A program made the translations under genes and the position numbers. A stretch of DNA of 64,000 nucleotides from Denitrobaculum tricleocarpae (GTDB taxonomy: Bacteria; Pseudomonadota; Alphaproteobacteria; Kiloniellales; Kiloniellaceae): NCBI RefSeq assembly GCF_007004665.1, contig NZ_ML660059.1, forward strand, positions 248,001 through 312,000, written 5' to 3'. This document shows positions 1 through 64,000 of this stretch, piece by piece. The notes beneath the pieces are model-generated. The model did no database searches and was not told the origin of the DNA. It saw nothing but the letters and a program-made list of their open reading frames with translations. Positions within the stretch are counted from its first letter, which is position 1; each line of letters begins with the position of its first letter.

Positions 1-752
1 ATCGCGCTCTCTTCATCGATCTTCTGGAAGAGAATCTGTTGCCCCAGCCCTCAATCATTGTCCGGAACGAGTGCTACAAAAGACTAGGGCCTTTTGATGA
101 ACGTCTCGTGCGCTCGCAGGACTACGATATGCTTTTACGCTTGAGCCGGAGCTACACCGCGGTGGCTGTCGCTGGCATTACCTACTACTACCGGCTGCAC
201 GACGGAGCACGAGGCAGTGGCAACGATAACTTTGCCTTCAGCGCGGTGAACGACAAGTGGATAAAATACGACCAGATCATCTTCGACGGGCTCTATGAAA
301 AACTCGCACTCTGGGAATATCTGCCCGAAGTCAGCACCGAACACACGCTCACGCCCCAGCAGCGGCAACGTGCGCTGATCAAACGCTTTAGCGTCATGAT
401 GCGTTACTGCCTTTGGGACTCCGCCGTGGCGGATCTGACGGACCTGCTCCGCGAGAGCCTTGCGGATGCAAGCTTGAGCGATGGAGAGCGGCAAATCCTC
501 CACCGTATTTTCGAAAACCGGGCTCTCTTGATGTTTCGCTGGGGATACGACGGCAGTCGCATAAGAAAAGAATTGCGCGGTGGGAACCGGAAGCTGGCTG
601 ATCAGATCCGCGTTGAGTTGTCGAAATCGCTTTACTACGAGCTGAACCGCGATCTCGCAGGCGGCAACAGGCGCGACGCCCTCCGGATTGCAGCCAGGTT
701 GGTCCCTTTGCTGGGTGTGAGAGGTCTTCTCGCGGCCTCAAGCGCAAAGTAG
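1..752 (+). CDS. Glycosyltransferase family 2, C-terminal part (5' end outside window)
   Basis: The reading frame is already open at base 3, so this is the 3' part of a longer gene; the first internal start-like codon (TTG at 39) is not the real start. The visible N-terminal stretch has the GT2/GT-A pattern PSIIVRNECYKRLGPFDE followed by SQDYDMLLRLS, the typical acceptor-binding 'ED'-like segment, then a YYRLH motif. The distal part is helical, as in GT2 enzymes of polysaccharide loci. It should transfer a sugar from a nucleotide-sugar donor onto a lipid-linked or LPS acceptor at the cytoplasmic face of the inner membrane. The following GT4 enzyme and flippase support a surface-polysaccharide role. 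Donor and acceptor cannot be told. Confidence 0.8.
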   Translation, partial: RALFIDLLEENLLPQPSIIVRNECYKRLGPFDERLVRSQDYDMLLRLSRSYTAVAVAGITYYYRLHDGARGSGNDNFAFSAVNDKWIKYDQIIFDGLYEKLALWEYLPEVSTEHTLTPQQRQRALIKRFSVMMRYCLWDSAVADLTDLLRESLADASLSDGERQILHRIFENRALLMFRWGYDGSRIRKELRGGNRKLADQIRVELSKSLYYELNRDLAGGNRRDALRIAARLVPLLGVRGLLAASSAK

Positions 753-819
753 AGTTAGGGCCGCAAGCGTCGTCACGTACCGCCGCGGCAGGTTTTAAAC
801 GCGTCACGCAACGAACACT

Positions 820-879
820 TGTCATGTAGACTACAGACCGGTCATTTGGAGTAGAGAGTGGTCATGCTGAGTAGAGATA
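820..879. repeat. Three imperfect 20-bp tandem units upstream of the GT4 gene
   Basis: Units lie at 820-839, 840-859 and 860-879. All carry GTCAT near their left end and a purine-rich tail (AGTAGAGA in units 2 and 3, ACTACAGA in unit 1). The period is about two helical turns, so the copies face the same side of the DNA. They sit 87 bp before the GT4 start in an otherwise empty 213-bp gap. They could be stacked regulator sites or simple slippage products; the sequence does not decide. Confidence 0.6.
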
Positions 880-965
880 GAAATGCGCGCCGCTTCGGCT
901 GTTAGAGAATTAGGGCGCAGTAGACATCGTTCCACAACCCAAAACTATAAAATGCGAGACCCTGT

Positions 966-2054
966 ATGCGCGTACTCTTCGGGACTGGGCACAGTTATCT
1001 GCCGCAACGGTCCGGTGGATCAGAATCCAGCACCCACGACCTCTGTATTGAAATGCAAAAGCAGGGCATCGAGCCCGGCGTACTGGCGTCGATTGAACCC
1101 GAAGGGTGGCTTGGCCTGAAGAATCGCCTGCAACGCAGGGTCTTCTCGCAACGAGAGTTTCCCGCAGATAGAACGATGGGTTACCCGGTTTACCGCGGCT
1201 GGCACCCGGAAACCGGCATCGCGGAAGTTGCGATGCGCTTTAAGCCCGATGTCGCGATACTTCAAGCGGGGAGGCCGCTGCAGTTTGCCAGTCTTCTGCT
1301 GGATCAGGGCATTCCCTCAATTGTATACCTGCGCGACATACTCTTCGACAAACTGGGCGGTGACGTCGAGAAGCTGCCAGGCCTGCGCTATATTGCGAAT
1401 TCCCGGTTCACCGCCGATACCTTCGAGGATCACACCGGAATCACTGCGCCGGTCGTACCACCACTGGTCCGGCCCGAAGCCTATCGGACCGAAACCGCCC
1501 GGCAGGCCGTTGTTTTCGTGAACCCGCATCCTTTTAAAGGCGCCGAAACCGCATTCATGATGGCGGAGCGTCGCCCGGACATTCCCTTTGACTTCGTCGA
1601 GGGCTGGCCACTTAAAGACGAGCTCCTGGCCGAATACCAGTCCAGGGCCCGCGCGCTCGGCAATATCCGCTGGATTCCGCGGCAAAACGACATGCGCAAG
1701 GTCTACGCCAACGCGCGGATTGTGCTGGCGCCCAGCCAGGCCGCCTACGAGGCCTGGGGCAGGATTGTCACCGAAGCACACTGTAGCGGCATCCCGGTCA
1801 TCGCGAGTAAGTCGGGCGGACTGCCCGAATCCGTGGGCCCGGGTGGTCTACTGGTTGATCCTGAGGGCGCGCCGGAAAACTGGCTCAGTGCCCTCTCAGA
1901 GATCTGGGACGATCAGGACAGATATGAGAGCTACGCGTCATCAGCGCTGGAATATGGAAAGCGGGATGCGATACAGCCGGAAACACTGATCCGCAAGGTC
2001 ATCGAAATCTGCGAAGACTGCCGGAACGCTTTTCAGAACACCGCTTCGTCCTGA
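966..2054 (+). CDS. Glycosyltransferase family 4 (GT-B fold)
   Basis: The 362-aa product begins MRVLFGTGHSYLPQRSGGSE, the usual GT4 N-terminal beta strand plus a Gly-rich loop binding the acceptor side. The C-terminal half carries the GT4 EX7E donor-binding signature (EAWGRIVTEA), then CSGIPVIASKSGGLPE, which contacts the nucleotide sugar. Length is normal for the family and there is no membrane segment, so it acts at the cytoplasmic membrane surface. It follows a GT2 gene and converges with a flippase gene, which points to O-antigen, capsule or exopolysaccharide assembly. The ATG at 966 gives the family-typical N-terminus, but only a weak GAGA stands in the ribosome-binding position. Sugar specificity is unknown. 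Confidence 0.85.
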   Translation: MRVLFGTGHSYLPQRSGGSESSTHDLCIEMQKQGIEPGVLASIEPEGWLGLKNRLQRRVFSQREFPADRTMGYPVYRGWHPETGIAEVAMRFKPDVAILQAGRPLQFASLLLDQGIPSIVYLRDILFDKLGGDVEKLPGLRYIANSRFTADTFEDHTGITAPVVPPLVRPEAYRTETARQAVVFVNPHPFKGAETAFMMAERRPDIPFDFVEGWPLKDELLAEYQSRARALGNIRWIPRQNDMRKVYANARIVLAPSQAAYEAWGRIVTEAHCSGIPVIASKSGGLPESVGPGGLLVDPEGAPENWLSALSEIWDDQDRYESYASSALEYGKRDAIQPETLIRKVIEICEDCRNAFQNTASS

Positions 2055-2079
2055 GAGTTCGCTTGAGACGCACACCGCC

Positions 2080-3537
2080 TCAAGACTTGACCTTGCCAAA
2101 CATACCGAGCGCTGACTGATAGGCATTTACGATCTCTCCGCTGAAGTCGTGCTTGAAGAGATAAATGCCCCCGAGCCAGCCCAGACCCATTCCGCAGGAG
2201 GCAACCAGCAGCGGCGGCCAGAGGTTCTCGGGCCCGGGCTGCATGTAAAAGAGCGCGAACGCTGGAACGATCGAACTGGTTACGGCCACCATCGCGCTTT
2301 TCCAGGTCGCCCGGAACATATCCATGTTCGTGATATAAACCAGAGGCTTCAGGGCCCGGTAAAAAACAAAATAGGTCAGGACGTAAAAGAAGATCTGCCC
2401 GACCGCGACATGGGTGATGCTGTAGCTGGCGGTGACAAAAACGATCACGATCCGGACCGACTGGAGCAGGATCTGGGCCTTGAGCAGTTCATTGATCCGA
2501 CCCATACCCAGCAGGATCTGCCCGCAAAGCGCCCAGGTGGCGGCCGCGATCCCGGCGACCGACAAGATCTGGACGAGAGGGACGGCGGCATCCCATTGAT
2601 CGCCGAACATGATCCGGATGATCGGATAGGCCATCAGCGCAAGAAAGCAGTAAAACGGCCAGGCGAAGAGAGTCAGGGTGCCGACCGATTTCAGATAGGG
2701 CTCTTTCAAATCAATGCCCGCACGATGCCCCGCGGCAAAGGCGGGCAGGGCAACCTGTGCCACCGCATTGGTGAATTCGCGAGAGAACATCGAGATCAGG
2801 CCTTGGGCGCGACTGAAAAGCCCGACCGCAGCAAAGCCGAGAAGTCGGCCTCCGATCAAATCAATCGCGTTCATGCCGATCTGCGTGATCAATGCGTCCA
2901 CGCTCGATTTACCGCCGAAGGAGGCGACGTGACGCCACTCGACGAGATTCGGCCAGATAATGCCCATTTTAGGCCGGTGAAAGGCGGCAATCACCGCCGT
3001 GGTGGTTACGCCCGCGAGGGAGGCCCAGGCCAAGCTCTCAAAACTGTAGCCCTGCCAGGCGAGGCCGACAGCCACACTGGCGTGAACAATCGCGCTGACG
3101 ATCCGGATCTGATAGAGCGCTTTGAACGCCATATTGCGCCGGAGAAGGGCCAAAGTGGGCGAGCTGAAGGGAATAATCACGAAGCTCAGGCTAAGGATTA
3201 ACAAGACTGAGCGCATTTCCGGCTTACTGTAGATGTCTGCAATAACACTACTACCCAAGGCCAGAAGAAGGGCCAAAGACCACGCCAGGAGCAACGTCAG
3301 GCCCGCCGCTGTGCGAATGCGGTTCTCGGTGAGGTCTTTTTCCTGGATCAGATAGTTGCCAACGCCAAAATCGCGCAGGGTATGAGCGATAGCCACAAAG
3401 GCCAGCCCGACCGAATAAACGCCGATTTCTAGCGGCGTGAGCAGCCGCGCGATAATAACGGTCGAGCCGATATTTATAAGTGTAACGGAGTATTTTTCCG
3501 CTAGTGAAATCAGCAGTGAGAGCCGGACACTCGTCAT
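2080..3537 (-). CDS. Wzx-like oligosaccharide flippase (MOP superfamily)
   Basis: The 485-aa, very hydrophobic protein has about 12-14 predicted membrane helices. Its N-terminus (SLAEKYSVTLINIGSTVIIARLLTPLEIGVYSV) is the classic polysaccharide-biosynthesis/flippase start with the conserved R-LLTP-E-G-Y pattern. Family members move undecaprenyl-linked sugar repeat units across the inner membrane. It converges with the GT4 gene, whose stop is only 25 bp away, so the two form one functional locus despite opposite strands. The ATG at 3537 lies just before the first helix. A lipid II-type substrate (MurJ) is less likely given the neighbours. Confidence 0.85.
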   Translation of the reverse strand: MTSVRLSLLISLAEKYSVTLINIGSTVIIARLLTPLEIGVYSVGLAFVAIAHTLRDFGVGNYLIQEKDLTENRIRTAAGLTLLLAWSLALLLALGSSVIADIYSKPEMRSVLLILSLSFVIIPFSSPTLALLRRNMAFKALYQIRIVSAIVHASVAVGLAWQGYSFESLAWASLAGVTTTAVIAAFHRPKMGIIWPNLVEWRHVASFGGKSSVDALITQIGMNAIDLIGGRLLGFAAVGLFSRAQGLISMFSREFTNAVAQVALPAFAAGHRAGIDLKEPYLKSVGTLTLFAWPFYCFLALMAYPIIRIMFGDQWDAAVPLVQILSVAGIAAATWALCGQILLGMGRINELLKAQILLQSVRIVIVFVTASYSITHVAVGQIFFYVLTYFVFYRALKPLVYITNMDMFRATWKSAMVAVTSSIVPAFALFYMQPGPENLWPPLLVASCGMGLGWLGGIYLFKHDFSGEIVNAYQSALGMFGKVKS

Positions 3538-3810
3538 AAACTTTCGCGGCGCTCAAACGGAGCCGCATTCCTCAGTCAACAGGCAGGATAGGAACATTCG
3601 ACCTCACGGAACCGGCCATCGAGTCCGCGAAGGTGCAAAATAGTTCGAAAATCGATTGTAAATCCAGTCCAACCCGGGAGGCGTCGAAGAAAAGAAACAA
3701 ACTTTCTCCAGATCTCTGTTCAAATGGCCATCGTTTCGCTTTGCCGAAGGCGGCCCGAACACCTGTAAAAGCCCGCCGCTACGCAGCATGGCAGTCCCTA
3801 TTCTTTTTTG

Positions 3811-3855
3811 CCGTCACCCAGGATTCCGTCAGCCAGAATTTCGTCACCCGGAGAC
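3811..3855. repeat. Three 15-bp tandem units
   Basis: Units CCGTCACCCAGGATT (3811), CCGTCAGCCAGAATT (3826) and TCGTCACCCGGAGAC (3841) follow each other without spacers. They lie in non-coding DNA about 65 bp beyond the stop of the minus-strand Sel1 gene. Confidence 0.65.
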
Positions 3856-3869
3856 TAGGGGAACAGCTA

Positions 3870-3890
3870 AGAACTTTTGGTTAAAGTTCT
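3870..3890 (-). terminator. Stem-loop downstream of the first Sel1 gene, possible terminator
   Basis: AGAACTTT (3870-3877) pairs perfectly with AAAGTTCT (3883-3890) across a 5-nt loop. It lies 30-50 nt past the Sel1 stop on the minus strand. There is no T-run after the stem and the stem is A/T-rich, so termination is only one possibility; it may be an RNA 3'-end stabiliser. Confidence 0.35.
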
Positions 3891-3920
3891 GAAGTGATGT
3901 TGCGGTGCCGGCGAAAAGGC

Positions 3921-6305
3921 CTATCGGCGCCCGTAGCTTCTGGCCGCCTTGGCGAACCAGGTTTTGGCCTCCGCGGAGTCCGTCGGCACACCGCGTCCCG
4001 TGAGATACGCCTGCCCCAGCTTCGCCTGAGCATCGGCAATACCCTGCTCGGCAGCCAAACGGTAAAGGCGGGCCGCCTCCTCAAGGTCCTGCTCAATCCC
4101 GAGGCCTTTATCATACAAATTGGCGAGACCAAGCTGTCCTTGGCCATTCCCCTGCCCGCTTGCGAGACGATAGTACCGCAAGGCCTCGGAAAAATCGCGC
4201 TCCACAACAATTCCCTGCTCGTAGAGCTTGGCCAGTTCCACCTGTGCCCAGCTGAATCCCGCTTCGGCCGAGAGCCTGAAAAGACGCAGGGCTTCGACCT
4301 GATCCTGCTCGACACCAAGACCATCCAGGTGCAGCTTGCCGAGCTCGTATTGAGCTCCGGTGCGCCCCTGTTTTGAGGAGCGGCGAAACCACTTGGCAGC
4401 CTCGCTTAAGTCCTTTTGCGTTCCGCGCCCCTTCAAGTAGGCACGGCCGAGAAAGTATTGCGCGTAATCATCATCTTTTTCGGCCGCGAGGTGGAGGAGC
4501 CGCAAGGCTTCAACTCGATCTCGATCCGGTTCATCGGCATAGGTGTAGTAATAGGCCAGCTTTCGCTGCGCGACAGCGTAGCCTTGCTCGACGGCAAGTT
4601 TGTAAAGGCGTACGGCCTCACGGGTGTTTTGCTCGACACCCAGTCCATCTTCATAAAGCTCGGCAAGACTGGTTTGCGAATACTCACTGCCCTGATCGGC
4701 GGCCTGCCGGAAAAACCGCGCCGCCTCCGCGTAATCCTGGGCGACGCCCTTGCCATCTCTGTAGAGAAACCCGAGATAGTCCTGAGCGAGAGCATCTCCG
4801 GCATCCGCCGCCAGTTGAAAAAGCCGCGCGGCCTCGGAATAGTCATGCTTGACCCCCTTGCCCGAGAAGTAAAGGGTACCGAGCCTGTATTGAGCATTGG
4901 ACTGGCCCTGCTCTGCAGCGAGATTGTAAAGACGCGCGGCTTCTTCGTAGCTCTGGAGAACCCCTTCACCGAATTCGTGGAGATACCCCAGATCATACTG
5001 AGCACGCGCGTAGCTCTGATCGGCAGCCAGCTTGTAGAGCCGGGCCGCCTCAGCAAAACTCTGCGCGACTCCCTTCCCCTCGTAAAAGAGGTCGCCGAGG
5101 TTGGTCTGGGCGCTCGCACGCCCCTGGTCGCTGGCAAGCCGATAGAAGCGGGCGGCCTCCTCATAGTCTTGCTCCACGCCGAGCCCGTGCTCATAGAGAT
5201 TGCCCATAAAACTCTGGGCACGTGCATGATTCTGCCCTGCGGCAAGCCTCAGCAGGCGGGCAGATTCAGCATAGTCTTGCTCAACGCCTCTACCTCGGTA
5301 GTAAAGGTCAGCAAGATTGGTTCGAGCGTTAACGTTGCCCTGTTCGGCAGCGAGACGGTAGAAGTGAGCGGCTTTTAGGTAGTCTTGGGCAAATCCCTCG
5401 CCAAGCTCGTGAAGATAGCCGAGGTAATTCTGCGCGCGCGCGTAGTCCTGTTCCGCCGCCTCAGTGAGCAAGCGCACAGCCTCGGCAAGGTCCTGCTCAA
5501 CACCCTGTCCTTCGTAGTAGAGATTAGCGAGACTGGTTAGTGCAAAGGGGTCTCCCTGTTCCACGGCCAAGCGGTACAGGCGGATGGCTTCGCCATAATC
5601 CTGTGGGACACCCTTGCCGGACTCGTAAAGGTAAGCCAGCGAACTCTGGCCACGGTCAAAACCCTGATCGCTGGCCAATGTGTATAGCTGCGCAGCCTTG
5701 GCATAATCCTGTTCGACACCATGACCTTCGTAATAGAGGTCGCCAAGGTTGACCTGCGCGTAAGCTTCGCCATGGGAGACCGCAAAGCGGTAGAGCCGGA
5801 CGGCCTTCTCGTAGTCTTGCGGAACGCCTCTCCCGGTCTCGTAGAGATAGGCGAGAGAACTCTGGCCGTAGTAGTCGCCCTGATCCGCGGCCAGGCGATA
5901 GAGGCGCGCCGCCTCCTCATAGTCTTGTTCGACACCTTCGCCGAACTGGTAAAGCCGCCCCAGAAGGCTCTGTGCGTCCGCATTGTTCTGCGCGACAGAC
6001 AGCCGCAGGTAATGCACGGCCGCGGGCAGATTCTGCCCGACTTCCCAGGCATAATAATAATGCCGCGCGAGCCAGTACTGAGCTTCCGCATCCCCCTGGT
6101 CGGCACCACGTTTGTAAAACCCGAATGACCGCTGGTTTTTCCGGTGACTGCCGTCGTGTTCGAAATCTTCGGCGAGACCGGCCAAAAACATTGGGTTTGC
6201 CGGCTTTTCCGTGGTTGGGATGTTGTACCACGGCATGGCTGCAACCGGCGTCAAAGTCCAGACGGCCATCATCGCCAAGCCGCCGCCCAAGGCACGCAAC
6301 ACCAT
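3921..6305 (-). CDS. Large secreted Sel1-repeat (SLR) protein, about 20 repeats
   Basis: The 794-aa product starts with a signal peptide (MVLRALGGGLAMMAVWTLTP, cleavage near VAA-MPW) and is then built almost entirely of 36-residue Sel1 repeats of pattern A-LG-LY--G-GV-QDY-EAARLY-LAA-QG. I count about 20. Such alpha-solenoids are protein-interaction scaffolds, here expected in the periplasm or outside. From about residue 100 the repeats alternate between a YLYE/YLHE type and a DLYYEG type, so the duplicated unit was two repeats (72 aa, 216 bp). The start at 6305 is preferred over an upstream start at 6377 because it directly begins the signal peptide and aligns with the start of the paralogue just upstream in the transcription direction. 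The partner is unknown. Confidence 0.85.
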   Translation of the reverse strand: MVLRALGGGLAMMAVWTLTPVAAMPWYNIPTTEKPANPMFLAGLAEDFEHDGSHRKNQRSFGFYKRGADQGDAEAQYWLARHYYYAWEVGQNLPAAVHYLRLSVAQNNADAQSLLGRLYQFGEGVEQDYEEAARLYRLAADQGDYYGQSSLAYLYETGRGVPQDYEKAVRLYRFAVSHGEAYAQVNLGDLYYEGHGVEQDYAKAAQLYTLASDQGFDRGQSSLAYLYESGKGVPQDYGEAIRLYRLAVEQGDPFALTSLANLYYEGQGVEQDLAEAVRLLTEAAEQDYARAQNYLGYLHELGEGFAQDYLKAAHFYRLAAEQGNVNARTNLADLYYRGRGVEQDYAESARLLRLAAGQNHARAQSFMGNLYEHGLGVEQDYEEAARFYRLASDQGRASAQTNLGDLFYEGKGVAQSFAEAARLYKLAADQSYARAQYDLGYLHEFGEGVLQSYEEAARLYNLAAEQGQSNAQYRLGTLYFSGKGVKHDYSEAARLFQLAADAGDALAQDYLGFLYRDGKGVAQDYAEAARFFRQAADQGSEYSQTSLAELYEDGLGVEQNTREAVRLYKLAVEQGYAVAQRKLAYYYTYADEPDRDRVEALRLLHLAAEKDDDYAQYFLGRAYLKGRGTQKDLSEAAKWFRRSSKQGRTGAQYELGKLHLDGLGVEQDQVEALRLFRLSAEAGFSWAQVELAKLYEQGIVVERDFSEALRYYRLASGQGNGQGQLGLANLYDKGLGIEQDLEEAARLYRLAAEQGIADAQAKLGQAYLTGRGVPTDSAEAKTWFAKAARSYGRR

Positions 6306-6514
6306 CAACTCAACCCCAAAGCCGTAACGCCGAGAAACCGTGACACACCGGAAAACCCGAAGCATCCCGAACAGCAACTATGCCGCCGGCAGACCGGTTT
6401 TGCTACCCCCCTGCAACCCTGAAGAGCTTGATAGCCGCTCAACGGAAGCCTCCAAACCCCGGCACAAGAGCTCGGATGAACGCCCCCCGCGATCAGTGGT
6501 TTGCTGCGAGAAAT

Positions 6515-8245
6515 TTATTTTCGCCTGTAACTCTTCGCAGCCTTGCCAAACCATTTTTTTGCCTCGTCAGCGTCTTCCGGCACGCCGTGCCCGCTCAAGT
6601 AGGCCTGTCCCAATTTGGCTTGCGCGACCGCAATTCCGCGCTCGGCTGCAATACGGTACATGCGGGCGGCTTCTTCCGGATCTTGATCGACACCCTGTCC
6701 CTGATCATACAGTTCAGCCAGGTGAACATACGACCAGACCTGACCGCCATCCGCGGCAAGACGCAACCAATGAATGGCTCGCTCGATATTCTTTTCCGTG
6801 CCGCGCTCTTCGATATAGGCCATAGCGAGCAGATACTGAGCATCGGCATCATTCTGCTCCGCCGCCAACTTGAACAAACGCAGTGCCTCGATGTAGTCGC
6901 TGTCGGGGCCCTCGGCAAAGGTGTAATGACGTGCCAACATGCGCTGCGCCCGCGCGTCATCTTGGTCGACGGCAAGCTTTAGGAGACGTATCGCCTCAGG
7001 GTTGCTTTGCGCAACGCCGTGACCGGTGAAGTGAAGCTCGGCAAGCTCAGTCTGCGCATACGCGTTCCCTTGCTCGACCGCCAGGCGATAGAGACGTGCA
7101 GCCTCCGTGTAGTCACGGCGAACACCCCTGCCTGTCTTGTACATGTGTCCCAGATGGCTGTGAGCTTGCACATGATCTTGCGCTGCAGCCAGTTTGAACA
7201 GCCGTGCGGCCTCGGCATAATCCCTCTCAACACCCGTACCGTGAAAGTGGAATTTGCCGAGTTCATATTGGGCATCTACGTTGCCCTGTTCCGCCGCCAG
7301 TCGATACCAGCGCGCAGCCGTGTGGTCGTCTTGTGGCACGCCTTTGCCGAGCTGGTAGAGGTACCCGAGGCCATATTGAGCGTCGGCGTTGTTCTGATTA
7401 GCCGCCAGCCCATATAACCGCGCAGACTCGGCAAAATCGATCTCCACGCCCTCGCCGTGATAGTAAAAACCGGCCAATTTCTCCTGTGACCAGGCATTCC
7501 CGCCGTCAGCCGCCTGACGGAACAAGCGCACTGCTTGCGCAAGATCCTGTTCAACGCCCTGACCTTCGTAAAAATGCACCCCCAGTTCGGCGAAGGAAGC
7601 GGCGTGGCCCTGTTCGGCGGCGAGACGGAAGAGCACCAGGGATTTCGCAAAATCGGGGGCGACGCCACGGCCGTATTTATAACCGTAGCCCAGTTGGTAC
7701 TGCGCATAGGCACTGCCCTGTTCAGCCGCCCGCCGGAAGAGGCGCATGGCCTCAACGTCGTCCTGAGGGACGCCCTCTCCGAGTCTATGGAGAAATCCAA
7801 GCGAATTCTGGGCATCTACATCGCCCGCATCAGCCGCCAATTTGTAGTACTCGGCCGCAGAATGGTCATTGCCGGCGTATCGGTAATAATTTCCGATAAC
7901 ACGCTGGACCCTTGCTTTAAACTGCAAGAGGCTTTGCCAGTAGGACTCGGCGACCTTGCGAAGCTTCTGAAGAAAGCCTTTGTCATCGCTGCCGCTGGCA
8001 GAGCCATAGGGCTCAGGATCGGCTGCGCCTGCAGCAAGCTGCATACGGTACTCCTCCGCAGAAAAAGGCATTTCCGCTGCTTCTATCCGAATGGTTTTTT
8101 GTCCTGATTCCGTCGATCGTATCTCACTGACGTTTCCTGCCGTGAGCATCCCCATCGAAGCCCTGGAGTGGGGATTCGCGGTCGCATCGGCCACAGTTAC
8201 GACAGTCAGTATCGTCAATCCCCCCGCAAAAGCACGCAGCAGCAT
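6515..8245 (-). CDS. Secreted Sel1-repeat protein, paralogue of the adjacent gene
   Basis: The 576-aa protein has a signal peptide (MLLRAFAGGLTILTVVTVAD), a linker of about 110 residues without repeats, then about 12 Sel1 repeats. The last repeats match the neighbouring 794-aa protein in order, including the unusual HYTFAEGPDSD repeat (its partner reads YYTYADEPDRD), the RGTEKN repeat and the terminal AQAKLGQAYL-G-GVP-D-EAK-WF-KAA-SY. The two genes therefore arose by tandem duplication and later gained or lost internal repeats. Both start regions have GGGGTTGA just before the ATG. The paralogue's stop-to-start distance is 209 bp, so co-transcription is possible but not shown. Confidence 0.85.
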   Translation of the reverse strand: MLLRAFAGGLTILTVVTVADATANPHSRASMGMLTAGNVSEIRSTESGQKTIRIEAAEMPFSAEEYRMQLAAGAADPEPYGSASGSDDKGFLQKLRKVAESYWQSLLQFKARVQRVIGNYYRYAGNDHSAAEYYKLAADAGDVDAQNSLGFLHRLGEGVPQDDVEAMRLFRRAAEQGSAYAQYQLGYGYKYGRGVAPDFAKSLVLFRLAAEQGHAASFAELGVHFYEGQGVEQDLAQAVRLFRQAADGGNAWSQEKLAGFYYHGEGVEIDFAESARLYGLAANQNNADAQYGLGYLYQLGKGVPQDDHTAARWYRLAAEQGNVDAQYELGKFHFHGTGVERDYAEAARLFKLAAAQDHVQAHSHLGHMYKTGRGVRRDYTEAARLYRLAVEQGNAYAQTELAELHFTGHGVAQSNPEAIRLLKLAVDQDDARAQRMLARHYTFAEGPDSDYIEALRLFKLAAEQNDADAQYLLAMAYIEERGTEKNIERAIHWLRLAADGGQVWSYVHLAELYDQGQGVDQDPEEAARMYRIAAERGIAVAQAKLGQAYLSGHGVPEDADEAKKWFGKAAKSYRRK

Positions 8246-8465
8246 CCCTTCAACCCCATGGCTATGAAACACCAATAAAACAGGCGGTCTTGCGGGATTT
8301 ACGCAATCCCTGGCTGAAATTATGCAATCATGGGGTTAAAATTTCTCTACCCTGTGTTGTCCTACGAACAACCTCCACGTCTGTTATGAGACGACACTGA
8401 AAAGCAAAAGATTCCAGGTTGAGAACAGACACAATTCGATCAGGGCCACCGGAGTTTAAGAGCCT

Positions 8466-9125
8466 TCAGCGTGAAATAATGGGTGGAGACGCCTCTGTCC
8501 TGTCCGCCGCTGCTTTCACAACCTCTGCCTTAACAGCCTCCACATCCACGCCACCAGCGCGCATCTTCTGCTCCGCCTGCTGCTTGATCGCACCGCTCAT
8601 GGCCTGCAGAAACGCATCGTGGGAACAGGGTTTGTCCATCTTGTTGTAGACGAGGCCATATTCTATCTCTTCCCAGGTCGAAAGATCCGCCAGATTGTGC
8701 TGGAGTTGCACCTCAAGATTATCAAGGGCGTCGGCAAACTTGGCCTCCGGTGTCTCGCGGGTCTCGAATTCCCACCAGAGCTCGGCGAGGTGCGCACCGC
8801 CCGCTCCGCCCAGCATATCCCTGATCGTTTCCATCGCAGCCGCCTCGCGCGCGGCTTTGTTCTTTTTGCGTTCCCCTGTCTCGAAGAAGGGCACGTCGCC
8901 GACGACGGCCTCAACCAGATCGTGAACGATGATCATCTGGAGAGACCGGCTGAGATCCACCGGATGTTCCAGATGCCGGTGCATGACCATCGCCATCAGA
9001 GCCATCTGCCAACTGTGTTCAGCGACGGATTCGCGGCGGCCGTCGGACAGCCAGCTATGTCGCAGCTCGCGTTTCAGGCCTTCCGAAAGCTTCATGAGTT
9101 CCAAGATCGGTGCGACGCTATCCAT
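8466..9125 (-). CDS. HD-domain phosphohydrolase, 5'-deoxynucleotidase (YfbR)-like
   Basis: The 219-aa protein carries a metal-binding HD signature: VAEHSWQMA supplies the first His, IIVHDLVEAVVGD the His-Asp pair, and KFADALDNLE the distal Asp. This spacing fits YfbR-type 5'-deoxynucleotidases and related HD_3 proteins, which dephosphorylate deoxyribonucleoside monophosphates. The start MDSVAPILELMKLSEGLKRE at 9125 is used because a longer frame reaching 9254 would run through the strong terminator at 9180-9206. The gene follows the fasciclin gene on the same strand but is separated from it by that terminator. Substrate is by family analogy only. Confidence 0.75.
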   Translation of the reverse strand: MDSVAPILELMKLSEGLKRELRHSWLSDGRRESVAEHSWQMALMAMVMHRHLEHPVDLSRSLQMIIVHDLVEAVVGDVPFFETGERKKNKAAREAAAMETIRDMLGGAGGAHLAELWWEFETRETPEAKFADALDNLEVQLQHNLADLSTWEEIEYGLVYNKMDKPCSHDAFLQAMSGAIKQQAEQKMRAGGVDVEAVKAEVVKAAADRTEASPPIISR

Positions 9126-9179
9126 AGTCTGGGCTGCCCTGATTTTGTGACGGTAGAAAGGGAGCGGCAGCATAACAAA

Positions 9180-9206
9180 AAAAGGCCGGCAATAAGCCGG
9201 CCTTTT
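9180..9206 (-). terminator. Rho-independent terminator of the fasciclin gene
   Basis: A perfect 11-bp stem, AAAAGGCCGGC (9180-9190) with GCCGGCCTTTT (9196-9206), closes an AATAA loop. On the minus strand the stem is followed by a run of seven T. It sits 22 bp after the fasciclin stop. The flanking A and T tracts could also make it work in the other direction. Confidence 0.92.
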
Positions 9207-9228
9207 CGATCTGGATTTGAGGATCCTG

Positions 9229-9714
9229 CTACTTGGGCAACACGACCGTATCAATCACGTGAATCACGCCATTCGACGTTTCGATGTCGGCGGTGATCAC
9301 CTGAGCGTCGTCGACCTTTACACCATCCATGGCGTCGACAGCGAGTTTGCCACCCTGAACGGTCTCGACGTCGGCGGTTTTGCCGGCGATGTCACCCGAC
9401 ATAATCTTTCCGGGCACAACGTGGTAGGTCAGGATCGCAACGAGTTGATCCTTGTTTTCGGGTTTCAGCAGGTTTTCCACCGTGCCCTCAGGCAGCTTCG
9501 CAAAAGCCTCATCAGTGGGTGCGAAAACCGTGAAAGGGCCGTCACCCTTCAGGGTCTCGACCAGTTCGGCAGCCTCAACGGCGGCAACGAGTGTCTTGAA
9601 CTGTCCCGCCTCGACAGCTGTGTCGACGATATCTGCGGCTTTGGCAGCCAGACCGCCGAACAGAAGTGGCAGGGCAGCAAGCGTGGCGATAAGGGAAAGG
9701 CGTAGCTGTTTCAC
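9229..9714 (-). CDS. Secreted fasciclin (FAS1) domain protein
   Basis: The 161-aa protein begins at a GTG (9714) preceded by a strong AGGAGG six bases upstream; the longer upstream frame has no such site. Residues 1-24 form a signal peptide ending GGLAAKA. The remainder is a single FAS1 domain: [17 protein letters not shown], then the H1 motif [15 protein letters not shown], then the YH-containing segment [11 protein letters not shown] and the H2-like region [16 protein letters not shown]1 proteins mediate adhesion at the cell surface or in the extracellular matrix. The transcript ends at the terminator just downstream. Confidence 0.93.
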
Positions 9715-9838
9715 GTTCGTCCTCCTAGGGATTTCTGTTTGCTTGCCAGGAGATACGAGGCGGCGGCCAAGAAAGATCACCCTGCCACAAATAGGACACA
9801 ACAGACGAGAGAAATGCCTTGTTCCTGTCCCCCCGCTA

Positions 9839-10261
9839 TCAACGCTCCCAGCGAAACTCGCGATCTGATTCGGTGATTGGAGCATCGTTGATGCTCGCAA
9901 TCCGGCGCTCCATCAGCCCGTTCTCATCGAATTCCCAGAGCTCGTTTCCATAGGAGCGGAACCATTGGCCGGAATCGTCATGCCATTCGTAGCGGAAGGT
10001 CACGCCGATGCGGTTGCCGGTGAAACACCAGAGTTCCTTGCGCAGGCGATAATCCAGTTCACGCTCCCATTTGCGCGTGAGAAAAGCGCGGATTTCCTCC
10101 CGGCCATTCAGAAACTCCGCGCGGTTGCGCCACTGCGAATCGATTGTATAGGCCTTGGAGACACGCTCTGGATCACGGGTGTTCCAGGCATCTTCGGCGG
10201 CCTGGACTTTCTGTCTGGCGGTCTCTTCGGTGAAGGGTGGTAAAGGCGGGCGCTGTTCCAT
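9839..10261 (-). CDS. DUF1348 (NTF2/SnoaL-like) protein
   Basis: This 140-aa protein matches the well-conserved DUF1348 family: [74 protein letters not shown] and WEFDENGLM. The family has an NTF2-like cone fold with a polar pocket; the reaction is not established. The ATG at 10261 has GGAG about 11 bases upstream; an upstream GTG at 10282 is less likely. It is divergent from a TetR regulator gene with an operator-like palindrome between them, so it is probably controlled by that regulator. Confidence 0.85.
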
Positions 10262-10324
10262 GATGTGGTTTTCTCCAGTCACTCAATCAAAGTCCGATCT
10301 TGAAGTGGACCTTTTGTTACACAA

Positions 10325-10340
10325 TGTACCAATCAGTACA
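10325..10340. promoter_or_regulatory. Operator-like palindrome between DUF1348 and tetR-type genes
   Basis: TGTACCAATCAGTACA is an inverted repeat with perfect TGTAC/GTACA arms and a near-symmetric centre. It lies 64 bp before the DUF1348 start in the divergent gap. Size and symmetry suit a TetR-family dimer site; assignment to the neighbouring TetR protein is inference. Confidence 0.55.
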
Positions 10341-10516
10341 ATTGGCGATCAAGGCTTTCAATTCAAGCCTCCATCTCATAGGAGAAGGGTGTGACATGCT
10401 TGACGCAGGGCGAAGCCGGAGAGAGGGTCTCCGCAGTTTCCTTGCGGGACCGCTTTGAACCTCCGGCGGCTTCGTGAACGACGGCCGAAGAGAGGTGAGG
10501 CCTTCAGGATTTAGAG

Positions 10517-11080
10517 ATGGCACGACTGGTTTCGGAACGCAGCGACGCGGTCATGGCTCTGGCCGAGGTCTTCAGAACGCATGGCTTTGAGGGCACGACC
10601 CTCTCGGTTATTACGGCGCAGACCAAGATGGGCAAGGGCAGCCTTTATCACTTCTTCCCCGGCGGGAAGGAAGAGATGGCCGAAGCCGTGCTCGAGGAGA
10701 TTGGCGGATGGTTCGAAGATAAGGTCTTCAAGCCCTTGCGCGAAGACCGGGATGCGGATGCGGCAATCGCGAAAATGTTCGAAGCCGTCGACAGCTATTT
10801 CCGCTCGGGACGCCGGGTCTGCCTCGTGGGCACCTTTGCCCTGGGCCGGGAATGTGAGCGCTTCGAGGATCAGGTGCGCGGTTATTTCAAGACCTGGGTC
10901 ACGGACCTGGAAGCCTGCCTGATCCGTGCCGGTCACAATCAGATCGTGGCACATGATCTCTCGGAAGAGGTGGTGGGCGGCATTCAGGGAGCTTTGGTGC
11001 TGGCCCGCAGCCTGGACCAGCCGGCGGTTTTCAGCCGTGCGCTCGCGCGCCTGAAGCAACGTCTGGAAGTACAGCGATAG
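10517..11080 (+). CDS. TetR/AcrR-family transcriptional regulator
   Basis: The 187-aa protein has an N-terminal TetR helix-turn-helix: ALAEVFRTHGFEGTTLSVITAQTKMGKGSLYHFFPGGKEEM (residues about 14-54, discontinuously conserved), with KGSLYHFFP the classic recognition-helix end. The C-terminal all-helical ligand-binding domain contains a GRRVCLVGTFALG segment of the kind seen in YcdC/AcrR-like repressors. It is divergent from the DUF1348 gene and likely represses it and itself through the palindrome at 10325. The ligand is unknown. The start ATG at 10517 precedes the HTH by the usual distance. Confidence 0.88.
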   Translation: MARLVSERSDAVMALAEVFRTHGFEGTTLSVITAQTKMGKGSLYHFFPGGKEEMAEAVLEEIGGWFEDKVFKPLREDRDADAAIAKMFEAVDSYFRSGRRVCLVGTFALGRECERFEDQVRGYFKTWVTDLEACLIRAGHNQIVAHDLSEEVVGGIQGALVLARSLDQPAVFSRALARLKQRLEVQR

Positions 11081-11112
11081 AACCCGGAAACATCGGGTGG
11101 GTTAGATCTGAT

Positions 11113-11289
11113 CTAATGCCCGCCGGATGCCGCACTCTCGGCAAGGACATAGCGGCGGCCGCAATAGGGACAATCGATCTGGCCCTTGCCCTCCATGTTG
11201 AGATAGACGCGGGGATGGCCGAGCGGGCCGTTACCGCCGTCACAGGCGACGATTTCGGACTCAACGGTCAAGGTTTCGGCCGGTTCCAT
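11113..11289 (-). CDS. zf-CHCC zinc-finger mini-protein (NDUFS6-like)
   Basis: A 58-aa frame on the minus strand begins MEPAETLTVESEIVACDGG and continues with GHPRVYLNMEGKGQ and IDCPYCGRRYVLAE. This is the zf-CHCC domain: Cys (VACDG), His (LGHPR) and the pair CPYC bind one zinc. Alphaproteobacterial members are homologous to the mitochondrial complex I subunit NDUFS6, though their bacterial role is not settled. A GGGGGAGTTACA ribosome-binding region precedes the ATG. It converges with the TetR gene, whose stop is 33 bp away. Confidence 0.9.
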   Translation of the reverse strand: MEPAETLTVESEIVACDGGNGPLGHPRVYLNMEGKGQIDCPYCGRRYVLAESAASGGH

Positions 11290-11665
11290 TGTAACTCCCC
11301 CCTCTTCTTAATGCGACAGCTTCGCAGCCCAGTTTCGTAGCCCAGCATCGCAGCAGAGCGATGCTTACTCCTTAAATCCACGCAGGTCGATACCAGAAAC
11401 TCTCCACAGCGCACATTAGAAGGCACAAGGGCTTTAACCGGCGCGATTTGACCCCTATCTCTGCGGATGATACCCATTGGCGCTGCAGGATCAATGGCGT
11501 TCACTGCGCAGTACCAAAACCCCAGGAACCTCTGAGCCGCGGAGCCGGCCACCGATTCAGCTCAAGAGCCTTACGTCTGTGATCCGCCATCATGCTGCCG
11601 GAAAACGGGAAACATCAACGATTAGGTCTGATGCCTTGAACGTTCAACAACTGGATGACGTCACC
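11290..11665. other. Gene-free divergent region before the ABC ATPase
   Basis: This 376-bp stretch between the zf-CHCC gene and the ABC ATPase start must contain promoters for both. It includes three 13-bp tandem units at 11320-11358. An open frame runs upstream of the ATPase from 11477, but that part (rich in Arg, Ser and Thr) does not resemble a protein domain. Confidence 0.5.
11320..11358. repeat. Three 13-bp tandem units
   Basis: Units CTTCGCAGCCCAG (11320), TTTCGTAGCCCAG (11333) and CATCGCAGCAGAG (11346) are contiguous, about 30 bp upstream of the zf-CHCC start. No known regulator motif is recognised. Confidence 0.6.
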
Positions 11666-12637
11666 ATGAATGCCGACGTCACGACCCTGCCGAACTATGC
11701 CGTCGAGTTGAAAGGTCTGACCAAGACCTATCAGGCCAGCGGCAAGAGCGAAGCCAAAAAGGCGCTGATCGACGTGGATCTGGCGATCCCGCGGGGATCG
11801 GTGTTCGGACTGCTGGGCCCGAACGGCGCGGGCAAATCGACCATGATCAACATCCTGGCCGGGCTGGTGAATAAAACCAGCGGCAGCGCACGCATCTGGG
11901 ACCTGGACATCAACAGCGATACCCGGCAGGCCCGCGCGGCCATCGGCGTCGTGCCGCAGGAGCTGAATGTCGACCCCTTCTTCACTCCGCGCGAGCTCCT
12001 CGAGCTCCAGGCAGGTCTTTACGGCGTTCCCCCCCGCGAGCGGCAGTCGGACGAAATCCTGGCGGCACTGGGACTTTCGGACAAAGCCAACGCCTACGCC
12101 CGCACGCTCTCGGGCGGCATGCGCCGGCGCCTGATGGTGGCCAAAGCCATGGTTCACAATCCTCCGGTGCTGGTCCTGGATGAACCCACCGCAGGCGTCG
12201 ATATAGAATTGCGCCAGCAACTCTGGGCGCACGTGCGCGAACTGAACGCGAACGGCACCACTGTTCTGCTGACCACCCACTATCTTGAAGAAGCCGAGGA
12301 ACTCTGCGACCAGATCGCGATCATCAACCACGGCCGGGTGATCGCTTGCGACACGACGCCGGCATTGCTGGCGCGCCTGGACAACAAATCCCTCGCGATT
12401 GTGCTGGCCGAGGACCTGCAGCAGATTCCCGACTCGCTGACAACCTTCAACATTGATCACCCCGAGCCGCGCAAACTGGTGTTTCACTACCGCGCCAGCG
12501 AGAGCGCGGTTTCCGGAATTCTCGACGCGGTCTCCGCCGCAAACCTGAAGATTGCAGACGTGACGACGGATCAGTCGGATCTGGAGGACATTTTCCTGCA
12601 GCTCACCCGCGGTGCCCACGATGAGGGCGCACATTGA
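11666..12637 (+). CDS. ABC-2 type transporter ATP-binding protein
   Basis: The 323-aa protein has all ABC ATPase motifs: Walker A GPNGAGKST, Q-loop VPQELN, signature LSGGMRRRL, Walker B VLVLDEPTAGVD and the switch His in TTHYLEEAEEL. The first-domain order and the C-terminal 80-residue extension ending in DLEDIFLQLT match DrrA/CcmA/YadG-type export ATPases. The start ATG at 11666 leads straight into the domain. No ABC-2 permease is adjacent; instead the stop overlaps the start of a lipoprotein hydrolase (TTGA), so the partner permease must be elsewhere or the gene is an orphan. Substrate unknown. Confidence 0.88.
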   Translation: MNADVTTLPNYAVELKGLTKTYQASGKSEAKKALIDVDLAIPRGSVFGLLGPNGAGKSTMINILAGLVNKTSGSARIWDLDINSDTRQARAAIGVVPQELNVDPFFTPRELLELQAGLYGVPPRERQSDEILAALGLSDKANAYARTLSGGMRRRLMVAKAMVHNPPVLVLDEPTAGVDIELRQQLWAHVRELNANGTTVLLTTHYLEEAEELCDQIAIINHGRVIACDTTPALLARLDNKSLAIVLAEDLQQIPDSLTTFNIDHPEPRKLVFHYRASESAVSGILDAVSAANLKIADVTTDQSDLEDIFLQLTRGAHDEGAH

Positions 12638-13809
12638 GGACCCGGACTCCAGCACAGCCAAGCAGATCATCTCAAGGGACCGGGTTGCAGGTCTTTGCCG
12701 CCGCCCTGGCCATGGTGTTTCTGGCGGCCTGTGCGCCCAACCTGGCGCCCCGCGGGCCAGGCAATATCGATGGGCCACTGATTGTCGAGGACAGCTTTAC
12801 AACAGCCGACGGGCTGTCTCTGCCGCTACGGAAGTGGCTGCCGCCAACCACAACTGCAGGCATAGCTGCAAACAATGACGAGACCTCTCTCGAAAAGCAG
12901 GCGGAAATCAAAGCGGTGGTTCTGGCGCTGCACGGCTTCAACGACTACTCGAAGGCCTTCGAGAACCCGGGCCAGGTCTTCGCAGCACTGGGAATCGCGG
13001 TCTATGCATACGATCAGCGGGGATTTGGCGAGGCACCCCATCGGGGACTTTGGGCGGGCAGCGACGTCCTGACCGGCGATCTCGCGGACGCCAGCCGCGT
13101 CTTGCGGCAACGCCATCCCGGCAAACCACTTTACCTCCTGGGAGAATCCATGGGGGGAGCGGTCATTCTCGCGGCTTTCAACTCTCCCAATCCGCCTGAA
13201 GCCGACGGTGTGATCCTCTCTGCGCCCGCGGTTTGGGCCCGTTCGACCATGCCCTGGTATCAGCGCACGGCGCTGTGGCTAAGCGCGCACACAATCCCCT
13301 GGGCAAAGTTTACGGGTTCAGGCCTGAAGATCCAGGCGTCGGACAACATCGAAATGCTGCGCGGCCTCGGCCGCGATCCACTGGTCATCAAGGATACCCG
13401 GGTTGCAGCCATCCACGGGCTTGTCAATCTGATGGATCAGGCACTGACCGCCGCTCCCGCCCTGAACCGCCCGGCGCTCCTGTTGTACGGCGATAAGGAT
13501 GAAATCGTCCCGCGCGAACCAACTTTGCAGCTCTGGAGCCTGTTGCCTGAGGAAAGGCGTCCTGAGCAGCGCCTGGCGCTTTACAGCAACGGCTGGCATA
13601 TGTTGCTGCGGGATCTGGACGCCGGTCTCGTCATGGCGGATATCCTGCAATGGATCGAATTCCAGGTCGATGAGGCCGGTGATCTGGAAACACCGGAGCC
13701 TCTGGCTTCAGGCGCCGAAGCCCTGGCACGAGAGGCTTTGGAGGCCTTTCAGGAGCCGCTCGAGGACCCAGCCAGCACGGCAAACGCCGAAACCGCGGCT
13801 GAGTCATAA
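12634..13809 (+). CDS. Alpha/beta-hydrolase lipoprotein (monoacylglycerol lipase/lysophospholipase-like)
   Basis: The 391-aa product has a lipoprotein signal ending in the lipobox LAAC (Cys at about residue 33), so the enzyme is probably membrane-anchored in the periplasm. The hydrolase domain shows ALHGFNDYSKAFE (oxyanion region), YDQRGFGEAPHRG, and the nucleophile elbow GESMGGAV with the catalytic Ser; GDKDEIVP and NGWHMLLRD give the likely Asp and His. This is the Hydrolase_4 family acting on monoacylglycerols or lysophospholipids. The proposed TTG start at 12634 overlaps the ATPase stop, implying translational coupling. A later start within the signal peptide is possible. Confidence 0.85.
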   Translation: MRTRTPAQPSRSSQGTGLQVFAAALAMVFLAACAPNLAPRGPGNIDGPLIVEDSFTTADGLSLPLRKWLPPTTTAGIAANNDETSLEKQAEIKAVVLALHGFNDYSKAFENPGQVFAALGIAVYAYDQRGFGEAPHRGLWAGSDVLTGDLADASRVLRQRHPGKPLYLLGESMGGAVILAAFNSPNPPEADGVILSAPAVWARSTMPWYQRTALWLSAHTIPWAKFTGSGLKIQASDNIEMLRGLGRDPLVIKDTRVAAIHGLVNLMDQALTAAPALNRPALLLYGDKDEIVPREPTLQLWSLLPEERRPEQRLALYSNGWHMLLRDLDAGLVMADILQWIEFQVDEAGDLETPEPLASGAEALAREALEAFQEPLEDPASTANAETAAES

Positions 13810-13815
13810 ACTCAC

Positions 13816-14412
13816 TCAGCCCTCGCTTCGGTCCTTGGCCTCTTCCGGCAAGGCATAGCGGTTCATCAGGGGAATTTGCGTAAGGACAAACAGGAAGGTC
13901 AGACCCATCAGTCCGAACACCTTGAAATTCACCCAGAACTCCTCGCTTTGAGTGCGCCAGACGACCTCGTTCAGAACAGCCATGGCCGCGAAAAACAAAC
14001 CGAAATGCAGGGTCAACCGCCGCCAACCTGTCTCACTCATGGGCCAGGCCGACCCCATGACCGGCTTCAGCAACGCCTTACCGAAGGCAAGACCCCCCAG
14101 CAGGATCACCGCAAACAACGCCTGAACAATGGTTGGCTTCAATTTTATAAAGGTTTCGTCGTTCAAAAGCAGTGTCAGACCACCGAACACACCGACAATG
14201 ATCGCGGTGATCAGCGGCATCATGGGGACTTTCTTGATCGTAACCAGAGAAAGAACCAGCGAAACCGCGGTCGCGGCCATCAAACCTCCGGTCGCAACCA
14301 ACAGATCCTTCTGGAGGTAGTAGGCCAGGAAGAAAACCGCCAGCGGACCATATTCAGTCGTTGGCTTCAGCCATTTCGGAGCTTTGTCGGCACGGGGCGC
14401 TTGTTCGGTCAT
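13816..14412 (-). CDS. yciB: YciB / inner-membrane septation protein A family
   Basis: The 198-aa integral membrane protein matches YciB (also called IspZ): KPTTEYGPLAVFFLAYY, a central ATGGLMAATAVSLVLS helix, FGKALLKPVMG and the C-terminal NEVVWRTQSEEFWVNFKVFG with W-FK--G. About 5-6 membrane helices are present. Family members sit in the cytoplasmic membrane and affect cell-envelope and division processes, but the molecular activity is uncertain. The ATG at 14412 is the family-typical start; a frame reaching 14526 would add an unrelated N-terminus. It converges with the lipoprotein hydrolase gene, 6 bp between stops. Confidence 0.9.
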   Translation of the reverse strand: MTEQAPRADKAPKWLKPTTEYGPLAVFFLAYYLQKDLLVATGGLMAATAVSLVLSLVTIKKVPMMPLITAIIVGVFGGLTLLLNDETFIKLKPTIVQALFAVILLGGLAFGKALLKPVMGSAWPMSETGWRRLTLHFGLFFAAMAVLNEVVWRTQSEEFWVNFKVFGLMGLTFLFVLTQIPLMNRYALPEEAKDRSEG

Positions 14413-14579
14413 AACGGTCCGGAAAGTTAAAAAAGAAACAGCAGATCGGCAGTCCCACGAGGCCTTATGTTGGGGCGGCGCGGATAATGTCCAGATATCA
14501 TTAGCAGAGATGGAAGCTTTGCTCAAAACCCTCCGATGCCCTGAAGCTGCGGAAAATTAGCGCAAAAGCGCTGACCAAA

Positions 14580-14594
14580 GGTGAACAGCCCGCC
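14580..14594. repeat. 15-bp exact dispersed repeat, copy 1
   Basis: GGTGAACAGCCCGCC occurs here between yciB and the oxygenase gene and again at 16659-16673 between the rhodanese gene and hspQ. Two exact copies in intergenic DNA 2 kb apart suggest a small dispersed element, but only two copies are visible. Confidence 0.4.
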
Positions 14595-14694
14595 TGCTTC
14601 GGACCGTCCCCGCATCCGTATTGACGCGATCGGGTCCCGCGCTTACCTAATGGGACTCCTCCGGAGCGTTCCGATTTCCTAGGACTCGAAGTCA

Positions 14695-15819
14695 TTGAGC
14701 TCAACAGACGCAACACCTGCCGCCCTGCCGCTGCTCGCGGATCGGCCGCCCTTGGCCCCGGGCGACCGCCTGGGCAATTTCCTACTGCCGGCCAGCGATG
14801 GCTATCTTTGGGTTTTCTATGAAAAGACCCGTGGCTTCCGGAATCTGGTCTTCCTGTTCCCGCAGGATACGGCCCGCAACACAAAGGCTTTGGCGGAACT
14901 GGCAGCGGCTCACCCGATCCTTCAGCAGTCCCGCATCGATGTCTTTGCCATTGGCAGACTACCGGTCGAATCCGTCAAGCGGCTTGGACAGCAACACGCA
15001 GTACCATTCCTGTTTTATGGCGATCCGGAGGGTAAAGTATCCTCCGAAATCACTCAAAAAAGCGGCTTCGCCCCCGATCAGGCCTTTTGCCTGCTGCTGG
15101 ACGAGAACCAGCGGCTGCTTCAGAGCATTGCCCTGACGGATATCCCTGAAGGAACGCTGGGCGAGACAGTACTCGGCTTCTACTGCGACAGGCTGCCCGC
15201 CCCGCTCGAGGCCGAGCCGCAGCGGACGGCACCCGTCCTGATCGTGCCCAAGGTACTTGATCGCGCCGACTGCGATGCTTTGATTGCACGCTGGAAAGGG
15301 AAGAACGAAGAAGGCACCGTCACTACCCGGATCGACGGAAAAGACACCAGCCAGATCGATCCCGGGATGAAACAACGGCGCGATCACCAGGTCCACGATC
15401 CTGAGCTGGATACCTGGCTGTCCCAGATGGTGGGCCGCCGCATCGCACCCGAGCTGGCCAAGGCTTTTTACTTCCAGCGTTTCCGTTTCGATCGCTTCGT
15501 GATCACCTGCTACGACGCTGCGCGGGGCGACTATTTCCGGCCGCACCGGGACAACACCACACCGAGCACCCAGGCCCGCATGTTCGCGCTGACCCTCAAC
15601 CTTAACACCGACGACTATGAGGGGGGCGGACTGCGATTCCCTGAATACGGACCGGAGGCCTACCGTCCAAAGAGCGGCGATGCGATCCTCTTTTCCTGCT
15701 CTTTGATTCATGAAGCGCTGCCGGTGACCAAGGGACGGCGTTTCACACTCCTCAGCTTCCTGCGGGATCCGGTTTTGCAGGAGCAGATTGACAGACAGGC
15801 CAAAGGCGGGGCGGCATAA
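14695..15819 (+). CDS. Peroxiredoxin-like domain fused to 2OG-Fe(II) prolyl-4-hydroxylase-type oxygenase
   Basis: The 374-aa protein starts with a thioredoxin-fold AhpC/TSA-like region (about residues 20-165: PGDRLGNFLLPASDG, then LVFLFPQDT and FLFYGDPEG). The position of the peroxidatic Cys is not Cys, so this half is probably not an active peroxidase. The C-terminal half is a P4Hc-type 2-oxoglutarate/Fe(II) oxygenase: iron ligands HRD in YFRPHRDNTTP and the distal His in SLIHEALPV, with the 2OG-binding Arg in KGRRFTLLSF. It probably hydroxylates a protein or small-molecule substrate in the cytoplasm. The start is TTG with AGGA ten bases upstream. The substrate is unknown. Confidence 0.82.
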   Translation: MSSTDATPAALPLLADRPPLAPGDRLGNFLLPASDGYLWVFYEKTRGFRNLVFLFPQDTARNTKALAELAAAHPILQQSRIDVFAIGRLPVESVKRLGQQHAVPFLFYGDPEGKVSSEITQKSGFAPDQAFCLLLDENQRLLQSIALTDIPEGTLGETVLGFYCDRLPAPLEAEPQRTAPVLIVPKVLDRADCDALIARWKGKNEEGTVTTRIDGKDTSQIDPGMKQRRDHQVHDPELDTWLSQMVGRRIAPELAKAFYFQRFRFDRFVITCYDAARGDYFRPHRDNTTPSTQARMFALTLNLNTDDYEGGGLRFPEYGPEAYRPKSGDAILFSCSLIHEALPVTKGRRFTLLSFLRDPVLQEQIDRQAKGGAA

Positions 15820-16036
15820 GGTCGCCTTCGCGCTCTTGTGACTGGCATGTTACATAAAGATCATCCTAGTTTGAGCCTTCGGTCCTTGAACCAGATGAAA
15901 CGGGAACCAGTCTTTTATGGGATAAATTTGAGACTGATTCTCGTCTTCAGAAAGCGGCAACCCTGAGCCTCTAACCTGAGGCAGAGAGCCGAAAAAAAAC
16001 GCCAACCACAGCGCAGAACGCCGCAGGAGAGTCCCC

Positions 16037-16552
16037 ATGCAACAAAGCAACGTCCGTTCGATTGATGTGAACCGCCGCAATCTTCTGGCAGGCCTTCTCT
16101 CGCTGACCGCCGCGGGCTCCGTTCTTGCGTTTGCCAGGCCCTCCGTCTCCGCTGAGAAAGATCCGAACCTGGCCGCCGTCGACAGCCGGAACATTACGGG
16201 TGTGGAAGCCCTCGCACGCGCGAAACGTGGTGAAGTCACCATCGTTGATGTCCGCTCGCCACAAGAATGGAAGCAAACCGGCGTTCCCGCAGGCGCGCGG
16301 TCCGTCACCATACACGGTCCGGAAGGTATCGAAGGTTTCGTTCGTGCCATGACACGCTCGGTGAACGGCCGGCTCGATACGCCGGTTGCCCTGATCTGCG
16401 CCCGGGGAAACCGCTCGACCCGGGCGTTAAATGCCTTGCAGGCCGCCGGTTTTACTCAGGTCTTGAATATCAAGGAAGGAATGCTGGGGGGCGCAAGCGG
16501 ATCGGGCTGGCTGGCGCAGGATCTGCCGCTGGATCCCTGCATAAGCTGCTGA
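16037..16552 (+). CDS. Exported rhodanese-like domain protein
   Basis: The 171-aa protein has an N-terminal export signal with an NRRNLLAGLLSL stretch that resembles a weak Tat motif, ending near SVSA. The rhodanese domain follows: VTIVDVRSPQEWKQTGVPAGA and the active-site loop CARGNRST with the catalytic Cys, then GF-QVLNIKEGMLGG. It is a single-domain sulfurtransferase-like protein expected in the periplasm. AGGAGAG precedes the ATG. It stands alone between an oxygenase gene and hspQ; the C-terminal CISC dicysteine could be functional but is not a known family feature. Confidence 0.88.
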   Translation: MQQSNVRSIDVNRRNLLAGLLSLTAAGSVLAFARPSVSAEKDPNLAAVDSRNITGVEALARAKRGEVTIVDVRSPQEWKQTGVPAGARSVTIHGPEGIEGFVRAMTRSVNGRLDTPVALICARGNRSTRALNALQAAGFTQVLNIKEGMLGGASGSGWLAQDLPLDPCISC

Positions 16553-16658
16553 CAGCCGGAGCGCCACGACCCAGAGACGCCCTCCGGCAGACGCCGTCTC
16601 GCACACGCGGCCCGGGTCACACGCCGTCCGGAACCAGGGTTTGCGACCTGTTAAAAGC

Positions 16659-16673
16659 GGTGAACAGCCCGCC
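16659..16673. repeat. 15-bp exact dispersed repeat, copy 2
   Basis: Identical to 14580-14594 (GGTGAACAGCCCGCC), same orientation, in the gap between the rhodanese gene and hspQ. Confidence 0.4.
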
Positions 16674-16830
16674 ATCCGGATCTACTATATCTGCACCGTA
16701 ATATTCCTCACTTTACGCCGCGGGGCACGACAGGATAAAACCGGCGTTAACCAACTGACTGTATACTGCAGACACATCTTATCGATTTGAGACGTCCGCA
16801 GCGCTTGCATGCCAGAGAATTAGGGAAGCC

Positions 16831-17160
16831 ATGGAGTCCTCGACCGCAAAATTCGGTATCGGTGAAATCGTCCGCCACAGGGTTTATCCCTTCCGCGGCG
16901 TGATCTTTGACGTGGATCCTGTCTTTTCCAACAGCGAAGAGTGGTACGACGCCATTCCCGAGGATCTGCGCCCGGCAAAAGATCAGCCGTTCTATCATCT
17001 CTTCGCCGAAAACGCGGACGGCCCGTACGTTGCGTACGTTTCCGAACAAAACCTGCTGCAGGACGAAGACGGCGGCCCGGTGCGCCATCCCAATGTGGAA
17101 GATGTTTTCGAGTGCATGAAAGATGGCCGCTACCGCCTGCGCGCGGGTCAGGCCAACTAA
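16831..17160 (+). CDS. hspQ: Heat shock protein HspQ (hemimethylated-DNA-binding/YccV family)
   Basis: The 109-aa protein shows the HspQ/YccV core: FGIGEIVRHRVYPFRGVIFDVDP, EEWYDAIP, DQPFYHLFAEN and YVAYVSEQNLL. In Escherichia coli HspQ modulates Lon protease and was first noted as binding hemimethylated oriC DNA. Length and architecture are those of the alphaproteobacterial form. AGGGAAG lies nine bases before the ATG. No sigma-32-type promoter is recognisable upstream, so heat induction cannot be claimed. The gene is followed by the 17-bp repeat tract. Confidence 0.92.
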   Translation: MESSTAKFGIGEIVRHRVYPFRGVIFDVDPVFSNSEEWYDAIPEDLRPAKDQPFYHLFAENADGPYVAYVSEQNLLQDEDGGPVRHPNVEDVFECMKDGRYRLRAGQAN

Positions 17161-17169
17161 ACGACCAAA

Positions 17170-17271
17170 CCAACTTACAACCTGAGCCAACTGAGCGCTT
17201 GGACGAACTGAACGCCCGGGCCGACTGAACGCTTGGGCCAACTGAGCGCCCGGGTTAACCGAGAGCCTGCT
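17170..17271. repeat. Six 17-bp imperfect tandem units
   Basis: Contiguous units start at 17170, 17187, 17204, 17221, 17238 and 17255. Units 2 to 5 are close to the form CCAACTGAGCGCCCGGG, with paired alternatives AACTGAGC/AACTGAAC and GCTTGG/GCCCGG; the first and last are degraded. The tract fills most of the hspQ to GNAT gap and 17 is not a multiple of three, so it is unlikely to be coding. A stop follows hspQ immediately before it. Confidence 0.75.
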
Positions 17272-17335
17272 TGACGCCCGTCGGACGCAGGTGCCAAAAG
17301 GGACAGCCCAGTGTTCAAGCCGTCCGGTCCGCGTC

Positions 17336-17953
17336 ATGTCCTCACATATCAGCTCGGATACCTCCGCTCCACGATCTGAAACCTCGCCATCAGACCACCT
17401 TCGCATTCGCGACGCCGAGGCGGCCGATACCATGACTGTGGCCGGCCTGCACAGTGAAAGCTGGCAGAGCGCGTATCGTGGCCTTGCAAGCGACAGCTAC
17501 CTCGACGGACCCCTGGCGGGAGAACACCGAAAACGCTGGCAGGGTCTGCTGGGAGACAATCCGGAAGATGCGGTCGAAAAGGCCACAAGACCGGCGGGGT
17601 TTATCCGTCTGGCCGAACAGGACGGCGCGCTCGTCGGCTTCATCGCGCTCTGGGTCAATTACAAAGAGGGCTACGACGCCTACGTCGAGAACCTGCATGT
17701 GCGTCCAGGCCTGCGCGGCGGCGGGATCGGCAGGCGCCTGCTCCAGGATGCCGCGAGCTGTGCAGCGGCTCAGGGCTGCAGAAACCTCTCTCTGGAGGTG
17801 CTTGAGGATAACGCTGGCGCTGTGCGTTTCTACGAACGACTGGGTGCGGCCAGCAAAGAGACTGCACAGGAGATGCTTGGCGACAGGCTGCTCGACTACC
17901 GCCTGATGGTCTGGGACGACATTACGAAACTGACGAGCCCAGAGTCGTCCTAG
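17336..17953 (+). CDS. GNAT-family N-acetyltransferase
   Basis: The 205-aa protein is a typical GNAT enzyme: N-terminal LRIRDAEAADTMTVAGLHSESWQSAYRG, substrate strand VENLHVRPGLRGGGIGRRLL with the acetyl-CoA pyrophosphate loop RGGGIG, then LSLEVLEDNAGAVRFYERLG. It transfers an acetyl group from acetyl-CoA to an amine, in the cytoplasm; the substrate is not predictable. ATG 17336 is chosen, but no clear ribosome-binding site is present and a GTG at 17291 is also possible. The gene stands alone before the tRNA. Confidence 0.85.
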   Translation: MSSHISSDTSAPRSETSPSDHLRIRDAEAADTMTVAGLHSESWQSAYRGLASDSYLDGPLAGEHRKRWQGLLGDNPEDAVEKATRPAGFIRLAEQDGALVGFIALWVNYKEGYDAYVENLHVRPGLRGGGIGRRLLQDAASCAAAQGCRNLSLEVLEDNAGAVRFYERLGAASKETAQEMLGDRLLDYRLMVWDDITKLTSPESS

Positions 17954-18026
17954 CCACGACGCAGAAGCCCTCTTTACCAAGCCCCCGGCTTGCAGTATGT
18001 TCCGCCGCGTCGCTTAAGAGCACGGT

Positions 18027-18053
18027 CGTTCTTGACCGCTTCCGTCAAGAACG
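18027..18053. repeat. Perfect 10-bp inverted repeat upstream of tRNA-Arg
   Basis: CGTTCTTGAC (18027-18036) and GTCAAGAACG (18044-18053) are perfectly complementary with a 7-nt loop. It may be the GNAT transcript end, though no T-run follows, or a protein site near the tRNA promoter. Confidence 0.6.
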
Positions 18054-18092
18054 TGAATCGTCCTCTAGCAATATACAACCGAGGCTGCTTAA

Positions 18093-18119
18093 CGTTTTTC
18101 AGCATAGTCGTGAAAAACG
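18093..18119. repeat. Perfect 9-bp inverted repeat just upstream of tRNA-Arg
   Basis: CGTTTTTCA (18093-18101) and TGAAAAACG (18111-18119) are perfectly complementary around a 9-nt loop, ending 12 bp before the tRNA. Its outer bases (CGTT/AACG) and total length (27 bp) equal those of the repeat at 18027-18053. Confidence 0.6.
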
Positions 18120-18131
18120 ATCAGACTCCAG

Positions 18132-18208
<77 letters not shown>

Positions 18209-18348
18209 CTGGCTTTTGGTCCATACCGGACACAGTTTACATTCTATGCCTGAGACATCGTTCACAGCTTTGCCGGTTCGACCGGGATCGTGACCGCTTC
18301 GACACGGCCCGCCATGCGGCCGCGAGCCCTGACATCAGCCCGGTACGC

Positions 18349-19260
18349 TTATGGGGCTCTCTTCACGGCGCGGTACATCAGGTAGCCTCCGGGCAAGGCC
18401 CCCAGATACATCAGGATACCGTAGACAGCGGCGGGCAGAGCGATGACCGGCAGCGCTTCCGGCCCGGCATGCAGAATGCCGGCCAGGGTGATCGCCACGG
18501 TGCTGTTCTGAATGCCTGTTTCCATCCCGATGGCCGCGCGGTCCGGGGCGGACAGGCCGACGAGGCGGGCAATGACCCAACCCAGGGCCAACAGGCACAG
18601 CACCATCAAGGCCGTCATCGGGGCCAGGGTGGCCCAGTTATCGGCCAGAACACTCCAGGATGCGGCAATCGCCCCGACAACAATGACCACGAAGAGAACC
18701 GCGGCGATCACCGAAAGCACCGGTTCGATGCGCAAGGCAAGATCCTTCGCAATCGCCCGGATGATCATCCCGATCGCGACAGGCACCGTCGTGATGGCAA
18801 ACATCTTCAGGGCCAGACTGGTCACATCGACGGTGACGTCGCCGGCATTCAGGAACAGCCCCGCCCAGAACACCACCAGCAAGGGCACGGTGATGACCGA
18901 CAAAAGGCTGATCAGCCCGGTCAGGGAAATGGACAACGCCAGCGTGCCGCCAACCAGTTTGGTCAGGATGTTCGACGTCACACCCCCCGGGCTGGCCGCC
19001 AGCAGCATGAACCCGAAGGCGAGTTCACCGCTGATCCCGAAAGCAATGACAAAGCTGTAAACAATGACCGGCAGCAGGATGACCTGCGCAGATAATCCCG
19101 CGATGACGGCACGGGGCTGGCGGACAATGCCTGCGAAATCCGCGACAGTGAGGCCGAGCCCCAACGACAGCATGATGATGCCCAAGGAGACCGGCAGAAA
19201 AACTGAGACAACTGCGTCCACGCTTTGAATCCCTGAGATGAACCTGTTGCGCACGACCAT
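18349..19260 (-). CDS. Bile acid:sodium symporter (BASS/SBF) family transporter
   Basis: The 303-aa membrane protein has about nine to ten helices. Diagnostic segments are the repeated core elements LLAASPGGVTSNILTKLVGG (unwound helix 4 equivalent) and METGIQNSTVAITLA (the GIQN motif of helix 9), which form the sodium and substrate sites in ASBT-like folds. It should import an organic anion with sodium across the inner membrane; bacterial substrates include pantoate, 2-keto acids and taurocholate, and this one cannot be resolved. It is divergent from the TRAP cluster, so its promoter shares the 219-bp gap before 19480. Confidence 0.9.
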   Translation of the reverse strand: MVVRNRFISGIQSVDAVVSVFLPVSLGIIMLSLGLGLTVADFAGIVRQPRAVIAGLSAQVILLPVIVYSFVIAFGISGELAFGFMLLAASPGGVTSNILTKLVGGTLALSISLTGLISLLSVITVPLLVVFWAGLFLNAGDVTVDVTSLALKMFAITTVPVAIGMIIRAIAKDLALRIEPVLSVIAAVLFVVIVVGAIAASWSVLADNWATLAPMTALMVLCLLALGWVIARLVGLSAPDRAAIGMETGIQNSTVAITLAGILHAGPEALPVIALPAAVYGILMYLGALPGGYLMYRAVKRAP

Positions 19261-19479
19261 ATCCGTGGATGGGGGATCTTTGTCAAACGTGAAGCGCGGT
19301 GAGATTCAGATTTCGCGCGTAAGCCGCGGTCTCGGGACGCCTGCCAAACCTGCCCGCACTCCAGTCCCAATCACAAAATAGGATGGATACGATCAGAATT
19401 GGTGATCAATAGTTACAAAAAATGACGATTTGATTTTATACCTCGACGACTGCACTCTCGATGAACAGGGGAATGCGGA

Positions 19480-20340
19480 ATGGCACAGCAAACGATAAAA
19501 GGCGAGGCGGAGTATTCCAGCCTCCTGAACCAGCCGCTTGAGAGCGTTCGCGACGCGATCCGGGCGCAGGCCTACCGGGGGCACACCGCGGGGCTTTGCA
19601 GCGGGAACCTGCAGTGCAATCTGGTTATTCTGCCGCGTGCGCTCGCGGATGACTTTCAGCGCTTCTGCGAGACGAACCCGAAACCCTGCCCGCTGGTCGG
19701 GGTCTCTGAACCCGGCCGGCCCTGCTTTCAGGATCTCGGCCGCAACATCGATCTGCGGACCGACGTTCCCCGCTACTACATTTACAAGGACGGGCAGCGC
19801 GCCGGGCAAAGCCACGACATCTCGGACTATTGGCAGGATGACTCCGTCGCCTTTGCCATCGGCTGCTCCTTCACCTTCGAGGGCGCATTGGCCGCGGAGG
19901 GCATATCCCTGCGTCATGTAGAGCTCAACCGCACGGTGCCCATGTACCGGACCAACATCATGACCAAACCGGTCGGCAATTTTTCCGGACCGATGGTCGT
20001 CAGCATGCGCCCGATGAAGCAGGGGGATCTGCAGAAGGTCTGTGAGATCTGCGCCCGCTATCCCCACTCCCACGGCGAACCGGTCCACACCGGCGACCCG
20101 GCCGCGATCGGCATCGGCGATATCGGCGCGCCCGACTGGGGCGACGCGGTCCCGATCGCGGAGGACGAGGTCCCGGTCTTCTGGGGTTGCGGCGTGACCA
20201 GCCAGGTCGCGATCGGAAATGCCAAGCCGGCGCTCTGCATCACCCATGCACCGGGCTGTATGCTGATCACCGAAATCAACGAAACATCGACGATGCTCAA
20301 GGAACAAGCCGTAGCTCTTGAGCATGAAACTTCACTATAA
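19480..20340 (+). CDS. DUF1445 putative hydro-lyase (UPF0317 / D-glutamate cyclase-related)
   Basis: The 286-aa protein matches the DUF1445/YcsI family end to end: HTAGLCSGNLQCNLVILP, FCETNPKPCPLVGVSEPG, DLRTDVPRYYIYKDG, VAFAIGCSFTFEGAL, RTVPMYRTNI and the C-terminal ITHAPGCMLITE. Bacterial members are annotated as hydro-lyases; the same domain is fused in the mammalian mitochondrial D-glutamate cyclase. Conserved Cys residues cluster in several motifs. GGGGAATGCGG lies before the ATG. It leads the operon with the TRAP genes, 17 bp apart, suggesting that it acts on the imported substrate. Confidence 0.88.
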   Translation: MAQQTIKGEAEYSSLLNQPLESVRDAIRAQAYRGHTAGLCSGNLQCNLVILPRALADDFQRFCETNPKPCPLVGVSEPGRPCFQDLGRNIDLRTDVPRYYIYKDGQRAGQSHDISDYWQDDSVAFAIGCSFTFEGALAAEGISLRHVELNRTVPMYRTNIMTKPVGNFSGPMVVSMRPMKQGDLQKVCEICARYPHSHGEPVHTGDPAAIGIGDIGAPDWGDAVPIAEDEVPVFWGCGVTSQVAIGNAKPALCITHAPGCMLITEINETSTMLKEQAVALEHETSL

Positions 20341-20357
20341 CGGCAAGGAAAAATGCA

Positions 20358-21398
20358 ATGAAAATCGGAACAGGGTTACTGGCATTGAGTTTGACCGTGG
20401 CGAGCGCGGCGGCTGTTGCAGACGACGAGCTCGCGATTGTCGGAAGCTGGAGCGGTTTGCCGCTTCATAAGCAATATGAAGCGCCTTTCTGGAACGACAA
20501 ACTTCCGGAGGCCAGCGGCGGGCGGATTTCGACATCTCTGACGACCCACGATCAGATGGGCATCAAGGGTTCGGATGTCTTCCGCATGCTCGGTGACGGC
20601 GTCTTCGATGTGGGCATGACGGTGGCGGACTACGCCGTTTCCGATGCGCCTGCCCTCGAAGGTCTGGACGTTCCCCTGATCGCGACGGACGCAGCCTCCG
20701 CCATGAAAATGGTGCAGGCAGCCCGTCCGCTGGTCGACGATATCTACAAGGATGTTTTCAACGCCAAGGTTCTGGGCATCGCCCCTTACCCACCGCAGGT
20801 CGTCTTCTGCAATGCTGAAATCAATGGCCTGGCGGACCTGGAAGGCAAAAAGATCCGCGCCTCGGGCCGCATGACCGCGAAGCTGCTGGAAGCCCTGGGC
20901 GCAGAAGGCGTCACCATCGGCTTCGGCGAAGTTCCCGGCGCACTGCAGCGCGGCGTGGTTGACTGCGCCGTCACCGGGGCGGGCTCTGGTTACAGTGCCG
21001 GCTGGTGGGAAGTCTCCACCCATCTGATGCCGATCCCGCTGGGCGGTTGGGATCCGGTGGTCACCGCGATCAACCTCGACAAGTGGAACGCCATGAGCGC
21101 CGACGACCAGGCCCTGCTGGAGAAGGAAGTTGCGTCCGGTCTGGAGCAACCTGCCTGGGAGACCGCCCAGAACGCCCTGGCCACGGACATTGCCTGCCTG
21201 ACCGGCGAGGGCGACTGCCCGGGTGAGAAGCGCAGCATGAAGCTGGTCACGGTCTCGGATGCGGACATCGCGAAAGCGCGCGAAATCCTGATCTCGAAGG
21301 TGCTGCCGGACTGGTCCGAGCGGGCCGGCAAGGACTGGGGCGAGCGTTGGAACGGCACGGTGGGTAAAGCCACCGGCGTCGCCATCAAGCTTCAGTAA
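20358..21398 (+). CDS. dctP: TRAP transporter substrate-binding protein (DctP family)
   Basis: The 346-aa protein has a signal peptide (MKIGTGLLALSLTVASAAAVA) and then a DctP-type periplasmic binding domain: SWSGLPLHKQYEAPFWNDKLPE, FDVGMTVADYA, and the family Arg in LEGKKIRASGRMTAKLLEALG, which salt-bridges a substrate carboxylate. GFGEVPGALQRGVVDC follows. The retained Arg implies an organic acid ligand. AAGGAAAA precedes the ATG. It is the second gene of a same-strand operon with both TRAP membrane subunits downstream. Confidence 0.93.
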   Translation: MKIGTGLLALSLTVASAAAVADDELAIVGSWSGLPLHKQYEAPFWNDKLPEASGGRISTSLTTHDQMGIKGSDVFRMLGDGVFDVGMTVADYAVSDAPALEGLDVPLIATDAASAMKMVQAARPLVDDIYKDVFNAKVLGIAPYPPQVVFCNAEINGLADLEGKKIRASGRMTAKLLEALGAEGVTIGFGEVPGALQRGVVDCAVTGAGSGYSAGWWEVSTHLMPIPLGGWDPVVTAINLDKWNAMSADDQALLEKEVASGLEQPAWETAQNALATDIACLTGEGDCPGEKRSMKLVTVSDADIAKAREILISKVLPDWSERAGKDWGERWNGTVGKATGVAIKLQ

Positions 21399-21416
21399 AG
21401 ACGAACGCACAGACTG

Positions 21417-21950
21417 ATGTCTCAACTGCTCTCCTGGCTACGGCGAATGAACGAGCGCCTGGCCGTGATCGCTGGCCTGCTTCTGCTGGCCAGCGTCACC
21501 GTCACCATCCTCGATATCATTGCCCGGCGCGTCGGCCTGTCGCTCGGCGGCACGGACGAATTCTCCGGCTACGCCATGGCCATCTCGACCAGTTGGGGCA
21601 TCAGCTACGCGCTGACCTGCATGGCGCACGTGCGCATCGACCTGCTGCGGGCCAAGGCGGCCCCGGCCGGCCGGGCGCTCTTTGACGCCATCGCCATTCT
21701 CTCGCTCGCAGGGACGGCCCTCGTGATCGGCTACCGGGTTTGGCCGGTGCTGGCCAAGACCCTCAAAAGCGGCGCGACCGCGAACACGCCGCTGGAAACA
21801 CCACTCTGGATTCCACAGTCCCTCTGGTTCGCCGGCTGGGCCTGGTTCGCGGTTTCCGCCGTTATCATCGCGCTCGCGGTTATCCTTCATATCGCCGGGC
21901 GGAAATTCGATGCAGTGGATGAAATCGCGGGTGTGAGGACCGAAGTATGA
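21417..21950 (+). CDS. dctQ: TRAP transporter small permease subunit (DctQ family)
   Basis: The 177-aa protein has four predicted membrane helices and the DctQ pattern IARRVGLSLGGTDEFSGYAM followed by TCMAHVRIDLL. DctQ pairs with DctM to form the ion-driven permease. Its stop overlaps the start of the large permease gene (ATGA at 21947), a standard sign of coupled translation in TRAP operons. Confidence 0.93.
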   Translation: MSQLLSWLRRMNERLAVIAGLLLLASVTVTILDIIARRVGLSLGGTDEFSGYAMAISTSWGISYALTCMAHVRIDLLRAKAAPAGRALFDAIAILSLAGTALVIGYRVWPVLAKTLKSGATANTPLETPLWIPQSLWFAGWAWFAVSAVIIALAVILHIAGRKFDAVDEIAGVRTEV

Positions 21951-23227
21951 TCCTCTTCACCTCCACGGGCCTGCTGGTCCTGCTCTCGTTCTCGATCCCG
22001 GTCGGCATTGTTCTCTTTCTGCTGGCCTTCGGCATCGATCATTTCTTCAGCCCCTTTCCGCTTATGCGCGGGCTGGGACAGGTCATCTGGTCCTCCTCGA
22101 ACAGCGCGACCCTGATCGCGATTCCCTTCTTCGTCCTGCTGGGCGAGGTCCTGGTGCGCAGCGGTGTCGCGCGCCGCACCTACGCGGCCCTGGACGCCTG
22201 GGTTTCCTGGCTGCCCGGCGGCCTGATCCACGCGAACATTGCGACTGCGACGCTGTTCTCGGCCACTTCAGGTTCTTCCGTGGCCACTGCCGCCACGGTC
22301 GCCTCCGTCGCCATGCCGCAGGCCGAAAAACTCGGCTACGACGCGAAGCTCTTCTCCGGCGCCATCGCGGCGGGCGGCACCCTCGGGATCATGATCCCGC
22401 CCTCGATCAATCTCATTGTCTACGGCTTTCTGACCGAGACCTCGATCCCGAAGCTTTTCCTGGCGGGTCTGGTGCCGGGTCTTCTGCTGGCCCTTCTTTT
22501 CATGGCCATGACCGCCCTTGTCTGCGGGATCAAACCCTCGCTGGGGGGGCCCGGCACGAAGGTCAGCTGGGAGCGCCGGATCGCAAGCCTGAAAGACCTG
22601 CTGCCGCTGCTTGGTCTTTTCGGTGCCATCGTGGGCTCGATCTATGCCGGCTGGGCGACCCCGACCGAGGCTGCCGCCGTCGGTGTCGGAATTTCCTTTG
22701 TAATTGCGGGCACACAAAAAGCGCTCTCACGCGAGATGCTGCTAGAGAGTCTGAAGGGGACCGTGCGTACAACGGCTCTGATCATGCTGGTGGTCATCGG
22801 CGCCTACGTGCTGAACTTCGTCCTGACCGCCGCCGGTGTCAGCCGCGCACTGCAGGATCTTCTGCAAAACCTCGGGCTTGGCGCGGTCGGCACGCTGCTG
22901 GTCATCGTCCTGATCTACATTGTGCTGGGCTTCTTTATCGAGACCCTCTCCCTGATGGTCGCGACGATCCCTATTGTGGTTCCGGTCATCGTCCAGCTGG
23001 GATACGACCCGCTCTGGTTCGGCATTTTGATGATCCTTCTGGTCGAGATGGCGCTGATCACGCCGCCGGTCGGCCTCAACCTCTATGTCGTCCAAGCCGC
23101 CCGAAAGGCGGGCAGCTTTACCGATGTCATGATTGGCGCCGCACCCTATGCGGTGGCCATGCTGGTGATGGCCGGCCTGCTGATTCTCTTCCCGGCCATC
23201 GCCCTTTTTCTTCCCTCAAATCTGTAG
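21947..23227 (+). CDS. dctM: TRAP transporter large permease subunit (DctM family)
   Basis: The 426-aa protein has about 12 membrane helices. Family signatures include GSSVATAATVASVAMPQAEKLGY, GTLGIMIPPSINLIVYGFLTE and the C-terminal LLVEMALITPPVGLNLYVVQ. It is the transport channel that uses a sodium or proton gradient to bring in the ligand delivered by DctP. Length is standard. It overlaps dctQ by four bases and is followed 11 bp later by the DUF2848 gene. Confidence 0.95.
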   Translation: MILFTSTGLLVLLSFSIPVGIVLFLLAFGIDHFFSPFPLMRGLGQVIWSSSNSATLIAIPFFVLLGEVLVRSGVARRTYAALDAWVSWLPGGLIHANIATATLFSATSGSSVATAATVASVAMPQAEKLGYDAKLFSGAIAAGGTLGIMIPPSINLIVYGFLTETSIPKLFLAGLVPGLLLALLFMAMTALVCGIKPSLGGPGTKVSWERRIASLKDLLPLLGLFGAIVGSIYAGWATPTEAAAVGVGISFVIAGTQKALSREMLLESLKGTVRTTALIMLVVIGAYVLNFVLTAAGVSRALQDLLQNLGLGAVGTLLVIVLIYIVLGFFIETLSLMVATIPIVVPVIVQLGYDPLWFGILMILLVEMALITPPVGLNLYVVQAARKAGSFTDVMIGAAPYAVAMLVMAGLLILFPAIALFLPSNL

Positions 23228-23238
23228 AGAACCCCTTC

Positions 23239-23892
23239 ATGAAGTTTATGTCGTCGGACCAGCCGGTCGATTTGGAAATCGAGCATCTTTTCGTGGCCGG
23301 ATGGACCGGGCGCGATAAAGCCGCCGTGGATCACCACATCGAGGAACTCAAGGCTCTGGGTGTCGCACCGCCATCTCAGGTTCCGCTTTTTTACCGGGTC
23401 TCCGGTAATCTTCTGACGCAAGAGACGTCAATCGAGGTTCTCGGTGAAGGCACATCAGGTGAGGTCGAACCCCTTCTTATGCGATGCGGTGGCGAGACCT
23501 GGATCGGGCTGGCTTCGGATCATACAGACCGGGACCTGGAAACACATTCCGTCGCCTATTCGAAACAGTGCTGCGCGAAACCAGCCGCAGGCGAAGTCTG
23601 GAAGTTGGACTCAGTCGCGGACCATCTGGACGATCTCGTTCTGCGCTGCTCGATCGAAGAGGAGGGCACATGGACGCTCTATCAGGAAGGGCCGCTGTCG
23701 AACATTCGACCGCTTGCCGACCTGATCAGTGCCTCGGGTTTCGGCGACAATGCGGCGATGCTCTGCGGGACACTCGGCGCAATCGGCGGTGTGCGCCCGG
23801 CGCGCAACTACCGGATGGAACTGGAGGACCCGATCTTGGCCCGCAAGATTGCGATGGCTTACAGCGTAACGCCGCTGCCGGTCGTTTCCTGA
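23239..23892 (+). CDS. DUF2848 family protein
   Basis: The 217-aa protein matches DUF2848, with LFVAGWTGRDKAAVDHHIEELKALGVAPPSQVPLFYR, the SDHTDRDLE motif and KQCCAKP. The family resembles fumarylacetoacetate-hydrolase-like proteins in length and in its SDHTDR acidic cluster, but I know of no demonstrated reaction. Gene order within a TRAP operon, immediately before a creatinase-fold protein, argues for a catabolic step on the imported compound. The distance to the next gene is 16 bp. Confidence 0.82.
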   Translation: MKFMSSDQPVDLEIEHLFVAGWTGRDKAAVDHHIEELKALGVAPPSQVPLFYRVSGNLLTQETSIEVLGEGTSGEVEPLLMRCGGETWIGLASDHTDRDLETHSVAYSKQCCAKPAAGEVWKLDSVADHLDDLVLRCSIEEEGTWTLYQEGPLSNIRPLADLISASGFGDNAAMLCGTLGAIGGVRPARNYRMELEDPILARKIAMAYSVTPLPVVS

Positions 23893-23908
23893 GCGAAAAG
23901 CATAACTC

Positions 23909-25129
23909 GTGATCTCACCCTCCGCCGGACTGACCCCTGAAACCGCCGAAGCACGCAGAGCGCAAATTCTCGCTCGCGCGACTGACGCCGGAAATGACGC
24001 AGTCCTGGTTTTCGGCTACGGCAGCGCGCTGGGGGCGGGTTCCAAATCTCATGGCACCATGCGCTATCTCACAGGATGGGACAGTCATGAGGCGACGTCA
24101 CTTCTTGTCATTAATAAAGGGGACAGAGTACTTTTCATCAGCAGTCCCTTTATGGTTCCGATCGCACGGGAGAGGCTCCAGGATGTCGAGATCATCGACC
24201 TGCGCCCATCCGAATGGGCAGCCGGCTTAAAAGCCCGATTGACCGCCACAAGGAACGTTGGAACGATTGGCTTCGACGAAATGCCGGTGTCGCTGTACCG
24301 GATGCTCACCCCGGCGCTCGAGCATCTGCGGCTACAAAGCATTGACCGCTTGCTCGGCGAGATGCAACTCATCAAGGACGAGGAAGCGCTTCAGCTTCAC
24401 GTGACAGGAGCAAAGATCTGCGATGAACTCTTCGCTGCACTCCAGAAGGAGATATCGAAGGGGACGCCCTGCTGGCAGACCCAGCTTGCCTTGGAGACGA
24501 AGGCGCGCGGACTGGGCGCCGACTACTGCCGGACCTGGCTGACCGCAAGACCGTCCGCCGATCACCCCCGCTATTGGCCGGAGGAGGGTTTGCATGTTCC
24601 GCAGCCGGGGGATCAGGTTTTGTTCGGGATTGCGCTGACGGTGGCAGGTCACTGGGCGCACGGCATTCGCATGGGCTCCATGGGGCCGGCGCCCGAACCT
24701 CATAAGGCAATGTGGCGGCTCGCCTCTGAAATGCTGGCGGCGGGCGTGGCAGCCCTGACGCCCGGTCAGGCTTTGTCCGGCTGCATGGCCGCGATCAACC
24801 AGGTGTTGTGTCGCCATACAAGCGCGGAGGAGCGAACAAGCCTTAGCGGCTTTCGCTATGGCCATGGCTTGGGCCTGTCGTACGAAGACCCCTTCATCAC
24901 CGACTGCTTTCCCCAATCCTTTGGAGCTGCAGCACCCTCCGGAATTTCCGGACCAGCCGAAGATCAGGTGCAGCCTGATTTAACGCTTCAGCCGGGCATG
25001 TTGATGGAGTTGCATCCGAACTTTTTCTCTCCGGAAAGAGGTGGCGCGGCAATCGGCGAGATGATCGTGATCCGGGAGAGCGGGGCGGAAGCTCTTCTGA
25101 AATTTCCCACCAGCTTCATGGAGCTTTGA
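23909..25129 (+). CDS. M24 (creatinase/Xaa-Pro peptidase) fold protein lacking Asp metal ligands
   Basis: The 406-aa product has the two-domain creatinase/prolidase layout: an N-terminal domain (residues about 30-140) with YGSALGAGSKSHGTMRYLTGWDSH, then a pita-bread domain. In active M24 metallopeptidases the ligands are Asp, Asp, His, Glu, Glu. Here the His (YGHGLGLSYEDP) and two Glu (MLMELHPNF and AAIGEMIVI) remain, but the FD-G and -D--R positions read LFGIAL and GHWAHGIR, so both Asp are missing. It may work without metal, as creatinase does, hydrolysing a small C-N bond. Start is GTG. It belongs to the TRAP operon. Confidence 0.82.
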   Translation: MISPSAGLTPETAEARRAQILARATDAGNDAVLVFGYGSALGAGSKSHGTMRYLTGWDSHEATSLLVINKGDRVLFISSPFMVPIARERLQDVEIIDLRPSEWAAGLKARLTATRNVGTIGFDEMPVSLYRMLTPALEHLRLQSIDRLLGEMQLIKDEEALQLHVTGAKICDELFAALQKEISKGTPCWQTQLALETKARGLGADYCRTWLTARPSADHPRYWPEEGLHVPQPGDQVLFGIALTVAGHWAHGIRMGSMGPAPEPHKAMWRLASEMLAAGVAALTPGQALSGCMAAINQVLCRHTSAEERTSLSGFRYGHGLGLSYEDPFITDCFPQSFGAAAPSGISGPAEDQVQPDLTLQPGMLMELHPNFFSPERGGAAIGEMIVIRESGAEALLKFPTSFMEL

Positions 25130-25192
25130 GCTTCACTCCGGGAAAGCGATGATAAAGTGATTGATTCAACCCGCGTAAATTCGGACATTCCT

Positions 25193-25207
25193 ATCACTTT
25201 AAGTGAT
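25193..25207. promoter_or_regulatory. Perfect palindrome upstream of the LysR gene
   Basis: ATCACTT-T-AAGTGAT is a perfect 7-bp inverted repeat around one base, 22 bp before the LysR start. A related half-site, AAAGTGATT, lies at about 25154. Symmetric A/T-rich sites of this size are typical of LysR-family binding; autoregulation is inferred. Confidence 0.55.
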
Positions 25208-25228
25208 CGCGTGCGCGGGCGTGCAAAC

Positions 25229-26095
25229 ATGACATTGGATCAGCTCAAGACATTCCTCTGGGTGTCCCGGCTCGGCGGCGTCCGGCGGGCGTCCCAGGAG
25301 ATGAACATTTCCCAGCCCGCGGTCTCGGCCCGCATCGCGGCTCTGGAGGAATCCCTCGGCACCACACTCTTCGAGCGCGCCCAGCGCGGCGTGACCCTGA
25401 CCAAGCAAGGCGTTCTGCTGCGCGACTATGCCGAGAAGATCGCCGATCTGATCGAACGCATCAAAGCCGATGTGGTGCCCGCCGAGAGCGTGAACAGCCT
25501 TTTGCGGATCGGCGTTGCCGAAACCATCGTCCAGCTCTGGCTACCGGTATTTCTTTCCGAACTCTATGCAAAGTTCCCGCAGATCAACGTCGAGGTCTCC
25601 GTCGACGTCACCGTCAATCTGCGGCAGCAACTGCTGGAGCGCTCGCTCGATTTCGCGATTCTGATGGGCCCGGTCTCGGAATTCACGGTGGATAACATCG
25701 ATCTTCCGCCGGTCGAACTCTCGTGGTTCCGCGCCACGCAGCGTGAAGAACCGGACCTGCAAACCACGCCGGTCGTGTCCTATAATCGCAATTCGCGCCC
25801 TTACCGAGAACTGCGGCGGCAACTGACGGACCGCTACGGCGACAACACCCAGATCTTTCCCTCAAGTTCGATCTTCGCGGGTCTCGAAATGGTCGCATCG
25901 GGGATCGGCGTGGGTGTCTTCCCCCGGCAACTGGGCCGGGAGATGGTCAAGCAGGGCCGTATCGTCGAGTTCGATCCCGGCTGGAAACTGACACCGCTTC
26001 ATTTCACCGCATCCTATATCGGTGATCCCAGAAACGCGCTTTGCGCCCGGGCGGCGGATCTCGCTGTCGAGGTTGCCCAAGGCTATATCGAGTAG
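25229..26095 (+). CDS. LysR-family transcriptional regulator
   Basis: The 288-aa protein begins MTLDQLKTFLWVSRLGGVRR, the canonical LysR winged-HTH start, with the recognition region ISQPAVSARIAALEESLGTTLFER. The C-terminal domain (from about residue 90) is a periplasmic-binding-like effector domain. The ATG at 25229 is chosen over an upstream GTG at 25157, since family HTH domains begin within a few residues of the start. It lies inside the TRAP/hydrolase gene set, between the M24 and amidase genes, and is the natural regulator of the pathway. The inducer is probably the imported compound or a product. Confidence 0.9.
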   Translation: MTLDQLKTFLWVSRLGGVRRASQEMNISQPAVSARIAALEESLGTTLFERAQRGVTLTKQGVLLRDYAEKIADLIERIKADVVPAESVNSLLRIGVAETIVQLWLPVFLSELYAKFPQINVEVSVDVTVNLRQQLLERSLDFAILMGPVSEFTVDNIDLPPVELSWFRATQREEPDLQTTPVVSYNRNSRPYRELRRQLTDRYGDNTQIFPSSSIFAGLEMVASGIGVGVFPRQLGREMVKQGRIVEFDPGWKLTPLHFTASYIGDPRNALCARAADLAVEVAQGYIE

Positions 26096-26105
26096 TGAGA
26101 AAGTA

Positions 26106-27386
26106 ATGGCGTATCAAAAACCCTGGTCCCCGGAAACCGCTGAAAGCCGTCTGGCCGAAGTCATGGAGCGGGTGAATTCGGGTGCGCCCGAGCTTCGGTC
26201 GGTCTTTACGGAGACCTTTTTCGACCGGGCACAGGATCAGGTTTCCAAACTTGACGAAACTGCGAATTCTCCGCTTTGCGGCGCCCTGGTCTCGGTCAAG
26301 GATCTCTTCGACGTGGAGGGGTTTGTCACCCGGGCGGGCAGCCGCATTCTAGCGGATCAGCCGCCGGCAACATCCGACGCGCCGCCCATCAAGCTGCTGC
26401 GCGAGGCCGGAGCCATTCTGATTGGCCACACCAACATGACCGAACTGGCCTATTCCGGGCTCGGCATAAATCCGCACTTCGGTACACCGGACAATGCCCT
26501 GGCCAGCGGACGCATTCCCGGCGGCTCGACCTCCGGCGGCGCAATCTCGGTCGCTCAGGGCATTGCCGACATCACCATCGGCACCGACACGGGCGGATCG
26601 CTGCGCATACCGGCGGCCTTTAACGGCATCGTGGGCTTTAAGCCGACCCAGGACAGCGTGTCGCGGCGCGGCTGCAAAGCCTTGTCACAGAGCCTGGACA
26701 GCGTCGGCCCCATGGCACGAAGCGTCGAAGCCTGCGAGATCACCTACCGGGTCATGACCGGCGGAGAGACCGACAACTCAAAAAATCTGCAGCCGGAATT
26801 TATCATGCCGGTGAACTTTGGTTTGGACGACCTCGATCCTGTGGTCGCGAAAGCCTTCGAACAAGCTGTGTCCAAAATCTCTGACGCGGGCTACGCGGTC
26901 GTTGTGAAGAACCTCGCCTGCCTGGAGCGCTACAAGGAAATTCCGGTCTGGCAGTTCGCCGCGATCGAGTCGCGCACGGAGTACGACGCCTTTTACAACA
27001 GCACACCGGAGCTCTTCGATCCGCGCGTGCTCAGCCGCCTGCAACGAGCGGACGGCATTGACGCCGTGTCCTACCGCAAGACGCTCAATGCGCGCGATAC
27101 CTTCATCGACGCGTACCAACAGGAAGTGGGGAACCGGGTTCTGCTGCTGCCGACAACGCCGATCCTGGCACCGGAACTCTCGACCTTTGACGACGACGAG
27201 GAATACTACCGGCTGAACCTGCTGACCCTGCGGAACCCCACGCTTGGCAATGTCTTAAATGGCTGCAGCATCTCACTGCCCTTCAAGTCCGGCGCGGAGA
27301 CGATCGGGATCATGCTTACAGCACCCGGCGGCTTCGATCATAGCCTTTTGGAAGCCGCGAATGTCTGCGAAGGCGCCTTGTCATAG
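26106..27386 (+). CDS. Amidase-signature family hydrolase
   Basis: The 426-aa protein has the full amidase signature with Ser-cisSer-Lys triad: Lys in VSVKDLFDVEG, cis-Ser in GGSTSGGAISVAQG and the nucleophile Ser in GTDTGGSLRIPAAFNG. It resembles GatA/AtzE-like enzymes that hydrolyse small amides; no GatB or GatC genes are near, so a metabolic rather than tRNA role is likely. The ATG at 26106 lies 10 bp after the LysR stop with GAGAAAG upstream. It closes the same-strand TRAP cluster and converges with the DUF2927 gene. Confidence 0.9.
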   Translation: MAYQKPWSPETAESRLAEVMERVNSGAPELRSVFTETFFDRAQDQVSKLDETANSPLCGALVSVKDLFDVEGFVTRAGSRILADQPPATSDAPPIKLLREAGAILIGHTNMTELAYSGLGINPHFGTPDNALASGRIPGGSTSGGAISVAQGIADITIGTDTGGSLRIPAAFNGIVGFKPTQDSVSRRGCKALSQSLDSVGPMARSVEACEITYRVMTGGETDNSKNLQPEFIMPVNFGLDDLDPVVAKAFEQAVSKISDAGYAVVVKNLACLERYKEIPVWQFAAIESRTEYDAFYNSTPELFDPRVLSRLQRADGIDAVSYRKTLNARDTFIDAYQQEVGNRVLLLPTTPILAPELSTFDDDEEYYRLNLLTLRNPTLGNVLNGCSISLPFKSGAETIGIMLTAPGGFDHSLLEAANVCEGALS

Positions 27387-27420
27387 ACCTGCACGACAGC
27401 GCCGGATAAATCGACGCCGG

Positions 27421-28428
27421 TCAATCGCCGTAGGGGCGTGTTTCAGTGAGAATTTCACGAACGATCGGCATGGCCTCATTGCGGGTCATGCCACTTTTGA
27501 TCCGCTCGTCATAAAGGATGCGGAGCATCATCCAGTCAAGTTCGGTCGGGAAGAGATATTCCTTAAAGGCGTCTGTGAACATCGTATTGAACAGGGAATT
27601 GTCATCATTGAACAATCCCATAGCCTGGATCGTCTCTTCGTATGCACAGGACTCCAGTTGTTCAATCGGAATGCTCAAAAAGAATACTATGAACGTGGTT
27701 CCCAGCGACCCATCGTCGTTAACGGTAGAGAGAAAAAGGCAGGATTCGAGGTCTTCTTTCACGATGATATCGAGGGAATTGGCAAGCGTCAGAAGTGTAT
27801 AGCGCCTTTCGGTTTCTGGAGGTTCATTCGATGCAAGTGCCCGGAAAAAGCCCACCACCTCTCTCATGTCGCTCTGATCTTCGACAAAGAAGTATCCCAG
27901 GACGCTTTGGAATTCTCTTCCGCCTCGAAGTGGGATGTTAAGACCGGTATTGCGGGCGATCGTTTTCACTGAGCGATCCAGGGCTTCGTAGGTTCGGGCA
28001 GAGATAACGCCACCGCGATATAAGATCGCCTGGCCGAGATCTTGCTCATACTTCGAAATTTTCCCCTCCCAGAATTCGGCACGTTCTTTCAGGTCAGGGT
28101 GCGCAAATTCGACCTCAACCCCTTCGCTGCTTCCAAGAGCAAGTTTGGCAAAACTCTCCGCAATTGCTGTATTGGTTATGAGAATCGTATGATCGACTGG
28201 CTCAGTGGGCCGGGATCGAGGTCCATCGACAATGTATCCCTCTCCATCAAGCGTAAACTGAGCAAGGATATCAGCTGGCGGATCTTGAATCAGCCGCGGG
28301 TCAGAGTGATGTATGGGATCAGGTACAAGAGTAGGCGGAAGTGCTACATACCGGTTGCCCCCAGCACAGCTCGCGAGCAGCAAACAAAGGAGAGGAAACC
28401 AGACACCTATCCTCAAAACGCCGCTCAT
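27421..28428 (-). CDS. DUF2927 family lipoprotein
   Basis: The 335-aa protein has a lipoprotein signal (VWFPLLCLLLASCAGG, lipobox LASC). The C-terminal half matches DUF2927: ESCAYEETIQAMGLFNDDNSL, the LDWMMLRILYDERIKSGM segment and EAMPIVREIL. Many family members keep a Zn-peptidase-like HD pattern before LLRILYD, which here reads ELDWMMLRILYD, without the His. Function is unknown; the protein should sit in the periplasmic leaflet of a membrane. Its start lies 13 bp after the stop of the TauE-like gene, so it is the third gene of that operon. Confidence 0.8.
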   Translation of the reverse strand: MSGVLRIGVWFPLLCLLLASCAGGNRYVALPPTLVPDPIHHSDPRLIQDPPADILAQFTLDGEGYIVDGPRSRPTEPVDHTILITNTAIAESFAKLALGSSEGVEVEFAHPDLKERAEFWEGKISKYEQDLGQAILYRGGVISARTYEALDRSVKTIARNTGLNIPLRGGREFQSVLGYFFVEDQSDMREVVGFFRALASNEPPETERRYTLLTLANSLDIIVKEDLESCLFLSTVNDDGSLGTTFIVFFLSIPIEQLESCAYEETIQAMGLFNDDNSLFNTMFTDAFKEYLFPTELDWMMLRILYDERIKSGMTRNEAMPIVREILTETRPYGD

Positions 28429-28441
28429 TCCCACGCCAACC

Positions 28442-29182
28442 TCACATCTTAAACAGCAGCGCGATGCCGCTGACAAAGACCACCGTGCTGATGATCCGCA
28501 CGTAAGCCTGCTGACTCAATTCCGTATGCACCTTTCCGCCCAGCCAGAGCCCCAGTCCGACAATCGGAAGCGCCGCGATCGACCCCAGAAACACCCCGCC
28601 CTGGAAAAGCCCAAAAATGGCGAAAGCCCCAAGGCGGATTGCGCCATCGATCAGGAAGTTGAAAGCGAAGGTGGCACGGAAGGACGTTTTATCCAGCGCG
28701 CGCAAACCCAGATAGATGACGTAAAAGGGGCCTCCGGTCCCGAAGATCGTGCCAACAAACCCACCCAGGAAACCGAAGGGCGCCGCGTAGATGCGCGACC
28801 CGCGCAGAGTGGGAAGGGGCAGGAGCTGATACACCGCGTAGATCATGACAAAGACGCCGAGGGCCTGCGCGAGCAGGGCTTCCTTTGCCATGGAAAGGAG
28901 CGCCAGACCTGCGGCAACACCTAAAAGACTAAAGGGAATCAGCGGCAGTTGTTCACCCCAGGCAATCGCCCGCCGGTTCTTCAGGCCCTGGCTTGCGGAC
29001 CCGACGTAGTCCAGGAAGACAACGACCGGAACAACTTCCTGAACGGGGAAGACCTGCGCCAAGAGAGGCACGGCAATGAGTCCCGAACCGAAGCCCGCAA
29101 TGCCGCGCACCATATAAGCCAGGAACAGCACGATTGCCGCATAGACCAGCGGTCCGGTCTCAAGATTTTCCGGGGCGAGCAC
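28442..29182 (-). CDS. TauE/SafE-family sulfite/anion exporter-like membrane protein
   Basis: The 246-aa protein has eight predicted helices and the TauE/SafE duplicated motif: YMVRGIAGFGSGLIAVPLLA in the first half and GGFVGTIFGTGGPFYVIYL in the second. Members export sulfite, sulfoacetate or other organic sulfur anions. Its GTG start follows the TAG of the upstream dioxygenase gene with no intervening base, so translation is coupled. Pairing with a TauD-type enzyme is consistent with sulfite disposal, but the substrate is not proven. Confidence 0.87.
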   Translation of the reverse strand: MLAPENLETGPLVYAAIVLFLAYMVRGIAGFGSGLIAVPLLAQVFPVQEVVPVVVFLDYVGSASQGLKNRRAIAWGEQLPLIPFSLLGVAAGLALLSMAKEALLAQALGVFVMIYAVYQLLPLPTLRGSRIYAAPFGFLGGFVGTIFGTGGPFYVIYLGLRALDKTSFRATFAFNFLIDGAIRLGAFAIFGLFQGGVFLGSIAALPIVGLGLWLGGKVHTELSQQAYVRIISTVVFVSGIALLFKM

Positions 29183-30262
29183 CTAGTCGCCAGCCCCCTG
29201 GCTTTCTGCGGCTCGCGACGCTGGCACGGTCTCCGCTTCATCAGAGGCACCCTGTTGCGGCTCGAGTTCGATACCGCCCTGACGACGATTCCAGAGGCGC
29301 AAAAGATAGCGTCCGCCTCGCGTGGCATCATCCTCAAACGCGGTGCGCGCATGGGCCAGCAGATGGTTGTTGACGTATTCGATCTGACCGGGTTCGAGAT
29401 GAAACTCAATCCGGTTTTCCGGCGCGGCGACAATCGCTTTCATCGTGCGGAGCGCCGCAGCTCCGTCATCATCGAGGCTTTCGCCCAGCAAAGCATAGCC
29501 TTTGTGCACATAGTCCGCGTAGTGACGCACGGTCAGTTGCCCGTCGCACAGGGTAAAGACAGGATGCCGGCTGCTCTTACACTCGTCCGGCGCATGCTCG
29601 GCCTGACGGTCCCACCAGAAAGGCTGGTAAAGCCGCTCCAGCAAGTCCGGGTGGCGCTCCCGCAATTCGTCGTGCGCCCTGGCCAGACTTGCCACCCGGC
29701 TGAGGCCGCCCGCGCTGGCCGGACGAAGGCAGACAAGTGTAACGATCGCCGGTGTCTGGGCGAGCCAGCCGCCGTCCGTATGGAAGTCCTGATCCAGGTT
29801 TGTAACCGAGCGGCGGACGCCGTAACCCAACTTAGCCCCCGAGTCCTTGACCTCGTAAAGCCGTGTCCCATCGGCCTTTTGTTCGACTACCGGACCGAGT
29901 AGAGAAGTGAGCATCCAGCCTATGGCCCTGGCTGCGGCTATGCCCCAACGCTCGACGGGGAGACGATCCAGCACAACGAAACCAATGCCATGGTGCAGCC
30001 TGTCGTCGACAGCCGCCATCAGCTCCCTCACAGCTTCGAGCGCATAGTCAGTAGCACTCAAATCTTCAACGGGCCCCTCATAACTGGCTAGCTTTCCCGC
30101 CAATTCATCCAGTTCCGCGAGTGCCTTAGGGGGAATCTTCAGGATCCAGTCGTCTGCTGTAAGTCCATCGGCCCGCCACGCCGAGGACGCAGTAATAGGC
30201 CTGTCCAACACTGCGGGAGCTCCAGAAACAGCTTTTGCGCCGCTTCGCATCACCCCTGACAT
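29183..30262 (-). CDS. TauD/TfdA-family 2-oxoglutarate-dependent dioxygenase
   Basis: The 359-aa protein is a TauD/TfdA fold enzyme. Iron ligands are the HTD of LDQDFHTDGGW and the distal His in NNHLLAHARTAFED; the 2OG-binding Arg lies in GGRYLLRLW. VTLVCLRPASAGGLSRV is the usual mid-domain segment. These enzymes hydroxylate taurine, alkyl sulfates, betaines or herbicide-type ethers, releasing sulfite or other groups. ATG 30262 with GGAAAA upstream is used; a TTG at 30316 would add an odd Cys-rich tail. It is the first gene of a three-gene operon with a TauE-like exporter and a DUF2927 lipoprotein. Substrate unknown. Confidence 0.87.
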   Translation of the reverse strand: MSGVMRSGAKAVSGAPAVLDRPITASSAWRADGLTADDWILKIPPKALAELDELAGKLASYEGPVEDLSATDYALEAVRELMAAVDDRLHHGIGFVVLDRLPVERWGIAAARAIGWMLTSLLGPVVEQKADGTRLYEVKDSGAKLGYGVRRSVTNLDQDFHTDGGWLAQTPAIVTLVCLRPASAGGLSRVASLARAHDELRERHPDLLERLYQPFWWDRQAEHAPDECKSSRHPVFTLCDGQLTVRHYADYVHKGYALLGESLDDDGAAALRTMKAIVAAPENRIEFHLEPGQIEYVNNHLLAHARTAFEDDATRGGRYLLRLWNRRQGGIELEPQQGASDEAETVPASRAAESQGAGD

Positions 30263-30575
30263 GATTTTCCGTTTTCGGTCGCCGCGCCGATCAACATAAT
30301 ATACGCATACACACAAAAGTAGAAGAAGACCCCCAGTTTGCTCAATAATGCTGGGATTGACAACGGCGGGTTTCAGCCCGCTCGGAGCGCGAGCGGAGTC
30401 CCCGAAGAAGTGAAAAACCGGAGCCGCTCTCTATTCTGTTTAGTTAGAAAGCCTTAGAGACCTTACCTGCAATCGTAGATCCAATTGCAGAGATTTTTGA
30501 CAGACTGGTCCCCCGCGCTCCTGATCTCGCTCTATCGCCGAGCAACCCCGGCGGCGTCCCAAATCTCAAGAGGCA
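30263..30575. other. Gene-free gap between dioxygenase promoter and kinase 3' end
   Basis: This 313-bp region contains a GCGGG/CCCGC short hairpin near 30366-30382 and an A/T-rich segment near 30430-30480. No T-run follows the hairpin in either direction. No gene is seen. Confidence 0.4.
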
Positions 30576-32840
30576 TTAGGCTGACTTTTTTGAAGAAACC
30601 TTGGACTGAGGATCACCGGCAGGGCGCTTGCGAATGCGCGCAGGGGGAAAGACGACGATCGCAGAAGTCCCCTGGCCCACGGCGCTCTTCAAGGCGAGTG
30701 ATCCGCCATGCTGCTCGACAAAGGCCTTCGCCAGCGGCAAGCCGAGACCGGTGCCCTCATACTTGCGGTTCAACTCACTGTCGATCTGCTGAAAGGCTGC
30801 AAGTGCTTTGGGAATGTCGGCTGGCGCGATGCCGATGCCCGTGTCCTCGACATGGAAGATGTAGCCTGCCGAAGCATCGCAGGACACCTTTACGGTGACC
30901 GTCCCTTCAGGTGGGGTAAATTTGAGCGCGTTCGACAGGAGGTTGAGCAGGATCTGCCTCAGCTTACGGGCGTCGGCCCAAAGGTAAGGAAGATCGGCCA
31001 TCGGCTCGGTTTTCAGGTGAACCCGGTTTTCGTGCGCTCGCTCGGCCAGAAGCGAACAGACCGTCTGAACGATCTCGGACACGTCGATTTCGTCTTCGCC
31101 CAAGGGTGAGTTACCGGCCTCGACCTTGGCGAGATCGAGAATTTCATTGATGATCGATAGGAGGTGTTCGCCGGCACCGTAAATGTCGTCGACGTACTCC
31201 TGGTGCCTCTGGTTCTCGATTTTGCCGGAAACGCCGCGCTTCATAAGATCTGAAAACCCAATGATCGCGTTCAGAGGCGTTCTGAGTTCATGACTCATAT
31301 TCGCCAGGAATGTTGACTTACTCCGGCTGGCGATTTCAGCCTCTTCTTTCGCCTTACGCAGCTCCGTTTCCGCCTGAACCTCCGCAGTGATGTTCGTGCC
31401 GGTGCCCCGGTATCCAAGGAACTCGTCCTCCTCACTGAAGACGGGTTTCCCGCTGATCGAAAGCCACAGGGACTTGCCCTGGGGGTCTATGTACTCGTAA
31501 CGGAAATCCCGGAACGGCCGCCGCATCTCAAGGTCCGTGAGGTGTTGGAGCCATTTCACATCGTTGGATTTGAACCTGGTCAGATCCTTGCGGGTTTTTC
31601 CGAGAATGTCCTTCGGCTGCAAGCCTGTCGCCTCAATCAACTGATTGGACAGATAGGAAAACCGCAGTTGTTCGTCCGTGGCCCAGAACCAGTCGGACGC
31701 AATCTCCGCAAAATCCCTAAACCGCTCCTTGTTCTGACGCAGCTTCCTCTCGTCTATGCGTGCTTGCCGCTGACGACGCCGGTGGTTCGCAAGCGCCAGG
31801 ATCAGAAATGTTCCCGCCAGTGCCGGCAAGACCACGAAGATACCTACAAACCAGCCGCGCACCACCTCCAGTCCCGGACGCGCCGAGACCTCGAGGACGA
31901 AGGTTTTGCCTTGCGCAAAAAGCGGCAGCTCAAGAGAAAAAGGCTCGAACAGGATTGGTCCTGCAACGGATCGCATCCTGTCCTGTCGATAGATGTAATC
32001 GTCGTTCTGCTCATCGTCCTTCTGATCATAATCGTTCCGATCATAATCGTTCTGCCCGCTTTCATGATGTTCGTCGAAGCTGCGGACCGCAAAACGGTCG
32101 AAGTGGCGATAGGTATCATCGAAAAAGCGATCGGCGCCCAGGAACAACGCCACCAGGCCACTGACTTGTGCCCGGCGGGCTTCGACCGAGTTCGGGGAGT
32201 TGTAACCGAAGTAGATCGCCTTGAAAGCAAAGAAGCCGCGCCCGACATGCGGGATCTCGACCACTTCGGAACTCATGACCCGTCCGGAATCGATTGCCCG
32301 TCCGATTGCGGGTGCGAGCGCGGCATCAGATATAGCATCGAAACCGACCAGTTGGGCGAATTCTGGCGTGAAGGGCTCGAGCGAGAGAATCGGCATCGCA
32401 ATATCTCGCTCCAAGGCCCCGACAATCTCGCCCTCGGGCGTACGCTCGGTAAGCTGAAACTGCGGGAAGCCGCCGGCGCGCATGGATTCTTCCAGGGACT
32501 GGCGGTCCTCCCGGCGCAGGAGCGACAGCTTGGCAATGGTCTGGATATGGGGATAGGCCCTCAGCAGCTCCCGGGACAAAGCGGCGAATTCATGATCGGC
32601 CAGATCGTCACTGGCATGGTGCAACTCCACCAGGGTCGTGAGCACGGCATCCGCACTGGCAAAGCGATGTGCCACCTCACGCTCGAAGGTGTAGGCCTGC
32701 TGCGTGAAGATTTCTTTTGCGTCTCCGAGATCGGTCTTGATGGCCAGACTGCTCAGGGCAGCGCAAATGGCGCCGACCAGCAGGACCAGACAGGAAACTT
32801 CCCAGGTCTTAAAGAGGCGATCGTTAAGACTTTGAGGCAA
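30576..32840 (-). CDS. Membrane histidine kinase with CHASE sensor, PAS, HisKA and HATPase domains
   Basis: The 754-aa protein has a first membrane helix (residues 13-34), a CHASE-type periplasmic domain (about 40-330, with TIAKLSLLRREDR and AMPILSLEPF), a second helix (about 333-355), a PAS domain (DWFWATDEQLRFSYLSNQLIEA), a HisKA box with the phospho-His in FLANMSHELRTPLNAIIGFSDL and a HATPase domain (ILLNLLSNALKFT, DTGIGI, GTGLGLPL). There is no receiver domain and no response regulator next door. A repetitive Asp/Asn insert (about 255-276) comes from four 15-bp units. The TTG start at 32840 overlaps the stop of the ABC_sub_bind gene by 17 bp, so the two are co-expressed. Confidence 0.9.
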   Translation of the reverse strand: MPQSLNDRLFKTWEVSCLVLLVGAICAALSSLAIKTDLGDAKEIFTQQAYTFEREVAHRFASADAVLTTLVELHHASDDLADHEFAALSRELLRAYPHIQTIAKLSLLRREDRQSLEESMRAGGFPQFQLTERTPEGEIVGALERDIAMPILSLEPFTPEFAQLVGFDAISDAALAPAIGRAIDSGRVMSSEVVEIPHVGRGFFAFKAIYFGYNSPNSVEARRAQVSGLVALFLGADRFFDDTYRHFDRFAVRSFDEHHESGQNDYDRNDYDQKDDEQNDDYIYRQDRMRSVAGPILFEPFSLELPLFAQGKTFVLEVSARPGLEVVRGWFVGIFVVLPALAGTFLILALANHRRRQRQARIDERKLRQNKERFRDFAEIASDWFWATDEQLRFSYLSNQLIEATGLQPKDILGKTRKDLTRFKSNDVKWLQHLTDLEMRRPFRDFRYEYIDPQGKSLWLSISGKPVFSEEDEFLGYRGTGTNITAEVQAETELRKAKEEAEIASRSKSTFLANMSHELRTPLNAIIGFSDLMKRGVSGKIENQRHQEYVDDIYGAGEHLLSIINEILDLAKVEAGNSPLGEDEIDVSEIVQTVCSLLAERAHENRVHLKTEPMADLPYLWADARKLRQILLNLLSNALKFTPPEGTVTVKVSCDASAGYIFHVEDTGIGIAPADIPKALAAFQQIDSELNRKYEGTGLGLPLAKAFVEQHGGSLALKSAVGQGTSAIVVFPPARIRKRPAGDPQSKVSSKKSA
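32015..32074. repeat. Four 15-bp in-frame tandem units in the kinase sensor domain
   Basis: Units start at 32015, 32030, 32045 and 32060; the two central ones read TTCTGATCATAATCG and TTCCGATCATAATCG. They encode the NDYD-type acidic insert of the CHASE domain. Period 15 keeps the frame, consistent with slipped-strand expansion under selection against frameshift. Confidence 0.7.
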
Positions 32841-33819
32841 ATCCGGTGACTCGCTTGGCTTTTCGCATCAGACCGCGCGGCAGGCTGATGTCGGCAGCGG
32901 AGAGAACCTCCGGATTGATCCAGATATCCCGGCGGCTGTTGGCAACGATCGGAATTTCGCCGGGCGTCATTCCACCGAGGATCCTAAGAGCCGTTTGACC
33001 GGCCCACTCGCCGTGTTCCTCGGCAACCTTGGTAATGCCAACCATCGTGTAGGGCATCATCCAATAGTGATTGGTAACGCTCAGGCGTTTCGCTGTGGTG
33101 CCTACGAACGACCGCACTTGTTCGACATCCCAGTCGTTGATTCCGGCGTTGCTTCCCATGATGATCAGATCATGGGCCTGGGCCTCGCGGTAGGCGGCCA
33201 TCCAGTCCTTCATGGTTCCGGCTAGGGCGAACTCAAGCTTGATGCCACGGCGCTTGGTCGCTTCCTGAAAGCGTTTGAGGTTTTTTTCCTCCGTCAAGGT
33301 GTCCGCACCAATATAGAAAGCACGCCGGATGCCGGGCGACACTTCTTCGGCCCGGTCGAACATGGGCTCGATCGGGGCGATCTCGATCATGCCGGTCACA
33401 TTGCTGTAGGGAAATCCGTAAGCCTCCACGGTCCAATTCACACCGCTGAAGACGAAAGGCATCTCGGCATCGCGGTAGTAGCGCTGGATCAGATACTTGG
33501 CGGCGTTGTCGTCGGCGGTTATGACGATGTCAGGGTCCCAGGACTCGATCAGCGCCTTGGCTTCGAGAGCTTTGCGTTGTTTTTCCGCTTCCGACTTCAG
33601 ACGCTTGGTGTCCATGTCGAACTGCCGAAGATCGCAACGGCCCTCAAGCGCCGCGCGCAGGCCCCGCTCGACCCCGTCGGACCAGGCGTAGCCCTGGTGA
33701 TAAGACGATACGAAAAGACACTTTGCGTCGCGGCCAACAGAAGCATCCGCGATGCTCGCAATCGCCAAAAAACCCACGACAGCCACGCCGGCGGTGAAAC
33801 ACCCTTTCAATTGCTGCAT
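32824..33819 (-). CDS. ABC_sub_bind-family periplasmic binding protein
   Basis: The 331-aa protein has a signal peptide (MQQLKGCFTAGVAVVGFLAI, cleavage near IADA) and an ABC_sub_bind-type bilobal fold: CLFVSSYHQGYAWSDGVERGL, DPDIVITADDNAAKYLIQRYY, MPFVFSGVNWTVEAYGF, and TPGEIPIVANSRRDIWINPEV. Family members bind small ligands for ABC uptake, but no permease or ATPase is nearby. Instead it overlaps the downstream CHASE kinase gene, so it probably delivers a ligand signal to that sensor. The ATG at 33819 directly starts the signal peptide; the longer frame to 33942 is rejected. Confidence 0.85.
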   Translation of the reverse strand: MQQLKGCFTAGVAVVGFLAIASIADASVGRDAKCLFVSSYHQGYAWSDGVERGLRAALEGRCDLRQFDMDTKRLKSEAEKQRKALEAKALIESWDPDIVITADDNAAKYLIQRYYRDAEMPFVFSGVNWTVEAYGFPYSNVTGMIEIAPIEPMFDRAEEVSPGIRRAFYIGADTLTEEKNLKRFQEATKRRGIKLEFALAGTMKDWMAAYREAQAHDLIIMGSNAGINDWDVEQVRSFVGTTAKRLSVTNHYWMMPYTMVGITKVAEEHGEWAGQTALRILGGMTPGEIPIVANSRRDIWINPEVLSAADISLPRGLMRKAKRVTGFASKS

Positions 33820-34238
33820 AAGCCCAGATCCCCATGTGACGTTATCCAAGAAGAGTCGCGACGCCGATGGATTGCCACCAACCGATGGATACCGCAGTGC
33901 GGCCAGTCTGATCACGCCTGCAAATACCCCAGGGTCATTCAACCTTACGTGAGTGAAAAATTGCTTAACGGGGTATTTTGTTAAGAGGTTTTTGACTATG
34001 TTTTTTCGTCTTTTAGTTGCTTCTTCACCTTAGCGTTCCGATATGGAATCGCTCTCTTTCCCGACCCATCAAAAGGCTCAGCACCTGCGCGGAGAGCTTG
34101 AGAGGTCCGTTCAACAAGCGGATCAAGTGCAGGATCATGCAGAGGCAGGGCGCGTGGCGCGCAAGACTCCTCCAGGTGGCAACACAAGATCAGTTCGGTC
34201 TGTGGTCCGGTGGGAATAAGCGGCTAGAAGGACAAGCC
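33820..34238. other. Gene-free stretch upstream of the binding-protein gene
   Basis: This 419-bp region should contain the promoter of the binding-protein/kinase operon and the end of the MscS transcript. CTTAAC (33964-33969) and GTTAAG (33980-33985) form a short inverted repeat in an A/T-rich patch. A 63-codon minus-strand frame at 33996-34187 has no recognised family and no ribosome-binding site, so it is not called. Confidence 0.45.
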
Positions 34239-36512
34239 CTACACCTTCTCCGCGGCATCTGCGGCGGTATGACTGATAAGGCGCGTGCCGCCGCCGGCTG
34301 CGGCCGCCCTGACCTTCTCATGCGTGGTCGCGGGAATATCGTCATCATCCTGTTCGTCTTCGACGGTGACTTTGATCTCCGGACGCGCGAACTCGATCCC
34401 GTTAGCGGCAAAGGCCTCCTGAACGGCGATGTAGGCTTCCTTGCGGATCATGAATTGCCGTCCGGGTTTGGCAGTGAATTTAGCGCGAATCACCAGGCCG
34501 TAGTCGTCGACTTCAAAGACGCCCTGAGACTTGAAGGGCTGCAGGAAATCCTCTCCGATTTCCGGATGCTCAAGCAACTCGGCACCGATCTTCTTGAATA
34601 TCTTTTTGACCGCCCGCACGTCGGTGTCGAAAGGCACCCGGAACTTGAGCTTCATGATCACCCAATCGCGCGAGTAGTTGGTCAGGGTGTCGATGGTGCC
34701 GAAAGGCACGGTATGGATCGCTCCCCGGTGATGCCGCAGGCGGAAGGAGCGCAGGGAGATTTTCTCCACGGTGCCCTGCACCGAGCCAACGTCGATGTAC
34801 TCGCCCAGACGAAAGGCGTCGTCAATCAGGAAGAAAGCCCCCGAGACGATATCGCGCACCAGGGTCTGTGATCCGAAACCGATGGCCAGACCGACCACGC
34901 CGGCCCCCGCCAGGATCGGTGCGATATCGACCCCGAGCGACGACAATAAGATCATAATGACAATGATCCCCAGCACCATCTGCACCGAGCGTTTGAAAAG
35001 CGGAAAGAGGGTGCGCATGCGCGACATTCCGGTTCCGCCGATCTCGGCTTCTCCGGGATCATGACCCTGAGCGGCAAATTCGGCGTCTTCTTCGGCAATC
35101 TTACGGTCGATATAAATCCGCACCGCCTGCCAGATGCCGTAAGCGACCAGCAGGGTTGCTGCCACCTGCATCGCCGCTTCCGCTAAAAGCGTGGCGTAAC
35201 CGCCGTCGCTCATGGTCAGGGGATTGATACGCCATGCCGAAGCAAGCGAGACCGTCACCACAACGAGCAGTGTGAGCCGGGCGGCTCTGGCCAATGCGGC
35301 GCGCACATCGTCCGCCGCCGCCTCGAAACGCGCAGCGTCGCGGTAGAAGAGTGCATCCAGGCTCGGAATGACGGCAAAGAGGCCGATGGTGAAGAGCGCG
35401 GCCCCGTAAGGCACGAAATCGTAAAGCAGTTCCCGCACCACGATGCCGACCCAGAGAAACCCGGTAAAGACGGCAAAAATCCACGGCCATGCGCGGGCGA
35501 AGCGGGCGCGCGGGCTCTCGGGCGGAGCGCCGCTTTGGATGTCTTTGCGAATCAGGCTGCGGCCCGAGATGATCGTGTAGATCAGCAGGGAAACCGTCGT
35601 GGTCCCCACCAGGATCAAAAAGAGCTCGTGCACGTAGCCGAGGATTCCCAAGGTCCCGAACAGCGCACAGGTGAAGAACGCAAAGGCGCCGAACCCGACC
35701 GTGATCAGAAAGGTTCGATGCATGTAGGCAGCTTCGCCATCGTCATAGAGAGGCAGCCGCAGGTTCCCGCGTTTGGGTGCGTGGAAGGCCTGCGACATCG
35801 CGATGCTGACACGGAACACGCCTGTCGCCGTCAGATAAAAGAAGAACGCGATACGGTCCTTCTGGGTGGTGTCGAAAAAGACCACAAAGACCGCCGTCGC
35901 CACGCCGACGAAGACACCGAGCAACAGCAGGCGCCTGAGAAGAACTCCGCCAAGGGTAAGGACTTTCCTGCGGGTGCTCTCGACCAGCTCCTGCGGCCCT
36001 TGACCGGGACGGGTCATAAGAACCGGCCGAAGGGCGCTTTCCGCTAAAAAACCCAGACCGAAGGCGATCGTCATGGTGGCAAAAAACCAAATCAGTCCGC
36101 CGTCCTTCCGGTCGGCGCTGAACCGCGCCCAGGCGGCGGGAAAAATCGCAGGCAGATCGACAACCGCCGCGAAGATATGCTGCACCTCTTCGCTGATCAG
36201 GCCCATGTCGCGCTGCAGGCGGTAGATAATAACGGCGGGATTGAACTCCTCCGGGCCACGGGTCTCTCTGGCCTCGGCTTCCGCCAGACGTCCGACGAGC
36301 AGTTCGCGCACCTCTCTATCCGACAAGCGGGAAATCAGAGCTTCCGCCTCGGCCTGTTTCTCGGCAGCGGTCTGATTGCTGTTCTGATTGCTGTTCTGCG
36401 CCAGGACTGGGGTCACGGTGCTGACGGAAACCAAGACACTTGCGAAAAGCGCAAATGCTACTGCTAAAGAACGCAAATCAATCTTTCGGACTTTTGTCAA
36501 AGCACCAGTCAT
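34239..36512 (-). CDS. Large mechanosensitive channel of the MscS family
   Basis: The 757-aa protein has a signal peptide (LAVAFALFASVLVSVSTVTP, ending VLAQ), a periplasmic Asn/Gln- and Glu-rich segment, about ten membrane helices, and the C-terminal MscS pore and beta domains: ILAGAGVVGLAIGFGSQTLVRDIVSGAFFLIDDAF (TM3 pore region), then YIDVGSVQGTVEKISLRSFRLR and VPFGTIDTLTNYSRDW. Such extended YbiO/MscK-like channels release solutes on hypo-osmotic shock. A 36641 start is possible but lacks the signal peptide context. It is divergent from the ExbB-associated gene. Confidence 0.88.
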   Translation of the reverse strand: MTGALTKVRKIDLRSLAVAFALFASVLVSVSTVTPVLAQNSNQNSNQTAAEKQAEAEALISRLSDREVRELLVGRLAEAEARETRGPEEFNPAVIIYRLQRDMGLISEEVQHIFAAVVDLPAIFPAAWARFSADRKDGGLIWFFATMTIAFGLGFLAESALRPVLMTRPGQGPQELVESTRRKVLTLGGVLLRRLLLLGVFVGVATAVFVVFFDTTQKDRIAFFFYLTATGVFRVSIAMSQAFHAPKRGNLRLPLYDDGEAAYMHRTFLITVGFGAFAFFTCALFGTLGILGYVHELFLILVGTTTVSLLIYTIISGRSLIRKDIQSGAPPESPRARFARAWPWIFAVFTGFLWVGIVVRELLYDFVPYGAALFTIGLFAVIPSLDALFYRDAARFEAAADDVRAALARAARLTLLVVVTVSLASAWRINPLTMSDGGYATLLAEAAMQVAATLLVAYGIWQAVRIYIDRKIAEEDAEFAAQGHDPGEAEIGGTGMSRMRTLFPLFKRSVQMVLGIIVIMILLSSLGVDIAPILAGAGVVGLAIGFGSQTLVRDIVSGAFFLIDDAFRLGEYIDVGSVQGTVEKISLRSFRLRHHRGAIHTVPFGTIDTLTNYSRDWVIMKLKFRVPFDTDVRAVKKIFKKIGAELLEHPEIGEDFLQPFKSQGVFEVDDYGLVIRAKFTAKPGRQFMIRKEAYIAVQEAFAANGIEFARPEIKVTVEDEQDDDDIPATTHEKVRAAAAGGGTRLISHTAADAAEKV

Positions 36513-36694
36513 TTCGAATAAAGTTCTCTGAGATACTATTTCCGCGACGTTGGAAACCGTCAGGCCGTGAAAACTTATACATGTCCTTGCGCCAAAATTG
36601 GCGAAAGCTCGCGATAATTTGTATCGCGGCACTGCTTTCAATTCGGTTTATTTCGCGATTGAGAGTCACTCGCATATGTGCGATAGATCAGCCT

Positions 36695-37210
36695 ATGGAA
36701 AAGAGAAGTGCTTCGACAGCAATGATCGTGACGCGTTCAGCGATAGGGTTCGTTCTCCTGGCCGCTGTCGTGATCGCGTTGACGCCCTGGTCGTCCGCCA
36801 GATCGGAGAATGCGCCGGGCGCTGCGCAAGAAACCGGGCCCCAGACTGCACAAGAGACCGGGCCAGAGATCAAAATCGAGCTGAATAAGCTTGAAGCGTC
36901 GGAGAATGCCTGCCGCGCTTACCTCTTGCTGGAGAACCGGAGCCCAGCCTCCTTCGAGAGCCTGAAACTCGATTTGGTGCTGTTCGACAGCGAGGGCGTG
37001 GTGGCCAAGCGGCTTGCCGTGGAGGCTGCCCCCTTGCCGAAAGACAAAACCAGCTTGAAGGTGTTCGATATCGCAAGGATGCGTTGCGATGCCATCGGCC
37101 GCGTCTTGCTGAATAGGCTCACCGCCTGCGATGACAATGCTGGTGCGCGCAGCGATTGTCTGGCAATGATCTCGACAACCGCCCGCGGCGCGGTGCCCTT
37201 CATCAAATAA
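36695..37210 (+). CDS. Small periplasmic protein preceding exbB
   Basis: The 171-aa product has a signal peptide or anchor (TRSAIGFVLLAAVVIALTPW) and a soluble domain with INV-like strands: IKIELNKLEASENACRAYLLLENRSPASFESLKLDLVLFDSEGVVAKRL and a late RMRCDAIGRVLLNRLTAC. Two pairs of Cys could form periplasmic disulfides. Genes of this type commonly precede ExbB/ExbD genes in alphaproteobacteria, suggesting a role in the energised complex, but no function is established. The start is uncertain between 36695 and 36722; exbB begins 46 bp later on the same strand. Confidence 0.75.
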   Translation: MEKRSASTAMIVTRSAIGFVLLAAVVIALTPWSSARSENAPGAAQETGPQTAQETGPEIKIELNKLEASENACRAYLLLENRSPASFESLKLDLVLFDSEGVVAKRLAVEAAPLPKDKTSLKVFDIARMRCDAIGRVLLNRLTACDDNAGARSDCLAMISTTARGAVPFIK

Positions 37211-37256
37211 CCTTCGCAACCCGCGAAAAAGACTTTTACAGAGGCTTAGCTGAATT

Positions 37257-38051
37257 ATGGACGAGCAGACGGAACCCGCGCTTGGATCGGCCGGCGATCT
37301 CCAGCAGAGCGCACTCGACGGGGCGGGACGTTTCAACGATGTACTGACCTATATCGAGGCAGGCGGCCCGGTCGTGATGATCCTGATCGCGATGTCCGTG
37401 TTCGCCCTTGCAATCATTCTCCTGAAGCTCTGGCAGTTCCAGAGCACCCGGATCGGCGAGCGCCGCCAGGGGTTACAGGCGGTCGCCTTCTATCGGCAAG
37501 GCCGGGTCCGCAAGGCCTTGCAGTCCCTCCAAAACGCCCGCAGCCCGCTGTCGCAAGTTATCTCGCTGGCGATCCAGGGTCGAAGCCGCGGCGATGTGCC
37601 CGAGCGGAAAGTCCGCGAGGAGGTAATGCGTTATGGCAACAGCCTGCTTGAGGACTTGCGTAGCGGCTTCAGACCGCTGGAAGTGATCGCCAGTCTGGCG
37701 CCGCTTCTGGGGCTCTTCGGGACGGTCCTGGGCATGATCGAGGCGTTCCGTCAGCTTGAACAGGCCGGAAACCAGGTCAATCCGGCAATTCTATCAGGGG
37801 GAATCTGGGCGGCGCTGCTGACGACGGCAGCGGGCCTCGCCGTCGCAATCCCGGTCGTTGCGATCCTGAACTGGCTCGAGCGGCGGGTCGAACGAACGGC
37901 TCACGCCATGGAAGATGCCATCACCCAGGTCTTTACGGAAAGCCTTGCCGGAGGTCTTGAGGGCAGTCCGGCCGATAATCCGGCCAATCACGATCAAGAG
38001 GGCAGCACCAATGCGTCTGCAGGCATACACGCCATCGCCGCCGGCGAGTAA
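37257..38051 (+). CDS. exbB: MotA/TolQ/ExbB proton-channel protein
   Basis: The 264-aa protein has three membrane helices: GGPVVMILIAMSVFALAIILL, PLEVIASLAPLLGLFGTVLGMIEAF and LTTAAGLAVAIPVVAILNWLE, with the conserved GLFGTV-GMI--F and T-AGL--AIP patterns that line the proton path. With ExbD it converts proton-motive force into work on a TonB- or Tol-like periplasmic partner. The 3' end overlaps exbD by 41 bp. A 30-residue N-terminal tail precedes helix 1. No TonB is next to it. Confidence 0.93.
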   Translation: MDEQTEPALGSAGDLQQSALDGAGRFNDVLTYIEAGGPVVMILIAMSVFALAIILLKLWQFQSTRIGERRQGLQAVAFYRQGRVRKALQSLQNARSPLSQVISLAIQGRSRGDVPERKVREEVMRYGNSLLEDLRSGFRPLEVIASLAPLLGLFGTVLGMIEAFRQLEQAGNQVNPAILSGGIWAALLTTAAGLAVAIPVVAILNWLERRVERTAHAMEDAITQVFTESLAGGLEGSPADNPANHDQEGSTNASAGIHAIAAGE

Positions 38052-38448
38052 TCGCCTTGCGCTCAGGCCGCGGCGGCGCCAGCTCATCAGCCTGACGCCC
38101 TTGATCGATGTCGTCTTTATCCTGCTGGTGTTCTTCATGCTGGCATCGTCATTCCTCGACTGGCGCTCCATCGAACTCAACACGCCCGGAACGAGCCAGG
38201 GCGGTGAGCGCCTGGAAGGCACGCTGCTGATCGACATCCGCCCAGATGGCCTACGGCTCTCCGGAGAAACGCTTTCTCCTGAAGCCCTGATCCTGCGGGT
38301 CGTCGAATTGCTTGCAAAAGACCCGGAACGGCGGATTCTTGTCAGACCGGCGGACGGTGTCGTCATGCAGGAAACGGTCACACTGCTCGACAGTCTTTCC
38401 GCCGCCGGGGTCACCGACCTCTCACTGATCGCGCCCTCGGCGAACTGA
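38011..38448 (+). CDS. exbD: ExbD/TolR-family biopolymer transport protein (first copy)
   Basis: The 145-aa protein has a basic N-terminus, then one membrane helix with the essential Asp: LISLTPLIDVVFILLVFFMLAS, followed by a periplasmic domain (TLLIDIRPDGLRLSGE, ILVRPADGVVMQETVTLLD). This is the standard ExbD/TolR layout. ATG 38011 has AGAGGG ten bases upstream and overlaps the end of exbB; an upstream start at 37915 is rejected because it would lie deep inside exbB. Confidence 0.92.
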   Translation: MRLQAYTPSPPASNRLALRPRRRQLISLTPLIDVVFILLVFFMLASSFLDWRSIELNTPGTSQGGERLEGTLLIDIRPDGLRLSGETLSPEALILRVVELLAKDPERRILVRPADGVVMQETVTLLDSLSAAGVTDLSLIAPSAN

Positions 38449-38467
38449 AAAGGGACGGCAGGACTCC

Positions 38468-38884
38468 ATGCAGTTTCGGCAACACACGGGAAAGTCGAGC
38501 AACAGCGATGACAGCGTTCTGCCCCTGATCAACGTCGTTTTTCTGCTGCTGATATTTTTCATGCTGGCCGGCCAACTGGCGGCGGGCGATCCCTTCGCCA
38601 TTGATCCGCCCAAATCCCAAAGTGAAGGCCAGAACAGTCCCCAGGACATGCTCATCCTGGTTTCAGCCGATGGACGCTTTGCTCTGGATGGCGTCGAGAT
38701 GTCGGAGGAAAGCGTTATCGAAACCGCGAGCCAACGCCTCAAAGCCCACACAGACGCAGCAAAGCCGACTCTTCGCCTGAAAGCAGACGGCGGAACGCCG
38801 GCCAATCGCATCGTGAGACTGATGCAGCGGCTGCGCGAGGCCGGCTTCCAAAGGCTCAAGCTGCTCACGGTTCCCGAAACCTGA
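38468..38884 (+). CDS. ExbD/TolR-family protein (second copy)
   Basis: The 138-aa protein repeats the ExbD layout: a polar N-terminus with DDSVLPLINVVFLLLIFFMLAG and a periplasmic domain ending LRLKADGGTPANRIVRLMQRLREAGF. The helix position usually occupied by the proton-carrying Asp (PLID in the first copy) reads PLIN here, so this copy may not conduct protons itself. AGGA lies before the ATG. It is 19 bp after the first copy and probably forms heteromeric ExbD pairs with it. Confidence 0.9.
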   Translation: MQFRQHTGKSSNSDDSVLPLINVVFLLLIFFMLAGQLAAGDPFAIDPPKSQSEGQNSPQDMLILVSADGRFALDGVEMSEESVIETASQRLKAHTDAAKPTLRLKADGGTPANRIVRLMQRLREAGFQRLKLLTVPET

Positions 38885-38960
38885 ACAGCCGCACGCTTGA
38901 AGACTCAACTTGCCGCCATCACTTAATCATCAGACAAGGGTCCCGACGGGGGTACAGAAC

Positions 38961-39563
38961 GTGCTTCAGCAAGGTTGCCTTCAAACGGAGTCGCACCGAA
39001 GGCAAAGCGGATCACGCAGCTTCGTGATGCTCGTGGTATTGGTCGCAAGCAGCCTGGTGCTCGCAGGCTGCAGCACAGCCACGCCCTATGGCCCTGCACT
39101 GGACGGCAAGGGATACAGCGAGCTTCAAACGGAAAGCGACCGCTTTCGGGTGTCGTTTTCCGGCAATTCCCTGACCCCGCGCGAGACGGTCGAGACCTAC
39201 CTGCTTTACCGGGCCGCGGAAATCACCCTGCAGCGCGGCTACGACCACTTTCGGATGGTCGACCAGGACTTGGAGTCCACCACGAACTATTACAATACCT
39301 TTGACGCAGCTCCCGGCTATTACGGCTTTTACGGCCGGCGCTCACTGCGTCATCGTCATGGTTTTGGCGGTCTTTCCTATTCGTACTCGACGGTGACCAG
39401 CCGTCCCGTGACCAGTTATCAGGCGATCGCCAACATCATCGTGTTTTCCGAGAACAAACCGGTTAGGACAATGCCGGAGAACGACGATCGCACCTACAAT
39501 GCCCGCGATGTCATCAAGCGCCTCGAACCGCTCATCGTGAGGCCGGAGCCCGAAGCCGATTAA
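38961..39563 (+). CDS. CC0125/CC1285-family lipoprotein
   Basis: The 200-aa protein carries a lipoprotein signal (SFVMLVVLVASSLVLAGC, lipobox LAGC) and the family pattern GKGYSELQTESDRFRVSFSGNSLTPRETVETYLLYRAAEITLQRGYDHFRMVDQD. A Tyr/Gly/Arg-rich middle (APGYYGFYGRRSLRHRHGFGG) follows. Function is unknown. GTG 38961 is preferred because GGGGG precedes it at a good distance; ATG 39027 and a TTG at 38910 are alternatives. It follows the second exbD by 76 bp on the same strand and could be part of the same complex. Confidence 0.82.
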   Translation: MLQQGCLQTESHRRQSGSRSFVMLVVLVASSLVLAGCSTATPYGPALDGKGYSELQTESDRFRVSFSGNSLTPRETVETYLLYRAAEITLQRGYDHFRMVDQDLESTTNYYNTFDAAPGYYGFYGRRSLRHRHGFGGLSYSYSTVTSRPVTSYQAIANIIVFSENKPVRTMPENDDRTYNARDVIKRLEPLIVRPEPEAD

Positions 39564-39661
39564 AGCCGACAGGCCGCAGCCTTGAAACGCTGCGCCCGGG
39601 TAAAAACCCGATCCCAGCAGCTCTGTGTTAAGGTAGCCGGAGCGCAGTGAGGGGAGCCACC

Positions 39662-39934
39662 ATGCAATTCATGATCATCGAACGCTTTCGAAACCAGGAT
39701 GGTAAAGCAGTCTACCGGCGCTTTTCGGAGAAGGGCCGCATGATGCCGGAGGGCCTGACATTCATCGATAGCTGGGTCAGTGCAGATCTGGACCGCTGTT
39801 TTCAGGTCATGGCCTGTGACGACGTCACTCTCCTTCAGCGTTGGGTTGCTGAATGGTCGGATTTGGTCGAGTTCGAGATCGTTCCGGTATGCCACGGGAA
39901 GGAAACCGGGGCTGCGCTCGAAGGAAGCGGGTAA
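39662..39934 (+). CDS. DUF3303 domain protein
   Basis: The 90-aa protein starts MQFMIIERFRNQDGKAVYRRFSEKGRMMPEGL and continues with SWVSADLDRCFQVMACDD and WVAEWSDLVEFEIVPV. These are DUF3303 hallmarks; family members are small dimeric alpha/beta-barrel-like proteins without a known reaction. GAGGGGAG lies seven bases before the ATG at 39662. It is flanked by the ExbBD group and a hybrid kinase with about 100-200 bp gaps, so it is probably a separate transcript. Confidence 0.85.
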   Translation: MQFMIIERFRNQDGKAVYRRFSEKGRMMPEGLTFIDSWVSADLDRCFQVMACDDVTLLQRWVAEWSDLVEFEIVPVCHGKETGAALEGSG

Positions 39935-40127
39935 AAGCAGTCCCGCGGCAACCACATAGATGGGTCATAAGCAAACTCAATCTCAATGATAACCATGACC
40001 ACCCAATCCGAAACAACTTGAAAGAGAAAAATTCCAACCAGAGCAAGGGTTTATAGGTCTTTTAACATAATTGCGCTCAAACTGGAGCGCTCAAGACACA
40101 AACCTGCCCTCGAGGATGCTCTGGAAC

Positions 40128-42668
40128 ATGCCGGGCTCGATTACACGAGAATTTCTCCGGAAACGCTACTGGACCGCAAAAATCGCGATCCTGGCCGCTT
40201 TGCTGCTGTGCATCATCGGTGGCTGGTCCGTTGTGGACTCCCTGCAGAGCGACGCGCATTTTGCCAGGGCCTTCAGCCAACTCACAGAGGCGACACATCA
40301 CCTGCGCGCCGAGGTTCAGCGCGCGGTCAACCGGAGCAACGAAAGTGGGTCAGATGCCGGGCAGGGGCCGACATCGGGAAAATCGGACCTGGTACAAGCC
40401 TTTGAAGAGCTGGTGATTGTCTTCACGGCAATCAGAAACGCCGACCCGGACGGCGTGAGTGAGATCGACGACGACGCCGAGACCGACTCTGAAGAAGCGC
40501 ACTGGGACCTGCTCGCGCACCGCATGTTCGAAAACCTCGACGAGGAGATTTCGCATGTCAATTTGGCCGGCCAGGAGATGCCGGACAGCCTCGCAATGAT
40601 CTGGGAAGACGGTGTCGGCGATGAAGGGCCGGAGCTGGAAGAGCTGATCGGCGAGGTCCTGGAGCTCGCCGCCGTGATCGTCGAGGCTGAAGTTCAGAGC
40701 AGTCCGGCAAGCCGTGAGGCCGCAGGCGCGCTCGAGGATCTTGTCTCCGCAGAGATCAGTCCCGTCTTTCACACCATCGCACCGATCATCGACGACGAAC
40801 TTACCTCCGGCGCATCGCTGATACTCTACATCCTCTTCGCGACTGCTTTTGCGATCGTTTGCGCGCTGATCTTCAATACGCTGGTGATCTTCGCCCCCCT
40901 GGAGAAGGCCGTTGTCGAGAGCCAACAGGCCATCACACAGGAGCGCGACCGCGCGATCGCGGCTGAGGAAGCCAAGCGCAGTTTTCTTGCCGTCATGAGC
41001 CACGAGCTACGCACGCCGATGAACGGCATCATGGGCTTTGCGAACCTGCTGATGCGCTCCGACCTGGAGGAAAAGCAGAAAGACTATGCCGAGACGATTT
41101 ACACTTCGGGTGAGGCTTTGCTCGGCCTGCTCAACGATATTCTCGATATCTCCAAGATCGAGGCGGGCTCCCTGGAACTTGAGGAAACCGACTTCGACCT
41201 GCGTGATGTGGTCAAGAGCGTGGTCAACCTCATGGGGCCACGCGCCTATACGAACCGCCTGGAGCTCAGCACCTATATCGATCCGGGATTACCCCGATGC
41301 CTGAATGGTGACGCCGGTCGGGTCCGCCAGATCCTGCTTAATCTGGTCGGCAATGCCATCAAGTTTACCCCCAGCGGTGCCATTGCCATCGAAGTCACGG
41401 AGAACGGCGAATCACGCGAAGATGCGCGCGACATCCGGATCACGGTCACCGACACCGGAGTCGGTATTCCTCCTGAAAAACTCGATGACATATTTAAGCG
41501 TTTCGTGCAGGTCGATGATGGATCCGACCGCAAATATGAAGGTTCGGGCCTCGGTCTCGCGATCTGTAAGAAACTGGCCGCAATGATGGGTGGCCAGATC
41601 GGCGTTGAGAGCACACCGGACCAGGGCAGCAGCTTCTGGGTGACCATCCGGCTGGGTGAAGCCGATTCGACAGCGCGACGGGTTGTCGAGGCCACTCCGG
41701 AAGAACTCACCGGACGCAGAGTGCTGGTGGTGGATGACAACGCTCTTAACCGGCGCATTTTTAAGTTGCAGCTTCAAAGCCATGCAGTTCTGGCCGAACT
41801 GGCGTCAGATGGCCGCAGCGCAATGAAGCTTTTGACGGAAGCGCAGGAGAGGGGCGCGGCCTTTGAGCTTGCCATCATCGACCACATGATGCCGGAGACC
41901 GACGGTCTCGCCCTCGCCAAATTGATCCGTGCCGAGCCGAAGCTGAGAGACATGAAACTGATCCTGTCGTCTTCATCAGGCATGACGACAGATCAGCAGG
42001 CCAGGGTGCTTGGCTTCGACGCCAGCTGTCCAAAGCCCGTGCACCAGGACAAGGTTCTGAGAATTATGCAGCGCCTGCTTTCTGCCGACGAGCCCCATGC
42101 TGACGAACCCGGTGCTTACAGACCCGGTGCTCACGGACCCGGCGCCAGCGCGCCGGATGCCGACGCTAGCCTCAAGCCGCCCACGCCCGCTGCGCCGGCA
42201 TCGAACTTCATCGGCAGCGACAGGCAGGGCGACGCGGCGCAACGCATACTCATTGTCGAAGACAACGCGACCAACCAGCGCCTGGCCATGACAGTGCTGA
42301 CGGCGGCGGGCTACGCCGTAGATGCCGTCGCGGACGGAAGTGAGGCGGTCCGCGCCGTTCAAACGCTTCCCTACGACCTTATTCTCATGGATATCCGCAT
42401 GCCGGTGATGGGCGGGGTCGAAGCCACCAAACGCATTCGAGCTCTCGATTTGCCGGTCGCAAACTGCCCCATCCTCGCCATGACCGCCAATGCCATCCGC
42501 GGCGACCGCGAGGAATACCTGGCTGCGGGCATGAACGACTACATTTCCAAACCGATCGATATTCACGGTCTGGTCCAGAAGGTTGAGGAACATATTGGAA
42601 CGGCCCGGAAAACTCGCGAAAGCGGCACCCGTTCCGAAGAACTCTCTGCCACCAAGACTTGGGCCTAA
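40128..42668 (+). CDS. Hybrid sensor histidine kinase with two receiver domains
   Basis: The 846-aa protein has a first membrane helix (AKIAILAALLLCIIGGWSVV), a helical acidic periplasmic sensor, a second helix (ASLILYILFATAFAIVCALI), HisKA with phospho-His in FLAVMSHELRTPMNGIMGFANLL, HATPase (ILLNLVGNAIKFT, DTGVGI, GSGLGLAI) and two receivers. The first receiver contains VLVVDDNALNR and IIDHMMPETDG, where the phospho-Asp position is occupied by D in IIDHMMP; the second contains ILIVEDNATNQ and ILMDIRMPVMGG. No Hpt domain is seen. Start options are TTG 40071, ATG 40116 and ATG 40128; GAGG at proper spacing favours the last. No target gene is adjacent. Confidence 0.88.
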   Translation: MPGSITREFLRKRYWTAKIAILAALLLCIIGGWSVVDSLQSDAHFARAFSQLTEATHHLRAEVQRAVNRSNESGSDAGQGPTSGKSDLVQAFEELVIVFTAIRNADPDGVSEIDDDAETDSEEAHWDLLAHRMFENLDEEISHVNLAGQEMPDSLAMIWEDGVGDEGPELEELIGEVLELAAVIVEAEVQSSPASREAAGALEDLVSAEISPVFHTIAPIIDDELTSGASLILYILFATAFAIVCALIFNTLVIFAPLEKAVVESQQAITQERDRAIAAEEAKRSFLAVMSHELRTPMNGIMGFANLLMRSDLEEKQKDYAETIYTSGEALLGLLNDILDISKIEAGSLELEETDFDLRDVVKSVVNLMGPRAYTNRLELSTYIDPGLPRCLNGDAGRVRQILLNLVGNAIKFTPSGAIAIEVTENGESREDARDIRITVTDTGVGIPPEKLDDIFKRFVQVDDGSDRKYEGSGLGLAICKKLAAMMGGQIGVESTPDQGSSFWVTIRLGEADSTARRVVEATPEELTGRRVLVVDDNALNRRIFKLQLQSHAVLAELASDGRSAMKLLTEAQERGAAFELAIIDHMMPETDGLALAKLIRAEPKLRDMKLILSSSSGMTTDQQARVLGFDASCPKPVHQDKVLRIMQRLLSADEPHADEPGAYRPGAHGPGASAPDADASLKPPTPAAPASNFIGSDRQGDAAQRILIVEDNATNQRLAMTVLTAAGYAVDAVADGSEAVRAVQTLPYDLILMDIRMPVMGGVEATKRIRALDLPVANCPILAMTANAIRGDREEYLAAGMNDYISKPIDIHGLVQKVEEHIGTARKTRESGTRSEELSATKTWA
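42087..42146. repeat. Four 15-bp in-frame tandem units in the linker between receivers
   Basis: Units start at 42087, 42102, 42117 and 42132; typical forms are GACGAACCCGGTGCT and TACAGACCCGGTGCT. They encode a Pro-Gly-Ala-rich flexible linker (EPHADEPGAYRPGAHGPGAS). Their length preserves the frame. Confidence 0.75.
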
Positions 42669-43004
42669 TCCGTTTCTCTCCCTACGACCTCTTGAGGTCC
42701 AGGTTACGCGCTTTTCGATGGAGCGTTTAGAGCGGAGCGATGACGAGGTATCATGACGACCTCACGCCGCTATCCCGATCCACAACCCTATAATCCCCTT
42801 GATCAGATCAAGTTCAGAATGAACCATCAGAGGAGATTTATCGACACTGTGAGTCTGGTCCGGCTTTAGATTGGGACCGGATCATCAGTACTTGCGAATC
42901 TTCGCCCCAAAGGACGATCATTCTCCATTGAGTCCAGTGAAAGGTAACTAAATTCTACGCTGGAAACCCATCAGAAGACCGGACAGCAGTTATTGAAGCG
43001 AGAT
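42669..43004. other. Gene-free convergent gap
   Basis: This 336-bp region separates the stops of the hybrid kinase and the spermidine-synthase-like gene. GACCTC-TT-GAGGTC at 42686-42699 is an inverted repeat but the loop is too small for a good terminator. I see no gene or clear terminator. Confidence 0.4.
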
Positions 43005-45299
43005 TCAGTCCCAACTCAGCGCTCCTAAAATATCGGAGAAATCATCTGTCCAAAGCCGACCCTTGGGCAGAGCTGAAACATCTTGCCAAGCGACATAATT
43101 TTCATCTTTCGATCCGCTGTCATCAACCTGAACATCCAAAAACGCCAGATCAGCGTCACTGCGCGCGAGAACTATCCAGGACGAACCGGTTTTGTAAGTC
43201 GCCCGATTGACCATACCCGAAAACTTGGACCGGCCAGAGAGCCCGGCGTTCTCAGCCAGACGGCTGACGATCGGCGCAAGATTCAATGTCCGGTTCGAAA
43301 TGTGGAAAGCGATTATGCCGCCAGGCGCCAGCTTTGCCTCATAGAGAGCTAGAGCCTCACGGTTTAACAAATGTACCGGAATGGCATCTGAACTGAAGGC
43401 GTCAAGAACAATAAGGTCGTATTTGCCTCCCGCTTCGCTCTGCAAAGAGAGCCTCGCATCACCAATGACAACAGATGCATTCTCAGCACAGCTGCTTAGG
43501 TAGCGAAAATAATTCGGATCGCGCGCAATGCGTTCCATCGCGGGGTCAATCTCGAAGAATGTCCAATTCTGGCCAGGTTCGCGGTAGCAGGCCAGTGTGC
43601 CAACGCCCAAACCAATAACGCCAACCTTCGACGGACTCCGACCAGCCGCCGTCAAACCGACAAAGACTTCACCGATTGGCCCAGAGCGTTGATAGTAGGT
43701 TAGAGGTTCTTCCCACTTCAATGGATCCACGTGTTGGGCGCCATGCAGCGTCGTACCGTGGATCAGAAGATTGAACTGTCCATCATCAGATTGGGCGATC
43801 CTGCTGATGCCAAAGAAATTACGTTCCTGATCAATCATCCGCGTAGGCTGATCGATCGTCGTTATAGCCAGGAAAACCGCCGCCGCACCCAACGCGTATC
43901 TCAGCGGACGCTCGGCAAAGCCATAGACCACCAAGGCAAAAAACACGAACACGATAAAGGAACCAACCATCCCCAGATCGGAAGGTCCGACTCCGAGGTA
44001 TGGAAAGGCAAGCGCCATAGCCGCGAAAAGAAGTATCGGCAAGCTTGCATCGGTCAGCAACTTCCTGCGCCTGACGTGAGACAGCTCGCCACCGTCTTGC
44101 TGTGACGGCCTCAACCAACACGCAATCACGATCATCAGGGGATACTCGATGACCGAATTGAAAACGACGGGCGCGATCAGAGCAGCAAAGAAACCGCCGA
44201 TCATGCCTCCAAACGACATCCAGAGGTAAAACTCGGTCAGGTGGGCGACGTCGGGTCGGCGGCGCGCGAGTTCACCGTGGCAGACCATAGTGGTCACAAA
44301 GAAAGCAACCAGATGCACCGCAGCGGCGATCGAGACACTGAAAGACCAGATAAAACTCGCCAATAAAGGTATCAAGACAAGCGGCTGCAGCCGCACCATC
44401 CATTCCTGCCGAAGCAGCGGTTTGCGCGAAAACACGATCACAAAGGTCAGAAGGTAGAGTGCCAGGGGGACAACCCAAAGCAAGGGGACCGCGGCTACGT
44501 CGGTCGAGATATGCGTCGTGACCCCGAGTAACAGGCTCGACGGCACCAGCGCCAAAACAATCCAATGCAGACGTTGCGGCCAGCCGGGATACGCCAGAGT
44601 CTGAGGCGCCGCGCCTGAAGGGACACTACTGGTCTCAGGCAGAGCTCCATCGCCCCTACGGGCAACGAAAACACAGGCGAGAATCAACAACGCCAGCAAG
44701 CCGTACCCCAGCATCCAGGTGAAACTTTGCTCGCCCAAGGCCAGGAAAGGCTCGACGAAGATTGGATAGCCAAGTAGCGCCATTAAGCTGCCGACATTGC
44801 TGGCTCCGTAGAGAAAGTAAGGGTCCTTCGCATGTACGTGCCCGGTTTCGGAGAACCATTTCTGCAGGAGCGGCGCGGTCGCTGCGACCGCCAGGAATGG
44901 CAAACCCAATGAGCTGGTCAACGTCCAAAGCAGCCATAGCTCCGGTTGACCGACCCACGGCTTTGCATCCGCCGCTGTACTGATAGGTAGAAAAATAAAG
45001 GCAAGGGAGAGCACCAAAAGATGCAAAAGGGCTTGTCTGCGCACGCCCAGCAGCTTCACGCTAAAGTGCGCGTAGGCATAACCAGCCAGAAGCACGGTCT
45101 GAAAGAACACCATTGAGGTATTCCAAACGCCGGGTGCTCCGCCGAGCGAAGGTAGCACCATCTTGGCGAACATCGGCTGGACAGAGAACAGCAGCAACGC
45201 ACTCATGAACAGACTGAGCGCAAACAGCGGCAGCGCACCCTTCATTGCGCGGCTTGAAATCGCAGCGTCGGCTGGCTGTGCTATCTGATAGCTTGACAT
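43005..45299 (-). CDS. Fused MFS-like membrane domain / spermidine synthase-like protein
   Basis: The 764-aa protein has about 12-14 helices in its first 500 residues (first helices PLFALSLFMSALLLFSVQPM and SMVFFQTVLLAGYAYAHFSV), with QPMFAKMVLPSLGGAPGVWNTSM typical of fused MFS/spermidine synthase proteins. The C-terminal region is a methyltransferase-like aminopropyltransferase fold: VGVIGLGVGTLACY, FFEIDPAMERIA, GDARLSLQ and LIVLDAFSSDAIPVHLLN. Whether it makes a polyamine is unknown, since family members often lack putrescine-site residues. The start ATG at 45299 gives a short polar N-terminus. It is isolated between convergent and same-strand neighbours. Confidence 0.87.
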   Translation of the reverse strand: MSSYQIAQPADAAISSRAMKGALPLFALSLFMSALLLFSVQPMFAKMVLPSLGGAPGVWNTSMVFFQTVLLAGYAYAHFSVKLLGVRRQALLHLLVLSLAFIFLPISTAADAKPWVGQPELWLLWTLTSSLGLPFLAVAATAPLLQKWFSETGHVHAKDPYFLYGASNVGSLMALLGYPIFVEPFLALGEQSFTWMLGYGLLALLILACVFVARRGDGALPETSSVPSGAAPQTLAYPGWPQRLHWIVLALVPSSLLLGVTTHISTDVAAVPLLWVVPLALYLLTFVIVFSRKPLLRQEWMVRLQPLVLIPLLASFIWSFSVSIAAAVHLVAFFVTTMVCHGELARRRPDVAHLTEFYLWMSFGGMIGGFFAALIAPVVFNSVIEYPLMIVIACWLRPSQQDGGELSHVRRRKLLTDASLPILLFAAMALAFPYLGVGPSDLGMVGSFIVFVFFALVVYGFAERPLRYALGAAAVFLAITTIDQPTRMIDQERNFFGISRIAQSDDGQFNLLIHGTTLHGAQHVDPLKWEEPLTYYQRSGPIGEVFVGLTAAGRSPSKVGVIGLGVGTLACYREPGQNWTFFEIDPAMERIARDPNYFRYLSSCAENASVVIGDARLSLQSEAGGKYDLIVLDAFSSDAIPVHLLNREALALYEAKLAPGGIIAFHISNRTLNLAPIVSRLAENAGLSGRSKFSGMVNRATYKTGSSWIVLARSDADLAFLDVQVDDSGSKDENYVAWQDVSALPKGRLWTDDFSDILGALSWD

Positions 45300-45487
45300 A
45301 CTGAAACCCGTCTGGAGAGAGAAGCAGTAAGCCGTACCTCTTGGACCTTAATAATTCTCTAAGAGACAGATTTACATAGATTTTTATGCAGGTTGAAGAG
45401 AGTCACCAGCGCACCGGGCGGGATGATCTCACCACCCAAGGAACCGTCGAGCCGGAGACGGCTCAACGTTTGTTAAGTCTGCCAAAA

Positions 45488-46384
45488 CTACATGGCCCTC
45501 CGGCCCGAGCGCAGGCTCTCTTTGATACGTGCGAGCCGGGCATGAAAGCCAGGCCCCCGGCCAAGAATGACCCCGGTCGCAAGAATGTCGAGAATCACCA
45601 GGTGGACGATCCGGGACGCCATGGGGACATAGATGTCGGCATCCTCCACGGGATCGATGCCAATCACAATATCGCAGACATCCGCCAGGGGACTTCCAGC
45701 CGCTGTCAGCGCCAGGAGTTTTGCGCCTCGGCTGGCGGCCAGCCGGGCGTTCTCGATCAGGGAGATGGTGCAGCCGGTGTTGGAAATGAACACCACCACA
45801 TCCCCGTCATCCATACCCGCAGCCTGCATGCGCTGCATGACAATATCCGACTGTGCGATGGCGGGAACGTCAAGACGGACGAACTTATGTTGCGCGTCGA
45901 CCGCCACAGCGCCCGAACCGCCGATCCCGAAGAAAGAGATTCTGGATGCCGACGCAAGCGCATCGACCGCCTGGCCAATTTGCGCCATATCGAGGCGGTC
46001 CTGCGCGCGTGACAGCGCCGAGGTCGTGGCGTCAAAGATCTTGCCGGCATAGGTTTCGGTCGTGTCCTCGGCGGAGACATGCCGGTTCACGAAGGGCACC
46101 CCGCGCGCAATGCTCTGTGCCAGCCGGAGTTTCAATTCAGGAAAGCCCGCGCACCCAAGCGACAGACAAAAGCGGTTGACCGTCGGATCGCTCACCCCTG
46201 CTTTACGCGCCAGAACGGCGGTGCTTGACTTCATGGCGGCGGCGGGGTCATCGAGAACCGCATCGGCGACCTTGCGCTCCGCCGGTGTCAAAGCCGGACC
46301 ACGGGCCCTGATCTCTTCGATGATGTTTGCGGATTCTTCGAGGGGCGCCTGCCGCAGTGCCGGCTGTTCTATGTCACCCTCCAT
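45488..46384 (-). CDS. hexR: RpiR/MurR-family regulator, HexR type
   Basis: The 298-aa protein has an N-terminal RpiR HTH (IRARGPALTPAERKVADAVLDDP, AVLARKAGVSDPTVNRFCLSLGC) and a C-terminal SIS domain binding a sugar phosphate (SRISFFGIGGSGAVAVDAQHKFVRLD, DVVVFISNTGCTISLIENARLA). HexR senses 2-keto-3-deoxy-6-phosphogluconate and controls the Entner-Doudoroff genes. It is the last gene of the zwf-pgl-edd-eda set, 57 bp after eda, and the zwf/pgi gap contains a perfect HexR-type palindrome. GAGGGG is eight bases before the ATG at 46384. Confidence 0.88.
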   Translation of the reverse strand: MEGDIEQPALRQAPLEESANIIEEIRARGPALTPAERKVADAVLDDPAAAMKSSTAVLARKAGVSDPTVNRFCLSLGCAGFPELKLRLAQSIARGVPFVNRHVSAEDTTETYAGKIFDATTSALSRAQDRLDMAQIGQAVDALASASRISFFGIGGSGAVAVDAQHKFVRLDVPAIAQSDIVMQRMQAAGMDDGDVVVFISNTGCTISLIENARLAASRGAKLLALTAAGSPLADVCDIVIGIDPVEDADIYVPMASRIVHLVILDILATGVILGRGPGFHARLARIKESLRSGRRAM

Positions 46385-46441
46385 GACGCGCACCCCTCTT
46401 TCGAACAGGAGATGAGTGAGATCTTGAGTCGGACCTCAGGC

Positions 46442-47083
46442 TCAGGATTTGCCGAGTTTCGCCGCGGCGCGGGCCAGATCTTCGATCTTATCCCAATTGC
46501 CCGCCTGCACATGTTTCGTTGGGGTGACCCAGGAGCCCCCGACACAGACGACATTCGGCAGCGCCAGATAGTCTTCGGCGGACTTCGCGTCGATCCCGCC
46601 GGTCGGACAGAACTTGACCTCGGCCAAAGGCGCCGCGAAGGATTTCAGAGACGCAACACCCCCCGACGCCTCGGCAGGGAAAAACTTCTGGTGCGAAATC
46701 CCCTCTTCCAGCAGAGCCAGCATCTCACTCGCCGTTGCCGCGCCCGGCAGGTAGGGCACGGCGGCAGAGCTTGCGGCGTAGACCAGCGAAGGGGTGGCGC
46801 CGGGGCTGACAATGAACTTCGCGCCCGCTTCGAGGGAATCCACCAGCTGTTCCGGCCGGTTGACGGTGCCCGCGCCGACCACGGCGCCCGGCACAGCCCG
46901 GGAAATCTCGTAGATGGCGTCGAGCCCGACCGGCGTGCGCAACGTAACTTCGATCACCGGCAGACCGCCGCTGACCAGCGCTTCGGCCATGGGGATCGCC
47001 GCTTTCAAATCCTCAAGCACCACTACCGGCACTACTGGCGCCATCGCCATGATATCGGCCATTGCGCGACTTGGGCCCGTCAT
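46442..47083 (-). CDS. eda: 2-keto-3-deoxy-6-phosphogluconate aldolase
   Basis: The 213-aa class I aldolase cleaves KDPG to pyruvate and glyceraldehyde 3-phosphate, the last Entner-Doudoroff step. Key sequence: LPVIEVTLRTP with the catalytic Glu, GAGTVNRPEQ, and the Schiff-base Lys in HQKFFPAEASGG, then KFCPTGGID and GGSWVTP. AGGAGA precedes the ATG. Length is normal. It is 37 bp downstream of edd in the same operon. Confidence 0.96.
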   Translation of the reverse strand: MTGPSRAMADIMAMAPVVPVVVLEDLKAAIPMAEALVSGGLPVIEVTLRTPVGLDAIYEISRAVPGAVVGAGTVNRPEQLVDSLEAGAKFIVSPGATPSLVYAASSAAVPYLPGAATASEMLALLEEGISHQKFFPAEASGGVASLKSFAAPLAEVKFCPTGGIDAKSAEDYLALPNVVCVGGSWVTPTKHVQAGNWDKIEDLARAAAKLGKS

Positions 47084-47120
47084 TGCTCTCTCCTTGTTTT
47101 TACTCTCTTCATCGCAGGCC

Positions 47121-48962
47121 CTAAGCTGCTGCGACCGTCTCGTTCCCTGGGTCCTTCAGCAGCGTCGCACCCTGTTCGGCACCATTCACACTCTGCCGGA
47201 AGACCGCAAAGAGATCCCGGCCCATACCGAACTCATGCTCCGAAAGATCCGGCTCCGCGCAGCTGCGGGCGGTCCAGACGTCAGCATCGATCTCAACCTG
47301 CAGTTCGCCCTTTTCCGCGTCCAACCGCACGACATCGCCATCACGCAGCCTGGCCAACGGTCCCCCGTCCAGGCATTCAGGCGTGACATGGATCGCCGCG
47401 GGCACCTTGCCCGAGGCGCCGGACATCCGCCCGTCGGTGACCAGGGCAACCTTATACCCGAGATCCTGCAACACACCCAAGGAGGGTGTCAGCTTGTGCA
47501 GCTCCGGCATGCCGTTGGCCTTCGGCCCCTGGAACTGCAGCACGGCAACGAAGTCACGGTTCAGTTCACCCGCCTTAAAAGCGTCCAGAAAAGCCTGTTG
47601 CGACGTGAAGATCAGCGCAGGCGCCTCAACCAAGCGATGCTCGGGCTTGACCGCGGAGATCTTGATCACCGAACGCCCCAGATTGCCGGTCAGAAGCTTC
47701 ACACCGCCATTGGAACTGAAAGGCGCGGCGACCGTGGTCAGGATGGTTGGATCCAGGCTCTCGGATGCCCCGTCGCGCCAGCGGAGCTTACCCTCTTCAA
47801 GAAGGGGTTCGCTCCGGTAACGCTCCAGCCCGCCGTCGCCCAGGATGGTCCGGACGTCAGCGTGCAGCAGGCCGGCATCGAGCAGTTGAGCGATCAGAAA
47901 AGCCATACCGCCGGCCGCATGGAAGTGGTTCACGTCGGCCTGCCCGTTGGGATAAATCCGGGTCAGCAAGGGTACGATCTCAGAAAGATCAGCAAAGTCG
48001 TCCCAAGTGATCTCGATGCCGGCGCAACGGGCCATGGCCACGAGATGAATGGTGTGGTTGGTCGAACCGCCCGTGGCCATGAGGCCGACGATCCCGTTGA
48101 CGACCGCGCGTTCGTCGATGACCTCACCGATCGGTGTGTAATCATTGCCCAGCGCGGTAATTTCCGTGGCGCGCTTGGCCGCGGCACGGGTCAGTGCATC
48201 ACGCAGCGGGGTCTCGGGATTGACGAAAGACGAGCCGGGCAGATGCAGCCCCATGATCTCCATCAGCATCTGGTTACTGTTGGCCGTGCCGTAGAAGGTA
48301 CAGGTGCCCTTGCCATGGTATGATTGGGACTCCGCCTCCATCAGCGCATCGCGTCCGACCTTGCCCTCGGCGAAGAGCTGACGGACCCGCGCCTTTTCCT
48401 CATTGGGCAAACCGGAGGTCATGGGCCCGGCGGGCACGAAGACCGTCGGCAGATGCCCGAAGCTCAGCGCCGCCATCATCAGGCCGGGGACGATTTTATC
48501 GCAAACACCCAGACAGAGCGCGGCATCGAACATGTTGTGCGACAGCGCAACGGCGGTGGAGAGGGCAATGGTATCGCGGCTGAAAAGCGAGAGCTCCATA
48601 CCGGGTTGCCCCTGGGTGACACCGTCACACATGGCCGGCACGCCGCCCGCGAACTGCGCAACGCCACCGGCGTCCCGCACGGCATCCTTGATGATCTCCG
48701 GGAAGCGCTCGAAGGGCTGATGCGCCGAGAGCATATCATTGTAAGAAGATACGATCGCCACATTGGCTTTCTCTTCGCCCTTCAGGTCATGCTTGTCTTC
48801 ATCGCCGCAGGCCGCAAAACCATGAGCCAGATTTCCACAGGACAAGACACCACGATGGGGTCCCTTGGACCCTGCCGCCCGAATCCGGGAGAGATAATCC
48901 TCGCGGCTGCTCCGGCTGCGGCGCGCAATCCGTTCCGTCACTTCACCGAGCTTCACGTTCAT
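47121..48962 (-). CDS. edd: 6-phosphogluconate dehydratase
   Basis: The 613-aa IlvD/Edd-family Fe-S dehydratase converts 6-phosphogluconate to KDPG. It begins [16 protein letters not shown] and shows [56 protein letters not shown] and the cluster-ligand segments [14 protein letters not shown] and [17 protein letters not shown], plus C-terminal [19 protein letters not shown] lies six bases before the ATG at 48962, so the frame beyond (to 49145) is not used. It is the third gene of the operon, 64 bp after pgl. Confidence 0.96.
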
Positions 48963-49026
48963 TACAACCTCCTGAGAGAGAGCGGCCGTTGACGGCGCAA
49001 ATACGACAACCTGCAAATATCCCGAC

Positions 49027-49740
49027 TCACGGCGCCCAAAAAACATCGACCGGGACGGCATCCTGGCGCAGCAGTGCGCGCACGGGCATGTCCTCGACCG
49101 GCCCGTCTTCCAGCGCCTTCTCCAGTACCGCGCGTTTTTCCGCACCGGAAATCAGCAGCACCAGGCGCCGGCAGGACAGCAGGCTGGGGAGGGTGAGGGT
49201 CATGCGCGCCTGCGCCGCACCCGGCGGGTTCGCCGCGATGCAGGGCTGGGCCGTATCGGGATCAAGCGCAGGCCCAAGATTGGCATCTCCGGGAAACAAC
49301 GAAGCCGTATGTCCGTCCGTACCCATGCCCAATACCACCAGATCATAAGGCACCGGCAAGGCGGCCAGACGTTCGGCGCAGGCAGTCTCGCCTTCGCCCG
49401 GTGTCGCGTGCTCGGTCTTCAAGCTAATGAACTTCGCAGCAGCAGCCTCGCCGGTCAGGAGTTCGCGGCGCAGCATGGCCGCGTTGCTGTCCTCCGAAGT
49501 TTCATCCACCCAGCGCTCGTCGGTCAGGGTGACTGTCACATCAGCCCAGGCGATGGGGCGGGTGGCCAGCTGCTGAAAAAGGCGGGCCGGCGTGCTGCCG
49601 CCCGAGAGCACCAGACTGGCGCGGCCACGCTCCGCGATACCGGCATTGATCGCTTCGGTCACATAGTTGGCGAGAGTGTCCGCCAACTGCGCGCCGTTTT
49701 CGAAAACATGATTCTGAATCTCGGTCATCTTATCGATCAT
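49027..49740 (-). CDS. pgl: 6-phosphogluconolactonase
   Basis: The 237-aa protein hydrolyses 6-phosphogluconolactone. It has the DevB/NagB-like pattern: [61 protein letters not shown] and the C-terminal [18 protein letters not shown]. The ATG at 49740 lies 12 bp after the zwf stop; two nearby starts (49746, 49728) cannot be excluded. It is the second gene of the operon. Confidence 0.95.
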
Positions 49741-49752
49741 TCTCAAGGCACC

Positions 49753-51246
49753 CTAATCAGCGTCGTCATGCCAGGTGCGCCCATCACGCTCGATCAGCGC
49801 GATCGCGGCGGAAGGCCCCCAGGTTCCGGCGGTGTAGGCCTTCGGGCGTTCGGATCCGCGCTGCCACCCTTCCAGGATCGGCTCGACCCAGGACCAGGCG
49901 GCCTCGACCTCGTCGCGCCGCATAAAGAGTGTGGGATTGCCGCGCACCACGTCCATGAGGAGGCGTTCGTAGGCATCTGGGTAACGGACCTTGAAGGTCT
50001 CGGCAAAGCTCAGATTGAGAGGCGCCGGACGCAGGCGCAAACCTCCGGGGCCGGGATCTTTGGTCATCAGGTTCAAGGTCACGCCCTCGTCCGGCTGGAG
50101 ACGGATCACCAGACGGTTCGCAACCACCTCACCCGCGCCCTGCTCGAAGATCGAATGGGGGACGGGGCGGAACTGAATGATGATTTCAGAGCTTCGCTTC
50201 GGCAGGCGCTTACCCGTGCGCAGATAGAAAGGAACGCCCGCCCACCGCCAGTTTTCCACTTCCGCCTTGATCACGACAAAGGTCTCGGTGTTGCTCTCAG
50301 GCGCGTCGCCATCCGCTTCGGCGTTCAACTCGTCCTGATAGCCCGGCACGGCCTGGCCGTCGACGGCCCCGGAACGGTATTGCCCGCTCACGGTTTTAAC
50401 CCCGACATCGCCATCCGCGATGGGGCGCAGCGCCTGCAACACCTTCAGCTTTTCGTCGCGCACCGAGTCCTTGTCCAGGCGAACCGGCGGCTCCATCGCC
50501 ACCAGGCAGAGCAGCTGCAGCAGGTGGTTCTGCACCATATCCCGCAAGGCGCCGGAACGATCGTAATAACCGCTGCGGCCGCCCACGCCGATGGTCTCGG
50601 CCACGGTGATCTGAATATGATCGATGGACGCACTGGTCCAGAGCGGTTCGAAAAGAGAGTTGGCGAAGCGCAGTGCCATAAGGTTCTGCACCGTTTCTTT
50701 GCCCAGATAGTGGTCGATACGGAAGATCTGATCTTCGTTGAAGACGGTTCCGACCTCGTCATTGATCCGGCAGGCGGACTCCAGGTCCCGGCCGATCGGC
50801 TTCTCCAGGACGACCCTTGCCTTCGGGGTCACCACGCCAGCGGTCTTCAGGTTGCGGCAGATCGGACCGAAGAGATCGGGCGAGGTCGCCAGATAGAAGA
50901 CACGGGACCGGTCCTCACCGTCTTTGAGGTCCTGCACAAGCCCGTCCCAGCCCTCGGCTTTGGTCGCATCCAGCCTGACGTGGGCGATCCGGGCGGAAAA
51001 GCGCTGCCAGGTCCCGTCATCCAGGTCGTCCTGATCGAGATGCTGCTCAAGCCCCGCGCGCAGCCGCGCGACGTAATCCGCCGAGCTCAAGTCGCTGCGC
51101 GAAACCCCGAGAATGCGGCTGCCATCGGGAATCTGACCGTCATGATCACGCAGAAAGAGCGAGGGCATGAGTTTGCGTAGCGCAAGGTCTCCGGTCCCCC
51201 CGAACACCACGATGTCGAAAATATCGACCGGAATAATCTGAGCCAT
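49753..51246 (-). CDS. zwf: Glucose-6-phosphate 1-dehydrogenase
   Basis: The 497-aa enzyme oxidises glucose 6-phosphate to the lactone, reducing NADP or NAD. The nucleotide-binding motif is VVFGGTGDLALRKLMPSL and the catalytic signature is RIDHYLGKETVQNL, with EKPIGRD before it. Length is typical. GGAGAG lies before the ATG at 51246; the frame extends to 51324, but no ribosome-binding site supports it. First gene of zwf-pgl-edd-eda-hexR, with a sigma-70-like promoter at 51395-51424 and HexR-type boxes on both sides of it. Confidence 0.96.
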   Translation of the reverse strand: MAQIIPVDIFDIVVFGGTGDLALRKLMPSLFLRDHDGQIPDGSRILGVSRSDLSSADYVARLRAGLEQHLDQDDLDDGTWQRFSARIAHVRLDATKAEGWDGLVQDLKDGEDRSRVFYLATSPDLFGPICRNLKTAGVVTPKARVVLEKPIGRDLESACRINDEVGTVFNEDQIFRIDHYLGKETVQNLMALRFANSLFEPLWTSASIDHIQITVAETIGVGGRSGYYDRSGALRDMVQNHLLQLLCLVAMEPPVRLDKDSVRDEKLKVLQALRPIADGDVGVKTVSGQYRSGAVDGQAVPGYQDELNAEADGDAPESNTETFVVIKAEVENWRWAGVPFYLRTGKRLPKRSSEIIIQFRPVPHSIFEQGAGEVVANRLVIRLQPDEGVTLNLMTKDPGPGGLRLRPAPLNLSFAETFKVRYPDAYERLLMDVVRGNPTLFMRRDEVEAAWSWVEPILEGWQRGSERPKAYTAGTWGPSAAIALIERDGRTWHDDAD

Positions 51247-51369
51247 ATGCTCTCCAACCAATCGCGACTGCCCGAGCACCCCCAAGCGCGTAAACCAGGA
51301 ATTAAGGCCAAAGATCCTGCGCAAGTCAGGTCTTAGAGCTTCACGACTTCCAGAGGCCTGTCACGATTT

Positions 51370-51384
51370 TGTAATTTTACCACA
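51370..51384. promoter_or_regulatory. Second, degraded HexR-type site
   Basis: TGTAATTTTACCACA keeps the left arm and A/T core of the palindrome at 51432 but has a degraded right arm. Its centre is 62 bp from the other. It would overlap the expected zwf transcription start, where a bound regulator would block the promoter. Confidence 0.55.
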
Positions 51385-51394
51385 TTGATGCGCT

Positions 51395-51424
51395 ACTATA
51401 GCTTGATTTTAGGGATGAATGCAA
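51395..51424 (-). promoter_or_regulatory. Sigma-70-like promoter of zwf
   Basis: On the minus strand TTGCAT (51424-51419) is followed after 18 bp by TATAGT (51400-51395). This matches the -35/-10 pattern well and faces zwf. It implies a leader of about 140 nt. Confidence 0.6.
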
Positions 51425-51431
51425 GAAATTC

Positions 51432-51446
51432 TGTAATTTAATTACA
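51432..51446. promoter_or_regulatory. HexR-type operator (perfect palindrome)
   Basis: TGTAATTTAATTACA, extended to CTGTAATTTAATTACAG (51431-51447), is a perfect palindrome around its central base and matches the HexR consensus TGTAATT-AATTACA known from proteobacteria. It lies just upstream of the zwf -35 element and between the divergent zwf and pgi genes. hexR is the terminal gene of the same operon. Confidence 0.85.
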
Positions 51447-51703
51447 GACCTTGCCAGAGAAGCGCGGGGGAAGCCTGAAGCGAGCCGTAGAGGGACTTTG
51501 CCGCCAGGATTTTGCCGGTGCGGTCTTCCCGCCGCTCTCCCGAAAAGTCTTTGAGATGCGATCCTGCCTTGATGGGCGCAACCGGAAAGCTGGATCGTCT
51601 TTTGACGCGATGTTTCTGGCCAGACTCCCAGGATCTGGTATAGAGACTCTGTGGTTCCATGCCCAAGCCTGCCAATACCCAATCGGGGGAGAATGCACGC
51701 GCT

Positions 51704-53395
51704 ATGTCAGCCCCTTCGTTGAAAACGTCCCTGCCCAGTCAATCAGCCACCTGGTCCGCCCTCAAAGATCATGCAGCGGCCATGAGCGAGGTGCACCTGA
51801 GAGATCTCTTCGCTGAAGACGCGGACCGCTTTGAGAACTTCTCGCTTCGGCTCGACGATCTTCTGGTCGACGTCTCCAAACAGCGCATCACCGGCGAGAC
51901 TCTCTCCCTCTTGATTTCGCTGGCGGAGGACGCAGGACTTGGCGCCGCCCGTCAGGCGATGTTCGAGGGCAGCAGGATCAATACGACCGAAAACCGTGCC
52001 GCCCTCCATACCGCCCTGCGCAACCGCTCCGGCGGGCCGGTGCTTTATGATGGCCGGGACGTCATGCCGGATATCAAGGCGGTATTGACGCGGATGCGGC
52101 ACTTCACTGATGAAGTGCGCGGCGGCGCCTGGCAGGGTTATCGCGGAGACGTCATCACCGATGTGGTGAACATCGGCATCGGCGGTTCGGATCTCGGACC
52201 GCAGATGGTGACCCAGGCCCTGACCCCCTATGGTCGGGACGGGCCGCGCCTGCACTTCGTTTCCAATGTGGACGCCAGCCACCTGATGGAAACGCTGCGC
52301 CCGCTGGATGCGGCGACGACGCTTTTCGTGATCGCCTCAAAGACCTTTACGACCCAGGAGACCATGACCAATGCGGGCTCGGCGCGCCAATGGTTCCTGA
52401 GTTCCGGCGCGGCCGAGCCGGATATCGCCAGGCACTTTGTCGCGGTCTCGACCAACGCGGATTCCGTTCGGGCTTTCGGCATTGATCCGCGGAATATGTT
52501 CGAGTTCTGGGATTGGGTCGGGGGCCGCTACTCCCTCTGGTCGGCCATTGGCCTGCCGATCGCACTCTCGATCGGCATGGATGCGTTTGAAGACCTGCTG
52601 GCGGGTGCCCACGACATGGACCGGCACTTTCTGCAGGCTCCCCTGAAGGAGAACATCCCGGTCGTTCTCGCCTTATTGGGGGTTTGGAATGCAAATTTCC
52701 TGGGTGCGGCAAGTCATGCGGTCCTGCCCTATGACCAATATCTCAGCCGCCTGCCCGCCTACCTGCAGCAGGCAGACATGGAAAGCAACGGCAAGTCGGT
52801 CACGCACGCGGGCACAGCCGTCGACTACAGCACCGGTCCGATCGTCTGGGGGGAGCCCGGCACCAACGGCCAGCACGCCTTTTATCAGCTGATCCACCAA
52901 GGCAGCCATCTGATCCCCGCCGACTTCATCGCGCCCCTGGAAAGCCATAACGACGTGGGGCAGCACCATAAGATCCTCTTGTCCAACGTCTTCGCGCAGA
53001 CCGAGGCTCTCATGAAAGGCCGGACGGCAGAGGAAGCCAAGGCGGAGATGCAGGCGCAGGGGCTTGAGGACGCGACCCTTGCGCGCCTTCTCCCGCACCG
53101 CGTCTTTGAGGGCAACAAACCCAGCACGACAATCCTGTTCCGGAAGCTCACGCCCCATAGCCTGGGCCGCCTGATCGCTCTCTACGAGCATAAGATCTTC
53201 GTGCAGGGTGTCATCTGGGACATCAACTCCTTCGACCAATGGGGGGTTGAACTGGGCAAACAGCTCGCGAACAAGATCCTGCCCGAACTCGATCCGCAGG
53301 AAGGCGAAGCGGCTGCCGGACTGCACGACAGCTCAACCAGCGGCCTGATACAACATTACCGCGCCCATCTGTTGGCCAGCGGCAAACAAAGCTGA
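51704..53395 (+). CDS. pgi: Glucose-6-phosphate isomerase
   Basis: The 563-aa enzyme interconverts glucose 6-phosphate and fructose 6-phosphate. Motifs: [33 protein letters not shown] (phosphate-binding SKTFTT), [19 protein letters not shown] with the catalytic Glu and His, and [14 protein letters not shown] with the catalytic Lys. ATG 51704 has GGAG about 12 bases upstream; ATG 51659 adds 15 residues without a better site. It is divergent from zwf and shares the HexR-box region, so regulation together is likely. Confidence 0.96.
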
Positions 53396-53461
53396 ACACC
53401 GGGCGGGACAGACGTCAGGGCACATAGAATTAGGAAAAACTCGGAGGGGGACCTCAAAGGT

Positions 53462-55294
53462 ATGGCCAATCGCCAGGACCGCCGGACAGTCACAAAGTCC
53501 CATATGGACAAGGGCGCACAGGCCTTGCGCCGCGGCGACCCCAGGGAGGCCGCCGTCTGGTTCGGAAAGGCCGTTGTCAGCGAACCCAAAAACGCCTCGG
53601 CACACCACAATCTCAGTTGCGCCCTTGCGGACTCCGGCGCTCTGGATCTGGCAATTGTGTCGTCCTGCCGGGCGCTTGAACTCAATCCCAAGCATGACAA
53701 CGCCGTCAAAAGGCTGGGTTCGATCCTCAAGACGCCGGGCCTGACCCTCAATCGGCTCCCCGCCCCGAAAGGCCTACTGGTCGCATTCGGGGTCGCCGAC
53801 ACCGATCACACGACTCTTGGTCCCCTGGCCGCGCAGATGATCCGGCAGAATTCCGCCCTGACTCCGGCCTTTGAGCTGATGGAACAGGAGTCCGCCGATG
53901 CTGCAGCAGAGTGGCTGTGCAGCAAGGCGGGCCTGAAAGCCCTGGGCGAGCCTCTGCTCATTGCGCTGCTGACCAAGACCATCAACCGCGATCTGGTGGT
54001 CGAAAAACTGCTGACCGCCCTGCGCCGCCGTTGCCTCTTGGATCGGCCGGTGTCGGAACTGCCGCCCACGCCGCTTCAGCGCGTGCTTGCGGCTCTGGCG
54101 ATCCAGGGTGCTATCAACGAATTCGTTTTCGCCACCAGCGCCGAAGAAGACCGGACGCTCGATTGCTTGCAACGGGATGTCGAGACCCAGCTGTCGGAGG
54201 GGGGACGCATCGGCGGCGAGGCCTTGCTCTATGCCCTCTACCGGCCACTCAAAGACCTCTCCGCTGCCGGCAAGCTGTTGGAGATCAACCCCAAGAAACT
54301 GCCGGAGCCTCTGCGCCGCGTGGTCGAGTTTACCCTGCGTCAGGACCAGGAGGAGGCCACGCTCAAGGCGGACTTGAAACGGCTGCGGCCCATAGATGCA
54401 GCCGGTTCGACCCACGTCGCCGCCATGTACGAAGAAAACCCCTATCCCCGCTGGCTCTCTATGGATATCCCGGTAGAGGGAAGCTGGACGCGGCAGCTGC
54501 GCGAGACCGTCGGCGAGCTTGCATCCGGCCTGGCCGACACGCCGGAGAACGTCCTCGTGGCCGGCTGCGGCACGGGCCGGCATGCCCTTTACTGCGCTTT
54601 CGGCTATGCGCCGCAAAACGAAACCCTGGCCATTGATCTGAGCACGGCATCCCTAGGCTATGCGATGCGCAAGACCAAGAGCTTCAACGCCCGGAAACTC
54701 TCGTTCCTGCAAGCCGATATCCTCGATCTGGACCTACTTGGGCGCGAGTTCGACATCATCGAATCCGTCGGTGTTCTGCATCACATGGCCGACCCCATGG
54801 CGGGCTGGCGGAAGCTCTGTGCACGCCTGAAACCGGGCGGCGTCATGCGCATCGGCCTTTACCGCGATCTTGGCCGTCAGGACATCCTCGCGGGCCGGGC
54901 CTACGTCCGGGACAAAAAGCTGACCGCAGATCCCGATGGCATCCGGAGATTTCGCCAGGCGCTGATCCGCGACGACGCCGAGCTGGCCGATCAAACCTGG
55001 CGGGACAGCCTGATGGCCACTCCGGACTTCTACAGCGCCAGTGAAGTCCGCGACCTTGTGTTCCACGTTCAGGAGCGCAACTACACTCTCCCCGAGATCG
55101 GAGAGTCCCTCAAGGAGCTCGGCCTGCTCTTCGGCGGGCTGGAAGGACCCCGTTCGCTGAAGACCGCCTTCCGTCAGAAGCACCCGGACCCTGGGGCCCC
55201 ACAAGATCTCGAGGCCTGGTGGGCATTTGAACAGCAGCACCCGGAACTCTTCCGCCGCATGTACGAGTTCTGGTGCATCAAACCCACGGATTAG
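53462..55294 (+). CDS. TPR-repeat SAM-dependent methyltransferase
   Basis: The 610-aa protein has N-terminal TPR units (residues about 15-85: ALRRGDPREAAVWFGKAVV, AHHNLSCALADSGALDLAI), a long helical middle with the signature YEENPYPRW, and a class I methyltransferase domain: NVLVAGCGTGRHALYCAF (SAM-binding GCGTG), LAIDLSTASLGYAMRKTK, DILDLDLLGREFDIIESVGVLHHMADP and LKPGGVMRIGLY. It probably methylates a protein or glycan substrate held by the TPR part; acceptor unknown. GGAGGGGG precedes the ATG. It is 66 bp after pgi. Confidence 0.85.
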   Translation: MANRQDRRTVTKSHMDKGAQALRRGDPREAAVWFGKAVVSEPKNASAHHNLSCALADSGALDLAIVSSCRALELNPKHDNAVKRLGSILKTPGLTLNRLPAPKGLLVAFGVADTDHTTLGPLAAQMIRQNSALTPAFELMEQESADAAAEWLCSKAGLKALGEPLLIALLTKTINRDLVVEKLLTALRRRCLLDRPVSELPPTPLQRVLAALAIQGAINEFVFATSAEEDRTLDCLQRDVETQLSEGGRIGGEALLYALYRPLKDLSAAGKLLEINPKKLPEPLRRVVEFTLRQDQEEATLKADLKRLRPIDAAGSTHVAAMYEENPYPRWLSMDIPVEGSWTRQLRETVGELASGLADTPENVLVAGCGTGRHALYCAFGYAPQNETLAIDLSTASLGYAMRKTKSFNARKLSFLQADILDLDLLGREFDIIESVGVLHHMADPMAGWRKLCARLKPGGVMRIGLYRDLGRQDILAGRAYVRDKKLTADPDGIRRFRQALIRDDAELADQTWRDSLMATPDFYSASEVRDLVFHVQERNYTLPEIGESLKELGLLFGGLEGPRSLKTAFRQKHPDPGAPQDLEAWWAFEQQHPELFRRMYEFWCIKPTD

Positions 55295-55439
55295 GAGCTT
55301 TCACCTTTGTCTTTGAAACGGCGATGATCCTACTTTAGGTTCGCCGCATTCTGAAAAACGCGCACGGAATATGGGCTTTCCACGAAGATCCAGCGTGAAT
55401 TTCCGGCACTATGACGACGATTTGGATTGAGGGATTTCC

Positions 55440-56588
55440 ATGCAGGAACTGACGGACTTCTGGAACACGGTGGTTCAAGTTTGGACACAGGGTTTTCTCG
55501 GGATCGATATTAGCAGGATACTCACGGCCGTTGGGATCCTGACCGTCGCCATCCTCCTGCGCGGCCTCTTTACCAAAATCGTGGTCACGCGCTTGCGGGC
55601 GCTCGTGCGGCGATCCGAAACCTCTATCGACGACCATGCCCTCGATGCGCTTGAAGGACCCCTCAGGCTGGTGCCGGTCGTGATCGGCATCTTCTTCGCC
55701 CTGGAGTCCCTGGAACTGGACGGTCTCGCCCTGACCGTCGGTGTCAACTTTGAGCGTTCGCTGATCGCCTTCGTCATCTTTTGGAGCCTGTTTCGTCTGG
55801 TCGATCCGCTCAGCTTCCTGCTGCATCGCCTCGACAAGATCGTGACCACCATCATGATCGAGTGGCTAGTGAAGGTGATCAAGGGCCTGTTCATCTTTCT
55901 GGGCGCAGCGACGATTCTCGAGATCTGGGGGATCCAGGTGGGACCGATACTGGCCGGTCTCGGGCTCTTCGGCGTCGCCGTGGCGCTTGGCGCGCAAGAC
56001 ATGTTCAAGAACATGATCTCCGGTATTCTGATTATCGCCGAGAAGCGCTTTGGGCGGAATGACTGGATCAAGGTGGACGGCATCGTCGAGGGAACCGTGG
56101 AATCGATCGGCTTTCGTTCCACCCGGATCCGCCGCTTCGACAAAGCACCCGTGCACGTGCCGAACTCCTTCCTCTCCGACAATGCGGTCACAAACTTCTC
56201 AAAGATGACCAACCGCCGGATCTACTGGAAGATTGGTGTCGAATACCACACGACCGCCGAGCAGCTGCGCCGGATCGTAAAGGAAATCGGGGACTACCTG
56301 AGTGATTCGCCGGAGTTTGAATCAAACCCCAGTCGCGCCACCACGCTGATCCATGTGGACAGCTTCAACGACTCCAGCATCGACATCATGCTCTATTGCT
56401 TCACCAAAACCACCAACTGGGGCGAGTGGATGGTGATCAAGGAGAACCTGGCGCTGAAGGTAAAGGAGATCGTCGAGGGCGCCGGAACCGGCTTTGCCTT
56501 CCCAACCACCACGATTCACCTCGAGGGCTTCCCGGGGAAGGATGTGAAAGCAGAGGGCTTGGGCATCGAGGATCCCCAATCGGTCTGA
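55440..56588 (+). CDS. Small-conductance mechanosensitive channel (MscS family)
   Basis: The 382-aa protein has four to five membrane helices and an MscS core: pore helix VGPILAGLGLFGVAVALGAQDMFKNMISGILI, then the beta domain WIKVDGIVEGTVESIGFRSTRIRRFDKAPVHVPNSFLSD. The C-terminal alpha/beta part is complete. Layout resembles YnaI-like channels. It lets solutes out under hypo-osmotic stress. It is unrelated in length to the large channel at 34-36 kb. The ATG at 55440 directly starts the protein. Confidence 0.92.
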   Translation: MQELTDFWNTVVQVWTQGFLGIDISRILTAVGILTVAILLRGLFTKIVVTRLRALVRRSETSIDDHALDALEGPLRLVPVVIGIFFALESLELDGLALTVGVNFERSLIAFVIFWSLFRLVDPLSFLLHRLDKIVTTIMIEWLVKVIKGLFIFLGAATILEIWGIQVGPILAGLGLFGVAVALGAQDMFKNMISGILIIAEKRFGRNDWIKVDGIVEGTVESIGFRSTRIRRFDKAPVHVPNSFLSDNAVTNFSKMTNRRIYWKIGVEYHTTAEQLRRIVKEIGDYLSDSPEFESNPSRATTLIHVDSFNDSSIDIMLYCFTKTTNWGEWMVIKENLALKVKEIVEGAGTGFAFPTTTIHLEGFPGKDVKAEGLGIEDPQSV

Positions 56589-57041
56589 CCAAGCACCGCC
56601 GGAGCCGATGAAAGGCTGCCGGCGTACAGCCGCAAATAATCCTGGCCCGCTCCTTAAACAGCTTTTCGTTTGTAGAAGTAAATGACAAGAATTTTCCACG
56701 CTGGAAGATTGCGGCGGGAACAAGGCAAATCATTGACAAAAGATAAACGCAACTATGTCAATTCAGACCTGATTCTCTACAGTATTCCCGTTCTATGACA
56801 CAGATTCATTAAATCCATGTCCGGCCTTTAGTGTCGATGTGATAATTAGGTGTCATCAAAATTGAAGAATTGATCAAACGGAATTTCATGCCAACTATCG
56901 TTTCGTCAAAGCGCGAAGTGATGAAATGAGCGGCGCATTTCAGACCGGAGCAACCTGATAGCCGGCTTGGCTTTTAACCGGGGTTCGAGCCCAGGGGAAA
57001 GTCCGGCCAAAAAAATTGAAGCGAAACGTTGTGAGGATGAT
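56589..57041. other. A/T-rich gene-free stretch
   Basis: This 453-bp region is more A/T-rich than its surroundings. ATTGACA (56732-56738) and TGTCAAT (56756-56762) form a 7-bp inverted repeat with 17-bp spacing, the left arm including a perfect -35 hexamer TTGACA. No gene is seen; it must hold the promoter of the small gene at 57042. Confidence 0.5.
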
Positions 57042-57347
57042 ATGACCGCAGAGATTGAATGGGTAACGGGCGTTTTACGGGTTGGCCGGAGCTTTGAGGA
57101 GCACGGCGATCCCTATGACTTTTCCTGCACCATTAACCGCCGCGGCGATTGCGCAGAACTGATCGGCGGAAACGGCACGATCACGCCGCAGATCTGGCGC
57201 GACGTAAAGGAAGCACTGGTGGCACAGGGCGTGACACACGCCCAATGGGACCGCCTTAACAACACGCCACGCTCAATCGTGGCAAACAGCACCAACCAGC
57301 TCTCCATTCAACCCAGCGACATCCAACACTACACACTGAATAGCTAG
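57042..57347 (+). CDS. Small hypothetical protein
   Basis: The 101-aa product (MTAEIEWVTGVLRVGRSFEEHG at the start, then NRRGDCAELIGGNGTITPQIWRDVKEALVAQGVTHAQWDRLNNTPRSI) resembles no family I know. It has no signal peptide or membrane helix and reads as a soluble alpha/beta protein. GAGGATGAT directly before the ATG is a good ribosome-binding site and codon use looks coding. A frame from 56967 adds 25 residues of poor quality. The location after an A/T-rich region, alone before a convergent tag gene, leaves open horizontal origin. Confidence 0.65.
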   Translation: MTAEIEWVTGVLRVGRSFEEHGDPYDFSCTINRRGDCAELIGGNGTITPQIWRDVKEALVAQGVTHAQWDRLNNTPRSIVANSTNQLSIQPSDIQHYTLNS

Positions 57348-57479
57348 AGCCGCGTCAGATAAGACGCATGGCGCTCACGTGGTGGAACTGACGGTCCTCA
57401 TGATTCGGAGAGCCGCCATAAACGGCAGGCGTGTCGGTTCCACTATTCAAAAGATCAGGACTCCAGGTCTCAAAGGCTT

Positions 57480-58073
57480 TTAGAGGACCTGATCGTAGCG
57501 GAAGCAATCCACCGTGTGATCGTTGACCATTCCGGTCGCCTGCATGAAAGCATAGCAGATCGTTGGTCCGACAAAGCGGAAACCCTTCTTCTTCAGGGCT
57601 TTCGACAAAGCCTGCGACTCAGCCGTCTCGGCGGGAACCTCGGAGAGGTCCCGCCAGCGGTTGACGATCGGCTTGCCGTCGACGAAGGACCAGATGAATT
57701 TCGAGAAGGCACCGCCGTCAGCTTGAGCAGTCCCGTCCTCCATCATCTCCAGCCAGGCCTGCGCGTTGCCGATGGTCGCCGCGATCTTGGCGCGGTTGCG
57801 CACGATCCCCGGGTTCTCCATCAGCGCGGCGACCTTATCGGATCCGTAACCGGCAATGATCTCAGGATCGAACTTGTCGAAGGCTTCACGATAGCCCTCG
57901 CGTTTCCTCAACACGGTGATCCAGGACAATCCGGCCTGCGCTCCCTCCAGGATCAGCATCTCGAACAGCATGCGGTCGTCATAGACCGGAACACCCCATT
58001 CCTGGTCATGGTAGTCGATGTAAAGCTGTTCCGCGCCGACCCAGCCGCAGCGACTTTGCTGACCGTCACTCAT
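57480..58073 (-). CDS. tag: DNA-3-methyladenine glycosylase I
   Basis: The 197-aa protein is a Tag homologue that excises 3-methyladenine from alkylated DNA. The zinc ligands are visible: Cys in SRCGWVG, His in YIDYHDQEWG, and His plus Cys in MVNDHTVDCFRY. The base-binding Glu lies in MLFEMLILEGAQAGLSW. AGAGAAC precedes the ATG. Length is normal. It is a single gene between the small hypothetical gene and a divergent small membrane protein gene. Confidence 0.95.
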   Translation of the reverse strand: MSDGQQSRCGWVGAEQLYIDYHDQEWGVPVYDDRMLFEMLILEGAQAGLSWITVLRKREGYREAFDKFDPEIIAGYGSDKVAALMENPGIVRNRAKIAATIGNAQAWLEMMEDGTAQADGGAFSKFIWSFVDGKPIVNRWRDLSEVPAETAESQALSKALKKKGFRFVGPTICYAFMQATGMVNDHTVDCFRYDQVL

Positions 58074-58396
58074 TTTGTTCTCTTTTTGTTTTGTTTTTGT
58101 GCTTTTCCCACACTATACCGCTCGCCTCGCGGACACCACCGATTTCCGGATTACGGTCCCAGGGCCTGTTGAGGTTCGCGGAAAGCCGCGGCCGGGCAAC
58201 CACACCTTCTGCTAGAATAGCCGCGACGCAGACACCCTATCTGATCGAGCGCTTTTGAAACACATGGCGGCGCTTGAAGCCGCCCAGGCCACCGCCTTCG
58301 CCGGTCACGCGAAAGGTCAGGCGCAGCTATCTGAGCGCGAGATCTTTACGATTTTGAAACCTTATGGCGGCTACCTTGTCGGTAAGTGGAAATTCC

Positions 58397-58825
58397 ATGC
58401 ATCGGGCCAGGGAGGCAAGTGTGCAAGCATCGACGGCAGCTCAAGCGGTAAACACGGCGCGCGACTACAAGCGTAAAGCTGATTCAAGCCCGAACAACGA
58501 TAACGCCGAGTTCTTCCTTTCGCACTACTTCCGACGCATCGATCCCAAAGTCGCGGACTCCTTCACCGACGAGCAGCGCGCGGCCATCAAAACCATGTTT
58601 TCAAACCGGGACGTCGCAACGCACCACAGCCTGGAAGTCCGCCGCACACTCTCCTTCGGGCGCAAGCGCTTCTATCTGATCTTCCTGCTTGGGCGGGAAC
58701 GCCGGGCTTACGAACGGAACGGTCGCTCCAGAAGCATTTCCCAGCGGCTCAATCTCTTCTTTTACCTTGCTGTCACGACCGCCTGGCTGGTGCCTGGCTT
58801 CCTTCTGGCAAAAGCGATTGGCTGA
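58397..58825 (+). CDS. Small membrane protein of unknown function
   Basis: The 142-aa product has a soluble part with NAEFFLSHYFRRIDPKVADSFTDEQRAAIKTMF, then TLSFGRKRFYLIFLLGRERR and one C-terminal helix (LNLFFYLAVTTAWLVPGFLLA). The SHYFRRIDP...FT-EQ--AI---F pattern occurs in uncharacterised alphaproteobacterial proteins. No enzyme motif is seen. ATG 58397 with GTGGAAA upstream is preferred; ATG 58364 lacks a ribosome-binding site. It converges with the EAL gene, stops 13 bp apart. Confidence 0.72.
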   Translation: MHRAREASVQASTAAQAVNTARDYKRKADSSPNNDNAEFFLSHYFRRIDPKVADSFTDEQRAAIKTMFSNRDVATHHSLEVRRTLSFGRKRFYLIFLLGRERRAYERNGRSRSISQRLNLFFYLAVTTAWLVPGFLLAKAIG

Positions 58826-58838
58826 AACCCCCGAAGCA

Positions 58839-60119
58839 TCAATGTGATGCGTTCCTTGCGATCAGTGTCGCAAGCTCTGCAGCGGGCAGGGCAGGGCTGA
58901 AATAATAGCCCTGATAGCTGTCGCACCCCAGAGCACGCAGCGTGTCGTATTGTTCGGCGCGCTCGACGCCCTCCGCCAGGACCGTCAAGCCCAGCCCCTG
59001 GCCCATCTCCACGATCGCCCTGAGACCTTCCATGCGGTTATGCGCCGCGCCGAGACCGGAGACGAAAGACCGGTCGATTTTGACCTTCTCGACAGGAAGC
59101 CGGCGCAGCAGTGACAGCGTCGCGTAGCCGGTACCCAAGTCGTCGAGTGCCAGACTCACGCCAAGATCGAGGATCGGCTTCAGGCGTTGGGATACCTCGT
59201 CCGGATCACTTGGATCGGATGTCTCGGTCAACTCGATTTCGATCTGGCCGGGGCTGACGCCGGAGTCCGTGATGATCTCGACGATCCGCTCGACCTGCGA
59301 CTCATGCTGCACCTGGGCCAGGGAGAGATTGACCGCGCAGCGGACCGGCGGCAGGCCCTGATTGGCCCAGTCGGCCGCCTGCGCGCAGGCTGTCTCAAGC
59401 ACCCATTCGCCGATGCGCGTGATGGTTCCGCTCGCTTCCGCTGCGGGAATGATGCTGCCCGGAAGCTCGAGGTTTCCACTCTCTCCGGCGAGCCGGACAA
59501 GCGCCTCAACACCGATCACCCGTCCGGTGGAAACTTCGATCTGCGGCTGGTAATGCAGCCGGAGCTGTCCCTTTTTCAGCGCCAGTTCCAGGTCTTCGAG
59601 CTCCATGAGGGGATGATTGGCCGTCGCACCGGCCTCGGCTGCCACGATCCCGAACGCTGCTTCATCGGCTTGGGCGAGACGGGTGGAGTCCGGGTCCTTC
59701 GCGCCGGGACGGCCCGCCTTCTTCGCGGCCCTGGCTGCGGCACTCAGCAAGCCATCCGGGTCTTGTGCCGTATCGGGATATACAGCGACACCGGCGCCCG
59801 AAAAACGATGGCTTTCATCCAGGGCCGCAACGATTTGCGCGGCAAAAGCCAGCGCGTCGTCAGCCTCGAAACAGTCTTCGGCGATGGCCGCGACAGCGCT
59901 GTAGTCGACACAGCACGCCGCACGCAGATTAGCAAAGCGGGTCGCCAGATCCGTCGCAATCCTCTGCATCTCCTGCGCTGAATTGCCGTCGGCGGCAAAA
60001 TAAAACACCGCGAGACCGGACTCTCCGCGCTGTGCCGCCTGAAGCGAAGCCACAAGGTGATCGTGGAACAACAGACTGCCGGGCAAAGGCCGCCGCGGTC
60101 GCTTACGCCGCTCAGTCAT
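58839..60119 (-). CDS. EAL-domain cyclic-di-GMP phosphodiesterase with degenerate N-terminal domain
   Basis: The 426-aa protein has an N-terminal region (about 1-165) that looks like a GGDEF fold without its motif, then an EAL domain. Catalytic residues appear intact: GVEALVRL (EAL Glu), CAVNLSLAQ (Asn), IEIELTETSDP (Glu), LALDDLGTGYATLSLLRRLP (Asp-Asp), VEKVKIDRSF (Lys), AEGVE and SYQGYYFSP. It should hydrolyse c-di-GMP in the cytoplasm. No membrane segment is present. ATG 60119 starts a basic tail MTERRKRPRRPLPG. Confidence 0.9.
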   Translation of the reverse strand: MTERRKRPRRPLPGSLLFHDHLVASLQAAQRGESGLAVFYFAADGNSAQEMQRIATDLATRFANLRAACCVDYSAVAAIAEDCFEADDALAFAAQIVAALDESHRFSGAGVAVYPDTAQDPDGLLSAAARAAKKAGRPGAKDPDSTRLAQADEAAFGIVAAEAGATANHPLMELEDLELALKKGQLRLHYQPQIEVSTGRVIGVEALVRLAGESGNLELPGSIIPAAEASGTITRIGEWVLETACAQAADWANQGLPPVRCAVNLSLAQVQHESQVERIVEIITDSGVSPGQIEIELTETSDPSDPDEVSQRLKPILDLGVSLALDDLGTGYATLSLLRRLPVEKVKIDRSFVSGLGAAHNRMEGLRAIVEMGQGLGLTVLAEGVERAEQYDTLRALGCDSYQGYYFSPALPAAELATLIARNASH

Positions 60120-60501
60120 GTGATGGAGATGAGCAAATCAGACACCCCGAGGGACCTCGTGGTGCGGTCATGAAATGACCGGTCGCGGACTAACAAAGGA
60201 ATTCCACTTCAACGCCGTTAATGATGATCTGCAATGCTAGAGACGGACTCGAAACCCCACCGACGAACTCTACCAAGCAGCGTAATATCTTTAGACTACC
60301 ATACTTTCCCGAAAAAAACGCTTTGCGTATACAGCAAGAGTCCACTCATCTCTCGCGAAAGCAACGAGAAAATGAATCAGTCTCTATTTCATCAAGTTAG
60401 AGACCAATTCACTCTCTCCATACTCGCACACAAAGTTTATTTCTCCCGCCTGAGAAGATCTGTTTCTGTTGCGGAACGTTCATCCAGAGCGAGATTTGGC
60501 T
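60120..60501. other. A/T-rich gene-free stretch between EAL gene and hldE
   Basis: This 382-bp gap contains the EAL promoter and the end of the hldE transcript. GGTCAT-GAA-ATGACC (60166-60180) is an inverted repeat 46 bp upstream of the EAL start, possibly regulatory. A 135-codon plus-strand frame crosses this region but its second half lies opposite hldE, so it is not called. Confidence 0.45.
60166..60180. promoter_or_regulatory. Inverted repeat upstream of the EAL gene
   Basis: GGTCAT and ATGACC are perfect 6-bp arms around GAA. Location, 47-61 bp before the EAL start, would suit an operator overlapping its promoter. No regulator is identified. Confidence 0.35.
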
Positions 60502-62013
60502 TTACCGCTTGTCTGCGAGCCGGTTCAGGGTCGCTGTCGTCGAATGCCCGGCTTCGAGTTGCGCCAAAACCAGTTGTCCGCCGTAAGCCTGCACTTCCTT
60601 TGCGCCCACCACCTCATCAGCCGCATAATCAGCACCCTTGACCAATACGTCCGGGCGCAGAGCCTCAATCAGCTCAAGAGGCGTATCCTCGCCAAAAACC
60701 ACGACACGATCGACGTCCTCCAGCGACGCCAGCACCACAGCGCGCGCCGTCTCCGCCTGGACCGGCCGCGTGGGCCCCTTCAGGCGGGCAACAGATGCAT
60801 CGCTGTTCAATCCGACGACAAGGCGGTCACAGGCAGCCCGGGCCTGGCGCAGCAATGAGATATGGCCCGGATGCAGCAGATCGAAGCAGCCGTTGGTAAA
60901 ACCGACCTTGAAACCGGCCTGGCGCCAGCGCGCGACCTGATCGAGCAGGAGATCATGATCGACGAACTTGGCCTCTGCCTGGGAGAGCCGAGAGGCGTGG
61001 ATTTCCTGGCGGATCTCCAGGGCTTCCGCGACCGCCGTCCCGGTCTTGCCGACCACAATACCCGCCGCAATGTTGGCCAGGCCGGCCGCATCCTTGAGTT
61101 CGATCCCCGCGGCAAGGGCGGCACCCAGCAGCGCTACGACCGTATCGCCGGCCCCCGAGACATCGAAAACCTCGCGCGCCCGCGCAGGCAGATGGGTCAC
61201 ATCGCCATCGGCCAGGACCAGGGACATCCCTTCTTCGCTTCGGGTCGCCAGCACGCCACCGAGGCCGGCGATTTCCGTCAGGCTGCGGCAGGCCGCGACA
61301 ATTTGAGCATCCCCCTGCAGGCTCTGCCCCCCCTGCACGCCGTCACCTAAGGCTTGCGCGAGTTCCCGCCGGTTTGGGGTGACCAGCGCGGCACCGCGGT
61401 AGCAGCCGTAGTCCACAGCCTTGGGATCTACGATGACCGGACAGTCCAGGGCGTTGGCCCGGGCAATCAGCCGCGCAATCAGATCAGCCGGTAAAACCCC
61501 CTTTCCGTAGTCGGAGAGGATCAGTGCGCCTACGTCTTTAAGGGCCTCTTCAGCTTCGGCGAGGAGTTTCTCCTTGGTGGCCTGCGCCATTTCAAACGAG
61601 GTTTCCCGATCGGCGCGCAGAAGCTGCTGGCCGGTGGCGATGTAGCGCTCCTTGATCGTTGTCGTGCGCGCTTCGTCGGCGAGAAGATGGATCCACCCCG
61701 GGTCCGCACTTTCGCGCTCGACCAGTTGCCGCACCTCCTGTCCCGCGGCGTCCTGACCCACGACCGCGAAGAAGAGCGTTTTCGCCCCGACAGCGGAGAG
61801 GTTGCGCAGGACATTACCGGCGCCGCCCAGCATCGTCACCTCGCGCTCCAGCCGCAGAACCGGGATCGGCGCTTCCGGCGATACCCGGTCAACCGCACCA
61901 TAGAGAAAGCGGTCGAGCATAACGTCGCCGACGACCATGACCGCCGCGCCGTCCAGCCGGTCGACAAGGGCGAGCAGGTCCGCCGGCGCGGTCTGTGTCA
62001 TCTCCTCAGCCAT
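60502..62013 (-). CDS. hldE: Bifunctional heptose 7-phosphate kinase / heptose 1-phosphate adenylyltransferase
   Basis: The 503-aa protein makes ADP-glycero-manno-heptose for LPS inner core. The N-terminal ribokinase-type domain (about 10-330) shows VMVVGDVMLDRFLYG, GGAGNVLRNL, LILSDYGKGVL and the anion-hole DVSGAGDTVVA. The C-terminal nucleotidyltransferase domain (about 365-500) has GFTNGCFDLLHPGH with HPGH. ATG 62013 overlaps the gmhA stop (ATGGCTGA), so translation is coupled; a frame reaching 62067 would run back into gmhA. The phosphatase GmhB is not in this window. Confidence 0.95.
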   Translation of the reverse strand: MAEEMTQTAPADLLALVDRLDGAAVMVVGDVMLDRFLYGAVDRVSPEAPIPVLRLEREVTMLGGAGNVLRNLSAVGAKTLFFAVVGQDAAGQEVRQLVERESADPGWIHLLADEARTTTIKERYIATGQQLLRADRETSFEMAQATKEKLLAEAEEALKDVGALILSDYGKGVLPADLIARLIARANALDCPVIVDPKAVDYGCYRGAALVTPNRRELAQALGDGVQGGQSLQGDAQIVAACRSLTEIAGLGGVLATRSEEGMSLVLADGDVTHLPARAREVFDVSGAGDTVVALLGAALAAGIELKDAAGLANIAAGIVVGKTGTAVAEALEIRQEIHASRLSQAEAKFVDHDLLLDQVARWRQAGFKVGFTNGCFDLLHPGHISLLRQARAACDRLVVGLNSDASVARLKGPTRPVQAETARAVVLASLEDVDRVVVFGEDTPLELIEALRPDVLVKGADYAADEVVGAKEVQAYGGQLVLAQLEAGHSTTATLNRLADKR

Positions 62014-62617
62014 GGCCCTGCACCAGACCGAGAGACTTCTCAAGCGCGCCGCAGAGCATCTGGCCAAGCATGATGTGCATCTCCTGGATGCGGGCGGTGG
62101 TTCTGGAAGGTACGATCAGCAGCGGGTCGGCAAGCCCGGCGAGCTGACCGCCATCTCCGCCTGACAAAGCGGCGGCAATCAGCCCCTGGTCCCGTGCGGC
62201 TTCCAGGCCCCGGATGACATTGCGGCTGCGGCCGGAGGTCGAGATGCCGACGGCCACATCGCCCGGCCGGCCCAGGGCGGCGACCTGCCGGGCGAAAAGC
62301 TCCTCGAAACCCATGTCATTGCCGATGGCAGTCAGGGCCGAGGTATCCGTGGTCAGGGCAATCGCGGCAATCGGCGCGCGGTCCGTGACATAGCGCACCG
62401 TCAATTCGGTCGCGATGTGCTGCGCATCCGAAGCCGAACCGCCGTTCCCGAAGAAAAGAATTTTGCCGCCGCCCTCGATTGCCTTGATCGAAGCCTCCAG
62501 CAGCTGCTGGAAGGGCGCCATCAGCGCCCGTTCCGTCGCGGCCGCGACGTCTTTATGTTCCGCGAATTCCGCCGCGTAAAAATCCGGCAGATCCAAGTTC
62601 TCTCCCACCAACGACAT
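62006..62617 (-). CDS. gmhA: Phosphoheptose isomerase (SIS domain)
   Basis: The 203-aa protein converts sedoheptulose 7-phosphate to glycero-manno-heptose 7-phosphate, the first heptose step. Motifs: GGKILFFGNGGSASDAQHIATELTVRY, LTTDTSALTAIGNDMGFEELFARQV and GISTSGRSRNVIRGLEAA. AGGA lies before the ATG at 62617; the open frame extends to 62959 with sequence unlike the family. It overlaps hldE by eight bases and forms an operon with it. Confidence 0.95.
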   Translation of the reverse strand: MSLVGENLDLPDFYAAEFAEHKDVAAATERALMAPFQQLLEASIKAIEGGGKILFFGNGGSASDAQHIATELTVRYVTDRAPIAAIALTTDTSALTAIGNDMGFEELFARQVAALGRPGDVAVGISTSGRSRNVIRGLEAARDQGLIAAALSGGDGGQLAGLADPLLIVPSRTTARIQEMHIMLGQMLCGALEKSLGLVQGHG

Positions 62618-63067
62618 AGGGGTTCCTGTTTCTTGAATGCGATGCCCCGGAAGCCCCGTCCCGGGTACAACAAACTGAGTCTGCGCGCACTTTAGGTCAT
62701 GGCCTCGTAAACTGCGATGCTCTTGAGGCCCTGCCGGGCATTTTTTTGACCGTAACAAAGCGGCGCGGGATCTGCGTGATGCGCAAGAACCGGCTGCATT
62801 CGATCTGCGGCCACGACCCAACCCTCTCAGGTGGTGTGAGGACTGCGGGCCGGGAAAAGGGCCCGTCCCCAAGCGGCAGCCCGCAGCCTGCAGAAAAGCC
62901 GGAACACCCGTGTCTGGACCAAAATACAACAACTTCTCAACCACCCGCCATAAGAGCAAATTCCGGATTTCAGTCCGGGATGGTTAACTCTTTCTCAAGA
63001 GCCCGCCCCCTAGACTGTCAGCCAGCGAAACTCAGGACGAGCTCGTTCAAGAGAGGCGAACCACTTG
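62618..63067. other. Gene-free divergent region
   Basis: This 450-bp gap between gmhA and the last gene holds both promoters. Minus-strand frame continues upstream of gmhA but is Arg/Ser/Gly-rich and not protein-like. Nothing else is recognised. Confidence 0.45.
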
Positions 63068-64000
63068 ATGCCATCTGATGAAACCGGCCTGCTTCCCAAG
63101 CAAGAGGCCTTTTTTCACGATTATGTCCAGCGTCTACAGCGGAATCCGTCAGGACGCCGGGCTTTGCATGCGCGTCTCTCTTTGCTGCATCCCAACAATC
63201 GGCGAGAGCACCATCTGCGGGTCGCTCAAAACACTCTGGATCAGGTTCTGAGGCTTGGTGACGGCGCGCTGTTCAGGCTGGCGAACAATGACCTCGTGAT
63301 CATCTGCAGCGCACAGCAGGCCGAACGGCTGGATGATGCCGTCCGGCGCCTGGCATTTCTGTTCAACAACGATCCGGTTTTGAACGGGGCCGGCAAACTC
63401 GATCTCTTCAGCGAGGACAGTTTTTGCAGGCTTTATCTGCTCGACCAGGATTACGAAGAGTTTGCCGCGCTTGCCCGAAGCCTCTCCGATAGCCGGAGAG
63501 CCCGCACCACCGGGCTTTCGGGACGGTCAACTCCGCCATCGTCCCGGATGATGCCCCTGCAGCCCAGCCAGCTGGGCGACATTGCAGCCGCGATCGCACA
63601 GGCCGATCTCTCCAGCATGATGCAGCGGCAATCGACCTTTCTCATGGAACCCGGCGAGCGGCCCGAACCGGTTTTCCGCGAGATTTATTTTTCCATGGAT
63701 CACCTGCAGCAGGTTTTGATTCCGGGACACGATATCCTGGCCAACCGCTGGCTCTTTCAGGACTTTACCCGCCATCTCGATCGCCGGATGATCTCCTTTC
63801 TGGTGCATAACGACGACGAGAGCCTGCGGCAGTCCTACAGCCTCAACCTCAACATCTCGACCCTGCTGTCGCCGGACTTTCTGGCCCTGGACGAAACCCT
63901 GAGCGAGCAGGTCCGGCGCAGCATCGTGATCGAATTTCAGTTGATCGACGTCTTTGCCGATGTCGCCAGCTTTCTCTTCGCCCGCGATTTCCTGCGCGAC
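63068..64000 (+). CDS. EAL-like domain protein, N-terminal part (runs off the window)
   Basis: An uninterrupted frame of 311 codons begins at ATG 63068 (MPSDETGLLPKQEAFFHDYVQRL; GAGAGGCG upstream) and is still open at the window end. The N-terminal 110 residues look like a PAS/GGDEF-remnant with LGDGALFRLANNDLVIIC. The last visible part (YSLNLNISTLLSPDFLALDETL, then IVIEFQLIDVFADVASFLFARDFLRD) resembles a degenerate EAL fold: NLN-S replaces the catalytic NLS and IEFQ sits where the ELTE Glu is found. It may bind rather than hydrolyse c-di-GMP. The C-terminus is not visible. Confidence 0.78.
   Translation, partial: MPSDETGLLPKQEAFFHDYVQRLQRNPSGRRALHARLSLLHPNNRREHHLRVAQNTLDQVLRLGDGALFRLANNDLVIICSAQQAERLDDAVRRLAFLFNNDPVLNGAGKLDLFSEDSFCRLYLLDQDYEEFAALARSLSDSRRARTTGLSGRSTPPSSRMMPLQPSQLGDIAAAIAQADLSSMMQRQSTFLMEPGERPEPVFREIYFSMDHLQQVLIPGHDILANRWLFQDFTRHLDRRMISFLVHNDDESLRQSYSLNLNISTLLSPDFLALDETLSEQVRRSIVIEFQLIDVFADVASFLFARDFLRD

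Follow-up and report, generated by a model that had tools for sequence, protein, structure and literature searches.

Organization of the locus

Eight genes occupy positions 19480-27386 of the window, the whole 64,000-nucleotide stretch of Denitrobaculum tricleocarpae DNA that was analysed. All are on the + strand, in the order DUF1445, DctP, DctQ, DctM, DUF2848, M24-like, LysR and amidase (Table 1). The compact packing of eight genes on this strand, as described in the original prediction, was reproduced gene by gene, and the Pfam matches of all eight proteins are above the cut-off. Intergenic gaps are 17, 18, 11 and 16 bp, while DctQ and DctM overlap by 4 bp. The gap 5′ of the LysR gene is 27 bp if translation begins at the GTG start and 99 bp if it begins at the ATG start, and 10 bp precede the amidase ATG. 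The operon thereby combines DUF1445, a transporter and a regulator gene, the combination expected of an operon for 5-oxoproline uptake and catabolism.

A block upstream of DUF1445 is a candidate LysR operator/promoter region. It is kept in a related locus (L038, genome G037) where the remaining intergenic region diverges; in another (L037, genome G038) the intergenic region resembles that of the window over its whole length. In a scan for sigma-70 promoters and terminators, scores were no better than for shuffled sequence.

Table 1. Features of the operon and its upstream region.
Feature	Position	Strand	Evidence and remarks
Conserved upstream block with palindrome-like ATTGGTGATCAAT	19391..19442	.	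candidate LysR operator/promoter region
DUF1445 / "putative hydro-lyase"	19480..20340	+	PF07286 D-Glu_cyclase/DUF1445, E=5.5e-64; 286 aa
TRAP substrate-binding protein DctP	20358..21398	+	Pfam DctP, E=8.5e-21
TRAP small permease DctQ	21417..21950	+	Pfam DctQ, E=2.5e-16
TRAP large permease DctM	21947..23227	+	Pfam DctM, E=4.7e-85
DUF2848 protein, probably FAH-superfamily-like	23239..23892	+	Pfam DUF2848, E=2.9e-74
M24-like (pita-bread family) protein	23909..25129	+	Pfam Peptidase_M24, 5.6e-17; Creatinase_N, 8.1e-9
LysR-type regulator	25157..26095	+	LysR HTH, 2.6e-21; alternative ATG start 25229
Amidase-signature hydrolase	26106..27386	+	Pfam Amidase, 5.6e-71; ATG at 26106, alternative GTG start 26022

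Conservation of the gene neighbourhood

The original prediction depended on gene order being kept in relatives, and this is the case: the core LysR-DUF1445-DctPQM-DUF2848-amidase was found again in many genera, the M24 gene being rare. Loci of relatives were annotated by phmmer with one query protein per family and mechanically chosen ORFs, PxpB and PxpC being counted from 40 bits. Among the best 80 of at least 520 confirmed DUF2848 relatives, a sample biased to close relatives, 54 named loci bear a TRAP transporter, and in 47 of these DctM lies directly 5′ of DUF2848 on the same strand, so the arrangement is not due to chance. Some of the 16 annotated DUF2848 contexts come from closely related bacteria (two from Pantoea; Rhodococcus and Prescottella). 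A search of the open-access literature found no paper naming DUF2848, and none on this operon, judged by title, for combinations of hydro-lyase, TRAP and 5-oxoproline.

The transporter and its predicted ligand

The transporter is of the DctP type, with DctP, DctQ and DctM all present and with Arg167 of DctP, within KKIRASGR, at the usual carboxylate-binding position. A rule linking this Arg to carboxylate binding by TRAP receptors is given in excerpts of PMC4646407. In a sequence comparison with the PDB, the window DctP matches 2pfz best (E=2.1e-17), followed by 5i5p (2.2e-16). We take 2pfz to be a pyroglutamate receptor that, with 2pfy, represents the DctP6/DctP7 pair of B. pertussis. According to sections of PMC13274462 and PMC5812351, DctP6 and DctP7 were obtained as crystals with 5-oxoproline, and the KD of DctP7 is 0.3 uM.

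In Bordetella genomosp. 1 (L125), the operon adjoins a TRAP set whose receptor is an orthologue of 2pfz (E=3.8e-178), and an oxoprolinase-like gene is also found beside it. However, the window DctP is not itself an orthologue of the Bordetella receptors: it is far from 2pfz, and the two groups form separate clades with long branches. Both TRAP types occur side by side in loci from Bordetella, Achromobacter and Marinomonas (L125, L139, L147, L150, L111), and their ligands may therefore differ. Overall, the comparison supports the earlier proposal that a carboxylated nitrogen compound of the lactam type is the predicted ligand.

Linkage of DUF1445 to 5-oxoprolinase

The solved homologues of the window DUF1445 protein, 3db9 and 2pif, were both deposited as UPF0317 proteins. 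DUF1445 is present in 239 plasmid records. Seven annotated contexts without DUF2848, hand-picked for diversity and annotation among 60 listed rows of these records, were opened, and all seven have a 5-oxoprolinase gene near DUF1445 (pxpA in five, a fused hydantoinase/oxoprolinase in two). A further 29 DUF1445 loci, 24 without DUF2848 and five with unlinked DUF2848, include 13 with Pxp genes and five more with a fused oxoprolinase. The remaining 11 have no oxoprolinase within their flanks; these include two TRAP operons of the same type (L239 and L240), the genomes of which carry PxpA elsewhere. Two loci have the arrangements LysR-DUF1445-DctPQM-oxoprolinase (L236) and LysR-DUF1445-DctPQM-PxpB-PxpC-PxpA (L237). 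Their genomes (G242 and G267) thus have the same TRAP operon with DUF1445 and 5-oxoprolinase and no DUF2848 match, and their DctPs group with those of DUF2848 loci in a supported clade (16 rows, support 100/98).

In the sample of the best 80 of at least 520 DUF2848 relatives, the sequence fetched on either side contains an oxoprolinase gene for 14 of the 54 TRAP loci, representing 12 of 30 genus labels, compared with one of the 26 others; the flanks of the other 40 TRAP loci contain none. The single linked non-TRAP locus in this sample is a contig-end fragment with DctQM. PxpA, PxpB and PxpC continue on the strand of the operon in L098 and in L059/L061/L062. For L059, the only one of these compared with NCBIfam, the models passed are a subfamily model for PxpA, an equivalog model for PxpB and, for the third Pxp protein, no more than the broader 5-oxoprolinase/urea amidolyase model. 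Caprolactamase and acetophenone carboxylase models give the highest scores with the fused oxoprolinase-like proteins, all below cut-off, and the substrate of these proteins is therefore unproven. In a draw of 299 genomes, DUF1445 occurs in 19 of 21 DUF2848 genomes and PxpA also in 19 of 21; Fisher tests, as applied here, ignore relatedness.

The locus thus resembles the prokaryotic pxpABC set with a transporter and a "putative hydro-lyase". DUF1445 is placed beside a transporter, and relatives sharing the window-type TRAP have PxpA, PxpB and PxpC next to the operon or as part of it. It differs in having DUF2848, the amidase and the M24-like gene, and no 5-oxoprolinase was detected in a Pfam scan of the operon proteins. 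The transporter and DUF1445 are part of a 5-oxoproline gene set that is widespread, and the operon, originally put forward as the best candidate for an undescribed pathway, is therefore not supported as an isolated one. Oxo-prolines had been listed in that prediction as only one candidate for a ligand test, and it is the comparative evidence that now singles them out as the predicted ligand. D-glutamate cyclase activity, to which DUF1445 had been related, is unproven for DUF1445 alone; the mouse enzyme assayed as D-glutamate cyclase also carries DUF4392, as described in parts of PMC5339696.

In the window genome itself PxpA was not found. A lone OPLAH-type fused gene is located on contig C15, away from the operon, and its product is 62% identical to a fused protein encoded within the operon of Sulfitobacter. 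We regard it as a putative 5-oxoprolinase, its NCBIfam matches being below cut-off.

The DUF2848 protein, the amidase and the M24-like protein

FAH enzymes have a metal-site pattern of E-x-E..D and a Lys, and the window DUF2848 protein has this pattern in collinear order (E75, E77, D94, K109). The four residues are invariant in 43 DUF2848 sequences and also in a set of 17 rows that includes divergent members. Profile similarity to FAH is weak: an hhalign comparison of DUF2848 with FAH gave 39% (E=3.2e-4); with 139 rows it gave 36% and a score of 34.6 versus 21.9 for the reversed profile. The best hit of a profile search of the PDB has E=0.027. On the other hand, Pfam FAA_hydrolase does not recognise DUF2848 above cut-off, a single-sequence search with DUF2848 retrieved no match, and hhalign with the flags -norealign -glob gave no FAH support, with values as low as 3% for A5 and 0.4% for A2. 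The AlphaFold2 model has a mean pLDDT of 93.6 and a pTM of 0.89. Taken together, DUF2848 is probably FAH-like. The family is also found without TRAP or DUF1445, accompanied by flavin monooxygenases and cupins, which suggests that the enzymes have a broader or different substrate.

The amidase has Lys65, Ser141/Ser143 and Ser165 at the catalytic positions, which we take to be the Lys, cis-Ser and Ser of the amidase-signature motif. In NCBIfam it matches generic amidases best, with scores below cut-off.

The usual metal ligands of M24 enzymes are D, D, H, E and E. In the M24-like protein both domains of creatinase and other M24 pita-bread enzymes are recognised, with a near full-length profile match, but the ligand positions are held by G240, H251, H319, H369 and G383, on which all eight aligned sequences agree. 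With one of five usual ligands retained, the protein is not classed as an M24 metallopeptidase. The gene recurs with DUF2848 and the amidase in Caballeronia insecticola. In genome G403 it lies near a contig end; a fused HyuA/HyuB-type gene is on that contig and no operon is visible. It was rejected as a regular component of the pathway, being present in only two of the 80 named DUF2848 loci (the best 80 of at least 520) and, at E<=1e-30, in two of 289 genomes of the class, the window's own included, although misses are possible in the latter count as only the best few first-look candidates per genome were scored. What had been proposed as a pathway hydrolase is thus an uncommon addition that is devoid of the usual metal ligands.

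Discussion

From the computed gene content, conservation, 5-oxoprolinase linkage and active-site residues, we infer that this is probably a LysR-controlled operon for the uptake and catabolism of 5-oxoproline (pyroglutamate) or a close derivative. In the scheme that we propose for the ligand and the reactions, LysR would sense the acid and switch on the promoter before DUF1445, and DctPQM would import the acid, its carboxylate being held by Arg167. DUF1445 would work on the 5-oxoproline ring system. Ammonia may then be released from a lactam/amide intermediate by the joint action of DUF2848, probably a metal enzyme of the FAH type, and the amidase, a step that the metal-site-altered M24 protein may assist in some lineages. 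The carbon would be channelled to glutamate or 2-oxoglutarate. Any L-5-oxoproline arising on the way could be finished by an ATP-dependent 5-oxoprolinase, here the stand-alone OPLAH-type protein.

Alternatively, the compound taken up could be a form of 5-oxoproline that is unsaturated or hydroxylated, or else 2-hydroxy-5-oxoproline, which is the lactam of alpha-ketoglutaramate; we consider this reading unlikely. DUF1445 would dehydrate or open this compound, DUF2848 would hydrate or ring-open a 5-oxopyrroline, and the amidase would be an omega-amidase yielding 2-oxoglutarate and ammonia. A pyrrole-2-carboxylate route would need a monooxygenase and a flavin reductase with DUF2848 and the amidase, and clusters with an HpaB-type monooxygenase and a flavin reductase do contain DUF2848 and the amidase; a search for pyrrole-2-carboxylate gene clusters yielded nothing. 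The DUF2848 gene of Actinomycetota and Bacillota has a nitrilase-family C-N hydrolase gene as its neighbour; the best models for the hydrolases of L073 and L074 are PRK10438 amidohydrolase and deaminated-glutathione amidase, both below curated cut-offs. An OYE-type ene-reductase accompanies DUF2848 in L039, L059, L061, L062 and L074 (by phmmer; PF00724 was checked for L059 and L074), and L175 carries a gene annotated identically to that of L074. That ketoglutaramate is 99.7% lactam at neutral pH, as stated in a portion of PMC9671947, also counts in favour. However, direct evidence for such a substrate is lacking, the ene-reductase occurs in a minority of loci, and operons with DUF1445 and 5-oxoprolinase exist that are devoid of DUF2848 (L236, L237).

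A bolder form of this idea, which strikes us as improbable, is that DUF2848 and the amidase are the two missing enzymes of a general route by which oxidised/unsaturated pyroglutamate (5-oxopyrroline-2-carboxylate, cyclic ketoglutaramate) is converted into 2-oxoglutarate and ammonia. This route would be common to TRAP-fed pyroglutamate operons and monooxygenase-fed pyrrole-type clusters. DUF2848 would then represent a new enzyme of the FAH fold, either a lactam hydratase or one that opens the ring, and some lineages would have a further unusual active site in the M24-fold protein, where three invariant histidines replace the acidic ligands normally present.

We attach little credence to a different chemistry, in which the ligand would be a hydantoin or an acyl amino acid (N-carbamoyl or other), or else a plain C4-dicarboxylate to which the enzymes are unrelated. 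The range of acids bound by TRAP receptors is wide, and the below-cut-off matches of the amidase and of the fused oxoprolinase-like proteins would leave room for it, but linkage to PxpABC and 2pfz-type TRAP sets recurs and argues otherwise.

Finally, DUF2848 and the amidase (with or without M24) might be an ATP-independent 5-oxoprolinase substitute that opens imported 5-oxoproline without PxpABC or OPLAH. In L087, L091 and L114, Pxp genes occupy the usual place of the amidase 3′ of DUF2848, and L110 and L066 have a fused oxoprolinase 5′ of DUF2848 and no detected amidase. Within the best 80 of at least 520 relatives, a linked oxoprolinase is found in 8 of 17 TRAP loci without amidase versus 6 of 37 with amidase. 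The missing PxpA match in the window genome fits as well. Yet the amidase and Pxp genes coexist in one operon (L098, L059), and DUF2848 remains in each locus that has Pxp genes close to it. Moreover, 34 genomes were queried, namely 30 of the 31 DUF2848 genomes (G024 was left out) and four without DUF2848. PxpA is present in 27, and the other seven have an OPLAH-type match with at least 62% identity, only partial or split in G005 and G056 and with one stop reported inside in G306. On these grounds, full replacement was rejected as the main reading and is very unlikely.

In summary, an operon for 5-oxoproline or a close derivative is our preferred reading. It would tie three orphan families, DUF1445, DUF2848 and the metal-site-altered M24 group, to one small class of ligands, and binding and growth tests could settle functions that present annotation leaves blank.

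Operon layout and surroundings

The original observation of tightly packed genes of one strand with an internal LysR gene was borne out by gene calls and Pfam matches, which place all eight on the + strand. Spacing between the genes is 10-27 bp with a single overlap of 4 bp, and 99 bp lie ahead of LysR if its ATG start is taken. R167 of DctP is the usual arginine, and reading of the amidase sequence revealed the Lys/Ser/Ser positions that we take to be the catalytic pattern of this family.

The tRNA gene, close upstream of both the operon and the BASS transporter gene, is a possible insertion site. The transporter gene, divergent from the operon, is also found upstream in genome G038 (locus L037); none was detected upstream of the operon in G037 (L038). 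The permease/dioxygenase pair recurs 3′ of the operon in both loci, and the dioxygenase is related to trimethylamine-compound dioxygenases, with matches below curated cut-offs.

Features of the window
Feature	Positions	Strand	Content
Operon	19480-27386	+	DUF1445, DctP, DctQ, DctM, DUF2848, M24-like, LysR, amidase (in this order)
tRNA-Arg (CCG)	18132-18208		
Transporter	18349-19260	-	SBF/BASS family
Permease/dioxygenase pair	28442-30316	-	TauE-type permease adjoining TauD-family dioxygenase
Entner-Doudoroff-type set	46442-51324	-	KDPG/KHG aldolase, dehydratase, 6-phosphogluconolactonase-family protein, glucose-6-phosphate dehydrogenase
Sel1-repeat proteins	3921-8275	-	Two long proteins, 18 and 11 repeats matched

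Conservation of the gene neighbourhood

Two sets were analysed: 31 enlarged loci and the best 80 of 520 confirmed relatives. DctP, DctM and DUF2848 occur together in 15 of the 31 loci, with an amidase in view in 10 of the 15; one, L042, stops at a contig edge. Among the best 80 relatives, 54 loci have DctP and DctM, and these TRAP loci frequently contain DUF1445 (47) and an amidase (37). In 47 of the 54, DctM immediately precedes DUF2848 in the same orientation, and in 34 an amidase follows DUF2848 within 1.5 kb. In six genomes of one genus, g36 (G094, G170, G218, G259, G276, G346), DUF2848 and DUF1445 share a contig at a distance of about 46-54 kb.

In these two sets, the M24 gene is limited to G000, G037 and G038 (one genus), G005, Primorskyibacter and Aquabacter. 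It occurs again with DUF2848 and an amidase in Caballeronia insecticola, beside an ABC-type receptor. The M24-like profile aligns over almost its entire length with pita-bread peptidases. In all eight sequences, the alignments, read by eye, have G240, H251, H319, H369 and G383 at the positions of the usual ligands. Judged by these residues, this is no standard metallopeptidase; it may work without metal, as creatinase does, or use three histidines.

Association with 5-oxoproline gene sets

By its gene contexts, DUF1445 proved to be a marker of 5-oxoproline gene sets. A 5-oxoprolinase gene is present in all seven annotated plasmid contexts examined that have DUF1445 and lack DUF2848. Of another 29 DUF1445 loci, 24 of them from genomes that lack DUF2848 and five from genomes with unlinked DUF2848, 18 also have one. 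Thirteen of the 18 have Pxp genes and five a fused oxoprolinase (L227, L229, L230, L236, L248); the remaining 11 loci contain no oxoprolinase gene.

The most telling pointer to the ligand is that the same TRAP operon exists without DUF2848, as LysR-DUF1445-DctPQM-oxoprolinase (L236) and LysR-DUF1445-DctPQM-PxpB-PxpC-PxpA (L237), both in genomes without a DUF2848 match. Their DctPs, and those of the same-type operons L239 and L240, belong to a supported clade in which 12 of the 16 rows come from DUF2848 loci. No oxoprolinase was found in the fetched stretches of L239 and L240; PxpA is present elsewhere in both genomes. Oxoprolinase genes also lie within or 3′ of the DUF2848 operon on the same strand (L066, L098, L059, L061, L062, L087, L091, L110, L114); in L061 and L062, about 0.8 kb separate them from the operon.

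PDB entries 2pfz and 2pfy are presumably the Bordetella pertussis receptors whose crystal structures contain pyroglutamate. The operon of Bordetella genomosp. 1 adjoins a TRAP set with a 2pfz-orthologous receptor, and an oxoprolinase-like gene is also beside it. Receptors of the 2pfz type occur at further DUF1445 loci (L225, L227, L229, L230, L233, L235). Pyroglutamate receptors of B. pertussis have been described, in passages that give no PDB codes (PMC13274462, PMC5812351).

A Pseudoalteromonas locus (L186:5968-9208) has a row of genes for a DUF1445-type "putative hydro-lyase", PxpA, a "glutamate cyclase domain" protein and a class IV aminotransferase. Mouse D-glutamate cyclase combines DUF1445 and DUF4392 within one protein (PMC5339696), and the hydro-lyase and "glutamate cyclase domain" genes may correspond to these two domains, split.

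Among the 299 genomes of one draw, 21 have DUF2848, 43 have DUF1445, 19 have both and 91 have PxpA; PxpA is present in 19 of the 21 DUF2848 genomes, in counts uncorrected for relatedness. We queried 34 genomes, 30 of the 31 with DUF2848 (G024 left out) and four without. The DUF2848-amidase pair looks like an addition to 5-oxoprolinase rather than a substitute, since PxpA is found in 27 of the 34 and an OPLAH-type match in the other seven. This match is partial or split in G005 and G056, with one internal stop reported in G306. The window genome has no PxpA match. Its fused OPLAH-type protein, 1211 aa long, stands alone and has 62% identity to the in-operon counterpart from Sulfitobacter. The best models for three fused proteins are caprolactamase and carboxylase, all below cut-off; we infer that the fused proteins are 5-oxoprolinases.

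Partners and relationships of DUF2848

In 13 of 16 annotated plasmid contexts, DUF2848 has a C-N hydrolase gene no more than about 3 kb away: an annotated amidase in eight (L067-L070, L077, L167, L174, L176), a nitrilase-family enzyme in four (L073, L074, L076, L175) and a hydantoinase/oxoprolinase in one (L066). None was found within this distance in L071, L072 and L075, the first two having a cupin instead. In Priestia megaterium, the nitrilase beside DUF2848 (L073:9840-11000) has a C-terminal cupin-like domain in the same protein (match below cut-off). An OYE-family ene-reductase is encoded 3′ in L039, L059, L061 and L062 and adjoins DUF2848 in L074 (confirmed by Pfam in L059 and L074). L077 and L176 are monooxygenase clusters with flavin reductase, a cupin-type or DUF4437 protein, amidase and DUF2848. 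These partners are consistent with a common intermediate, a lactam or 2-oxo-amide, without being proof of one.

FAA_hydrolase was matched by two of nine scanned DUF2848 members, below cut-off (E=0.0047 and 0.016). Comparison of the DUF2848 profile with nine FAH-type proteins gave a probability of 39% (E=3.2e-4, score 34.3), and scores from 20 column shuffles did not exceed 16.4. A 139-row profile gave 36% and a score of 34.6, while the reversed profile scored 21.9 and three other families 10.9-16.8. Evidence against an FAH relationship came from runs with the -norealign -glob flags, in which the score was only 15.6 (3%) for the pair first compared and only 8.8 (0.4%) for a 43-row alignment, and from a single-sequence search of the PDB with DUF2848, which found no match. 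The profile matched nine sequences of the PDB up to E=10 (best E=0.027), one named as a fumarylacetoacetate enzyme and five (1gtt, 1wzo, 4dbf, 2dfu, 1nkq) which we take to be FAH superfamily members. E75, E77, D94 and K109 are invariant in the DUF2848 alignments and match, in order, the metal-site residues and lysine typical of FAH enzymes. The AlphaFold2 model is confident (pLDDT 93.6, pTM 0.89).

In summary, we consider it fairly likely that the window operon serves uptake and breakdown of a 5-oxoproline-type compound, with predicted ligand and predicted reactions throughout. It would be a variant of known 5-oxoproline gene sets, with three enzymes whose reactions are putative.
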